From Candidatus Omnitrophota bacterium (lineage in GTDB: Bacteria; Omnitrophota; Gorgyraeia; Gygaellales; Profunditerraquicolaceae), in the NCBI GenBank assembly GCA_016867115.1, contig VGKG01000011.1, forward strand, positions 1-37,714: a stretch of 37,714 nucleotides of DNA, given 5' to 3'. The translations under genes and the position numbers were made by a program. Shown here one piece after another: positions 1 to 37,714 of this stretch. The notes beneath the pieces are model-generated. The model ran no database searches. It saw only the letters and a program-made list of their open reading frames with translations, and was not told the DNA's origin. How positions within the stretch are numbered: position 1 is the stretch's first letter; each line of letters begins with the position of its first letter.

Positions 1-330
1 GTTCAGGCAGCCGTTCTTCTCTTTAAGAGCGGCCGAGATTTTCAAGGTAAGTTCATATTCCAGCGTGGTGGGAGAGATGACCGCGGCATCTGGGAAAAAA
101 TCGGACGCAAGACTCAAGATCCGCTCCGGATCAAGATGACCTGCCATGCAGTCTATTAACCGCACCTGACGGATGCCTTCTTTTTCCAGGAGGGATTCGA
201 TGTACTTAAGCGAAAAAGGTACGCGGATATCCCTGGGGTGGCCGGTAGCGAATACCGTTTCGGATACAGGCCTCAATAGCAGGATGCGGTTAATTTTTCT
301 TTGCGAAATCATCTTTTGTCTTATGTGCAT
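1..330 (-). CDS. B12-binding-type radical SAM protein, N-terminal part (cut by window edge)
   Basis: The open frame reads leftward and leaves the window at position 1, so only about 110 N-terminal residues are visible. I chose the ATG at 330 because AGGGGA lies 5 nt upstream. A second in-frame ATG at 312 has no clear ribosome binding site. The visible part begins with a beta strand (NRILLLRP), a helix (PFSLKYIESLLEKEG), then RLIDCM and a strand ending in VISPTT. This is the Rossmann-like order of the cobalamin-binding domain at the N-terminus of B12 radical SAM proteins, and it resembles the complete ones in this window. The radical SAM CxxxCxxC would lie beyond the edge, so the family call is an inference. 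The start overlaps the end of the upstream SPASM gene by about 40 nt, so the two are probably cotranscribed. Confidence 0.6.
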   Translation of the reverse strand, partial: MHIRQKMISQRKINRILLLRPVSETVFATGHPRDIRVPFSLKYIESLLEKEGIRQVRLIDCMAGHLDPERILSLASDFFPDAAVISPTTLEYELTLKISAALKEKNGCLN

Positions 331-1429
331 TTCTTCCCCTGAAAAAGAAAAATCTCAGGTCAGAGACGGAGCAGGCCATGGTATAGGCATCATGCCGCAT
401 CGCAGTGACCAGGTTGCAGCCGTGCGTACAGCTGCAGCAGGCTATTCTTTCCCGCATTTTATCGGCCTCTTCTGAACTCCAGACCCTGGCAAAGTCAAAG
501 TCCGCTTCGGCGAGACGGCCTATAGGCCTGGTGTTCTCGCAAAAAGCTACTTCGCCGTCCGGATAAACTACGGCATCGACCTTACCCGCATAACAAGGCA
601 GGACCCTTTTCTTCTCTCTGATCACCCTTAGCATATACTCAAATTTCTTCTGCTGAAAGACAGGCCAGAACTTAAATGAAGACGCTGCGTTTAGCAGCCT
701 GACTCTTTCATAAAAACTTTCCAGCTCCGGTAAATCCAAAGAAGTCTCAGCTGCGCAACCGTATAATCCGCTGGAGATTTCATGATCAAGGCCAAAGATA
801 CCGCTTTGCCGGTCCCTGAGCAGGGAAAACTTTATCGGGATCCTGAAATCCCGGAAATAACTTATGAAATCTTCTACCCCCCCTACCAGCGCTTTATTCA
901 CTACTGCGGCTATCTCAAGATAAAGGTTCCTGTGTCTTTCGCTTAAAGACTTAAGCGCAGCGGCGGTGGCTACGGCCCGGCTAAAGGCGCCCTCTACCTG
1001 CCGCAGCCGGTCGTGTTCCCTTTCCGGGGCATCGAGAGAGACCATTATCCTTAACTGCCGGGGCCTGACCTGGCGCAGTATCCTCTCCGTTTGCAGGAGT
1101 ATCTTATCGGTCAGGAAACCATTCGTGGGTATACTGATAAATCTGGTCCGGTTGTAAGAGGCAAATATCTCGCATATCTGCGGCAGGTCCTCTCTTAAAA
1201 AAGGCTCTCCGCCCGTCAATACCAGGCGCGGGATATTCTTTAAAGAAGCACTCAGGCGCGCGATCTGGCCGAGGCCCATCTCCTTTTCTCCCGTATTCAG
1301 GCGGCTTAAATAAAAACAAAAAAGGCAGCGCATCTGGCAGCGGTTAGTCACAAAGAAAACGAGTGCCTCGGGCAGCTCTGGTTTTTTTAGGAACGCCTTT
1401 TTATGACCGTCGATTTTTGCCTTTTGCAT
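290..1429 (-). CDS. Radical SAM/SPASM domain protein
   Basis: About 379 residues from the ATG at 1429. The frame stays open to a GTG at 1489, but that would overlap the upstream GT2 gene by 89 nt and adds a stretch that does not look conserved. The radical SAM cluster motif CQMRCLFC is at residues 31-38 (C31, C35, C38), followed by LTGGEPFLREDL, the GGE SAM-binding motif. The C-terminal part has the SPASM pattern: LPCYAG, then VYPDGEVAFCEN, then a CCSCTHGC cluster, which would bind auxiliary Fe-S clusters. SPASM proteins modify peptides or small molecules by radical chemistry, and the substrate cannot be read here. Placement after a glycosyltransferase and before a B12-type protein suggests a sugar, lipid or glycan-linked substrate (inference). 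Cytoplasmic. Confidence 0.85.
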   Translation of the reverse strand: MQKAKIDGHKKAFLKKPELPEALVFFVTNRCQMRCLFCFYLSRLNTGEKEMGLGQIARLSASLKNIPRLVLTGGEPFLREDLPQICEIFASYNRTRFISIPTNGFLTDKILLQTERILRQVRPRQLRIMVSLDAPEREHDRLRQVEGAFSRAVATAAALKSLSERHRNLYLEIAAVVNKALVGGVEDFISYFRDFRIPIKFSLLRDRQSGIFGLDHEISSGLYGCAAETSLDLPELESFYERVRLLNAASSFKFWPVFQQKKFEYMLRVIREKKRVLPCYAGKVDAVVYPDGEVAFCENTRPIGRLAEADFDFARVWSSEEADKMRERIACCSCTHGCNLVTAMRHDAYTMACSVSDLRFFFFRGRNAHKTKDDFAKKN

Positions 1430-2444
1430 AGACGTACTTCTTGTAATTCTCAATGCTTTCCCGGGAAAGGAAATCTTCTTTCCTTGCACGCAAGATAAGA
1501 GGAATTTCTTTCAGGTTTGCAAGATATGCCTTTAAAAAATAGTAGGGCGAGGACAGTAGCCATCTAAAGTGCGGCAGAGTGTGGTTCGGATTATTCCTGT
1601 TATCGGATATTTCGCCCTGCCTGCGGCGAGCCCTGCGGAATAAATACTCAAGCGGATAGAAGAAACAGAAAAAGAAGATGTCCAGCCACGGAAGAAAAAG
1701 AAGGTAATGGACCCCCTTATTTTTCAGGGCATATCTTACTCTTGCCTTCAGATACATAAAACGCCGGTCAGATCCGGGGCTCTGTGCATATTTATGCAGT
1801 CCGGCGGTCTTCAGGCAAAAAAAGTTTTTGAAACCCAGGCGCTTCACCTTCATCCCGAACTCTTTATCTTCTCCCATATAGACATAATAGGGGTCGAAAC
1901 CGCCGGCAGAAAAGGCGACCTCTTTCCTGACAAAACAGTTGCAGGTATCCACATAATCGCACTCCTTCAGGTCTTCGCTAAGGGGCTGGAGCGATTTCCT
2001 GCGCAAGGCCAAAGGAAAACTTCTTCCGTCAAAGGTCACGCCTTTACCGAAGGCGTTCACCGGTACTCCATTCTCATCCAATAATGCCACCCCGCCGATA
2101 AGGCCGGCGGAACTTCTCTCCTCCATAATCGCCACCATCCGGGAGATGGCATCCCCGAAGATCAGCTCACTGTCGCTATCCAAAAAAAGGACGTATTCTC
2201 CCCGGCTGTCCAATAAACCCTGATTTTTTGCGCAGGCCGGGCCCAGGCTCTTTTCATTACGGATAAAACGGACCCGCGGAAATCGCTCCTTAAAAGAGGC
2301 TATCGTGCCGTCGCTGGATCCGTCATCGATCACCACGACCTCTGTATCAGAATAGTCCTGCCGTAACACCGAGGCAAGGCATGCTGAAAGCATCTCCTTG
2401 CGATTATAGGAGGGGATTATCACTGACACTATATTTTTGCTCAT
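1401..2444 (-). CDS. Glycosyltransferase family 2
   Basis: 347 residues with a classic GT-A fold N-terminus: SVIIPSYNR at the start, VVVIDDGSSDGT (nucleotide binding, D40-D41), and LFLDSDSEL with the metal-binding DSD around residues 89-91. A later GEDKEFGMKVKRLG segment matches the acidic acceptor/catalytic region of the family. A hydrophobic stretch (LLFLPWLDIFFFCFFY) near residue 255 may anchor it at the cytoplasmic membrane face. The architecture resembles rhamnosyl- and other sugar transferases of O-antigen/exopolysaccharide loci. Donor and acceptor cannot be determined. Its ATG overlaps the TGA of the upstream radical SAM gene (ATGA), which implies translational coupling. Its 3' end runs into the start of the SPASM gene. 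Confidence 0.9.
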   Translation of the reverse strand: MSKNIVSVIIPSYNRKEMLSACLASVLRQDYSDTEVVVIDDGSSDGTIASFKERFPRVRFIRNEKSLGPACAKNQGLLDSRGEYVLFLDSDSELIFGDAISRMVAIMEERSSAGLIGGVALLDENGVPVNAFGKGVTFDGRSFPLALRRKSLQPLSEDLKECDYVDTCNCFVRKEVAFSAGGFDPYYVYMGEDKEFGMKVKRLGFKNFFCLKTAGLHKYAQSPGSDRRFMYLKARVRYALKNKGVHYLLFLPWLDIFFFCFFYPLEYLFRRARRRQGEISDNRNNPNHTLPHFRWLLSSPYYFLKAYLANLKEIPLILRARKEDFLSRESIENYKKYVYAKGKNRRS

Positions 2445-3961
2445 CCTGACCTTTGTTTTTTTGAAGCCGCTCTGTCCGGCAAGATCCTTCTTGAGGCAAA
2501 GTAGGCGTATCTTTTTATTGTCCTTTCTATATTCACATCAAACTTCGCGCGATTGAATAGCCTGCTGGCAATGTATAGCGCAATCGGAGGGAAAAAGGCG
2601 GGCAGATACCGGTGTGCCCGGCTTTCAAGGATCCATTTTCTCATCTTATAGGGCAGGAAATGAAAAAGATAAAAAAGCGCCATGAACCTTTTTGATTCCT
2701 TTGAGGGCTTACCCTTGCCTCTTACTATGCCGTAACCGGCCCTTCCTTCTTCGATATCCTGCATCTGGACCGGATTAAGCAGCCCCTGCTCCATGGCCCA
2801 GCAGGAGATCTGCGTCTTCGGGTAGTACCTTAGCCAGAAGATCTCGATGTGGTCGGGGAGATTGCGGCTGTAAAATTGCGCAGTCCTTTCCAGCTCAAGG
2901 CCGTCCTCTCCGGGAAGGCCGAGGATCGTATCGCAGGTGACATAAATGCCGGAGCCCTTAAGCAGCCCTATGGCCTTAGTGATTGCTTCATTTGAGGAGT
3001 TCCTTTTAAGGATACCCCTGCGCTTCTCTTCGTCGATGGTCTGGACCCCCATCTGCACTTTATAGCAGCCCGCCTCTTTTAATTGGCCGGCCAGTTCGGG
3101 CGTAACCAGGTCCGGAAAAGCAAAACAAAAAAAGGGCAGGCCGATCTCTCTTTTATACCGGGGCAGGAACTCGTCTAACCAGGCTTTGTCCGCATTGAAT
3201 ACTTCATCCCAGAAAGAGACGTATCGTGGTGCGTATTTTGCCTTTGCCTCCCCTAATTCCGCGATCACTGCTGCCGGGCTCCTCCTCCTTAAAAACTTTT
3301 TCTCTTCGGCATAAATCGCCTTCCAGGTATCGTTACAGCAATAACTGCAGCTATAGGGACAACCCCGGGAGGTAGACAAAATATAACCCTTATTGAATAC
3401 GGGGGCCGAAGTATAAAAGAGTTCTTTGTCGGCCGGCGGCAGGCGGTCGAGGTCGTCGATCGGAGGCCGGATGCGGTTTCTGACCACCGCGCCTTCTTTT
3501 TTAGTCCAGATGTTCATAATAGCATCTGTCGCCCCGGCCCCGGACAGAGCCGCGGCCAGTTCTACGATCGCCTCATCCCCCTCGCCTATGCAAAGGTAAT
3601 CAACGCAAGGCTCAAGGATGACCCTCTCCGGTACAGCACTGGGGTGGATGCCGCCGAAGACCACGGGGACAGAAAGATGTCTCTTGATTTCGGCCGCCCA
3701 GCCCTTTGCCCATTGATAATTATCCGTGATCACCGAAAAACAGACCATGTCCGGCTGATACTCAAGGATCCGGCGCAGCAGCTTTTTCCGGTAGGAGAAA
3801 ATGCCTGCCAGCACCCTGCTATTCAGGAAGGCGCTTTCGGCAAAAAGGACCGGGTCCAGGAAGAGCTTCGTCTCAAAACCGCACTTCTTAAGCAGGGCGC
3901 TTAAGTGCTCGATCCCTAAGTTTTCATACCCCGGATAAATAAAAGCGACTTTAAATTTCAT
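2441..3961 (-). CDS. B12-binding domain radical SAM protein (pair A)
   Basis: 506 residues. An N-terminal Rossmann-type B12-binding domain spans about residues 1-135 (SVITDNYQWAK, VFGGIHPSAVPE at 101-112, GEGDEAIVEL at 126-135). The radical SAM motif SRGCPYSCSYC follows, with C201, C205 and C208. There is no DxHxxG motif, as in many class B enzymes. A roughly 150-residue C-terminal region has basic and hydrophobic helices. Family members use cobalamin and SAM for methylations or ring rearrangements of poorly activated carbons (known for the family). The substrate here is unknown. It is paralogous to the protein at 24440-25918: both share GCPYxCxYC, RRRS, GLPFxCF and a later PETD/PKTQ-type loop. 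ATGA overlaps join it to the MBOAT-like gene upstream and the GT2 gene downstream. Confidence 0.9.
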   Translation of the reverse strand: MKFKVAFIYPGYENLGIEHLSALLKKCGFETKLFLDPVLFAESAFLNSRVLAGIFSYRKKLLRRILEYQPDMVCFSVITDNYQWAKGWAAEIKRHLSVPVVFGGIHPSAVPERVILEPCVDYLCIGEGDEAIVELAAALSGAGATDAIMNIWTKKEGAVVRNRIRPPIDDLDRLPPADKELFYTSAPVFNKGYILSTSRGCPYSCSYCCNDTWKAIYAEEKKFLRRRSPAAVIAELGEAKAKYAPRYVSFWDEVFNADKAWLDEFLPRYKREIGLPFFCFAFPDLVTPELAGQLKEAGCYKVQMGVQTIDEEKRRGILKRNSSNEAITKAIGLLKGSGIYVTCDTILGLPGEDGLELERTAQFYSRNLPDHIEIFWLRYYPKTQISCWAMEQGLLNPVQMQDIEEGRAGYGIVRGKGKPSKESKRFMALFYLFHFLPYKMRKWILESRAHRYLPAFFPPIALYIASRLFNRAKFDVNIERTIKRYAYFASRRILPDRAASKKQRSG

Positions 3962-5316
3962 CTGATATAGTAAAAGATAACCAGCATCGCCAGGACCTGA
4001 AAAAGCTTCACACAGACATTCCCCGAAAACCTTGAAAAAAGCGTCGGCCTTTCGCCTTCGGCGCTGACCTTCTGGTTATAAATCAATTGCAGCCCCAAAA
4101 GTATGCCCAGGATAAAGGATTTTTTCCCGATCTCAAAGATCCAGTAGCTAAAACCCCGAATGCCGACTGGATAAAGGGCCTGGAGGGCGAAGCCCGCGAA
4201 TACGCTTGCGGGCCCGCGGATGGAATTGTTCAGCATCGTACAAAACTCAAGACCGAAAGTGAGAAAAGAATAGGATGTCACTCCCAGGGTGACGGCGACC
4301 AAAACCGAAACAAAGCTGGCGAGACGGCTGTCAAGCCTCCTGAGAACGATGCTTGCCGGGACAAAGAAAACGCTGATAAGATAATCTTTAAAATAAGAAA
4401 GGGTCCGGTCAAAAAAGTCAAGGATATCGGCTGAAAGAAACGGCTTCCTGAAGGGAGAGCGGATGTCAAAACCCAAACCCCGCACCAGGCCCAGGAGTAT
4501 GTTCCCGTAACCCGTGATAGCCAGCAGATAAGAGACAAAGTGGGCCGGGATCTCTATTGCCGGTATGGACTTAAGAAGAGGATGGGTGAAATAAATACGC
4601 AGCAGTGCGGCTAAAATAAAGAGCTCGGATAGGCCGAGGGCGATCTTTCTCAGGCCCGAGCGCAGGAGATTGATAAAGTTATCCTGCGTACAGAATGAGT
4701 TCTTAAAATAATCGAACTTGGGAAGGACGATGATGTGAGGCAGGATAATAAAATATGCCGGACAGAAGATATACAAGATATAATCCCCGAACCTCTCTTT
4801 CTTCTGATAAACGAAGCTGTGGTATAAATACAGGATAAACCTGATGGAAAAAATGCCGGCAAAGATATAGGCGTACCAGAAGAATGCACTTTTGGCCGGA
4901 AAAAGGGCTTCCAGCGCAAGAAAAATAAACAATATGTAGAGGATAAAAATAAGGCTGGCCCTGAAAGATGCCGCCAATTTCGCATGGATGGCTAAATAGA
5001 AAAGGGCCGCGCCCAGATAGAGCAGGAATGATAATTTCCCGCAGATCAGAGTCGCAAATAAAAATGAGGCGCCGATAAGGATGGCCTTCCTCTCCTCCTT
5101 CCGGGGAAAGAAAAAGAGGGCCAGGAGCAGAACCAGATACAGCGAAAAGACGGCTATATATTTGGCTGTAGAAAACTGATTAAAATCCCATCCCGCAAGG
5201 GAGAAGGGCTCAAGGAACCCTTTCTCCTGAAGGCCTACAAAGATTATAAAGAGGCTCGAGAAAGCGGCGAGAATGCCGGAAAAACGGAAAAACTCCCTGT
5301 TCTTTAGGCTCTTCAT
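3958..5316 (-). CDS. MBOAT-like polytopic membrane protein lacking the usual histidine motifs
   Basis: 452 residues from the ATG at 5316, which makes an ATGA overlap with the ligase stop. An ATG at 5337 has no ribosome binding site. Numerous hydrophobic segments indicate an integral membrane protein. The C-terminal half follows the AlgI/DltB pattern: ILPHIIVLPKFDYF resembles the FP..aGPi.ry loop, SGLRKIALGLSELFI resembles the GLxKKxxIADxLA helix, and GYGNILLGLVRGLGF followed by SPFRKPFLSADILDFF matches GYSDIAIGLARLLGF..NFxxPYLSxSIxxFW. The RWHxSL segment is shortened to DRTLSYFKDY with no His. The region matching GLWHGAxWNFxLWG reads VTLGVTSYSFLTFGL (residues 342-356) with no His. MBOAT enzymes transfer acyl groups, and DltB moves D-alanine from its carrier across the membrane. 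Position directly after a carrier protein and its amino acid ligase suggests a DltB-like role (inference). The missing histidines make catalysis by the usual route doubtful. Confidence 0.7.
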   Translation of the reverse strand: MKSLKNREFFRFSGILAAFSSLFIIFVGLQEKGFLEPFSLAGWDFNQFSTAKYIAVFSLYLVLLLALFFFPRKEERKAILIGASFLFATLICGKLSFLLYLGAALFYLAIHAKLAASFRASLIFILYILFIFLALEALFPAKSAFFWYAYIFAGIFSIRFILYLYHSFVYQKKERFGDYILYIFCPAYFIILPHIIVLPKFDYFKNSFCTQDNFINLLRSGLRKIALGLSELFILAALLRIYFTHPLLKSIPAIEIPAHFVSYLLAITGYGNILLGLVRGLGFDIRSPFRKPFLSADILDFFDRTLSYFKDYLISVFFVPASIVLRRLDSRLASFVSVLVAVTLGVTSYSFLTFGLEFCTMLNNSIRGPASVFAGFALQALYPVGIRGFSYWIFEIGKKSFILGILLGLQLIYNQKVSAEGERPTLFSRFSGNVCVKLFQVLAMLVIFYYIR

Positions 5317-6263
5317 CTCCTGATTATCCCTGGCCATTTAGCGGGATTGAGGCCGTGCGTGTTCAATACTATCAAGGCCCACCTGGCGATCCCGAAGGCG
5401 ACGCATCCGCTATGGGCCCGCCCGTTATCCAGGCGCACGCCAAAACCCCGGCAAAAATGCGTGCCATGGCTGTTTAAAGAAGTAACGGGGATGAACCTTT
5501 TTAAGTCCGGGCAATAAGCCCTCAGTTCTATCTTCGTCTCAGTCAGCAGCTGAAAAAGGGATTTCCAGTCCCTGTTCTTGCCGTAAAAAACGTCGTAAGA
5601 AGGGACGAGCTCAAACTTAAGTCCGAGCTTCAGGGCAAGAGATTTCACCAGCCTGAATGATTCATCAAGCGCAGCTTTTACCTTATCTCTGCCGCCGATA
5701 AAAATCACCTCTCTCTGTTCAAACTCGTTCATCTTGAATAAAGTATTGAAAGAGGGCTCATTCCTGAAGACTTTATTTCTGACGGTTATCGCCAATAATT
5801 CCCCATTCTTCAGCCTGCGATGAGAAAGTTGCGCATAGCAGGGCAGGCACGCCGCCGGAAGCAGTACCCTTTCTGTCAAATAGCAGCTACTTTTGCCGGG
5901 CTGTTTCAGGGTGCCCCTGCCTGGCCGGGGCCCCAGGCAAGAAACGAGCTCCAGTGTATCCGGGAAGTTTTCAAGATAGCCTGCCTTTTCCAGGACCTGG
6001 CGTTCTACCGTCGAAGGATAGACCGTCTCCTGCGGGTTGAACCCGCAAAAGAGCTCTTTAAAAGCCCTATCGAGACCAGACATCAGGTCATTCACGACCC
6101 CTCTATACGCATACAGGCCCTTTCCGGTTTTTAAGATCAGGCCCTTTTCGATGGCTTCCTTCAGAGCCCCGCGGGAAAAAATGCCTTTACCCTTACTCTC
6201 ATAAAGGGGCTTCTGCGGGGAGTGGTCTGACGTATCCTTCTTTCTCCTGACAACGGCCCTCAT
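5313..6263 (-). CDS. Amino acid:[carrier protein] ligase, SerRS-like class II synthetase homologue
   Basis: 316 residues. It resembles the truncated seryl-tRNA-synthetase homologues, described from Bradyrhizobium and Agrobacterium, that lack a tRNA-binding domain. Those activate an amino acid with ATP and load it on the phosphopantetheine of a small carrier protein (established for the family). Visible motifs: YPSTVER near residue 82, a cysteine pair LPAACLPCY (C139, C142), class II motif 2 as VFRNEPS (R167, E169), NEFEQREVIFIG (E182/E185), then NSHGTHFCRGFGVR and motif 3 as SGCVAFGIARWAL (C287, R294). The Cys-Glu-Cys set fits the family's zinc site for the substrate amino group, with C139 or C142, E182 or E185, and C287 as candidates. 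The length fits a catalytic core without the tRNA-binding arm. ATGA overlaps join it to the carrier-protein gene upstream and the MBOAT-like gene downstream. The amino acid used cannot be read; family members favour small ones such as glycine or alanine. Confidence 0.85.
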   Translation of the reverse strand: MRAVVRRKKDTSDHSPQKPLYESKGKGIFSRGALKEAIEKGLILKTGKGLYAYRGVVNDLMSGLDRAFKELFCGFNPQETVYPSTVERQVLEKAGYLENFPDTLELVSCLGPRPGRGTLKQPGKSSCYLTERVLLPAACLPCYAQLSHRRLKNGELLAITVRNKVFRNEPSFNTLFKMNEFEQREVIFIGGRDKVKAALDESFRLVKSLALKLGLKFELVPSYDVFYGKNRDWKSLFQLLTETKIELRAYCPDLKRFIPVTSLNSHGTHFCRGFGVRLDNGRAHSGCVAFGIARWALIVLNTHGLNPAKWPGIIRR

Positions 6264-6532
6264 CTTTTAGCCCCTCCTCTCCTGAGCATCTTTCTGGCTA
6301 TAAAATCCGAAAGCGTGCTGACATCGGAAAAGTCTTCGATATGTATATCCAGCGGTTTCAGGGTGATCTTGAACTCAGACTCGATGAAAATGATCAGTTG
6401 CACAAAGTTCAGCGAATCGATTATCTCTTCATCTATAAGGCGTATGCTATCGGAAACCTTGCGTTTCCCGGATAACCCGGCAAGGAAACTCTTCAGCTTC
6501 TCTTTAATTAAATCGGGCTCTGCCGTATTCAT
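6260..6532 (-). CDS. Acyl/aminoacyl carrier protein
   Basis: 90 residues with the size and four-helix pattern of an ACP. The phosphopantetheine site is IIDSLNFVQL, with Ser40 in a canonical DSL motif. It is followed by a helix (IIFIESEFKITL) and a final ...VSTLSDFIARKML helix. A phosphopantetheinyl transferase would have to modify it, and none is seen in the window. It sits directly before the amino acid:carrier-protein ligase with an ATGA overlap, so it is very likely that ligase's partner (family knowledge plus context). In that role it would carry an aminoacyl thioester, as DltC does. It differs from the second carrier protein at 19977-20291. Confidence 0.9.
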   Translation of the reverse strand: MNTAEPDLIKEKLKSFLAGLSGKRKVSDSIRLIDEEIIDSLNFVQLIIFIESEFKITLKPLDIHIEDFSDVSTLSDFIARKMLRRGGAKR

Positions 6533-8082
6533 TCTTTAATCTTTTCTGCCGCAAGCACCAGGACTTCGTTATCCCCGACCCTCAGCTTAAAATCAGCTTT
6601 CTCTCCGGCAAGGTCAAAAAGCAGGCGGCCTGCTCCGGGGGCATCAGCAAACTCTTTTCCGTAATAACGGCTCTCTAATAAAAAGTAATCGATTTTATGT
6701 CTTGCGATAAAATCTGTGACCTTCTTTTTTGAATCCGCATAAAGAGCGGATATCAACTCCTGTCTCCTTGCCGCAAGCTCTCTTTCGGGATAGAAAAAAA
6801 TAAGCGGCTCCCTGGTCTCATCCATAAAGAAGAGCTGTCTCTTGGCAAAGAGGGGAACTGATTGCGTAAATACCCCCGCGGGAAAACCTGCGATCATAAC
6901 CCCCTCAGGAAGCCTCTCGATATAATCGTAAGCGGGCTTATACCCCCTTTGGTCAAGGAGTGCATTATAACGGGGGTTAAAAAATAAGAGTAAAAGCATA
7001 AAAGGAAAGAGCAGAAGCTCCAGCCGCGCACTCCTACCCAGGGTATCCGACAAATTGAAAGAGACGAGAAAAACAAGGAGCAGCGGTAAAGTAAAAATGA
7101 GCTGCCGGGAGGCGGAAACCGGCTGCAAAGGATAAATCGATATAAAACCGGCGGCTGAGGCAGCCAGTATCAGCCATATCTGCCAGGGCAGCCTCAGGGC
7201 CGCTCTTCTTTTAAAGATTAAAAATAAGGCAGAGAGGATAATGAAGATGGCGCACATGTATTTATACTGGGGCGTATATTCGTTCAGATTCAGGATGAAG
7301 TATAAAATAATATCCGACGGGCTGCGGGGATCAAGGGGCCCGGGTACTGCCTGGGTGAATTTATATTGGCTGAAAGCCAGGGATCCCCCGACGATTCTCT
7401 TTATCGGCAAGGCAAAAAGCGAAAAGTTATACATGAAAAGAATAAGCGCAAGGCTCATCCCAAGAATATACAGATATTTTCTTAAGGCGAGCAATTTCTT
7501 CTTTAGGTATACTGCCAATAAGATACAGCTATAGACAAGGGTGAGGGCAAGCGGAGGATAGATAATAAATGCGCATACGCAAAAGAGGGGCAGGATCGCA
7601 TATCTTGCCTTTGTCAGAAAATAGAGGAAGGCGCAGAACAAAAGCGCGCCAAAGGCCCTGAGTTGGCCGCCGACAAAAATATCCGTGGAGAGGAAAAAGA
7701 CGAGAAAAAGCCCCGCCAATAAAATGGCGCGGGGCCTTGAATCATAAAGATTCATTCCTGTCTTATAAATCAGTGCCGTCGCCAAGGTACAAAGCATTAT
7801 CGAGACTATCTTTATGGCCACAGCCAGAGGCAATACGGAAAGCAGGGCCAGATAGACCGCCCAGGCTAAATAGATCCCTTTTGATAGGCCTAAACCATGC
7901 CTTACATTATCGGTCAACAAGTCATCTTTAAAGAGGCCCGGGTCAGAAATGCCCTTTAAAAAATAAAAACCCGCGGAATCGGGCTTATAGGAATATTGGA
8001 TATCCAGGCGGCGGGAATTATTCAAAGTATTAACGTAGGCCGCCAGTAAAATAACGATGAGAAGATAATGAATCGGTTTCAT
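6529..8082 (-). CDS. GT-C-like polytopic membrane protein (putative glycosyltransferase)
   Basis: 517 residues. An N-terminal membrane helix is followed by an extracytoplasmic loop rich in acidic residues (RRLDIQYSYKPDSAGFY, then DPGLFKDDLLTDNVR), many hydrophobic segments, and a soluble C-terminal region of about 140 residues (from about RYNALLDQRGYKPAYDYI, with FPAGVFTQS and DYFLLESRYY). This layout, acidic first loop, polytopic core and C-terminal domain, is typical of GT-C enzymes that use polyprenyl-phosphate sugars. I see no exact GT39 signature, so the activity is inferred. It overlaps its upstream neighbour (8079) and the carrier-protein gene (6532) by ATGA. The two adjacent GT-C-like proteins share general architecture but not obvious sequence. 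Confidence 0.65.
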   Translation of the reverse strand: MKPIHYLLIVILLAAYVNTLNNSRRLDIQYSYKPDSAGFYFLKGISDPGLFKDDLLTDNVRHGLGLSKGIYLAWAVYLALLSVLPLAVAIKIVSIMLCTLATALIYKTGMNLYDSRPRAILLAGLFLVFFLSTDIFVGGQLRAFGALLFCAFLYFLTKARYAILPLFCVCAFIIYPPLALTLVYSCILLAVYLKKKLLALRKYLYILGMSLALILFMYNFSLFALPIKRIVGGSLAFSQYKFTQAVPGPLDPRSPSDIILYFILNLNEYTPQYKYMCAIFIILSALFLIFKRRAALRLPWQIWLILAASAAGFISIYPLQPVSASRQLIFTLPLLLVFLVSFNLSDTLGRSARLELLLFPFMLLLLFFNPRYNALLDQRGYKPAYDYIERLPEGVMIAGFPAGVFTQSVPLFAKRQLFFMDETREPLIFFYPERELAARRQELISALYADSKKKVTDFIARHKIDYFLLESRYYGKEFADAPGAGRLLFDLAGEKADFKLRVGDNEVLVLAAEKIKE

Positions 8083-9662
8083 TCTTTAAGGCTTAAGATA
8101 TAAAAGTCACGGTCTTCGTAGAGGGTGCGCCCCCTCCTCTCTTTGCCCGCAAGCACAAAGTTGCCCTGATTATCCCGCACAATGCCCCTGACATATTCAT
8201 TAAACGGGGCAAGATAAAATTTCCCTTCTTTCAGGTATCTTTGTTCAAAATGCCCCTTATTTACGATCATGCAGGAAATGCCGTATTTCCTGAAGAAACC
8301 CTCTATTGTCTTCCATGAAGAAGCATAATAAGCCCGGAAAAAATCGTACGTCCTTTCTTTTACCCGGGAGTAATAATTCCCGTACCAGGCAGTGGAGACC
8401 TCAAATTGCACAAGCACCCTTCTCTGGGCAAAAGTAGGCAGGGGGTCAGCTTCATACGGATGAGCTGCGACCAAAGCATCCTGAGGCAGGGTCTTAAGGT
8501 ATTCATAATAAGGCCTTTGATAATCCTTCAGGTTCTGCTGAAGAAACGGGGCATAGGCCAAAATGATCGCGGCAGTAGCCGCGGAAAACATAAGCCTCTT
8601 TGCCAGGATGCCCCTTTTTTCGAGAAGCCTGTCTATCGCGAGAGCAATAACCGTGATCATGAATAAAGGCAATGTATATTCGATGTACCTGCCGGGGAAA
8701 AACAAATAAAAGAGAAAGATCCAGGCGCACCAAAAAAGGACCACCCCGCAAAAAAATACATAGACTATGAGCCGGGGCAGGCGTAAAAATCTTCTTTCCA
8801 GATACAGCGAGGAGGCCAGAAAAAATAACACCAGGACCCAAAAGGCGCGGCTTACCGCGATACCGCTTGCATCCTCGGAAGTGAAAAAGTCGGAAATATT
8901 GGCGGTAAAAAGATAGTCCCTGCCGCCCGGGCCGAACTCGGGCATTGAGGCCATTTCTTTAAACGAGACTAAACTGCCTAAAAAGTCATTCCCGGCCCTG
9001 TAAAGAATAGTCGAAATCAGAAGGAAGCCTAACGCACAAAACCCGAAAGCAAAAAGCTCCCTCTTCCCCGGCAAACCGTCCCTGAAAAGGTTCAAAAAAT
9101 AAACCGCAAGGGAGATCAAAGCAACAGCCGGAAAGATCAATACCTGTAATAAAATGACTGGAAGAGAGAGCGCCCGTTTCCCGGCCGACAAGAATATCAG
9201 GAAAAGCAACAGCAGGGGAAAAGCAAATGCCTTGGGAAAAGCGCCGGATAAAAACCCGAAGCCGCTTGTCCATAGATAAAAGGAGAAGATCAGCGCGCAA
9301 AAAAACCCGACAGTGCTATTCTGCATGGCTTTTCCCAGGTAGAAAAAACATATTGTGCTGAGCGCGGCAAGGAAAAAAGGCAGGAGCCTGATTAAGGACA
9401 GGGGCGGCATAAAGCGTGAAAGCAAAGAAAGCAGGTAGAGATGCCCTGGAGAATCTTTCAGGACCATATATTTTATTATCAGATCACCTTCCAGAAGCGC
9501 ATTATGCAGCGGCCCGGGGCTTAAGGCGTATACCGCAGGCAGATACTGGTTAACATCGTCGTGAATAAGGTAGGGATTGACAAAACCCCGGTGCTGGCAA
9601 TAAAAAGTGACCAGCAGTGAGATACAGATAAGTGCCCCCAACAACGGCATATCTTTCTTCAT
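8079..9662 (-). CDS. GT-C-like polytopic membrane protein (putative glycosyltransferase)
   Basis: 527 residues. A first membrane segment (LLGALICISLLVTFYC) is followed by a loop with an acidic pair (NPYLIHDDVNQYLPA), which is where GT-C transferases keep catalytic acidic residues. A polytopic core and a C-terminal soluble part of roughly 140 residues follow (YYEYLKTLPQDALVAAHPYEADPLP and onward). The loop contains LKDSPGHLYLL, similar in position to the GHPPLYxxL-type loop of the PMT/GT39 superfamily. It could add a sugar, or another polyprenyl-linked group, on the outer face of the membrane (inference). The start ATG overlaps the methyltransferase stop by 4 nt, and the end overlaps the next GT-C-like gene by 4 nt. 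Confidence 0.65.
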   Translation of the reverse strand: MKKDMPLLGALICISLLVTFYCQHRGFVNPYLIHDDVNQYLPAVYALSPGPLHNALLEGDLIIKYMVLKDSPGHLYLLSLLSRFMPPLSLIRLLPFFLAALSTICFFYLGKAMQNSTVGFFCALIFSFYLWTSGFGFLSGAFPKAFAFPLLLLFLIFLSAGKRALSLPVILLQVLIFPAVALISLAVYFLNLFRDGLPGKRELFAFGFCALGFLLISTILYRAGNDFLGSLVSFKEMASMPEFGPGGRDYLFTANISDFFTSEDASGIAVSRAFWVLVLFFLASSLYLERRFLRLPRLIVYVFFCGVVLFWCAWIFLFYLFFPGRYIEYTLPLFMITVIALAIDRLLEKRGILAKRLMFSAATAAIILAYAPFLQQNLKDYQRPYYEYLKTLPQDALVAAHPYEADPLPTFAQRRVLVQFEVSTAWYGNYYSRVKERTYDFFRAYYASSWKTIEGFFRKYGISCMIVNKGHFEQRYLKEGKFYLAPFNEYVRGIVRDNQGNFVLAGKERRGRTLYEDRDFYILSLKE

Positions 9663-10402
9663 GGCTGCTTTTTCCTGGCAACAAAGAATGTGCGTAATGC
9701 GAAAACCCTCATGAACCTGTGCTGTTTAAGCATCTTTTCAAAAAAATCAAAGATTGCCGATAATTTTTTTGAAATCCTTCCCGGAAAAAGTTTATGCAGA
9801 TTAGAATAATCCGGGAAAAAACTTACCGGCTTCTCCTCTATCAACTCTAACCCCGCATCCTTAAAACACCTGTATATCTGGCGCCTTGAAAAAGCCTTAA
9901 AATGCAGGGCCCCGAAGGGGCTAAAAAGGACGTTCCTCAGGAAGCCGAAAACAAAACCTAAAGGATTGAGTATATTGACGGCATCAATAGCCAGCACCCC
10001 GTCTTTGGATAACAAACGGCTCATCTCCCCGATCGCCTCTTTATAGTTACGCACATGCTGCAGGGTCCTGACAGAGAAGATGAAATCCTGGGTTGCGTCC
10101 TTAAGGGGGAGATTATGCGCCTCTGCCAATAATAGATTCCCGGCCCCTTCTCTTTTTTTGGCGATACGCAGCATCTCTTCTGAGAAATCTACGCCGATCA
10201 CCAGTTTACTATCCCCGGAAAGCCGGGTCAAAAAAGTCGCCGGCCCGCAGCCGACCTCAAGTATCCTTCTGCCTCTTACAGAAGATCTGATCAACTGCAG
10301 ATACAGGTCGCATAACGGCCTGCCGGATGCACTCTTATCGGTATAGTTTTCGTAAAAATCAGAAGCGGTCCGGTTGAAGTACTCTTTTTCTCTGCCTGTC
10401 AT
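9659..10402 (-). CDS. Class I SAM-dependent methyltransferase
   Basis: 247 residues with a Methyltransf_11-type core. Motif I is RILEVGCGPATFL near residues 46-58. It is followed by VIGVDFSEEML (acidic residue D72 for SAM ribose), AEAHNLPLKDATQDFIFSVRTLQHV (motifs II/III), and LLSKDGVLAIDAVN. The C-terminal FKAFSRRQIYRCFKDAGLELIEEKPVSFFP region fits small-molecule or quinone/lipid-type methyltransferases. A role in O-methylating a sugar or lipid of this locus is an inference from context. It starts 4 nt after the deacetylase stop and ends in an ATGA overlap with the GT-C-like gene. The conventional methyltransferase contrasts with the many radical SAM enzymes around it. Confidence 0.85.
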   Translation of the reverse strand: MTGREKEYFNRTASDFYENYTDKSASGRPLCDLYLQLIRSSVRGRRILEVGCGPATFLTRLSGDSKLVIGVDFSEEMLRIAKKREGAGNLLLAEAHNLPLKDATQDFIFSVRTLQHVRNYKEAIGEMSRLLSKDGVLAIDAVNILNPLGFVFGFLRNVLFSPFGALHFKAFSRRQIYRCFKDAGLELIEEKPVSFFPDYSNLHKLFPGRISKKLSAIFDFFEKMLKQHRFMRVFALRTFFVARKKQP

Positions 10403-10406
10403 CCGA

Positions 10407-11234
10407 TTAAAAGCGCTGCCCGTTCAGAAATGCGCGCATGGGCACAAAAGAAAACTCCTTAAGCAGCAATTCCACTCTCCCTAAAACCTGCCCTACGTTT
10501 TTATATTGTATGAAACGCTTCCAGGCGCTCATCCTGATGTCCGGGGGTGTTTCGTCAACGGCCTCCCATGAGTGAAAGTAGACTACTGCCGGGAAACCCT
10601 CCCGGTTAAGCCGGGTAATCTTTTCCTTAATGAAATTAAGGGGCAGGAACCTCAGGAACGTCCCTCCCCCAAAGGGGAGGTGGCAGCCGAATGCTTCAAA
10701 GACCGACGGGGGTATCTCAAAAAGGCCGTCTTTTATCTTATAGGGGAACCTCTTTACGCGGCCAAAAGGGTAAAAATTGACCGGGTAGATGCTGGAATCA
10801 TACCTTAATCCCCTCTCCTTTAAGGTATCTAAGGCCCAGGGAGTATCTCTGGTGATCGACCAGGTGCAGGCGCGGTAACCCAGGACCTCTCCCCCCGTAA
10901 CTTCTTTTAAGATACCCAATGAAAGATCCAGGTCTTTTTCGAACTCCTGAGGGGTCATCTTGTAAACCAGACGGTGGGCATAGCCGTGGCTGGCGATCTC
11001 ATGGCCGTTTTTCAGGATCTGGCTGACTGCCGAAGGATGCCTTTCTGCAACAGACCCGACCACGAAGAAAGTAGCCTTTGTACCGTATTTATCCAGCAGC
11101 GCGATAATATCGGAGATGTTCTTTTCAAGGTCAGATCCGGCAACGGCTTTGATACCGGTGTTGTCAAACATCACGGTCTGAAACCACTCTTCAACGTCGA
11201 TCGTCAAAAAATTATTTATCCGGCTATGCATCAT
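10407..11234 (-). CDS. Polysaccharide deacetylase (NodB-type, XrtA/DUF3473 group)
   Basis: 275 residues. The start reads NNFLTIDVEEWF, the variant first motif of the DUF3473-associated deacetylases found in exosortase/PEP-CTERM exopolysaccharide loci. The next motifs are GTKATFFVVG, GHEIASHGYAH with the metal-binding His83 and His87, GYRACTWSIT, and a C-terminal PAVVYFHSWEAVD, the DUF3473-type ending with a conserved FHxWE. Such enzymes remove N-acetyl groups from polymer or lipid-linked amino sugars (family knowledge). No signal peptide is visible, so it probably acts on a cytoplasmic or membrane-associated intermediate. The ATG overlaps the upstream radical SAM stop (ATGA). No exosortase gene is in the window. 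Confidence 0.9.
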   Translation of the reverse strand: MMHSRINNFLTIDVEEWFQTVMFDNTGIKAVAGSDLEKNISDIIALLDKYGTKATFFVVGSVAERHPSAVSQILKNGHEIASHGYAHRLVYKMTPQEFEKDLDLSLGILKEVTGGEVLGYRACTWSITRDTPWALDTLKERGLRYDSSIYPVNFYPFGRVKRFPYKIKDGLFEIPPSVFEAFGCHLPFGGGTFLRFLPLNFIKEKITRLNREGFPAVVYFHSWEAVDETPPDIRMSAWKRFIQYKNVGQVLGRVELLLKEFSFVPMRAFLNGQRF

Positions 11235-12643
11235 GAAAAGAATGTCTTAAAAAACGGCCTGATTAGCCCGAAAGAATCCTTCCAGCCAAGAAGTTTATAC
11301 TGGGCGAAGGCTCTTCTGGGATTAAGGTAAAACCTTAGGAGGCCCTTACGCTGCAGCCTGACCAAGTCCTCTGCAGTAAGGTCGTTTACCTCGATGCAGG
11401 AGCCGCCATAACGATTAAACGCCCCCTTATCCCCGGATGCAAATCTGACTCCTCCCTCGCCCTTTTCGGCCATCTCCTGCAGTCTTGTCCCGGGCAGGGG
11501 TGTGGCAATAGAAAGCATGGTCACATCCAGATCCCTCAGAGAAGCGAGGAAGCGCAGCGTATCAGAGACGGTTTCTTTTGTTTCAAAAGGATTGCCGATC
11601 ATCGCAGTAGCATAGGTGGTAAGCCCGGCTGATTTTGCCATGCGTAACGCCTCTCTGACCTGCGGCAGGGTGATATCCTTATTTAGGCGCTTCAGGATAT
11701 CTTCATTTCCGCTTTCAATGCCGAAACCGATTTCGCGCAGGCCCGCCTGTCTTAACTTAGACAGAAGCTCGTAGTCGACGCAGTCGACGCGGGTAGAGGC
11801 CATCATGCTTATCTCAAGCTTCCGGCTTAAGATCTCATCGCATAGCTCCATGGCCAAGGCGCGGTTCAGCGTAAAATTATCGTCGTAAGACATGAACTCG
11901 CGTATGCCGAACCTCTCTACGCAATCCTGAAGTTCATCTGCTATGTTTTTCGCAGAACGGCACCTTACCCGGTGGCCATGGACGTGGTGGCCGCCGCAAA
12001 AAATGCAGCCAAAAGGACAGCCGCGGGAGATGATAAAGCCGGTGACGAGCGACTTTTTATTCTGCTTGTAGCGGAAATATTTTGTATGGTCCAGCAGTTC
12101 CCGTGCGGGAAAAGGAAGTTCATCCAGCGGCTCGGCCGCAAGGGCCGGATCATTTCTACAGACCCGGCCTGATTCCCGGAAGATCGACCCTCTTACCCCG
12201 AAGAGGGAACGGCCCTCTTCTATTCTCCTGACTGTTTCCCGAAGCGCCGCTTCCCCTTCTCCGTAGATAGCGGCATCGAAGTCAGGGCATCCCTTAAGCA
12301 CATTCTCCTTCTCTGCCGATACATGATAGCCGCCGCTTATAATAATAGTTCCCGGGACTTCTCTTTTTAAAGCCCTTGCCAGCTCCTCTGCGCTCTTATG
12401 GATAAAAGTGGTCGAACCGATCCCCACTATCCGGGGCCCGGACTTCTTGACCCGGGAGACGACCTCACCCAGAGACAGATCCTCGATCGCCGCATCGATG
12501 ACGCTGACCTGATGGCCGTCTTTTCTTAAGACCGCCGCTAAATAACAAAGCGCAAGGGGGATCTGCGGGATGAACCTTTTGGCCAGGAACCTGTAATTCC
12601 CCAGTCCGAAATGCCAGGCAAGGTTGACAAAAGTTATCTTCAT
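11231..12643 (-). CDS. B12-binding domain radical SAM protein (pair B)
   Basis: 470 residues. The B12-binding domain (about 1-135) contains PLALCYLAAVLRKDGHQVSVIDA, IVGIGSTTF, SGGYHVSAE (104-111) and AAIYGEGEAAL. The radical SAM domain has ISRGCPFGCIFC with C209, C213 and C216, then RVDCVDYELLSKLRQAGLREIGFGIESG, a hallmark of the family. The C-terminal part (LLRFYLNPRRAFAQYKLLG) is the short helical tail common in these proteins. It is paralogous to the protein at 25941-27356, sharing IADE(L/I), RVDxxDxE(L/M)L, GFGIESG and similar tails. Substrate unknown; plausible reactions include C-methylation or sugar/lipid rearrangement. A 15 nt gap separates it from the GNAT gene, and its stop overlaps the deacetylase start. 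Confidence 0.9.
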   Translation of the reverse strand: MKITFVNLAWHFGLGNYRFLAKRFIPQIPLALCYLAAVLRKDGHQVSVIDAAIEDLSLGEVVSRVKKSGPRIVGIGSTTFIHKSAEELARALKREVPGTIIISGGYHVSAEKENVLKGCPDFDAAIYGEGEAALRETVRRIEEGRSLFGVRGSIFRESGRVCRNDPALAAEPLDELPFPARELLDHTKYFRYKQNKKSLVTGFIISRGCPFGCIFCGGHHVHGHRVRCRSAKNIADELQDCVERFGIREFMSYDDNFTLNRALAMELCDEILSRKLEISMMASTRVDCVDYELLSKLRQAGLREIGFGIESGNEDILKRLNKDITLPQVREALRMAKSAGLTTYATAMIGNPFETKETVSDTLRFLASLRDLDVTMLSIATPLPGTRLQEMAEKGEGGVRFASGDKGAFNRYGGSCIEVNDLTAEDLVRLQRKGLLRFYLNPRRAFAQYKLLGWKDSFGLIRPFFKTFFS

Positions 12644-12658
12644 ATGCCTTTAAGCCTT

Positions 12659-13846
12659 TTAGACCACATCGTTATCTCCGAACGTAATAAACCAGTCCCT
12701 AAACCGCAGGACATCTTCTTCCGGTATCTCCGGAGAGTGGTTGCGTAAAACAAAATTATAAGGTTGGGGCCTGAACCTTTCCGGACAGATAAAAAAACCG
12801 TTTTTGAGCAAAACCCCTGAGTAGGCCCTGTCGGGCGAGACGAGAAAGCCGGCGATATCCGCGCCATTTTTCCTGAAGTGCGCCAAGGCTCCTTTTATAA
12901 GCAGGGATAGCGCAAGCCTCCCGGCGCAGCTCTTTTCCGCCAGCAGATCCACGATATAACCCGCTTTAAGCGTATCGAAAGATGCGATCCTTAATACCGT
13001 ATAGCCGACGATCTTTTTCCCGCTATCTTCCGCCGCCAAAATAACGTAGCTGCGCCGGGGGTTTTTTATGTAGCGCCAATTCAGGTAGGCGCTGTCGCGT
13101 ACGATGATATTTTTGTGGCATGATTGCGCCCTCTGCCATAAATCGTCAAATCTGCGGTCAAACTCTCTGACTATGCGTACGTTAATCCTCCCCGAGTCAC
13201 CCTTGCCTGAGTTATTGAACTTGTGCAGAAAGAAATCGTAAACCCCCAGAAAGGATAGTGCCGGAAGACCCAAGAAGAACATAAAAAGATTGTCTTTTGC
13301 GCATCTCCTCAATAAGTTCTTTGCGCTTAAAGGTTTGATCCAGAGGCCGGGGCTGCCTATATATCTGTAGCCTAATTGCGCCAGAGATTCTTTTGAGATG
13401 ACGGAATTCGGGAATCCGTAGGTCAAGACGATATTTTTCTGCCTGCATGCCGCAAACGCCTTTCCTGCCAGGTACGGATAAATACCCTTCTCCCTGAAAT
13501 CCCGGTGCGTGAGCACTTTGATAGCCAGGCTTCCCTCGCGCACCATTGCCCCAAGCTTCATCCTTACGGGATTGATCACGTATTGACCGACGATCCTGCG
13601 ATTGTGCCGGGCTACCCATATAATCGCTCTTCCCGCAGGGTTATCCGAATACTCCCAACGCAGATACTCGGGATAAGCCTCATCTACTTCGCCGTAATGC
13701 ATGCGCACCAGATCAAGCAGGCCCCGGATGCCCTCCTCATCGGTAAGGTCAAAAGGTTCTGCCTCCCAATCGTAGGCCTTCCTGATCTTCTCCCAGAAAG
13801 CCGGGTCTTCTAAAGAATAATCGGGGCGTGCTTGCGGATTTGGCAT
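12659..13846 (-). CDS. GNAT-family N-acyltransferase
   Basis: 395 residues, long for a GNAT, probably with two acyltransferase-like halves. The first half has WVARHNRRIVGQYVINPVRM and SLAIKVLTHRDFREKGIYPYLAGKAF, which matches GNAT motif A with acetyl-CoA contact R-E-K-G-I-Y-P. The second has IVGYTVLRI, AGYIVDLLAEKSC and LALSLLIKGALAHF, again GNAT-like, with GVLLKNGFF near the end. Two-half architectures occur in FemX/GNAT-type enzymes that acylate sugars or peptides. The donor could be an acyl-CoA or a loaded carrier protein from this locus (speculative). It sits 3 nt from the SPASM gene upstream and 15 nt from the B12 radical SAM gene downstream. Confidence 0.75.
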   Translation of the reverse strand: MPNPQARPDYSLEDPAFWEKIRKAYDWEAEPFDLTDEEGIRGLLDLVRMHYGEVDEAYPEYLRWEYSDNPAGRAIIWVARHNRRIVGQYVINPVRMKLGAMVREGSLAIKVLTHRDFREKGIYPYLAGKAFAACRQKNIVLTYGFPNSVISKESLAQLGYRYIGSPGLWIKPLSAKNLLRRCAKDNLFMFFLGLPALSFLGVYDFFLHKFNNSGKGDSGRINVRIVREFDRRFDDLWQRAQSCHKNIIVRDSAYLNWRYIKNPRRSYVILAAEDSGKKIVGYTVLRIASFDTLKAGYIVDLLAEKSCAGRLALSLLIKGALAHFRKNGADIAGFLVSPDRAYSGVLLKNGFFICPERFRPQPYNFVLRNHSPEIPEEDVLRFRDWFITFGDNDVV

Positions 13847-13849
13847 GCG

Positions 13850-14875
13850 TCAGTATAGCCTTATGGGCAATTGCGTATCGGGCTTAATGGTCTCGATGTA
13901 TCTCTTTCTGAAATCTTCGTCTTCTATTTTACAACAGCTTTTTTTTCTGAACATCTCATGCCGATAGATGCGCCTTAATATAGCCCGGAGGTCTTCTCTG
14001 AGGATATTGCCGAAGGAATACGGTATATATGCGCAGGTCTGTATTTCTCCGTCTGGAGAGACCGCTAAAGAGTAATTGAGGCTGGCCCTGCAGAGGCGCT
14101 CATAAGGCCCCTCTCCCAAAAGCGCTGCCTTTTGAACCGAGAATGCTCTTTCCAGGTGCGCCTTTTCCTGTGCGCTTAATGCCTCTTCGGGCCTCTCCAA
14201 CCATCTGCCCATCGCATGGGGGGCATTAAGCCTTACCCCCAACGAGCCCCATTTATCCGCTAACTCAAATATACGCCTCAATTCTCCGGAGCGGACCAGA
14301 TCTTTTCTGGCTACCGTACTGATAACGCAAGGGACGTGCTCCTGGCGGCAGTTCTTTAGCGCATCGGCTACTCTCTGAAAACTGCCCGGCCTGGCGCACC
14401 AGGCATCGTGGGACTCTTCGGCCTGGCCGTTCAGGCTGATGCATATAAAATCGAGGCCGCTCTCTTTTAAGTTTCTTATGCGAGACACGGTAAGGTCCCA
14501 GCCGTTTGTATCTAGCCCGATAAAGATGTGCTTCCTGTGTGCATAAAAGACCAGGTCTTCCAGGTCCTCTCTAAGAAGCGGCTCTCCTCCGGAAAAATGA
14601 ATCCGGGGTACGCCCAAATCCGACAATCGATCAATCGCCCTTTTCCAATCGCGGGTGGAAAGCTCCGGACCTCCTGCGGGGTAAGCCGCGGTTACGCAGT
14701 GTCTGCAGCTCAACTGGCATTTAAAGGTCAGTTCCAGATAAACCGAATAGGGGACCTTTCTTGCCAGGATAAATCTATACATACAGAATCTGGCGAGCGC
14801 ATATGCCTTTCCCGCCGATAATGCTTTCGAAAAAATGGCTATGCGCTTGACTTGATTGGCTATTCGTTTATGCAT
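13850..14875 (-). CDS. Radical SAM protein with shortened SPASM/twitch-like C-terminus (tandem copy 2)
   Basis: About 341 residues from the ATG at 14875. A GTG at 14881 is the alternative, and neither has a strong ribosome binding site. The cluster motif CQLSCRHC is followed by HFSGGEPLLREDL (GGE motif). The C-terminal region has SLAVSPDGEIQTCAYIPYSFGNI and KSCCKIED, a reduced cysteine set that may bind a single auxiliary cluster. It is similar to the gene immediately upstream (14868-15872): both have LEL/LAVT-(F/Q)xCQxxCRxC, GGEPLLR(E/G)D, PYSFGN/PLSFGN and ISTVA. The pair is therefore a tandem duplication, and the start of this copy overlaps the stop of the other by 8 nt. Substrate unknown. 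Confidence 0.85.
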   Translation of the reverse strand: MHKRIANQVKRIAIFSKALSAGKAYALARFCMYRFILARKVPYSVYLELTFKCQLSCRHCVTAAYPAGGPELSTRDWKRAIDRLSDLGVPRIHFSGGEPLLREDLEDLVFYAHRKHIFIGLDTNGWDLTVSRIRNLKESGLDFICISLNGQAEESHDAWCARPGSFQRVADALKNCRQEHVPCVISTVARKDLVRSGELRRIFELADKWGSLGVRLNAPHAMGRWLERPEEALSAQEKAHLERAFSVQKAALLGEGPYERLCRASLNYSLAVSPDGEIQTCAYIPYSFGNILREDLRAILRRIYRHEMFRKKSCCKIEDEDFRKRYIETIKPDTQLPIRLY

Positions 14876-15872
14876 AATCACGGATGTCCCGGGCTCCGTT
14901 CAGGACCGATTCCCTGTAATGCGGATCGCTCATCGGGCAGATATCGCGGGGCATGGACCGTAGAGCCCCCTCTTTCCACATCAGGCCGAGGATCTTCTTA
15001 AGCGGCGCCTTGCGAACGTTGCCAAAACTTAAGGGAACGGTATAACAGGGCCGGACTTCCCCTTGAGAAGAAATATAGATTATCTCTTTCCGCGAAGCGC
15101 AGCATTTCCTGTGCGGCAAAGCTCTCCTTGCGCGGGAAAATCCGCTCTCAAGATAGACAAAACCGGGCTCAAGATAATCCTCTACCTGCCTGAGTTCATC
15201 GTTATCCAATAATTCTTCTTTCCTGGCCTGCCATTTTCCGGAAAGCATCGGCAAAAGGATCCTGACGCCCGACGCCTTAAAATAGCGGGCAAAGTCTATG
15301 ATCTTTCCGATTTCCGCCCCGGACAGGGATTCGTGCGTAGCCACGGTCGAAATAGCATAAGGGAGCCGCTGGCGGATGCAATGCTCTATCCCCTGCCTTG
15401 CCTTACGAAAGACACCCTCTCTGCCGCATACCGCGTCGTGCCTCTGCTCATCGATACTCGAAAGGCTAAGCAACAGGCATGATGCCCCTGCCTTCTTTAG
15501 CCCGGAGACCATCTCCCCGTCCAGGAGCAGGCCGTTAGTATCAATGAACACAAATAGCCCTTTCCGGGAAGCATAATTCACCAGGTCCAGGATGTCCCCG
15601 CGCAAAAGCGGCTCTCCTCCGAAAAAGTTTATCTTTACCGCGCCCAGGGCGGCGATTTGATCGACCAAGCCCTTTATTTCCTCTGTGCTCAATTCGCCTT
15701 CCGGCCCAAGCCCCGGCCGGCCTGACACCGAACAGAACCGGCAATCGCACTGGCATCTCTGCGTTACGGCAAGTATCACGCATAGGGGTATGGGCTTACC
15801 AAGTAGCTTTGTCTTAAAAAGGTAATTTATTATTCTTGCTTTCTTTCCGGCGGATGAGCCGCTTACGCCCAT
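14868..15872 (-). CDS. Radical SAM protein with shortened SPASM/twitch-like C-terminus (tandem copy 1)
   Basis: 334 residues. The cluster motif CQCDCRFC has C40, C44 and C47, followed by INFFGGEPLLRGDI. The middle part has the FIDTNGLLLDGEMV and ISTVATHES segments of the SAM-binding barrel. C-terminal cysteines occur in HRKCCASR, QGEVRPCYT and RDICPMSD, a compact SPASM or twitch arrangement. It is the sister of the downstream gene at 13850-14875. Duplicated neighbours often act on successive positions of one substrate or form a heteromer (inference). A gap of 14 nt separates it from the B12 radical SAM gene upstream. The cysteine-rich N-terminal segment before the barrel (KIPL/GKPIPLC) is short, so no other domain is fused. 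Confidence 0.85.
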   Translation of the reverse strand: MGVSGSSAGKKARIINYLFKTKLLGKPIPLCVILAVTQRCQCDCRFCSVSGRPGLGPEGELSTEEIKGLVDQIAALGAVKINFFGGEPLLRGDILDLVNYASRKGLFVFIDTNGLLLDGEMVSGLKKAGASCLLLSLSSIDEQRHDAVCGREGVFRKARQGIEHCIRQRLPYAISTVATHESLSGAEIGKIIDFARYFKASGVRILLPMLSGKWQARKEELLDNDELRQVEDYLEPGFVYLESGFSRARRALPHRKCCASRKEIIYISSQGEVRPCYTVPLSFGNVRKAPLKKILGLMWKEGALRSMPRDICPMSDPHYRESVLNGARDIRDYA

Positions 15873-15886
15873 ACGCCAGACTAAAG

Positions 15887-17371
15887 CTAATTCTTTGAAA
15901 AAGTTGACGATTGGGCACCCCCTGATGGCCTATTGCTGCGGCAGGCATTATTCTTTCCGATGGGTCTACTGCTGTAAAAAAGCCTCTTAAAAAACAATAC
16001 GCAGTAAAACCAGAGGTATTTCCGCATTCCCGGTTTAGATAAGAAGCGTACGATTCTTACGGGATTAAGATAGAAGATAAGCAGGCACTTTTCGCGAAAA
16101 CCGAAGAACTCATCGTCGCTTATTTCGCTTAAATTAAACCCGAGATTATTAAAAGTGGTCCCTTCGAAATTAAAATCCGCCTGTTTCCTGTCCCATCCGG
16201 CCATCTCGAAGATCTCGGTATTGGGAAAGGGGTTTACGGCATAGAAACCGGCGGTATCCAGCTTAGACCTGCGGGCAAAATCAAGGGTCTTATCCATCTC
16301 CTCCCTGGTCTCGCCGGGAAATCCGAGCATAAAAAATCCGTGCGTATGTATACCCAGGCCAGAAGTTTTATTGATTACCTGTGCGATCTTTTCAAGGTCC
16401 AGGTTTTTCTTGGTCAGTTTCTGCAGCCGGCCTGATGCGGTCTCGACCGCATAAGCGATAGAAAAAGTCCCGGCGCGCTTGAGTCTCATTAATAGGTCTT
16501 CATCCAGGATATCACCCCTCAAACCGTTCGGAAAAGAGAGCCTGATCTTCATCCCGGAGCCGATGATCAAGTCGCAGATCCTTGCCGCTCTTTCCCTGTC
16601 CAGATTAAAACAGTCGTCTAAGACCTCGTATTCGCGGATATTGAAGTCGCGATACAGCGATTCGATCTCCCTTAGGACGTTTTCCGCTGAGCGCGGCCGG
16701 AAAGCTTTGCCCATGATCCTGTGGCAGTAAATACACTGGTAGGGGCAGCCGCGGGAAGTGGCGATCGTCATGTATGGGGAGCCGTTTCTGGGCTTTAGGG
16801 ATACCCCGGTGCGTTTATAATACTTTTCCAGAGGCAATAGCTCCCAGGCGGGAAAAGGGAGCGCATCAAGTTCCTTGATGTATTCGCGGGGAGGGGTACT
16901 TACTGCCGAATCGCCCTTTCTATAGGCTATCCCCTTTATCCGCTGAAAGTCCTGCCCCCCCGAAATAATCGCTTCTGTCAATTCCAAAAAGGTAAGCTCT
17001 CCCTCTCCGAAGACCAAAAAATCTATGTTTGCATCCTTCAATACATCCTGCGGGCAGGCATTAGCGTGCGGCCCGCCCGCGACGACCCTACAGCTGACTT
17101 TTTGCTCTTTGATCGCAGCCGTTACTTCGTGCAAAACGCCCGCCTCTGTGCTAAGGCTGCTTATCCCGGCTATTTCCGGATCAAAATCAATGCATTCGCG
17201 CATTATGTCTTCGGGTTTCAGGAAATAAAGCCCCATATCAACAATCTTTATTTGGTGGGCCGTCTTCTGCCGCAGTAAAGAGGCGATATACATAAGGCCT
17301 AATGGCGGAGAAATAGAGTAGGGGAAAGGGTAATTCTTAGGAGCTGTTTTTATCAGTAGGATCCTGGCCAT
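15887..17371 (-). CDS. B12-binding domain radical SAM protein (pair C)
   Basis: 494 residues. The B12-binding domain (about 1-135) has PPLGLMYIASLL, KIVDMGLYF, IAGISSLSTEAGV, VAGGPHANACP (97-107) and FGEGELTF. The radical SAM domain has ATSRGCPYQCIYC with C209, C213 and C216, then GKAFRPRS and FPNGLRGDILDEDLL. The C-terminal helical tail carries FYLNPVRIVRFL. It is a close paralogue of the divergently transcribed gene at 18545-19975: both have GKAFR(P/A)RS, FPNGLR(G/A)D, GFFMLGFP and the same SFNLS/FNLSG region. The last about 20 residues (SNRPSGGAQSSTF) are low complexity and may not be conserved. It lies 4 nt after the SDR gene and 14 nt before the SPASM pair. Substrate unknown. Confidence 0.9.
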   Translation of the reverse strand: MARILLIKTAPKNYPFPYSISPPLGLMYIASLLRQKTAHQIKIVDMGLYFLKPEDIMRECIDFDPEIAGISSLSTEAGVLHEVTAAIKEQKVSCRVVAGGPHANACPQDVLKDANIDFLVFGEGELTFLELTEAIISGGQDFQRIKGIAYRKGDSAVSTPPREYIKELDALPFPAWELLPLEKYYKRTGVSLKPRNGSPYMTIATSRGCPYQCIYCHRIMGKAFRPRSAENVLREIESLYRDFNIREYEVLDDCFNLDRERAARICDLIIGSGMKIRLSFPNGLRGDILDEDLLMRLKRAGTFSIAYAVETASGRLQKLTKKNLDLEKIAQVINKTSGLGIHTHGFFMLGFPGETREEMDKTLDFARRSKLDTAGFYAVNPFPNTEIFEMAGWDRKQADFNFEGTTFNNLGFNLSEISDDEFFGFREKCLLIFYLNPVRIVRFLSKPGMRKYLWFYCVLFFKRLFYSSRPIGKNNACRSNRPSGGAQSSTFSKN

Positions 17372-17375
17372 CTGG

Positions 17376-18383
17376 CTATAACAGGTTATTTTCTTGATAC
17401 CACCGGACAGTAGAACGTATTCCTTTTTTCAGGTCAAATGCGGGCGCAAAACAAAGCTCTCTTCCGGCTTTTTCCGCCAAAATATCCCAGTCATTGTACA
17501 TCAGGCGGATAGTATCCTTATTGCAAAGGATGCGGAAAGGATATACCCTGAAGCGGCAGGCTTTTTCCATGAGCTCCTTAAGGGAAATAGCGGTATTGAC
17601 CATGCCTAAGGGCAAGCGCACCGGAAAAACTTTCACTCCCAGTTCCTCGCCTATGGTTTTGATAAACTCCCTGAAGGCATAAGGGCGGCCGGTAATGTGA
17701 TATATCTGGCCGACCCGCCCCTGGCGTTCCGCTAAAAGCGCTCCGCGTAAAAGATCGTCAATAAAACAGAACGGCATAAGATTGGAGCCGTCCCGGATAG
17801 TGACAGCAAGGCCTTTTTTTGCCAGGCGAAAGAGAGGCAGCATCGCCATATTCCCGCGGCCGTAGACCAGGCCCGGACGGATGATGATTGCGGGAAAACC
17901 CCTGGCTTTAACCATCCCCAGGATATACTGCTCTGCTTCGAACTTGCTTCTTCCGTAATCGGTTACAGGCTGGCAGGGGCTCTCTTCGGTAATCCCCCTG
18001 CCCAGGCCCACGGCCTCTACGCTGCTGAAGTAGACGAAAAGCCGGACTTTATTCCGGGCGCAGGCCTCTGCAAGGAGCTTTGTCCCTTCGACATTCACTT
18101 GCCTGTATTTTTTCGAGACAGAATCAAAACCATCTATTGATTTATCCGGCCGGATCCAGGCAGCCAGGTGATAGACAACGTCAATGCCCCGGGAGGCCTC
18201 ATCCAGCGCAGCTGCGTCCGAAAGGTCCACAACCACAAACTCTGCCTCCGGATAGCCGGGCAGTCCGTTTTTTTGGCGGGGGGCAATAAGGCATCTGACC
18301 TCTGCGCCTTCTGCCGCAAGACGGCTGACCAGCTGGCTTCCGATAAACCCCGTGGCACCCGTAACCAGGTATTTTCGTGCCAT
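17376..18383 (-). CDS. NAD-dependent epimerase/dehydratase (extended SDR)
   Basis: 335 residues from the ATG at 18383, which has AAGGA 8 nt upstream. The frame extends to a GTG at 18443, but the extra residues precede the Rossmann strand and look non-coding. The N-terminus reads YLVTGATGFIGSQL with the GxxGxxG (G9, G12, G15), then VVVDLSDAAAL and VVYHLAAW. The catalytic SDR residues are Ser in FVYFSSVEAVG and YGRSKFEAEQ (Y143, K147). Later IIRPGLVYGRGN and YHITGRPYAFREF fit NAD-dependent sugar epimerases or 3-beta-HSD-like SDRs. The substrate could be a nucleotide sugar or an isoprenoid/steroid-type alcohol. It is the first gene of the long minus-strand operon, facing the divergent promoter region. 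Confidence 0.88.
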   Translation of the reverse strand: MARKYLVTGATGFIGSQLVSRLAAEGAEVRCLIAPRQKNGLPGYPEAEFVVVDLSDAAALDEASRGIDVVYHLAAWIRPDKSIDGFDSVSKKYRQVNVEGTKLLAEACARNKVRLFVYFSSVEAVGLGRGITEESPCQPVTDYGRSKFEAEQYILGMVKARGFPAIIIRPGLVYGRGNMAMLPLFRLAKKGLAVTIRDGSNLMPFCFIDDLLRGALLAERQGRVGQIYHITGRPYAFREFIKTIGEELGVKVFPVRLPLGMVNTAISLKELMEKACRFRVYPFRILCNKDTIRLMYNDWDILAEKAGRELCFAPAFDLKKGIRSTVRWYQENNLL

Positions 18384-18421
18384 TTTGTGCTTCCTTAAGG
18401 TTTTATTAAGCGCTAAAGTTA

Positions 18422-18450
18422 TTGAAAGGCAAGGGGAAAACACGTATAAT
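18422..18450 (+). promoter_or_regulatory. Sigma-70-type promoter (TTGAAA - 17 nt - TATAAT)
   Basis: The -35 hexamer TTGAAA is at 18422-18427 and the -10 hexamer TATAAT at 18445-18450, with a 17 nt spacer. The -10 is a perfect match and the -35 matches five of six positions. Transcription would start near 18457 and leave a leader of about 88 nt before the ATG at 18545, which has AGGA 6 nt upstream. It would drive the plus-strand operon. Confidence 0.7.
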
Positions 18451-18458
18451 TATTATAC
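18444..18458. promoter_or_regulatory. Perfect 15 nt palindrome giving TATAAT on both strands
   Basis: GTATAAT-T-ATTATAC is a perfect inverted repeat around a single T. The left arm supplies the -10 of the plus-strand promoter. The right arm gives TATAAT on the minus strand (18457-18452). On the minus strand the -35 position with 17 nt spacing reads TTTTCG, a poor match, so that promoter is weak or needs an activator. It could be an operator for a dimeric regulator or simply a shared AT-rich -10 for two promoters. No regulator gene is in the window. Confidence 0.45.
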
Positions 18459-18544
18459 CAAAAAAGAACAGGGGCGAAAAGCCTCTTTTGCCTTCAGGCA
18501 GACATCATCCGCATTGCCTCCGATACGGGAAAATAGGAAGATTG

Positions 18545-19975
18545 ATGAAGATCCTTCTGGTAAAGCCGCTTGGCCATGACCCCTTAAATAACGCCGTCAC
18601 CCATCCTCTCGGATTGATGTATCTGGCTGCTTATCTGCGCCGGAGGAGGCCGGGAAGGGATACGATCAGGCTTCTGGATATGCGCCTCTATGCGCGGAAA
18701 AGAGCGCTGGAAGAACTTAGCGCCCTGTTATCCGGTTTCAGGCCGGATATAGTGGGAATAAGCGGCCTTACCACTGAACACAAGAATATTTTCCGGGTCG
18801 CAAATCTGGCAAAGGAACTTCATAAAGGTTCTCTGGTGATCGCCGGCGGGCCTCACAGCACCTCTTACCCGCAGCAGACAATGGAATGCCGCGATATAGA
18901 CTACGCTGTCCAGCAGGAGGGCGAAGAGACTTTTTTCGAGCTGATAGAAACCCTCGAAAAGGGTCTTGACCCCGCGGGCATACCGGGCCTGAGCCTGAGA
19001 AAAGGCGACGCCGTCAGAGTAAATCAAAGTAGGGGATTTATCGAAGATGTCGACTCTCTCCCCTTTCCTGCCTGGGACCTGATAGAAGTAGGAAAATATT
19101 CTACGCGCAAACGCCAGAGCCCGTTACGTATCGGCCCTTATATGAGCATCTATACCTCCCGGGGCTGCCCTTTTGGCTGCGTATATTGCCATAATATATT
19201 CGGCAAGGCCTTCCGCGCGCGCAGCGTCGATAATATACTGGCGGAGATGCAGGAGCTCATCGACAGATATTCTCTGGATGAGTTTGATATAGTCGATGAC
19301 ATCTTCAATTTTGACCGGGAAAGGGCATCTCATTTTTTTGAGGAGATCATAAAAAGGCGGATGAAGGTCAGGATCCTTTTCCCCAACGGCCTCAGGGCAG
19401 ACCTTCTCGACGAAGAAGTGATCGCCCTGATGAAGGAGGCCGGTGTGGTCATGGCGGCCATAGCTATCGAATCGGCATCCCCGCGTATACAGAAGCTGAT
19501 GAACAAAAATATAAATCTGGATAAGACCGAGGGGATGATTAAAGCGCTGGCAAAACAGGGCATCGCCACTTCGGGCTTCTTTATGCTGGGATTCCCGACA
19601 GAAAAAAAAGAGGAGTTAAAGTTGACTTTGGATTTCGCCCTGAGGTCTCACCTTGCGATGGGCGTTTTCTTCATGGTCATACCCTTTGCCGGTACGCAGC
19701 TTGGGGAGGGGATAAAGAATAAATCGGCGGGACTTGCCCCCGTCCGTCAATTTGACTACTTTTCTTCCACGTTCAATTTAAGCGGGGTCGGCAGATTCTA
19801 CCTTTTCTGGTTTCATAAAATAGCGTGGTTAAGGTTTTACCTCGGCCGCCGGCGCATGGGCTATTTCTTGAAACATATCAACGCGAAAAACTTCATTCTG
19901 GCGATGAATCTCTTTCTGAAATGGATAGAGGCCTTATGGGCCGGGACATATAGACTAATAAGATGCAACCCTTAA
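18545..19975 (+). CDS. B12-binding domain radical SAM protein (pair C)
   Basis: 476 residues from the ATG at 18545, which has AGGA 6 nt upstream. An upstream ATG at 18422 lies in the promoter and is not used. The B12-binding domain has HPLGLMYLAAYL, IRLLDMRLYA, IVGISGLTTEHK, AGGPHSTSYP (110-119) and QQEGEETFFEL. Radical SAM cysteines are C208, C212 and C215 in YTSRGCPFGCVYC, followed by GKAFRARS and LFPNGLRADLLDEEVI. It is a close paralogue of 15887-17371, across the divergent promoter. It is first in the plus-strand operon, 1 nt before the second carrier protein. That position suggests it acts on a carrier-bound or lipid substrate (inference), but the substrate is unknown. Confidence 0.9.
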   Translation: MKILLVKPLGHDPLNNAVTHPLGLMYLAAYLRRRRPGRDTIRLLDMRLYARKRALEELSALLSGFRPDIVGISGLTTEHKNIFRVANLAKELHKGSLVIAGGPHSTSYPQQTMECRDIDYAVQQEGEETFFELIETLEKGLDPAGIPGLSLRKGDAVRVNQSRGFIEDVDSLPFPAWDLIEVGKYSTRKRQSPLRIGPYMSIYTSRGCPFGCVYCHNIFGKAFRARSVDNILAEMQELIDRYSLDEFDIVDDIFNFDRERASHFFEEIIKRRMKVRILFPNGLRADLLDEEVIALMKEAGVVMAAIAIESASPRIQKLMNKNINLDKTEGMIKALAKQGIATSGFFMLGFPTEKKEELKLTLDFALRSHLAMGVFFMVIPFAGTQLGEGIKNKSAGLAPVRQFDYFSSTFNLSGVGRFYLFWFHKIAWLRFYLGRRRMGYFLKHINAKNFILAMNLFLKWIEALWAGTYRLIRCNP

Positions 19976-19976
19976 A

Positions 19977-20291
19977 ATGACGGATAACTTCGGCCGGAAG
20001 AAAATAAAAGACCTGGTCATCGGGGCGCTAAAGGACAACCTTAGGAATAAAAAGCCCGATATACGGATCGATGACCTTACGCCGTTGTTCGGGGCAAAAT
20101 CATACCTGGATTCCATGGGGATCATGGGCCTGATCGTCGATATCGAAACGCGGCTGAACGACGAGGGCATCGATATAACGCTGATCTCGGAAAAATCCTT
20201 ATCTGACGCAAAGAGCCCGTTCAAGAACGTTTCCACCCTGGTAGACTTTATTGCCGGTTCCCTGGAAAAGAAAAAAGCTTCGGGTTCCTAA
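19977..20291 (+). CDS. Acyl carrier protein-like protein
   Basis: 104 residues. The core reads KSYLDSMGIMGLIVDIETRL, with Ser46 in a DSM motif as the probable phosphopantetheine attachment site. A final ...VSTLVDFIAGSLEKK helix is as expected for an ACP. It is slightly longer than a housekeeping ACP and has a loop (TLISEKSLSDAKSPFKN). It sits between a B12 radical SAM gene (1 nt gap) and a KAS III gene (13 nt gap). Carrier proteins next to KAS III usually carry an acyl or ketide group, which differs from the aminoacyl role proposed for the carrier protein at 6260-6532. Confidence 0.8.
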   Translation: MTDNFGRKKIKDLVIGALKDNLRNKKPDIRIDDLTPLFGAKSYLDSMGIMGLIVDIETRLNDEGIDITLISEKSLSDAKSPFKNVSTLVDFIAGSLEKKKASGS

Positions 20292-20304
20292 GCGGCCTTA
20301 AAAT

Positions 20305-21363
20305 ATGCCTAATTTCGCCTTCCATAACGTCGGCATCTCCGGAGTCTCGGCGGCAGTTCCGAAAAAGCGCATAAAGAATGCCTCCCTTTCGCGGATCTTT
20401 AAAAAGGCTGCGGTCGAAAAAATAATCTCTGTCACCGGCATAGAAGAAAGGCGGTCTGCCGGAAAGAATACCTGCTCCTCCGACCTCTGCTTTGCGGCAG
20501 CCGAAAGATTGATCCTTGAGGCGGGGATAGAAAAAGATGCTATCGACGTCCTTATTTTCGTCAGCCAAACTCCGGATTACCGCCAGCCGTCAACTGCGGC
20601 GATACTGCAGGATCGCCTGGGTTTAAAAAAGGGCACGGCAAGTCTTGATATGAACCTTGCCTGCTCAGGTTACGTATACGGCCTGTCTGCGGCATTCTCC
20701 TACGCCAGCAATCTAAAGGAAAACGCGAAGGTCCTGTTGCTGGCAGGCGAGACATTTTCAAAGATCGTCTCGTCTAAAGACAAGGCGACCGCTCTATTAT
20801 TCGGCGATGCGGGCTCAGCCACCCTGGTAGAAAGAGGGGATTTCGGGAAATCTTACTTCTCGCTCAATTCGGACGGGAGCGGAGAAAACATCATCAAGAT
20901 CGATTCCGGAGGCTACAGGCGGATGAGCCGGCACAGGAGCCTGATGCCGCGAAAACGCCCTAACGGCAGCGTGCGCTCTGACGAACAGCTGTTTATGGAC
21001 GGGGCAGAGGTCTTTAACTTTACGCTGCGCGAGATCCCCCGGGACATTCTTTCTCTCCTGCGCTACGCAAATGTGCCTGGAGGAAAAATAGATTATTTTA
21101 TCCTGCACCAGGCAAATAAATTGATACTTGAGTTGCTGGCAAAAAAAATAGGCTGCCCTGCGGCGAAACTTCCCCTCTCGCTTAAGAAGTTCGGGAATAC
21201 GGGTTCAGCTTCCATACCATTGACCCTCGTTTCGGAACTGAAAGACACACTCGGCCGCAAAAAAAAGAAAGTGCTCCTCTCCGGTTTCGGCGGGGGCTTA
21301 TCGTGGGCCTCTTGCGTAACAGACATCGGAAGATGCCCTGTTTGCTGCGTCATCGAGGTATAA
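20305..21363 (+). CDS. 3-oxoacyl-ACP synthase III (KAS III) family protein
   Basis: 352 residues. The catalytic triad is complete: Cys120 in NLACSGYVYGL, His268 in FILHQANKLI and Asn298 in KFGNTGSASIPL. FVSQTPDYRQPSTAA, LLFGDAGSATLV and LSGFGGGLSWAS are typical of FabH-like enzymes. Such enzymes start chain building by condensing acyl-CoA with malonyl-ACP, or transfer acyl groups as specialised starters or esters (family knowledge). Here it follows a dedicated carrier protein rather than fatty acid genes, so a role in making a specialised acyl group for the glycolipid is an inference. The C-terminal extension beyond WAS (CVTDIGRCPVCC) has four cysteines, which is unusual and may be non-functional. 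The next gene starts 3 nt later. Confidence 0.9.
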   Translation: MPNFAFHNVGISGVSAAVPKKRIKNASLSRIFKKAAVEKIISVTGIEERRSAGKNTCSSDLCFAAAERLILEAGIEKDAIDVLIFVSQTPDYRQPSTAAILQDRLGLKKGTASLDMNLACSGYVYGLSAAFSYASNLKENAKVLLLAGETFSKIVSSKDKATALLFGDAGSATLVERGDFGKSYFSLNSDGSGENIIKIDSGGYRRMSRHRSLMPRKRPNGSVRSDEQLFMDGAEVFNFTLREIPRDILSLLRYANVPGGKIDYFILHQANKLILELLAKKIGCPAAKLPLSLKKFGNTGSASIPLTLVSELKDTLGRKKKKVLLSGFGGGLSWASCVTDIGRCPVCCVIEV

Positions 21364-21366
21364 ATC

Positions 21367-22983
21367 ATGCCCGGACCCCGATTGAACCCTGAAATAATAC
21401 CTTCCAAGGGCGGGCTAATCCTGCCTTTTTTTTGCGCCCTCATCCTTTCTGCTTTAACCGCGCCTCTGGCTATATGGGGGCCTGACCAGGCCGTTATCTA
21501 CAGCCAGGCATATTATGCGCTAAAATATTTCCGCCTCCCTCTGCATGGCACTGTCTCTTCTTTCGGTACACTCTTTCCCCCGGCGATGATCTGGTTTGCG
21601 CTGCCCTACGTGGCGATTTTCAGGGACCTGGTCCTTCTGTCATTTGCGCTGATGATGACGCACTCGATAATCCTGATCCTGTGCCTGGATGTTGCTTTAA
21701 GCCGGATCGAGGCCGCAAGACTTACGCGCGGCGCGGCATATATCGCCGCAGCCCTGTATCTGGTCCTGGATATGTCGCTAATCTTTACCGCAGCAAACCT
21801 CTGGGAACAGTATGTCGCGCGGACTCTCGTTGTGGCGCTCTGGACCGTTATTCTTGCCTCTATATATTCTCCCCGGCCTGCCTATTTTCTGATCAGCGGG
21901 TTCCTGGCGGTCTTTCTTATCGGCATACACCCTATCCCGGCAATATTAATACCTGCGTCCGCCGCAATTATTGCTATTCTGGCCTTTAAAAAAGGGGTCG
22001 GCCGCTCTTGCCTGACTTTCTTTATCCTGGGGGCACTCTTAAGCTTCCTTATAGTCTGGCTGCCCTGGATAGCCGCGGGCAACCTGAAAAAAACTGTTTT
22101 TCTCCTGCAGGAAAATATATCGATCGCTAAGCGGCCTTTTCTGTGGCTCGCAAATATATTCCTTGCTTTCGGGGAATGGATAAGGCTGCTGCTCTCTCCT
22201 TCAGCGGGTACGGTCCTGCACCTGCCTGATCCGCCTAATTACCTGGTCCAGAGCGGCCTCACGATCCTCTTAAGCCGGCTTCTCTCGTATGTGCGCGCGC
22301 TCTTCGGCTTATTGACACTGGGGTGGTGCCTTTTTAACTTCAGGAAGAACCGCGCTGCCGGATACGCGATCGGCTCGCTTTACGGCCTCTGTTACCTGGC
22401 CTTTTTCATGCTGCTTATGATAGGGATCATGCCGTTCAGCGAAAGGCCGGATTACGGCAGCCAGTTCCTTGGATTGTATAATTTTGCCGCTGCCATCGGG
22501 ATATATTTTATTATCCGGGGCCCCGCAGACACAAGGATCAAGCGGATAATGCGCGTTGTTACGGTGGCAGGTTCTCTTTGTATAATCTTCTCAACGCTTA
22601 TTCTGGCCTTGTCAGTCAATTACGATGTCAGGCATCCGAAAAAATATGCCTTTGCGCTCATCCCGGCTTCGGAAAGAATGGAGATCGTGAGAATATTGGT
22701 AAAAAATAGCGGGAATAAACAAAAGATTTACGCGTATAAACTTGACCTCTCTTTGCCCTCGGCCCTGCCGGATCAGCCAAAATGGCTCACCGAATCAGAG
22801 CGGCTTTATGAGCCGGCCTTGCTCTTTGAGGTCCTGCTTCTGCGTTACGGCAAGGCCTTCCGCCGTGCGGGGTCAGATGAAGAGCCGGATTTTCTTATTC
22901 TTGGTCCGCCGGAAAAGGGCGGGAAAGAAAAGTACGAATTGATCTATGAGGGGGCCTACCTTAGCGTAGAGAAAAAAATCTAA
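21367..22983 (+). CDS. GT-C-like polytopic membrane protein
   Basis: 538 residues, dominated by hydrophobic segments. The N-terminal loop after the first membrane helix has IWGPDQAVIYSQAYY, with an Asp in the place GT-C enzymes use for catalysis. HGTVSSFGTLFPPAMIWFALPY follows, like the GHPPLY-type loop. A soluble C-terminal part of about 100 residues (from about HPKKYAFALIPASERMEIV) ends the protein. The GT-C-like assignment is by layout, not by a strong signature, so the activity is inferred. It is the last gene of the plus-strand operon. Its stop (22981-22983) overlaps the stop of the convergent gene by 3 nt, with no terminator between. Confidence 0.65.
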   Translation: MPGPRLNPEIIPSKGGLILPFFCALILSALTAPLAIWGPDQAVIYSQAYYALKYFRLPLHGTVSSFGTLFPPAMIWFALPYVAIFRDLVLLSFALMMTHSIILILCLDVALSRIEAARLTRGAAYIAAALYLVLDMSLIFTAANLWEQYVARTLVVALWTVILASIYSPRPAYFLISGFLAVFLIGIHPIPAILIPASAAIIAILAFKKGVGRSCLTFFILGALLSFLIVWLPWIAAGNLKKTVFLLQENISIAKRPFLWLANIFLAFGEWIRLLLSPSAGTVLHLPDPPNYLVQSGLTILLSRLLSYVRALFGLLTLGWCLFNFRKNRAAGYAIGSLYGLCYLAFFMLLMIGIMPFSERPDYGSQFLGLYNFAAAIGIYFIIRGPADTRIKRIMRVVTVAGSLCIIFSTLILALSVNYDVRHPKKYAFALIPASERMEIVRILVKNSGNKQKIYAYKLDLSLPSALPDQPKWLTESERLYEPALLFEVLLLRYGKAFRRAGSDEEPDFLILGPPEKGGKEKYELIYEGAYLSVEKKI

Positions 22984-24449
22984 TCTCCGCCTTTATACCT
23001 GTAAAGATAAAAGACTTCGTCTTCAACCCTGAATACTCTCTTTTTCGTCCTATGTAAAAGTTCAAATCCATCCTGTCTGCCTACCTCAAGAGGTTCGATC
23101 GTAAGTAAAAGCACTCTGCCTGCGGAATCGGGAAAACGGCTTTTTAATTCCCTGATCGCCTCTTCTTTTGTGACATGATTCGCTAAAAAATTTTCCCGAG
23201 TAAAGATAAAGTGGCTGGAAAATCTTTTATGCCCGGCATACCAGAACCGGGTCTTCGGCAGATAAGCAAGTATGGCGCTTGAACTTAAGCCGTTTTGCGC
23301 CACGACTGTATCCTGAGTGAGATTATTTCTGACCAAAAAGGCCGCCATGTCTCCGGCACCGGAAAAATAGTATCTGATCTCCAGATAATAGCTATAGATA
23401 GAAAAGGCCACCAGAAACGAAAGAAAAATATTGAGCACGAAGGAATGTATTTTTTTTAGAGAGCCCTCTAAAGCGGTATTCAGGGTTTTCCCCGGCGGAT
23501 AATACGCGCAAAGCCACAGCCCCGAGATTAAAAAGATCAGGATAAATCCGTCGTAGCGAAGTTCACCCCTCATGTGGAATATAAAGCCCGAGAAAAGCGC
23601 TCCCAGCGAAGAAAGATAGATGAAAGAGGCCCTCGGCCTTAAAAAGATGGGGTAACTTAAAAAGATCAGGCAGGCTAAAGAAAGGACTATAAGGACAGGG
23701 TTTTGGCCGCCTATAAAAGGTAAAAATGCGTTCTTCACCGCCAGAAGCGGCGCAGCAGGGGATATTTTAGTGCAGATATTGTGGAAAACGGCGCTATGAA
23801 GGCTGTCGGGATAGGGATAAACCTGAAGCAGGAATAAAGGGGCGGAAAAACACATGATCAAAGCCGCCATCAGACAGGACTTGACATTTATAGAAGGGGA
23901 GCTCTTTTCTCTGGCCAGCTCCCAGATATAGACCAATACCAAGGGAAAAGCGAAACAGAAAGCAAAGGGGCTGCTATTGGAAAGCAAAAAAATAAGGAAG
24001 GAATACAGGAGGGGCCGGCTGAAGCGTTGACGATAAAAAGAAATGATTATAAAAATAAGCAGTATGGCCAGCATAAAATGCCGGGCAATAACTGCATACT
24101 CATAGGCTATGTAATAAGAAAAGATGAAGAATGTTTTAGTAAGAAAGGTAAACGGTGCGCGTAAGACAAATACGGATACCGCTACGACCGCAATAAGGAG
24201 ATTTAATATTGCCTGCGCGGAATAAGGCAGGCCCGCTTTAGCGAAAGGTACCAGCAATAGATTCCAGAGCGCGGGGCAGGCATCATATCTTGTGTAACGC
24301 AGGTTATCGATAATGCTTAAATCGCGCGCCGCCAGCCACGTCTGTGCCTCGTCCCTCCAGGGCTCATGATGCATTATCCCCAGTATTAACAGAAGGGAAT
24401 ATGCCAGGATAAGGAGGACCGATGCAGGCCTGAATCTAGCTAAACCCAT
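22980..24449 (-). CDS. GT-C family membrane glycosyltransferase (WRDEA type)
   Basis: 489 residues. Residues 31-35 read WRDEA, the GT39/ArnT-like motif placed just after the first membrane helix, with D33 and E34 as candidate catalytic and metal-binding residues. A polytopic core and a C-terminal soluble region follow (KRFSSHFIFTRENFLANHV, DGFELLHRTKKRVF). Such enzymes move a sugar from a polyprenyl phosphate donor to an acceptor on the outer face of the membrane. It is the last gene of the right-hand minus operon. It overlaps the upstream B12 radical SAM gene by 10 nt and converges with the plus-strand operon. Confidence 0.75.
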   Translation of the reverse strand: MGLARFRPASVLLILAYSLLLILGIMHHEPWRDEAQTWLAARDLSIIDNLRYTRYDACPALWNLLLVPFAKAGLPYSAQAILNLLIAVVAVSVFVLRAPFTFLTKTFFIFSYYIAYEYAVIARHFMLAILLIFIIISFYRQRFSRPLLYSFLIFLLSNSSPFAFCFAFPLVLVYIWELAREKSSPSINVKSCLMAALIMCFSAPLFLLQVYPYPDSLHSAVFHNICTKISPAAPLLAVKNAFLPFIGGQNPVLIVLSLACLIFLSYPIFLRPRASFIYLSSLGALFSGFIFHMRGELRYDGFILIFLISGLWLCAYYPPGKTLNTALEGSLKKIHSFVLNIFLSFLVAFSIYSYYLEIRYYFSGAGDMAAFLVRNNLTQDTVVAQNGLSSSAILAYLPKTRFWYAGHKRFSSHFIFTRENFLANHVTKEEAIRELKSRFPDSAGRVLLLTIEPLEVGRQDGFELLHRTKKRVFRVEDEVFYLYRYKGGD

Positions 24450-25918
24450 TTTCCTTTAAGGGCTGCTGTAAAATGGTGCAGGTAGATGCCAAACTGCTCC
24501 TTTATCCTGGACTTTGTCTCCCATGTCGAATGGATAAAAGGCAGGGAGATTATCTTAATAAAAGAAAGCAGTAATCCTGAATGCCTCCGGTAGATCCAGC
24601 GGTCCAAAAAATATTTGTGCAGGAAGCGGGGCAATTTGTTCAATACCGGAAGTATTGTCTTTATATTGTAGGCGGCTATTTTATGCGGATGGTTCAGGAT
24701 CGATAGCTCTGTCCAGCTGCCCTCTCCGGTCATTATCTTTTCGTAGATCTTATCGTCTACGTATTTTAATTCCACGGCCCTTTGCATCAGGTCGGTTTCG
24801 GGAAAAGGATAGAAGGTAAACGTGGCTACCGCGTCCGGCTTCAGGTCGAGGTTCAGTCGGGCGGTATCCAGCATCTCCGCGGGAGACTCCTCGGGAAGGC
24901 CGAACATATTAAAGGTGACCGTCTTGATCCCGTTCTCTTTGAATATCCTGACCGCTTCTTTGATCTGCTCCGAAGATATATTTCTGCGCAAGACCGCCTG
25001 CCTGATCCTGTCGTTTCCGCTCTCTAATCCGATGTATACCCACCTGCAGCCCGCTTCTTTAAGCCCCCTGGCAATGGCACGGTTTATGCGGTCAGGACGG
25101 ACAAAACAGGAAAACGGCAACCCCACCCGGCTTTTATACTCATCTAAAAAGCTCCAGAACCAGTCATCGCCGTAGTTAAAGGTATTATCGTAGAAGAATA
25201 CGCTTCTGGAGCCGTATTTATTCTTATAGTGGAGGAACTCCTCTATTACCGATTTGACGCTGCGCCGCCTATAGTATTTGCCCCCGCCCTTATACAGATT
25301 CTGTAACTGATGGTTATAACAATAAGGGCATCTGTAGGGGCAGCCCCGGCTTGTCTGGATATATATCCTTTGCATGGGAAATCCGCTTGAATGAAATAGG
25401 TCCTTGTCGGGAAAAGGCAAGGCATCCAGGTCCTGGATCAGAGGGCGTAAATCATTCTTTATTACCGCGTCTTCCGTCTTAAACCAGAAATTCTTTGTGT
25501 CATAAAAATCGCGTTTTCTTTCCATCTTATCTGCCAGTTCTACCAGCGCCTCTTCTCCCTCTCCGAGGCAGATCATATCTATGGCCGGCTCGGAGATCGT
25601 CCTTTCCGGGCAGACCGTAGGGTGTATCCCTCCGACGATAACCGGAACGGAATAATGCTCCTTGATGGCGCCGGCGACTTCTTTCACCCATGGAAAAAAG
25701 TTAGTCGTGGTCGAAAAAAGGACCATATCCGGTTTAAAGCTCTTTATTTTCTTTAGGATGCCGGAGTGGTCCCTCTTTCCGCCGCGGGGAAAATAAAACG
25801 TGCCGTCAAGCCCCACCTCGTAGGCCAGGCCCGTCGTATGCCCGGCCCTTTTTAGTACGGCGGAAAGGTATTCGACCCCCAATAATTCGTGGCTTGTAGT
25901 CGAAAAAAGCAACCTCAT
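24440..25918 (-). CDS. B12-binding domain radical SAM protein (pair A)
   Basis: 492 residues. The B12-binding domain (about 1-125) has LFSTTTNFFPW, VGGIHPTVCPE (105-115) and CLGEGEEALVEL. The radical SAM motif is TSRGCPYRCPYCYN with C193, C197 and C200, followed by RRRSVKSVIEEF and VYIGLESGNDRIRQAV. The C-terminal region has FTFYPFPETDLM and a helical tail of about 110 residues. It is paralogous to the protein at 2441-3961, with the closest matches around the cysteine cluster and GLPFSCF/GLPFFCF. AAGGAG lies 10 nt before the start and AGAAGG lies 4 nt before it. It lies 22 nt after the neighbouring B12 radical SAM gene. Substrate unknown. Confidence 0.9.
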   Translation of the reverse strand: MRLLFSTTSHELLGVEYLSAVLKRAGHTTGLAYEVGLDGTFYFPRGGKRDHSGILKKIKSFKPDMVLFSTTTNFFPWVKEVAGAIKEHYSVPVIVGGIHPTVCPERTISEPAIDMICLGEGEEALVELADKMERKRDFYDTKNFWFKTEDAVIKNDLRPLIQDLDALPFPDKDLFHSSGFPMQRIYIQTSRGCPYRCPYCYNHQLQNLYKGGGKYYRRRSVKSVIEEFLHYKNKYGSRSVFFYDNTFNYGDDWFWSFLDEYKSRVGLPFSCFVRPDRINRAIARGLKEAGCRWVYIGLESGNDRIRQAVLRRNISSEQIKEAVRIFKENGIKTVTFNMFGLPEESPAEMLDTARLNLDLKPDAVATFTFYPFPETDLMQRAVELKYVDDKIYEKIMTGEGSWTELSILNHPHKIAAYNIKTILPVLNKLPRFLHKYFLDRWIYRRHSGLLLSFIKIISLPFIHSTWETKSRIKEQFGIYLHHFTAALKGKWV

Positions 25919-25940
25919 TATCCTTCTGCTCCTTTTTCTC

Positions 25941-27356
25941 CTATCCGGCCCCCAACAGCCTGAATCCCTTTTCTATATAACTTATAAGCGAACGGGGACG
26001 GCCGATATTTTCTAATAACCTTTGCATCACGTATGCCGGCCGGCAATAAAAACTGAGTATGGCCTTCCGTCTTAGTCTCGATAGCTCTTCGGTAGTGTGA
26101 TATCCGGTCCTTACGATCGGCTTTATATAATTCCCGCTGGCCATCTCCTCTTCCCTGAATAGACCCAGCGTTTTGGCCATCTCATAAAAGGCCGTACCCG
26201 GTAAGGGATAGGCAATATTGAAATCAACGAAATCCCCCTTGAGTTCCTTTGAAAAAGCGATTGTCTTATGGACCCTTGCCTTATCCTCCCAGGGGAAGCC
26301 GATTATGAAAAGCAGGTATGTCTTGATCCGGTGCCTCCTGCAGAGGCGCACTGCCCTGCGGGCATCTTCCAGAGTCGCCTGCTTGTTTATCTTATTTAAG
26401 GTATCCTGGTCCCCGCTCTCGATCCCGAACCCCAGTATCCAGCAGCCGGACTTTTTCATCCAGGCCAGCATCTCTTCGTCGATACTGTCTACCCGGCTGT
26501 TAGTGCCCCAGCGTACCTTAAGGTTTCGCCTGACGATCTCCCGGCAGAGCCCGATTACCCATTGCTTATCCAGAGTAAAGGTATCTGCCCTGAAGAAGAA
26601 ATTCCTGATCTTATGCCTTTTTACGCACTCCTCTATCTCATCCGCGATCCTGGCCGGCGAACGCGTCCTGACCTTATCTCCGTTGACCTGCTTTACCGGG
26701 CAAAAAATACAGGCGTAAGGGCAACCCCTGGCAGTCTCGATCACGGTAATCGGCTCTTTCGTATCAGGGCATCTATATAGGCTGTTATTCAAAAGATGCC
26801 TGGCCGGCCGGGGAAGGGAGTTCAGGTCTTCCAGGAAAGGCCGGTCAGGATTATGTATTACGGACCCGTTATTACGGTAGGTTATGCCTGAAATCTTGGA
26901 TAAGTCCTTCTGCGTGGCTAGATCATGCATAGCGGATTCGCACTCTCCCCTGATGGCGACATCCAGGCTTCTGAATTGCTCCATGATCTCCCGGTCTCTG
27001 TCCAAAAAATATGCGCCCTTGGCTACGGTCAAGATTGCGGGATCTATCTCTTTTGCGACCTTACAGGCGAAGAGGTCTCTCTGCACTGTAGGGGTCACCG
27101 TGCTTAATACCAGCATCCCGGGCCGGAAATCTTTTAAATCATTGGCCAGATCCTGCCAGGACCTTCTCTCCTGCGGATAGTCGCTGATCTTGCAGGTGAA
27201 GCCCGATCCTTCCAGTACCGAAGCCATGTATGCCAGATCCAGCGGCGGGCGCGCCGGCTGCGCGGTCATTCCTACTACCGGAGCCTGACAGCGGTCATCG
27301 CGCATGTACAGGCCGCTGGGGGGGTATATTAATAATGCCTTCTTAAAAAGCGCCAT
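25941..27356 (-). CDS. B12-type radical SAM protein with altered cobalamin-domain motif (pair B)
   Basis: 471 residues. The N-terminal domain has PPLDLAYMASVLEGSG and LVLSTVTPTVQ but, where the others carry GGxH, it reads VAKGAYFLDR (111-120) with no His. The GEGE-type turn is RGECESAM. The radical SAM motif TARGCPYACIFC is intact (C212, C216, C219), followed by RIADEIEECV, SRVDSIDEEML and GFGIESGDQDTL. It is paralogous to 11231-12643. The altered site may mean a different cobalamin contact or none, so it might have lost B12 dependence (inference). Its start overlaps the stop of the GT2 fusion by 14 nt. Confidence 0.85.
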   Translation of the reverse strand: MALFKKALLIYPPSGLYMRDDRCQAPVVGMTAQPARPPLDLAYMASVLEGSGFTCKISDYPQERRSWQDLANDLKDFRPGMLVLSTVTPTVQRDLFACKVAKEIDPAILTVAKGAYFLDRDREIMEQFRSLDVAIRGECESAMHDLATQKDLSKISGITYRNNGSVIHNPDRPFLEDLNSLPRPARHLLNNSLYRCPDTKEPITVIETARGCPYACIFCPVKQVNGDKVRTRSPARIADEIEECVKRHKIRNFFFRADTFTLDKQWVIGLCREIVRRNLKVRWGTNSRVDSIDEEMLAWMKKSGCWILGFGIESGDQDTLNKINKQATLEDARRAVRLCRRHRIKTYLLFIIGFPWEDKARVHKTIAFSKELKGDFVDFNIAYPLPGTAFYEMAKTLGLFREEEMASGNYIKPIVRTGYHTTEELSRLRRKAILSFYCRPAYVMQRLLENIGRPRSLISYIEKGFRLLGAG

Positions 27357-28872
27357 GCCTTTCAGCCTCCGCCTGACGTTTGAAGTGGCCTCTGTTTTGT
27401 AAAATAAAACTTAAAATCAGCCTGCTGAACCTGTAGCCGTCTTTAACGGTGCGTAATTTTGATCTCCCGATCCTCTTATAATAAGGCACCCTTGCCTCTA
27501 CCACTTTAAGGCCGGGCTCCCTTAATGCCTTAAGCGTCATCGCCAGGCCAAACTCAAGCCCGCCCGCAAGAGGCAGGAGCCGCTCATAGGCCTGCTTTCT
27601 GATGATGCGCATGCCGCTGGTGGCATCGCTTACCTTGGTGGAGCTGGCCAGATTGATCAGGGAGGCAGCCAGAATATTGCCGAACTTCCTGGTCAAAGGC
27701 ATCCGGCTTTCCGCGCTCATACGCGAACCTACACAGATATCCGCAGCCTGACTGTCCAGGGTATTAAAAAGTTCCGTAAAGCTTCTCGGCTCATATGTTC
27801 CGTCGGCATCAAGGATAGCCAGATACTCTCCCTCTGCCGCATTCATACCTTCCTGAATAGCCCCGCCGTAATTTTTATTTTTGGCGTAAGAAATAAGGGA
27901 GAACCCGTAAAAAGAGGCGTATTCTCTTGCGACCTTCAAGGTATTATCTTTTGAACCGTCATCGACCACAATGATCTCAAGGTCCGAAAGGCGGGTGCGC
28001 GTAAGTATCTCCTCTTTTGCGCCGATACACTGCTCAATGGTCCGGGAGATGCCTTTTTCTTCATTGTACACCGGTATCACTACGGAGAGCTTACCCTTTT
28101 TAGGATGCGGCCTGCCTGCCGGCTTTATTTTATACTGCACCTCGGGAAGCAACCTTTGCGGCTGATTGTTAAAAAGGCACATCGCAAGCTTCAGGGCAAG
28201 CGCAGTAAACGGCACAGAAAATACCCTGCTTAATCCGCAATAGCCGTATTTTGAATGGCCGCTAAAGCGGCTATTATTCCTGATCTCTATCTCCCTGACC
28301 CTTAGCCCCGCCATAACCGCCATTACCGGAATAAAACGGTGGAAGCCCTTAAAAAGAAAGATCTTTTCTATGGCGCTTCTCTTATAGGCCTTGAAGGTAG
28401 CGTTAAAATCATGGAAAGAGACGCCGAATAAAAATACCCCCAGCTTATTCCCGGAAAAAGCGATGGCGCGCCTGAAGATATTGCGGATCGAACGTTTTTT
28501 GCGCCAGCCGCAGACCACGTCAAAGCCGCTTTCTATCTCGCGCAGAAAAAGCCGGATATCCCCGGGATCATCCTGCAAGTCCCCGTCCATAGCGATCACC
28601 ACTTCGCCTCTGGCCTCTCTTAAGCCTGCGGCTAATGCCGCATCCTGGCCGTATTTCCTGAAAAAATTAAGCAGTTTCACCGCGGGATCATGCCTGCAAA
28701 TGTCTGTGATAATTTCCGGCGTATCATCCCTGCTTGCGTCATTGACATAGATCAGCTCATACCGGCACCCGAGCGCCTGCAGGCTCTCTTTTATACCCTC
28801 ATAGAGCCTCCTGATATTTCCCTCTTCATTATGCACCGGCACTACTATTGAAATAAGGCCTATCTCATTCAT
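27343..28872 (-). CDS. Tandem GT2 fusion: two polyprenyl-phosphate sugar transferase-like domains
   Basis: 509 residues from the ATG at 28872. A TTG at 28890 is less likely. Domain 1 (about 1-240) resembles ArnC/GtrB-type GT2 enzymes: IVVPVHNEEGNI, VNDASRDDT (43-51), MDGDLQDDP (95-103) and a late GHSKYGYCGL segment. One hydrophobic stretch (PFTALALKLAMCLF) follows instead of the usual two membrane helices. Domain 2 (about 261-500) is DPM1-like: VVIPVYNEEKGI, VVDDGSKDNT (302-311), LDADGTYEPRSF (354-365) and IGRSKLRTVKDGYRF. Both active-site DXD-type motifs are intact, so each could make a polyprenyl-phosphate sugar. Such donors are what the GT-C enzymes of this locus need (inference). Confidence 0.85.
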   Translation of the reverse strand: MNEIGLISIVVPVHNEEGNIRRLYEGIKESLQALGCRYELIYVNDASRDDTPEIITDICRHDPAVKLLNFFRKYGQDAALAAGLREARGEVVIAMDGDLQDDPGDIRLFLREIESGFDVVCGWRKKRSIRNIFRRAIAFSGNKLGVFLFGVSFHDFNATFKAYKRSAIEKIFLFKGFHRFIPVMAVMAGLRVREIEIRNNSRFSGHSKYGYCGLSRVFSVPFTALALKLAMCLFNNQPQRLLPEVQYKIKPAGRPHPKKGKLSVVIPVYNEEKGISRTIEQCIGAKEEILTRTRLSDLEIIVVDDGSKDNTLKVAREYASFYGFSLISYAKNKNYGGAIQEGMNAAEGEYLAILDADGTYEPRSFTELFNTLDSQAADICVGSRMSAESRMPLTRKFGNILAASLINLASSTKVSDATSGMRIIRKQAYERLLPLAGGLEFGLAMTLKALREPGLKVVEARVPYYKRIGRSKLRTVKDGYRFSRLILSFILQNRGHFKRQAEAERHGAF

Positions 28873-28876
28873 CTTG

Positions 28877-29893
28877 CTAAACCCGCACAAAGTTCCCGGA
28901 GGAAAAAGCGAAACTGCATTCCGAGCAGATGAAACGTCCGCCTGAGCCGTTTAACCTTGGGGCGCGAAAATCGCGGAACTTACGCCCCCTCCAGATCTCC
29001 GCAAGCGGCAGGTCCCGGACATTGCCCAGGCGGTAATCTCCGTCCATATCAAAACAGCAGGGCACTACTGTTCCGTCCCAGAAAATGGTGGCGGACAACC
29101 ACGGCCTGAGGCAGGCCCTGGTTGTTTTCTTATCCGTAAGATAAAAAACGCGGACAAAACGGCTGTTTTCGGACAGGAACTCAAAGTGGGTCTCTCCTTT
29201 ATAGTCATTCACCCTGACCTTCTTCACCTGAAAGCCGTCCGCTGCGACTTCCCGGCATAAACTTTTAAAATCGCCGATCCTTTTCTCATTGCCGCGCAGC
29301 ATCAGAAGCTGCAATTTGATAAAAGGCCTGAGGTTGTTCCTGCGCATTTTGACCATCTTCCTGATATTTTCCTTCACCGGATAAAACGCATCCTGCCCCT
29401 TGAATCCGGCATAGGAGGAAGCATCGGCAAAGTCTATAGTGACAAGCAGTTCATCGATTCCGGAGCGGATTATCTTTTCGATAACCGCCTCGTTTTTAAA
29501 AAGGCCGTTAGTGCTAATCTTTACGAAGATCTTTTTAGAGGCGGCGTAATCTGCCATCTCAAATATGCCATCGTGCAAAAACGGCTCTCCCAGATTGTAG
29601 AAGACTATGAAGGCCAGGCTTCCGGCAGCCGAATCGATTATCTTTTTAAAATCGGCCGGCTCCATCAGGCCCTCGGGCCGGAGCATCTTCTTATTTCCGG
29701 CGGGGCAGAGGAGACAGCTGAGATTGCAGTTGTTTGTCGGCTCTATCTGCAGGAAGGAAGGCCCGGATAAAACGGCCTGCCGGCTAAAAAGATACTGCGC
29801 CAGATTCAACAGCGCGCCAAGGACCTTTATACGGAAAAGAAATGCCCCGCAAAGAGCCGTTAGTCTTCTTATCTGGACCAGGAGTCTATGCAT
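28877..29893 (-). CDS. Radical SAM/SPASM domain protein
   Basis: 338 residues from the ATG at 29893, which lies 13 nt after the FAD gene stop. The frame continues open to 30052 inside that gene, but the extra 53 residues are not credible. The radical SAM motif NNCNLSCLLC has C56, C60 and C63, preceded by SFLQIEPT. FYNLGEPFLHDG replaces the usual GGEP. The SPASM part has RACLRPWLSATIFWDG, VVPCCFDMDGDYRLGNV and a final ICSEC. This is a full SPASM pattern (C, CC, CxxC) for auxiliary clusters. It is more like the SPASM enzymes acting on small molecules or peptides than the pair at 13850-15872. Position between a UGM-like flavoprotein and a GT2 fusion points to glycan chemistry. Confidence 0.85.
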   Translation of the reverse strand: MHRLLVQIRRLTALCGAFLFRIKVLGALLNLAQYLFSRQAVLSGPSFLQIEPTNNCNLSCLLCPAGNKKMLRPEGLMEPADFKKIIDSAAGSLAFIVFYNLGEPFLHDGIFEMADYAASKKIFVKISTNGLFKNEAVIEKIIRSGIDELLVTIDFADASSYAGFKGQDAFYPVKENIRKMVKMRRNNLRPFIKLQLLMLRGNEKRIGDFKSLCREVAADGFQVKKVRVNDYKGETHFEFLSENSRFVRVFYLTDKKTTRACLRPWLSATIFWDGTVVPCCFDMDGDYRLGNVRDLPLAEIWRGRKFRDFRAPRLNGSGGRFICSECSFAFSSGNFVRV

Positions 29894-29906
29894 AGTATTA
29901 GCCGTT

Positions 29907-31250
29907 TTACCCGTATACCGATTCAACCGCACCAACCGTATCGCTGATACACTCCTCCATGTCATAATACGCATGCGACCCGCTTCTTCCGATAAGGCGG
30001 ATGTTTTTAAGGCCCGAGAGGAGGCCTTTAGCCTTATCCAGGGCGCCTTCATAACCGTAATAAAGCAGGGGATAAGCGTAACGGACTCTTTTCACGCAGG
30101 TGCCCAGGACCGCCGTATCGCCTCGCAGTATGCCTGCGGCTACCAGGTCCTTCTCCACTATTCCGGCTATGGTATAATCGCTCATCTGCCAGCGGGGATC
30201 GCCGTAATCGCAGAACACCTCAGCGCAAAGTAGCGTCTTATCCTTAAAAGGCGCCATATCATAGCTCCAGAACTTCGGTTCGTAGAGCCTGGAGAAGGAA
30301 AACTCTTTAGAGGGGATATAACACCAGTGCCAGTCAGTCGCAGACCCCTCTGCCACGATCAGGCTTACCAGGATAAGGCTGCGGTATTTTATCATCTCTT
30401 TTATGCCATTTAATTCAAGCGGGAAACTCCTCTCTGCCGTCTCAAGCAACTCCCGGATAGGGATAGAGGAAAAGACCTGTTTAAATGAGACCTCAAGTTT
30501 TTCATTGCCTGCGGCAAAACTCAGCGCAGAGAGCTTCCCTTCTTCGGCGCTGAACCTGCCGAGAGAGACATTCTTATAGATCTGCCGAGAGCCGTTGAGC
30601 CTGGCCTCCAATGCCTTGCTGAAGGCGCCTATCCCCTCGCGAGGGAAAAAGAAATTCCGCGTCCTCTCTTTGACCGTGCTATCCGGAATAAAGACCTCTT
30701 TTAAAAACTTGAAAATACTGTTACTGCCGACCCTCTTACCCGCCCAGACGCTGGCAAGGTCACTACAGGACCTGCCCCAGACCTTCTCTGTGTAGTCCTT
30801 AAAAAATATCCTGTAGAGGGTCGGCCCGTAATTCAGCTTGATCCAATTTTCAAAATTGTCCGCCTTCAGGGAACGGTCGCGTCGCAGCGCCTCAAAGATT
30901 ATCCTGGCCAGGTCCTTCTTCTTCACATCCAGGATAGAGAGGAAGTTTACCGGATAAACTATGTATTTCCCGTCAAAGAGAATCCTGCTTTTCTGTTTCA
31001 TGCTAAGAAGCTCTTCTCCGTTCAGGATGCCCTTGAGATAATCCTGATTCCTCTGCCCATTAAAACAGATCTTATGCCCGCCGATGTCGAATCTGAATCC
31101 GCAGAAGTCAAAGGTCCTGGCCAGCCCTCCTACTTCGGGCTCTTTCTCCAGGACCGTGACTCTCAAGTTCTTGCGGCAGAGAGTGTCTGCGGCGACCAGG
31201 CCGCTTAAGCCCGCGCCAAGAACAAGTATGTCGGTATCGATCTTTCTCAT
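29907..31250 (-). CDS. FAD-dependent oxidoreductase, UDP-galactopyranose mutase/amine oxidase-like
   Basis: 447 residues. The N-terminus reads ILVLGAGLSGLVAADTL (GxGxxG at 12-17), then VTVLEKEPEVGGLARTF with Glu35 for the FAD ribose and the GG doublet. GGHKICFNG recalls the GGH segment of UDP-galactopyranose mutase-like proteins. EKVWGRSCSDL and FPREGIGAF are seen in homologues that accompany glycan loci. The C-terminus reads NIRLIGRSGSHAYYDMEECI, an FAD-binding end motif. It may be a sugar mutase or a flavin oxidoreductase acting on a glycan or lipid precursor. No redox partner is nearby. Its stop lies 13 nt before the SPASM gene. Its ATG overlaps the upstream stop by 1 nt (TAATG). Confidence 0.85.
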   Translation of the reverse strand: MRKIDTDILVLGAGLSGLVAADTLCRKNLRVTVLEKEPEVGGLARTFDFCGFRFDIGGHKICFNGQRNQDYLKGILNGEELLSMKQKSRILFDGKYIVYPVNFLSILDVKKKDLARIIFEALRRDRSLKADNFENWIKLNYGPTLYRIFFKDYTEKVWGRSCSDLASVWAGKRVGSNSIFKFLKEVFIPDSTVKERTRNFFFPREGIGAFSKALEARLNGSRQIYKNVSLGRFSAEEGKLSALSFAAGNEKLEVSFKQVFSSIPIRELLETAERSFPLELNGIKEMIKYRSLILVSLIVAEGSATDWHWCYIPSKEFSFSRLYEPKFWSYDMAPFKDKTLLCAEVFCDYGDPRWQMSDYTIAGIVEKDLVAAGILRGDTAVLGTCVKRVRYAYPLLYYGYEGALDKAKGLLSGLKNIRLIGRSGSHAYYDMEECISDTVGAVESVYG

Positions 31251-32791
31251 TATTGTTTACTGTAGATGTAAAGCTCTACTCCCGGATAAGGAAAAGACGA
31301 TTTTTCCTCTCCCATGCCTTGGCTGCGAAAATAAGCCAGGGTTTCCGAGGCTGCCCTTTTTGCCCCCGGCCAGTCCGGAGAGACTATCAGATATATACGC
31401 CCTGCGTCTTTCCGCGCTTCCTGAAAAATGCGGTTCTCCAGGATCCCGGCAGCCGGCTCATCCAGCCCGACACCGGCAAAGAAATAACCGCTGTCTTCAA
31501 AAAGGGCCTGCCTTCCCTTGCCTGTTCTTTTTCCGTGTTTATCGATCGAACGGAATGAGCCGCGCTCAGGCGCGTAAAAATAATAGGCAAACGGCACTAT
31601 CTGCTTAAGGGGGAGGAAAAATAACATATCGCGGCTGCCGACGTTTTCCTTTACGCGTAAGGCGATCTCCCTCCAGGAGGCGTACTCCTGCGGATAAAAA
31701 TATGCCCGCAGCGCCGGAAGAGTAAAGACCGTGATAAGCGCAAGGATGGCGGCTTTTGCCTGGCGGCTCCTGAAGCTGGCGATCCCCAGCGTCAAAAGCA
31801 GAATATACGCCGGAAGGAAGATCACAAAATACCTGACTACGTAAACCGGAAAGAACAAGAGGGAGAAAACAAATACCGCGCTCACCGGCAGAATGGCCCA
31901 GGCAAGCAGAAAAATGATCTTTCCCGAAACCGGGGCTTTGCGATAAGAAAAAATGCCCTTAAAGATGATTCCGGCACAAACCAGGATGAGCCACCGGGAA
32001 AAGATCTGCCTGCCGATACTAAAACCCGTCCCGCCCTGCGCTAACCTCTCCCCTCCGTAAACAAAGGCCTTGAGAGTCTCCCAAAGCGTGCCGAAGCCAG
32101 GTGGCGCGATCCAGCTGATATCGTTTATTGCGCTTCCCCTTCTAAAAATGAAAAGATAAAGAGGCACGATGCAGAGAGCGAGCAAAGACTGCGTTATCAG
32201 CCAGTTCTTTTTTTCCTTAAACTCTCTTTCCGATAGAAATAAATATACGTTGTGCAAAATAACGATAAATGCGCCGGCCATCTGGGTGAGCATCAAGAGC
32301 AGATTCACCGCCACATAGGATAAATAAAGACCGGCAGCCGGCTTTTTTAAGATCCTAAAGAAGATGAGCGTAGAGAGAGTAGCGCAAAAGACCGCCAGGC
32401 TGTACTGGGTAACCTCCTGGGAGAAATAGAGGTGCAGAGGCGAAATAGCCAGAAGATACGCCGCTGCCAGGCCCGCGGTATCCGAAAAAACCTCTTTTCC
32501 CAATTTATAGATCAGAAAAACCGAGCCGGCGCCTAATAAGGCGGAAAGCATCCTTAAGCAGAACTCTGTATCCGGAAAAATATTGGCCCATAGTTTCAAG
32601 AGGAGCATGAAGCCGGCCTTTTCCAGAACGCTTAAACGTAAAATTTCACCCAGGCTATACTCCTGCTCTGCCGCATTTACCAGAGAGGCTTCGTCGTACC
32701 AGAGGCTCCTCAGGTCCAGGCGGTAGAACCTGAGGCCGCAGGCAAAAAGCAGGATCAAAATGAGGATAAATATTCTCTTTTTCGCAGACAT
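31250..32791 (-). CDS. GT39-type membrane glycosyltransferase (PMT_2)
   Basis: 513 residues. The first membrane helix (RIFILILILLFACGLRFY) is followed by LRSLWYDEASLVNAA, the PMT_2/GT39 signature with D33 and E34. LFLLKLWANIFPDTEF-like text and GSVFLIYKLGKEVFSDTAGLAAAYLLAISPLHLYFSQ match the canonical order of the family, including the ISPLHLYFSQ-type loop. A C-terminal soluble region includes LRVKENVGSRDMLFFL. Such enzymes transfer sugars from polyprenyl-phosphate donors on the outer side of the inner membrane. It is the clearest GT-C gene of the window. It lies 1 nt after the secreted-protein gene and overlaps the FAD gene start by 1 nt. Confidence 0.88.
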   Translation of the reverse strand: MSAKKRIFILILILLFACGLRFYRLDLRSLWYDEASLVNAAEQEYSLGEILRLSVLEKAGFMLLLKLWANIFPDTEFCLRMLSALLGAGSVFLIYKLGKEVFSDTAGLAAAYLLAISPLHLYFSQEVTQYSLAVFCATLSTLIFFRILKKPAAGLYLSYVAVNLLLMLTQMAGAFIVILHNVYLFLSEREFKEKKNWLITQSLLALCIVPLYLFIFRRGSAINDISWIAPPGFGTLWETLKAFVYGGERLAQGGTGFSIGRQIFSRWLILVCAGIIFKGIFSYRKAPVSGKIIFLLAWAILPVSAVFVFSLLFFPVYVVRYFVIFLPAYILLLTLGIASFRSRQAKAAILALITVFTLPALRAYFYPQEYASWREIALRVKENVGSRDMLFFLPLKQIVPFAYYFYAPERGSFRSIDKHGKRTGKGRQALFEDSGYFFAGVGLDEPAAGILENRIFQEARKDAGRIYLIVSPDWPGAKRAASETLAYFRSQGMGEEKSSFPYPGVELYIYSKQ

Positions 32792-32792
32792 C

Positions 32793-33728
32793 TTATTTTC
32801 CCGCGCCTCTATCAGGCTGCCTCAGCAGCAGGCAATAATCCAGCATTACTTCAGATTTTTTCCCGGTTGCAAATGTCAAAACGCACGGGCCTTTTTCCAG
32901 ATAAAACGACGGGCTTTCTACCAGCGCCCATTCTTTTGTTGCTTTTAACTCTAAGGGGAGCTTCTGCTTTTTATGGTTATTTTCAATTCCCATCTCAATA
33001 CGGTTACCGGCCGGAGAAAACGCCGAGAGCAGACTGCGGTAATAACCGGAAACGGGGATCTCGGTCCTGACAATATGTACAGCCCCCTTTGCGCGGGCCC
33101 GGATAAGGCCGGTGGCGTAAGCCGGATGATAAGAGACCTCCTGCCAGTCTCCCTCGCCGTTTTGCGGTTCGATGAACAGAGACGAAAAGGCTTCTTCCCC
33201 TGAATCAAGCACCGGCATAAGAAAGACCTCGGAAATAGCCACCTCTCCTTCCGGCGGTATCCTGCTTTCCTCCCAGGGCGTATCCCTTGCGCCTATCCAG
33301 AACTTTAAGGCAAGCATGCCTTCCGGAAGCACCCAGTAAGGATTCTCCGAAACAGAGACCATGAACCAGCGGCCCGGATACCCTTTATTCAAATACCAGA
33401 TATTCTCTATCAGGTGGCTTCCTTTATGCGCCTTGTTCTTGGCATCAAGTGCCTCTACAAAGATCTCGGGAAAGGCCTTCCGGTTACGCCAGTTATGATG
33501 CACATAGACAAAGAGCTGGTATTTGCCCGGCTGCGGCACGCTGATTTTGAACTCGCATGTCTTAGAGGCATCGCCGGTAAAGACAGCTCCCCTCGCAGTA
33601 AGGGTGCCCTTTTCCCAGCCTCTTGCCTCTTTCGCCGTAACCGCAAGGGAAGCCCAGGCGCAGGCGGGGAGTAATGTAAGCCCGGCAATAAAGGCAAGGG
33701 AGCGGGAGATTCCTTTATCTATTCTCAT
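32793..33728 (-). CDS. Secreted protein of unknown function, probable beta-sandwich
   Basis: 311 residues from the ATG at 33728, preferred over 33758 because it gives a clean signal peptide. MRIDKGISRSLAFIAGLTLLPACAWA has the pattern n-region Arg/Lys, hydrophobic core, and a likely cleavage after AWA; a LPAC lipobox is less likely. The mature part is rich in alternating hydrophobic stretches (CEFKISVPQPGKYQLFVYVHH, GEVAISEVFLMPVL) that suggest a beta-sandwich of the carbohydrate-binding type. No catalytic motif is recognised. It starts inside the 3' end of the DUF362 gene (14 nt overlap) and precedes the GT39 gene. A glycan-binding or surface-assembly role is an inference from context. Confidence 0.7.
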   Translation of the reverse strand: MRIDKGISRSLAFIAGLTLLPACAWASLAVTAKEARGWEKGTLTARGAVFTGDASKTCEFKISVPQPGKYQLFVYVHHNWRNRKAFPEIFVEALDAKNKAHKGSHLIENIWYLNKGYPGRWFMVSVSENPYWVLPEGMLALKFWIGARDTPWEESRIPPEGEVAISEVFLMPVLDSGEEAFSSLFIEPQNGEGDWQEVSYHPAYATGLIRARAKGAVHIVRTEIPVSGYYRSLLSAFSPAGNRIEMGIENNHKKQKLPLELKATKEWALVESPSFYLEKGPCVLTFATGKKSEVMLDYCLLLRQPDRGAGK

Positions 33729-34890
33729 CGGAAGGCAGCTCCGGATAGACGCCGTCATCAGATTTTTCCCAGTTCATGCTCAGGTCCTCCGGCACTTCTC
33801 CTTTGACACTGATCCGTGAACTATCTATATTTCCCAAACCCTGCCTGTAGGCCATACGCAGGTGATGCACATACCAGGGCGTGCCCAGATCGGGGTCTTC
33901 CGGCGCAGGCTGCCAATTCTTGGTTATCAGGCGCGTGGCAGTAGCATCCGTCGCCACAGGGTCTTTTCCGGCGATCACAATGAATCCTCCGGCGCGGCTG
34001 GTTACATCCACGGGTTTTCCGCCCAGATAAAGCGAAGCTCCCCTGCCCTCCATGCCGAAACTGCCGTCTACCACCACCAGGTCCGGCTTTAAGGCCTTAT
34101 TGATGTCCACGATCACCTGATGCAGGCCCGCCTCATGAAGCTTATGCCGGGGTTCGCCGTAAAAAATCGAAGGCATGATCCCCATAAAGTTTTTCATACC
34201 CAGGCTTACGGGCGAAGGTTTATGATGCGTCTTTAGCGAAGGTATGGAGATGATCACATCCGCCTCGGCGACTATATTCGGAATGGCTAAAAAGCGCAGC
34301 TTTGTCTTTGAGGGGACCAGTTTAAAATGCGTAGTATAATCCATAAGATTGATCAGGTAGACTCTCTGCCCGTACTTCTTATTCAGTAAATCCACCAGGC
34401 GCCTGACCTGAGCCCCCTCTTTGCCCTCCCTGCCGGCGAAGTTTATCTTAAGCGGGCGCTCTGCCCACTCTCCGATAATCACCTCTTTTGCTCCGGCCCT
34501 GAGGCATTCTTCGGCTACCGCAGCTACCACCAGCGGATGGGAGATCTCGCCGCTAGTTACCGGATCATGCCCATCCAGGCCTCCGGTAATATAATTGGGC
34601 TTGATAAAGACTCTTTCTTTTGGCCTGACAATGCTCTTCATCCCCCCGATCAAATCGATGGCGTCCCTGGTCAGCGCATAAAGGTCCTTTCCTCTGACTA
34701 AAGAAACTTCGGAGGCCACCGCCTTGTTCTCAGCCCGGCCCTCTGCCGCTACCCCGGTCTTCTTTTCCAGGGCAAGCGATACCGAGCTAAACTTCTCGGC
34801 ATAAACCCCGGACTCAGCCGACAGGCGGGATGACTTAAAAAGAAACAGGCATGCGAATAGGATCTTGAATATTTTTTTAACTCTGTACAT
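33715..34890 (-). CDS. Secreted DUF362-domain protein
   Basis: 391 residues with a Sec-type signal peptide, MYRVKKIFKILFACLFLFKSSRLSA, and no lipobox. The DUF362 domain (about 70-330) contains FIKPNYITG, GEISHPLVVAAVAEECLRAGA, IISIPSLKTHHKPSPVSLGMKNFMGIMP, the highly typical (L/I)PxxKTHxxxxxTGxxKNxxG-like block, and DLVVVDGSFGMEG. Ferredoxin-type cysteines, present in many DUF362 proteins, are absent. The biochemical role of the family is not well established. Export in a glycan locus is notable. The ATG at 34890 lies 23 nt after the TPR gene stop. Confidence 0.85.
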   Translation of the reverse strand: MYRVKKIFKILFACLFLFKSSRLSAESGVYAEKFSSVSLALEKKTGVAAEGRAENKAVASEVSLVRGKDLYALTRDAIDLIGGMKSIVRPKERVFIKPNYITGGLDGHDPVTSGEISHPLVVAAVAEECLRAGAKEVIIGEWAERPLKINFAGREGKEGAQVRRLVDLLNKKYGQRVYLINLMDYTTHFKLVPSKTKLRFLAIPNIVAEADVIISIPSLKTHHKPSPVSLGMKNFMGIMPSIFYGEPRHKLHEAGLHQVIVDINKALKPDLVVVDGSFGMEGRGASLYLGGKPVDVTSRAGGFIVIAGKDPVATDATATRLITKNWQPAPEDPDLGTPWYVHHLRMAYRQGLGNIDSSRISVKGEVPEDLSMNWEKSDDGVYPELPSDENR

Positions 34891-34913
34891 AACCGGCCTT
34901 GCGGGAGCTGCCC

Positions 34914-35522
34914 TTATTTCTTAAGCAGAAAATCCACGATCATGTTCGTCTTCAGGTCTATCTCTGATTTATTGAAAAGCACTTTTGCCTTAAGAAAATC
35001 CTCTTTTGCCGGGCCTTCTTCTCCTGCTGCGTCTGCTACGATACCCAAAAGCAGATACGCTTCAGGGCTGTCGGGCCTTAACTCAAGCGCCTTGCCGAAA
35101 GCCTCTTTTGCCTCTTCATATTGAGAAAGATAATACTTCACCACTCCCAGCGCCAGATACAGCTCGGGGTTATCGGGGGCGATCTCGGACATCTCCCGGA
35201 TAGAAGAAAGCGCCTGACTGTACTCCTTGTTCTTAAAGGACTCAAGCGCATCCAGTCGTAACGACTCCAGGTCTTTATCTCCGGCAGCCGCTTGAGGCTC
35301 TTCTTCTTTTGCGGCGGAAGAATCTTCTATCTTAGAGATCTCATCGAGAAGATAATATCTGGTGAGCCCGTTCACATTTATCTCCACCATAGTTTCGTCT
35401 TTATTAATTATCCTGCCCTCCACTCTGTCCCCGTTTTCCAGAATGAGGACTTCGCAAAAGGCCGGCTGCAGGCACCCCAGCAAAAAGACAGGGATCAAAA
35501 ACAGGCCGATGGATATCTTCAT
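34914..35522 (-). CDS. Exported TPR protein, possible lipoprotein
   Basis: 202 residues from the ATG at 35522, which has AAGGAG 6 nt upstream. An ATG at 35543 lacks this. The signal peptide is short (MKISIGLFLIPVFLLGCLQPAFC) with a possible LLGC lipobox at residues 14-17. A small beta domain follows (VLILENGDRVEGRIINKDETMVEI), of the SH3/Sm-like type often seen in such proteins. TPR repeats begin at about residue 90: SFKNKEYSQALSSIREM, PELYLALGVVKYYLSQYEEAKEAF, PEAYLLLGIVADAAG. It probably scaffolds protein contacts at the membrane. The position at the start of the secreted module (TPR, DUF362, beta-sandwich) supports a role in export or assembly (inference). Confidence 0.85.
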   Translation of the reverse strand: MKISIGLFLIPVFLLGCLQPAFCEVLILENGDRVEGRIINKDETMVEINVNGLTRYYLLDEISKIEDSSAAKEEEPQAAAGDKDLESLRLDALESFKNKEYSQALSSIREMSEIAPDNPELYLALGVVKYYLSQYEEAKEAFGKALELRPDSPEAYLLLGIVADAAGEEGPAKEDFLKAKVLFNKSEIDLKTNMIVDFLLKK

Positions 35523-35536
35523 CTTCCGCTCCTTTC

Positions 35537-36394
35537 CTAGCATAGTTTTCCTAAGTCCGGTTTATGGGCGAATGTCCCGTTTGCCGCCAGATACAAAAAT
35601 CTGGGAAGGTCATAAACCACATATAACGGCTTTTTTATCAAAGCCATATTTTTCTTTTCGTTTTTCCGGATCATCAGGCGCCGGTTGCGCCAGCAAAGAT
35701 AGCGCCTTGCTTTTTTTTGCGTGGCCGAACTATTGCCGGAATGTACACACCTGGCTTCGGGCGCGTAGAGCGCCTGATAGCCTTTTCTCCTGGCCCTCCA
35801 GGAGACATCCACATCCTCTACCAGGAAGAAAAACCTCTCGTCGAAATAACCGGTTTCTTCCCTTAGGTCTGCAAGCATCTTACGCCGGTAAAGCGCAGCG
35901 CAGGAGCAGGCGCCGAATACCGGCCTTCTCATGTCAAATCTGCCGTTATCAGAGGCATTGCGGCCGATATCATGGAACCTCCTCAATGCGGAAAGCCGTA
36001 TCCCCGTTGAGTAGATCCTCTTTTTATCGGGCAGCAAAACCTTCGGCTGGACCATCCCTATCCGGCCTGGGAGGCCTTCTATTATTTCCGCGGCCCGGGA
36101 GAGAAAATCATTCTCCAGCACTACATCGCAGTCAAGGGCGAGGACCCATTCTCCGCAGGAAGCCTCGATCCCCTGATTTCTCGCTTTACAGGCACCGAGA
36201 TTATGCCGGTTCTCGATAAGGGCAAAATGCGGGTAACCTTTCCTGATCAGCTCTGCGGTGCCGTCTTTCGAGCCGTTATCAACAATGATCACTTCAAAAC
36301 CCTGCCAATCCTGTGCCAAGAGGGCATCAAGGCAGGGCCGGATAAAGACCCTGGCATTGAAGCAGGGGATGACTACCGAGATCTTAGGCGTCAT
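35537..36394 (-). CDS. Glycosyltransferase family 2 (rhamnosyltransferase-like)
   Basis: 285 residues. VVIPCFNARVF, VIIVDNGSKDGT (V38-D39), NLGACKARNQGI and WVLALDCDVVLE (D88-D90) are the GT2 nucleotide-sugar and metal-binding motifs. VEDVDVSWRARRKGYQALYAPEARCVH is the acceptor-region signature of WbbL/rhamnosyltransferase-like enzymes. It probably adds a sugar to a lipid-linked glycan at the cytoplasmic membrane face (inference). It overlaps GT4 by 4 nt (36391-36394). Its stop lies 14 nt upstream of the TPR gene. Confidence 0.9.
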   Translation of the reverse strand: MTPKISVVIPCFNARVFIRPCLDALLAQDWQGFEVIIVDNGSKDGTAELIRKGYPHFALIENRHNLGACKARNQGIEASCGEWVLALDCDVVLENDFLSRAAEIIEGLPGRIGMVQPKVLLPDKKRIYSTGIRLSALRRFHDIGRNASDNGRFDMRRPVFGACSCAALYRRKMLADLREETGYFDERFFFLVEDVDVSWRARRKGYQALYAPEARCVHSGNSSATQKKARRYLCWRNRRLMIRKNEKKNMALIKKPLYVVYDLPRFLYLAANGTFAHKPDLGKLC

Positions 36395-37485
36395 AACCGA
36401 TTTAATATCGCGGATAATCTTTTTCCTAAAACAGCAAGGGAATATTTTTCTTCGATCGTCTGCCGCGCCCTTTGGCCCATTTCTTTGCGAAGAGAGGCGT
36501 CCCGGATCAATCTCCGCATCTTTGCGCCAAACTCTTCCTTTGTTGCGGCCAGAAAGCCGTCCTCTCCGTCGCGGATAATATCCTGCGGTTCTCCGATGGC
36601 GCTTGCGACGACGGGTTTTGCCGAAGCCATATATTCGAATAATTTGACCGGGCTCTTGGCGCGGTTAAACTTGTTATCCCTGGCTACCGGAAAGAGCCCG
36701 ATGTGGATGCGCCCAAGATACTCCGGGACTTCATCCGGATGAACCCACTCCTTAAGCATGATATGCGGGTCGTTAAAGCGCTCAATCGCCCTTATCAGCC
36801 CCTCTTTAAAGGCTCCGTCTGCCAGGATCTCAAAGTAAATGCTGCCGTATTCTTTCCTTAAGCCAGCGAAGCACTCCATGGCCAGCTCAATATTCTCAAT
36901 GTATTCTTTTTTATGCAGGGTACCTATCCAGGAGAAAATTATTTTCTCATCCGCAAGCCCGTTCAAAGACGGCCGGAATAGCCCGGGGTCTACTCCCGAA
37001 GGAAGATAAAAGACATTCCGGTTAAACCCTTTCAAAAAATCTTCAAGATATCTGCTGGCGGCGATACAGCAGGCGCTCCTTTTGGCGATCTGGCGCGTGA
37101 AAAAATGCGCCTTTGAGTTCGGATAAAAGCCAAAATAATATTTCGGGTCTTCCCGCATCTCCCAGTCATCCAGGTCAAGGATGAACCGGTTTTTGTGCAA
37201 AAGATGCACAAGGTACGGAGCAAGGGTGTGGTAATTAAACCTCTGTATGTAAAAAATGGCGTCCTTTTCCCTGCGCAGCCTTATGAAGGCCTCCCGATTA
37301 TGGAGGAGCTTTTGGGATAGCCCCATCTCTTTTTCATTGATCCCGTCTTTCGCGCCCAGATGGTCGCAGAAAGAAAGGACTTCGGTATCGAAGCCGTGCT
37401 TCTTAAGCTGCCCGGCGAAACGATAGCAGCGGACCCTTGCGCCGGCTAGGTTGAATCCTTCTCTGGTAATAAAAATGACTTTCAT
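36391..37485 (-). CDS. Glycosyltransferase family 4 (GT-B fold)
   Basis: 364 residues. The C-terminal half carries GVDPGLFRPS, FSWIGTLHKKEYIENIELAMECF and the signature SPVKLFEYMASAKPVVASAIGEPQDII, which supplies the EX7E-type Glu and the nucleotide-sugar-binding region. The N-terminal half has FITREGFNLAGARVRCYRF and LDDWEMR, typical of GT4 acceptor domains. It retains the GT-B fold length (about 365). Its donor and acceptor cannot be assigned. It overlaps the downstream GT2 gene by 4 nt. A 1 nt gap separates it from the partial gene upstream. Confidence 0.9.
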   Translation of the reverse strand: MKVIFITREGFNLAGARVRCYRFAGQLKKHGFDTEVLSFCDHLGAKDGINEKEMGLSQKLLHNREAFIRLRREKDAIFYIQRFNYHTLAPYLVHLLHKNRFILDLDDWEMREDPKYYFGFYPNSKAHFFTRQIAKRSACCIAASRYLEDFLKGFNRNVFYLPSGVDPGLFRPSLNGLADEKIIFSWIGTLHKKEYIENIELAMECFAGLRKEYGSIYFEILADGAFKEGLIRAIERFNDPHIMLKEWVHPDEVPEYLGRIHIGLFPVARDNKFNRAKSPVKLFEYMASAKPVVASAIGEPQDIIRDGEDGFLAATKEEFGAKMRRLIRDASLRKEMGQRARQTIEEKYSLAVLGKRLSAILNRL

Positions 37486-37486
37486 T

Positions 37487-37714
37487 TTAGGCGGCGGCGT
37501 CCTTCTGGCGCGTTAAGATCTCCTTGACTTTCGGGTTTATCGAAGGGCGGTTGATAATGGAACGCCTCAGGCCCAGGTCATTTATTATTTCGGTCATGCG
37601 CCTTACCCTCTCGCCTCTTCCTTCCTGATTAAGGCCGCTGGTATCAGAAAACAGGACAGGATCGACGCCTTGCTCAAGGCGGATCCCGTATTTTTTCTTA
37701 TGGACCCCCATTTC
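37487..37714 (-). CDS. Unidentified protein, C-terminal part (cut by right edge)
   Basis: At least 75 codons to the TAA at 37487. The frame is open at the right edge, and the first in-frame ATG seen (37711) is followed upstream by another sense codon (GAA), so the true start is probably outside. The visible text (EQGVDPVLFSDTSGLNQEG, MTEIINDLGLRRSIINRPSINPKVKEIL) has no motif I recognise. The final residues are low complexity (KDAAA). It would be the gene upstream of the GT4 gene in the right-hand minus operon. Confidence 0.5.
   Translation of the reverse strand, partial: EMGVHKKKYGIRLEQGVDPVLFSDTSGLNQEGRGERVRRMTEIINDLGLRRSIINRPSINPKVKEILTRQKDAAA

Follow-up and report, generated by a model that had tools for sequence, protein, structure and literature searches.

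A SerRS-like ligase, a carrier protein, and a divergent MBOAT-like membrane protein encoded together in a Candidatus Omnitrophota genome: a possible Dlt-like module with an exchanged loading enzyme

DltA (an adenylation-domain ligase), DltC (a carrier protein), and DltB (an MBOAT) together place D-alanine on envelope polymers; the Dlt system D-alanylates teichoic acids, and the alanine is held as a D-alanyl ester. Amino acids are also loaded on carrier proteins by SerRS-like amino acid:carrier-protein ligases, which include Bll0957 and Atu2573, the latter of which we take to be a ligase of the Bll0957 type; to our knowledge, the acceptor served by these ligases is still unsettled. Aravind and colleagues predicted a StRS-ACP aminoacylation of a surface sugar in 2010 (PMC2922099). 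A sequence-only reading of the DNA analyzed here had proposed a Dlt-like module with a SerRS-like ligase in place of DltA and did not know it to be described as a system. Because a SerRS-like ligase and a carrier that put an amino acid on a surface sugar had already been predicted in 2010, though with no MBOAT, the broad idea is not wholly undescribed. In this study, we compared the three genes with their closest relatives, and we consider it about as likely as not that the trio is a Dlt-like module with an exchanged loading enzyme.

Gene organization of the trio

The window, that is, the whole stretch of DNA analyzed, covers 37,714 nucleotides of contig VGKG01000011.1. The three consecutive genes reported there were confirmed as ORFs on the minus strand, namely, those for a carrier of 90 amino acids (P0003, 6260..6532), a SerRS-like amino acid:carrier-protein ligase of 316 amino acids (P0002, 5313..6263), and a divergent MBOAT/DltB-like membrane protein of 459 amino acids (P0001, 3958..5337). 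The carrier has the DSL motif that had been noted, at residues 39 to 41, which includes the predicted phosphopantetheine site S40. Both gene junctions had been described as ATGA overlaps; this was correct for the carrier and ligase genes (6260–6263), but the ligase and membrane protein genes overlap in this way only if P0001 starts at Met8 (5316, giving 452 amino acids), and the longest ORF gives an overlap of 25 bases. Flanking genes are likewise joined by four-base overlaps (8079–8082, 6529–6532, 3958–3961, and 2441–2444), and thus the trio is not set apart by its overlaps from a longer operon.

The gene that overlaps the carrier gene by four bases (6529..8082, minus strand) encodes a polytopic membrane protein, possibly a GT-C-type glycosyltransferase by look only, with no Pfam or NCBIfam match at E-values up to 1. 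On the other side, a four-base overlap joins the membrane protein gene to that for a B12-binding radical SAM protein (2441..3961, minus strand; Pfam Radical_SAM, 8.1e-20; B12-binding, 6.5e-18), and a family 2 glycosyltransferase (1401..2444, minus strand; Glycos_transf_2, 1e-29) is encoded in the same operon as the trio. Genes for glycosyltransferases, deacetylases, and methyltransferases surround the trio, and the cluster also contains a gene for a two-domain GNAT protein (12659–13846). The G+C contents of the ligase (51.5%), carrier (44.0%), and membrane protein (47.2%) genes gave no clear sign of foreign origin relative to the contig (50.1%). A search of the genome with PF01648 returned one match, which is of AcpS size.

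The ligase, the carrier, and their counterparts in other genomes

The best NCBIfam match of P0002 was NF005479, "amino acid--[acyl-carrier-protein] ligase" (1.1e-39; 136 bits, below the equivalog cut-off of 357), and the solved Bll0957 enzyme was matched at 5.3e-26, in agreement with the SerRS-like class originally assigned. C139, E185, and C287 of P0002 are identical in all seven aligned ligases; they occupy the zinc-ligand positions, which in Bll0957 we take to be the Cys/Glu/Cys set C131, E176, and C279. These positions and the arginines of motifs 2 and 3 are kept in P0002, which corresponds to the catalytic core and lacks the tRNA-binding N-terminal part of SerRS (matches to SerRS models start at model position 186 at the earliest). 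Judged by sequence, the membership of P0002 in this ligase family is secure, and P0002 likely charges P0003 with an amino acid.

P0003 matched Pfam PP-binding at 0.0041, below the Pfam cut-off. Its matches to curated families were all below cut-off as well, with the AsbD (3.6e-8) and OlsHI (4.3e-7) carriers scoring above DltC (1.1e-5; 25.4 bits against a cut-off of 68); PRK07081, presumably the usual carrier partner of the SerRS-like ligase family, gave an E-value of 0.044. The closest carrier to P0003 was found in an Omnitrophota genome that we call G314 (39% identity), and the next two are encoded beside DltB-type MBOATs, at distances of 20 and 69 bases. The carriers are short and score low, between 49 and 39 bits, and the ranking favors the carriers of the 23 stretches described below over ligase-linked carriers, since those stretches were picked by likeness to P0003.

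G314 also encodes the sole full-length relative of P0001 found (31% identity), near the 39%-identical carrier and an ANL (adenylation-type) ligase rather than a SerRS-like one; a scan of genome contigs for the P0001 family found only this contig. The ANL protein (P0005) scored best as an acyl-CoA ligase; for amino-acid adenylation its score was 154 bits, and the cut-off is 317. Its sequence does not clearly point to amino-acid specificity. Among 23 other Omnitrophota stretches with a P0003-type carrier, six-frame searches detected an ANL protein in 16, a canonical MBOAT in eight, both in seven (G326, G211, G126, G396, G145, G114, and G123), and neither in six. The counts rest on six-frame searches, as greedy gene calling missed some genes (e.g., the ANL gene of L083), and ANL proteins were sought with the single query P0005, which may miss distant members. 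Unknown bases in a row break up the MBOAT copy in G396; the L084 MBOAT, with such an interruption, was counted as present and omitted from the histidine count given below. When five ANL proteins encoded in stretches with an MBOAT were tested, two passed the amino-acid adenylation cut-off and matched DltA. No SerRS-like ligase was found in any of the 23 stretches. Because the G314 relative of P0001 and most relatives of the carrier are encoded near an ANL protein, with an MBOAT in 8/23 stretches, the window resembles these modules, with a class II synthetase core where they have the adenylation ligase, as had been suggested. An ordinary Dlt operon was rejected, since no sequence in the six frames of the window matched the G314 ANL protein at 1e-8 and the ligase is class II synthetase-like.

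Conserved adjacency of the three genes had been named as a check on the module, and among the genomes searched a single one carried the exact trio. P0002-type ligases occurred in 4/384 phylum genomes, and P0001-type membrane proteins in 2/384 class genomes, two draws that overlap; a tblastn search with P0001 found nothing in 72,556 plasmid records. SerRS-like ligases were matched in 92 plasmid records, of which six, one of them lacking annotation, were inspected; the ligase was accompanied by a carrier and an acyl-CoA dehydrogenase in four of the five annotated neighborhoods, and no MBOAT was annotated. These neighborhoods favor an alternative in which the ligase and carrier supply an aminoacyl thioester to another enzyme of the cluster, such as the GNAT protein or a radical SAM enzyme, in the way that SerRS-like ligases act in other settings, with the MBOAT-like protein as an unrelated member of the operon. 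The presence of the two-domain GNAT gene, the four-base overlaps throughout the operon, and the three other Omnitrophota ligases, none of which has an MBOAT within its 20-kb stretch, point in the same direction. However, the P0001 family lies near a matching carrier in G314 too, and P0003 is nearest to that carrier and to two MBOAT-adjacent ones; we consider this alternative unlikely, though it is the strongest of those weighed here.

Fold and active site of the membrane protein

The membrane protein had been called MBOAT-like, and its homology to MBOATs proved distant. P0001 has no Pfam match and matched DltB at 1.8e-5, with only 24.2 bits against a cut-off of 375; it failed the 1e-5 threshold for the MBOAT model in a larger six-frame set, and the G314 relative alone matched neither MBOAT nor DltB. 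A search of its own genome with PF03062, the Pfam MBOAT family, found nothing, and the MBOAT homology thus rests on the weak DltB match and on profile–profile comparison. Using hhalign, P0001 was aligned over residues 63 to 351 with four DltB-like MBOATs at 94.6% probability (7.1e-8). Against Omnitrophota MBOATs, the probability was 88.7% with a set of 28 (drawn from 30 MBOAT loci, with L029 and L044 left out because the motif pattern used did not catch them, and including some fragments) and 86.1% with a set of 31; the reversed profile gave 0.6%. When 107 hydrophobic ORFs were compared singly, the eight MBOATs came out on top, with probabilities from 82% down to 6.3%, and the highest value among the 99 others was 1.1%. 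AlphaFold2 with P0001 and its single relative gave a mean pLDDT of 38.7, too poor for a fold search, and a profile of P0001 and P0004 against sequences of solved structures returned two irrelevant matches (E-values of 1.7 and 2.0) and no DltB. By profile comparison, P0001 is distantly homologous to MBOATs and DltB over the MBOAT fold.

DltB has active-site histidines at His289 and His336, and an acyl-shuttle tyrosine motif, FXYXXF, is carried either by DltX or by the C-terminal end of the MBOAT. All eight complete MBOATs from the carrier stretches and L080 contain both RWH/SWH and WH, which are absent from P0001; at the second site, Tyr356 of P0001 aligns with a histidine of the G314 relative in a two-sequence alignment, but the alignment around this residue is gappy and differs between alignments, and the family has two members. 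The C-terminus of P0001 reads FYYIR and lacks the FxYxxF shuttle motif, and no open frame of at least 20 codons on either strand of the window ended in F.Y..[FYWLI], the ending sought for a DltX-like ORF. With both active-site histidines missing, it is doubtful that P0001 transfers the group by the classical mechanism. The histidine was required in Campylobacter jejuni PatA and, as cited there, in DltB (PMC12148441), and a term search of one MBOAT review (PMC10213974) found no passage on histidine-less members.

The loss of both positions, including the Tyr356 substitution, and the need for the histidine in PatA and DltB would also fit a catalytically dead MBOAT that serves only as a carrier dock or channel while a second acyltransferase performs the chemistry. 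We judge this improbable, because no partner acyltransferase was identified and the substitution is read from a shifting alignment of two sequences. Chance neighborhood of three genes without a common pathway, which the absence of the trio from a second searched genome would allow, is very improbable, as ligase and carrier are paired by the known biochemistry of the family (PMC9437257) and G314 again has the carrier together with the membrane protein.

Proposed pathway and comparison with known systems

In the Dlt-like module with an exchanged loading enzyme, the AcpS-type enzyme of the genome would attach phosphopantetheine to S40 of the carrier, and the SerRS-like ligase would, by homology, use ATP to activate a small amino acid and would form the carrier thioester. 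The charged carrier may then dock on the MBOAT-like membrane protein standing in for DltB, and the aminoacyl group would pass, with the help of P0001, to a surface glycan or lipid that the operon's own glycosyltransferases produce. Since P0001 lacks the usual histidines, this last step would use other catalytic residues or another protein; we infer delivery to an envelope glycan via the membrane protein. A more far-reaching version is rather unlikely: in a Dlt-like pathway for envelope aminoacylation, a class II aminoacyl-tRNA synthetase relative would charge the carrier and an MBOAT lacking the histidines would hand the amino acid on to a surface glycan, and, more broadly, Omnitrophota would have an exchangeable loader (ANL, FkbH, or SerRS-like) before the carrier–MBOAT pair. 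If the module is real, SerRS-like amino acid:carrier-protein ligases would gain a candidate downstream membrane step, two unrelated amino-acid loaders would be interchangeable before the same kind of membrane protein, and P0001 would allow the question of MBOAT function in the absence of the histidine to be tested.

The trio resembles the Dlt system (DltA-DltC-DltB-DltX-DltD) in combining a ligase, a stand-alone carrier, and an MBOAT-related membrane protein, with P0003 scoring to DltC and P0001 to DltB, both below cut-off. By contrast, the Dlt ligase is an ANL protein and that of the trio is class II synthetase-like; no DltX-like ORF was found for the trio, no SGNH/DltD-type gene was recognized among those window ORFs that were scanned with Pfam, and the membrane protein lacks the active-site histidines. 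P0002 belongs to the same family as the Bll0957/Atu2573-type ligases and keeps their zinc-ligand positions and motif 2 and 3 arginines, but it scores 136 against 357 bits, P0003 scores to AsbD, OlsHI, and DltC carriers and not to PRK07081, and the partner is MBOAT-like instead of the acyl-CoA dehydrogenase of 4/5 annotated plasmid neighborhoods. The 2010 prediction shares with the trio a SerRS-like ligase, a carrier, and an amino acid destined for a cell-surface sugar, whereas its predicted transferase, the uncharacterized protein Atu2574, would form an amide, and the prediction makes no mention of an MBOAT (PMC2922099). The Omnitrophota carrier–MBOAT–ANL stretches, such as that of G326, share with the trio a related carrier and an MBOAT in one neighborhood, but they carry an adenylation-type ligase and MBOATs whose complete copies have intact RWH/SWH...WH motifs.

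Gene organization and the SerRS-like ligase

The trio was found as ORFs on the minus strand, namely, the carrier protein P0003 (90 aa; 6260-6532), the SerRS-like ligase P0002 (316 aa; 5313-6263), and the membrane protein P0001 (459 aa; 3958-5337). These coordinates and the carrier serine, S40, agree with those of the sequence-only reading, and the ATGA overlap that it placed between the ligase and membrane protein genes exists provided that the latter starts at Met8 (5316), not otherwise. Because the flanking genes are likewise joined by 4-base overlaps (8079-8082, 6529-6532, 3958-3961, and 2441-2444), the trio is a segment of a longer operon, which also encodes two polytopic membrane proteins (by inspection), a B12 radical SAM protein, and a family 2 glycosyltransferase. 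The source genome comprises 1.47 Mb in 52 contigs, one of which the window spans in full. Numerous radical SAM genes lie at 290-31250 on this one 37-kb contig (three confirmed by Pfam, the others by inspection), and a β-ketoacyl-ACP synthase III (20305-21363), barely over the PRK09352 cut-off, lies within a glycosyltransferase/radical SAM cluster.

The top NCBIfam match of P0002 was "amino acid--[acyl-carrier-protein] ligase" at 1.1e-39, where the score of 136 bits falls short of the equivalog cut-off (357); a serine--tRNA ligase model ranked behind it (5.2e-25). Bll0957 was the best match among solved structures (5.3e-26, residues 81-315). C139, E185, and C287, at what we take to be the zinc-ligand positions from the numbering of Bll0957, are identical in all seven aligned ligases, as are the motif 2 and 3 arginines, R167 and R294. 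Such ligases are rare, occurring in 1 of 97 family, 1 of 128 order, and 4 of 384 phylum genomes (overlapping draws). A six-frame search detected no MBOAT in the 20-kb stretches around the three other Omnitrophota ligases (L012-L014), two of which adjoin a carrier. The stretch L014 (9624-16312; genome G230), where no carrier was detected, has the ligase beside SPASM-like radical SAM and asparagine-synthetase-like genes (by inspection). On plasmids, where 6 of 92 matching records were inspected, one of them unannotated, the ligase neighborhoods contained a carrier in 5/5 annotated cases, an acyl-CoA dehydrogenase in 4/5, and an annotated MBOAT in 0/5.

Relationship of the membrane protein to MBOATs

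P0001 had no match in a Pfam scan, and PF03062 had none in the source genome. NCBIfam gave 1.8e-5 against DltB, and an HMM built from 28 Omnitrophota MBOATs found P0001 at 2.7e-6, the first unrelated ORF following at 0.58. Within a larger set of six-frame translations, P0001 fell short of the 1e-5 threshold of the MBOAT model. The only full-length relative (31% identity, E 7.1e-48) was found in G314, a genome of the same class; there were no others in 37 genomes of its family or 384 of the class, nor in a contig scan with two short peptide patterns, which detects close relatives only. By itself, this relative matched no MBOAT or DltB. A profile of the two sequences matched four DltB-like MBOATs, three adjoining P0003-type carriers and the fourth (stretch L080) another carrier type, at 94.6% probability (7.1e-8, residues 63-351), and gave 88.7% against 28 MBOATs, 86.1% against 31, and 0.6% against the reversed profile. 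When 107 hydrophobic ORFs were compared singly, the eight MBOATs among them came out on top (82% to 6.3%), the other 99 reaching at most 1.1%. Taken with the weak DltB score, these profile comparisons make P0001 most probably a remote homologue of MBOATs.

PMC11035591 gives His289 and His336 as the active residues of DltB, and PMC12148441 states that Campylobacter jejuni PatA needs the histidine, cites the same for DltB, and describes an acyl shuttle via DltX/FXYXXF. P0001 lacks both active-site histidines; RWH and WH were each absent in the alignment, and the WH dipeptide occurs nowhere in the protein. In a two-sequence alignment, the G314 relative has His at the second site, opposite Tyr356 of P0001; a longer alignment was gappy around this site. 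The C-terminus has no FxYxxF, and a search of the window for a DltX-like open frame gave none.

Carriers and loading enzymes across Omnitrophota

In G314, the P0001 relative, an isocitrate-lyase-like gene, an adenylation-type (ANL) ligase, and a carrier with 39% identity to P0003 follow one another on one strand. G314 therefore carries the same pairing of membrane protein and carrier with a different loading enzyme. The top score of this ANL protein was to an acyl-CoA ligase, and with the amino-acid adenylation model, whose cut-off is 317 bits, it scored 154; its substrate is therefore not clearly an amino acid. The intervening gene (stretch L015, 10534-11364) encodes an isocitrate-lyase/PEP-mutase family enzyme, which may supply the acid to be loaded.

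At E ≤ 1e-7, P0003-type carriers occurred in 24 of 384 phylum genomes, including the window's and G314; the other 22 yielded 23 stretches, some ending at contig edges. By six-frame search, ANL ligases were detected in 16 of these and canonical MBOATs in 8; the two co-occurred in 7 stretches, 6 had neither, and no stretch had a SerRS-like ligase or FkbH. From a background of 44 MBOAT matches in 117 genomes (a rough yardstick), about 0.1 MBOATs would be expected in the 321 kb, as estimated from rounded genome sizes. Five ANL proteins, all from MBOAT-containing stretches, were compared with models. Those of L081 and L092 exceeded the cut-off for amino-acid adenylation (317.4 bits), scoring 378.8 and 362.1 bits, and matched DltA (2e-91 and 1e-81, respectively); the best match of the remaining three was an exosortase-associated acyl-CoA ligase model, and amino acids are therefore not the cargo of every module. 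L081 (7105-13967) and L092 (4428-9748) combine MBOAT, carrier, acyl-CoA dehydrogenase, and amino-acid adenylation domain, and may oxidize the carrier-bound amino acid ahead of its transfer to a glycan; carrier-bound oxidation has a precedent in the conversion of prolyl to pyrrolyl. In L080 (7241-10602; genome G198), a protein with an FkbH domain (292 bits against a cut-off of 146.65), a carrier (by inspection; only 7.8 bits to P0003), and a DltB-like MBOAT are consecutive. The arrangement resembles a module of this kind that loads glyceryl, and FkbH is seen here as a third loader type. Thus, the exact trio, whose adjacency in relatives the sequence-only reading had made decisive, is not conserved; the recurring unit is a carrier, a loader, and an MBOAT-type protein, in which the loader varies.

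P0003 scored 3.6e-8 against AsbD, 4.3e-7 against the OlsHI carrier, 1.3e-6 against AmcB, and 1.1e-5 against DltC, all below the curated cut-offs. It barely scored (0.044) with PRK07081, whose model number comes after that of the ligase model and which is presumably the usual carrier partner of the SerRS-like ligase. With P0003 as the only query, the nearest carriers were those of G314 (49.0 bits), L081 (42.4), and L082 (38.9), the last two directly adjoining a DltB-type MBOAT; the remaining MBOAT-linked carriers gave 32.2 to 22.6 bits, and the seven linked to SerRS-like ligases gave 25.9, 19.7, 19.4, 8.0, 6.6, 5.3, and 3.5, a comparison that favors the 23 carriers, picked by likeness to P0003. 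The weight lies on the top ranking of L081 and L082, in short proteins with small scores. This ranking points to recruitment of the SerRS-like ligase into a pre-existing carrier-MBOAT module.

Proposed mechanism and known systems

In the mechanism that we infer, an AcpS-type enzyme would prime S40 (the source genome has one PF01648 match, a 122-aa frame of AcpS size), the ligase would charge the carrier with an amino acid, the charged carrier would dock on P0001, and the aminoacyl group would end on a surface glycan. Transfer is the weakest step, since P0001 lacks the histidines. A two-GNAT-domain protein encoded in the same gene cluster (12659-13846) is a possible alternative acceptor enzyme for the aminoacyl-carrier.

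Among the matches listed, with subscription literature mostly outside them, titles and abstract openings did not describe the ligase combined with MBOAT/DltB and carrier. Amino acid:carrier-protein ligases are summarized in PMC9437257. In a note added in proof, PMC2922099 links SerRS-like ligase genes to carrier, redox enzyme, glycosidase, and liposaccharide genes and predicts aminoacylation of a surface sugar, with Atu2574 as the proposed transferase.

Follow-up and report, generated by a model that had tools for sequence, protein, structure and literature searches.

The occurrence of a β-ketoacyl-ACP synthase III (KAS III) and a small carrier protein within a glycoconjugate cluster of a Candidatus Omnitrophota bacterium raises the question of what such a pair supplies there, and whether the radical SAM protein encoded directly upstream works on the same substrate. 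The stretch of DNA analysed, here termed the window, is 37.7 kb long (37,714 nucleotides), and 28 of its called genes lie on the minus strand. Only four lie on the plus strand, encoding in order a B12-binding radical SAM protein of class B-type architecture (18545-19975; 476 aa), a predicted acyl carrier protein of the glycan-locus type (19977-20291; 104 aa), a KAS III of the glycan-locus type (20305-21363; 352 aa) and a polytopic membrane protein that by eye resembles transferases of the GT-C type (21367-22983; 538 aa). The TAA stop of the radical SAM gene ends at 19975 and the ATG of the carrier gene lies at 19977, leaving a gap of 1 nt, and a further 13 nt separate the end of the carrier gene at 20291 from the KAS III ATG at 20305. 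The tight packing of these three genes, as given in a preliminary description of the locus, thus holds in both position and strand. All three genes are real, but the operon of three proposed there left out the membrane protein gene, which follows the KAS III gene by 3 nt on the same strand and therefore makes the unit a four-gene operon. A promoter-like site on the plus strand (18422-18450; TTGAAA, 17 nt, TATAAT; 11 of 12) lies in the divergent intergenic region that precedes the operon; it is a consensus match only, though it ranks first among 12 such sites (shuffle mean 4.2). A terminator-like stem (21406-21428, plus strand), nine pairs long and accompanied by a T run, is situated 43 nt past the KAS III stop, inside the start of the fourth gene. 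Such sites are no commoner than in shuffled sequences, and the stem is possibly an attenuator.

Two foreign origins of the operon were considered and rejected. The GC content of its four genes (0.49-0.52) equals that of the window (0.50), which does not fit recent foreign DNA. A phage origin is likewise rejected, as the carrier has no phage match and the phage matches of the KAS III, at 34-35% among the matches listed, are at the ordinary FabH level and so count against it.

The KAS III is itself well supported as a member of its enzyme family. It exceeds the curated cut-offs of the thiolase-fold domain families PF08541 and PF08545 (with 56.8 bits against 24 for ACP_syn_III and 84.2 bits against 26.6 for ACP_syn_III_C, in no order of accession) as well as that of NCBIfam PRK09352 (251.9 bits against 249), and the catalytic triad reported as intact in the preliminary description is present as Cys120, His268 and Asn298. 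Could it then be an alternative FabH, giving the cell a second enzyme to start ordinary fatty acids or a special membrane lipid? Its standing as a bona fide KAS III above the PRK09352 cut-off would suit this role, but it misses the TIGR00747 fabH cut-off (226 against 292 bits). The genome's own FabH, to which it is 33% identical, is encoded on another contig within a fatty-acid cluster that also holds plsX, fabD, fabG, fabF and ACP genes. In the window, the other proteins scanned have no match to a fatty-acid synthesis (FAS) family, which agrees with the earlier remark that no other fatty acid genes are nearby. A KAS III scan of the genome contigs returned a single weak, irrelevant match. In a tree of 44 KAS III sequences, comprising 29 FabHs from FAS clusters and 15 non-FAS rows including the window copy, all 29 FabHs fall on one side of a branch with 100/100 support and the window KAS III falls outside it. 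It belongs instead to a group of nine (support 100/99) with sequences from Parabacteroides capsule plasmids, from Azospirillum loci that carry SDR, GNAT, PseG or NeuB genes, and PDB 4efi; because branches are long, its exact sister is uncertain. The missed fabH cut-off, the lack of FAS neighbours and the position outside the FAS branch together establish the window enzyme as a second KAS III of the genome and not the housekeeping FabH.

The residues at which the enzyme would meet its partners agree with this separation. In E. coli FabH, W32, R36, K214 and R249 are established contacts of CoA or ACP, and an ACP docking study by Zhang in 2001 is cited in PMC8036411. All four are kept in 29 of the 29 FAS-cluster FabHs, while the window KAS III has K, V, N and L at these positions and the other 14 non-FAS rows (14/14) likewise lack all four; the catalytic residues (C112, H244 and N274 in E. 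coli numbering) are kept across all 44 rows. The FAS KAS III of A. baumannii, however, has A and N at R36 and R249 (PMC8036411), so a FAS enzyme may lack these arginines and loss of the four residues is by itself no proof of a glycan role. Despite this exception, the placement outside all FAS-cluster FabHs, together with a dedicated, non-AcpP carrier, makes an alternative FabH an improbable reading. At the position of the acyl-pocket residue Phe87 of E. coli FabH, the window enzyme carries Gln94 (codon 20584-20586). This glutamine, unique among the 44 sequences, may hint at a starter that is polar or unusual.

The carrier protein (19977-20291) has no Pfam match and falls short of the PP-binding family. 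Its AlphaFold model (pLDDT 82) places helices at residues 7-22, 46-62, 72-76 and 85-102, a four-helix arrangement in which Ser46 opens helix II. The top PDB fold matches of this model are carrier proteins (Foldseek probability up to 1.00), and as none has E < 0.001 these matches serve as support and not as proof. Asp45 and Ser46 are the sole invariant columns among 13 aligned relatives, in which a C-terminal SPF..V..L motif is frequent. With its modelled four-helix fold and an Asp-Ser pair at the N-terminus of helix II, the protein is thus assigned as a probable acyl carrier protein, and Ser46 (codon 20112-20114) is its predicted phosphopantetheine site. Relatives occur in 12 other genomes among 384 of the phylum, and also on Rhizobium plasmids. 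In glycan loci, the family adjoins FkbH, an SDR with an AMP ligase, or a KAS III; a search of 98 close relatives matched in the window alone. The same genome encodes a canonical ACP within the FAS cluster and holds further PP-binding matches, one of which is an aminoacyl carrier (6260-6532), so the carrier of the operon is a dedicated extra one.

Pairing of the two proteins is a recurrent feature of the phylum. Each of the five non-FAS KAS III loci found there has a carrier gene within about 2.5 kb (5/5), some of the small carriers being identified by visual inspection of their D-S motif and length and not by a family model. Besides the window, these are L063 (NeuB-KAS III-ACP), L066 (ACP-KAS III), L067 (NeuB-MT-ACP-KAS III-SDR) and L068 (rSAM-KAS III-SDR-MT-ACP). 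The closest in arrangement is L066 of genome G223, from the same class, where a carrier of the same family directly precedes the KAS III in the order of the window at a distance of 15 nt, at a locus with a glycosyltransferase-like gene and α/β hydrolases. Unlike the window, this locus has no radical SAM gene adjacent, its carrier and KAS III are only 26% and 33% identical to those of the window, and its KAS III belongs to another subclade.

The radical SAM gene shows no such constancy. Its product matches PF04055 (85 bits) and PF02310 (69 bits) far over both cut-offs and carries a CxxxCxxC motif at residues 208-215, and it is on this sequence evidence predicted to be a B12-dependent class B radical SAM enzyme. 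No NCBIfam subfamily is reached, the best scoring 161 bits against a cut-off of 575, and none of the characterised methyltransferase subfamilies is assigned. One may suppose that the three genes act on one substrate, with the B12 enzyme C-methylating or otherwise modifying the carrier-bound acyl group to give a branched acyl for the glycolipid. The 1-nt gap to the carrier gene and the promoter-like site upstream suggest coupled expression in keeping with this idea, and two further B12 radical SAM genes adjoin a KAS III or this carrier family, in L068 and in L020 (rSAM-ACP-FkbH). Both of these, however, fall in other clades than the window protein in a radical SAM tree with several weakly supported forks, and the KAS III of L068 is missing in 26 further genomes of that genus. 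Against the same idea, none of the 12 best relatives of the window protein examined has a KAS III or carrier match adjoining (0/12), their loci holding glycosyltransferases, GT-C-like proteins or unrelated genes. Apart from itself, the protein that it matches best in the 384 genomes is a paralogue in the window (15887-17371, minus strand; 41-42% identity), which lies outside the operon across the divergent promoter. The window holds at least six B12 radical SAM genes, such that one adjoining a carrier is not surprising and chance adjacency is likely. The full trio in this arrangement was found in no other genome, searching the carrier in 98 close relatives and 384 phylum genomes, and the KAS III and the radical SAM protein in 384 each. 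With relatives that lack both partners, and with L068 and L020 in other clades, the trio is a local operon and not a conserved unit; conserved co-occurrence, proposed earlier as a check on all three genes, is borne out for the carrier and KAS III but not for the radical SAM gene. On the same grounds, C-methylation of the carrier-bound acyl, as the preliminary description had suggested, is left with operon position as its only basis; it is possible but unsupported, and action of the three on one substrate is accordingly regarded as unlikely.

The reading preferred here is that carrier and KAS III probably form a dedicated, FAS-independent starter module, as found in O-antigen, capsule, flagellin-glycan and nonulosonate loci, whose acyl product goes to a surface sugar. 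By analogy with those systems, the pair likely supplies a surface glycan or glycolipid with a short β-keto or β-hydroxy acyl group. The single AcpS-type (ACPS-family) gene in the genome, at G000:C2, would provide the enzyme that converts Ser46 to the holo form, and the KAS III would load a short acyl starter on Cys120. With His268 and Asn298, it would then condense this starter with malonyl on the dedicated carrier to yield a β-ketoacyl-carrier, for example acetoacetyl, a step suggested by the decarboxylating triad, which is intact. This product may be reduced by a ketoreductase encoded elsewhere, such as the housekeeping FabG, and some transferase would attach the acyl group, through a sugar amino or hydroxyl, to the surface glycoconjugate that the cluster builds. 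The co-transcribed radical SAM and membrane proteins would most likely have the glycan or lipid scaffold, and not the carrier, as their target.

The window genes do not supply every one of these steps. None of them is recognised as a KR-type reductase, an AMP ligase, a sugar aminotransferase or a dedicated N-acyltransferase, which leaves the visible pathway incomplete. The divergent neighbour of the operon (17376-18443, minus strand; PF01370/PF01073) is an extended SDR of the HpnA/3β-HSD-like type and not a KR-type ketoreductase. The lack of an acyltransferase would be accounted for if the KAS III were itself an acyltransferase of the CerJ/ChlB3 type, passing a carrier-bound acyl directly to a sugar with no condensation, and KAS III-fold acyltransferases that act on sugars are indeed known, with CerJ as the precedent (PMC9573744). 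The triad of CerJ and ChlB3 is Cys-His-Asp, with the Asp five residues past the His (PMC9573744). The window enzyme has Leu273 at this position and retains the KAS-type Asn298. The triad Asp of CerJ being absent, direct transfer is disfavoured and appears quite doubtful.

The dedicated starter module would not be the only carrier-based system in the window. A separate aminoacyl module of three minus-strand genes (3958-6532) comprises the aminoacyl carrier protein at 6260-6532, with weak DltC/AsbD matches, an amino acid:[carrier protein] ligase-like protein (5313-6263; PDB 3mey/4h2s, E 5e-26) and a DltB-like membrane protein (3958-5337), whose match to NCBIfam DltB (E 1.8e-5, residues 54-347) is below cut-off and whose single-sequence structure prediction is too poor to use (pLDDT 48). 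This module resembles a Dlt system in which a class-II synthetase-type ligase replaces DltA, and it could aminoacylate an exported glycolipid. Since the non-FAS KAS III is dedicated and has a carrier of its own within a glycoconjugate cluster, the pair is best read as an acyl supply line, and the earlier proposal of a second carrier-based supply line beside the aminoacyl module is retained. A combined scheme, in which the B12 enzyme modifies the carrier-bound acyl, for example by C-methylation, and its product and the Dlt-like module decorate one exported glycolipid, is very unlikely.

How these modules relate to the rest of the cluster is best judged from G061, a genome of another family in the same order. 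Its contig C1 (20000-76000; L124-L126) carries about 18 of the window genes in related order at 39% identity or more. The shared portion includes the divergent junction, with a 47% homologue of the SDR, and a 42% homologue of the fourth operon gene, for which the domain-family scans gave no family match. This cluster lacks the carrier, the KAS III, the aminoacyl carrier and the aminoacyl ligase, the only KAS III match of G061 lying on another contig. The two carrier-based modules are therefore optional components of the cluster; their joint gain or loss was observed only once and could be a coincidence. A GNAT-domain protein of the window (12659-13846) is also shared with the G061 cluster, and because it and the membrane protein at 21367 occur there without the acyl module, neither can be named as a dedicated acyltransferase. 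Other genomes of the order mostly share the cluster end near 32793-37485, as in variable glycan loci. A DUF362 protein in this end (33715-34890, minus strand) keeps 67-78% identity in nine genomes from this order, amid nearby genes that vary, and is a conserved marker of one end of a variable glycoconjugate locus.

Together, these comparisons extend the dedicated carrier and KAS III module for acyl decoration to a phylum of small-genome lineages, where a glycoconjugate cluster that is shared in other respects may or may not contain it. Its acyl group, if identified, would account for part of an uncharacterised surface glycolipid. Additionally, the W32/R36/K214/R249 signature could help to separate glycan-type KAS IIIs from FabH, which naming by sequence now merges, with the A. 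baumannii case making it insufficient alone for annotation.

The pairing of a carrier with a KAS III is itself already known from other bacteria. The closest KAS III found, at 43%, is that of a Parabacteroides distasonis capsule cassette (NZ_OY725812.1), where carrier proteins likewise adjoin the KAS III within a polysaccharide locus; this cassette has an AMP ligase and an SDR that are absent in the window, and is without the radical SAM gene. In Flavobacterium psychrophilum, wfpC-wfpG encode an ACP, two KAS enzymes and a reductase assigned to the 3,5-dihydroxyhexanoyl group of the O-antigen (PMC6519341). The window resembles this set in combining a carrier protein and a 3-ketoacyl synthase in a polysaccharide locus, but has one KAS in place of two and neither the reductase nor the PglD-type acyltransferase. 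In flagellin islands of Aeromonas, an ACP occurs with a reductase and an AMP ligase (PMC7874193). In Pseudomonas syringae, the viosamine island (vioS, a KAS III; vioR, a reductase; acp; vioB) leads to N-(3-hydroxybutyryl)-viosamine, and its vioR and vioM were tested by mutants and mass spectrometry (PMC3927599). A relative on plasmid pBGF3 of Burkholderia glumae lies beside flagellar genes in the order vioA-KAS III-ACP-KAS III-SDR-acetyltransferase, the second KAS III reading with a frame break. Both share with the window a KAS III and a dedicated small carrier in a glycan locus apart from fatty-acid genes. Unlike the viosamine island, the window has no recognised VioR ketoreductase, VioB acyltransferase or VioA aminotransferase, its operon includes a B12 radical SAM gene and a membrane protein gene, and its KAS III and the B. 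glumae copy that was compared fall in different subclades. With a non-FAS KAS III directly beside its own carrier in a glycan locus, the window nonetheless joins the systems typified by VioS-Acp and WfpC-D.
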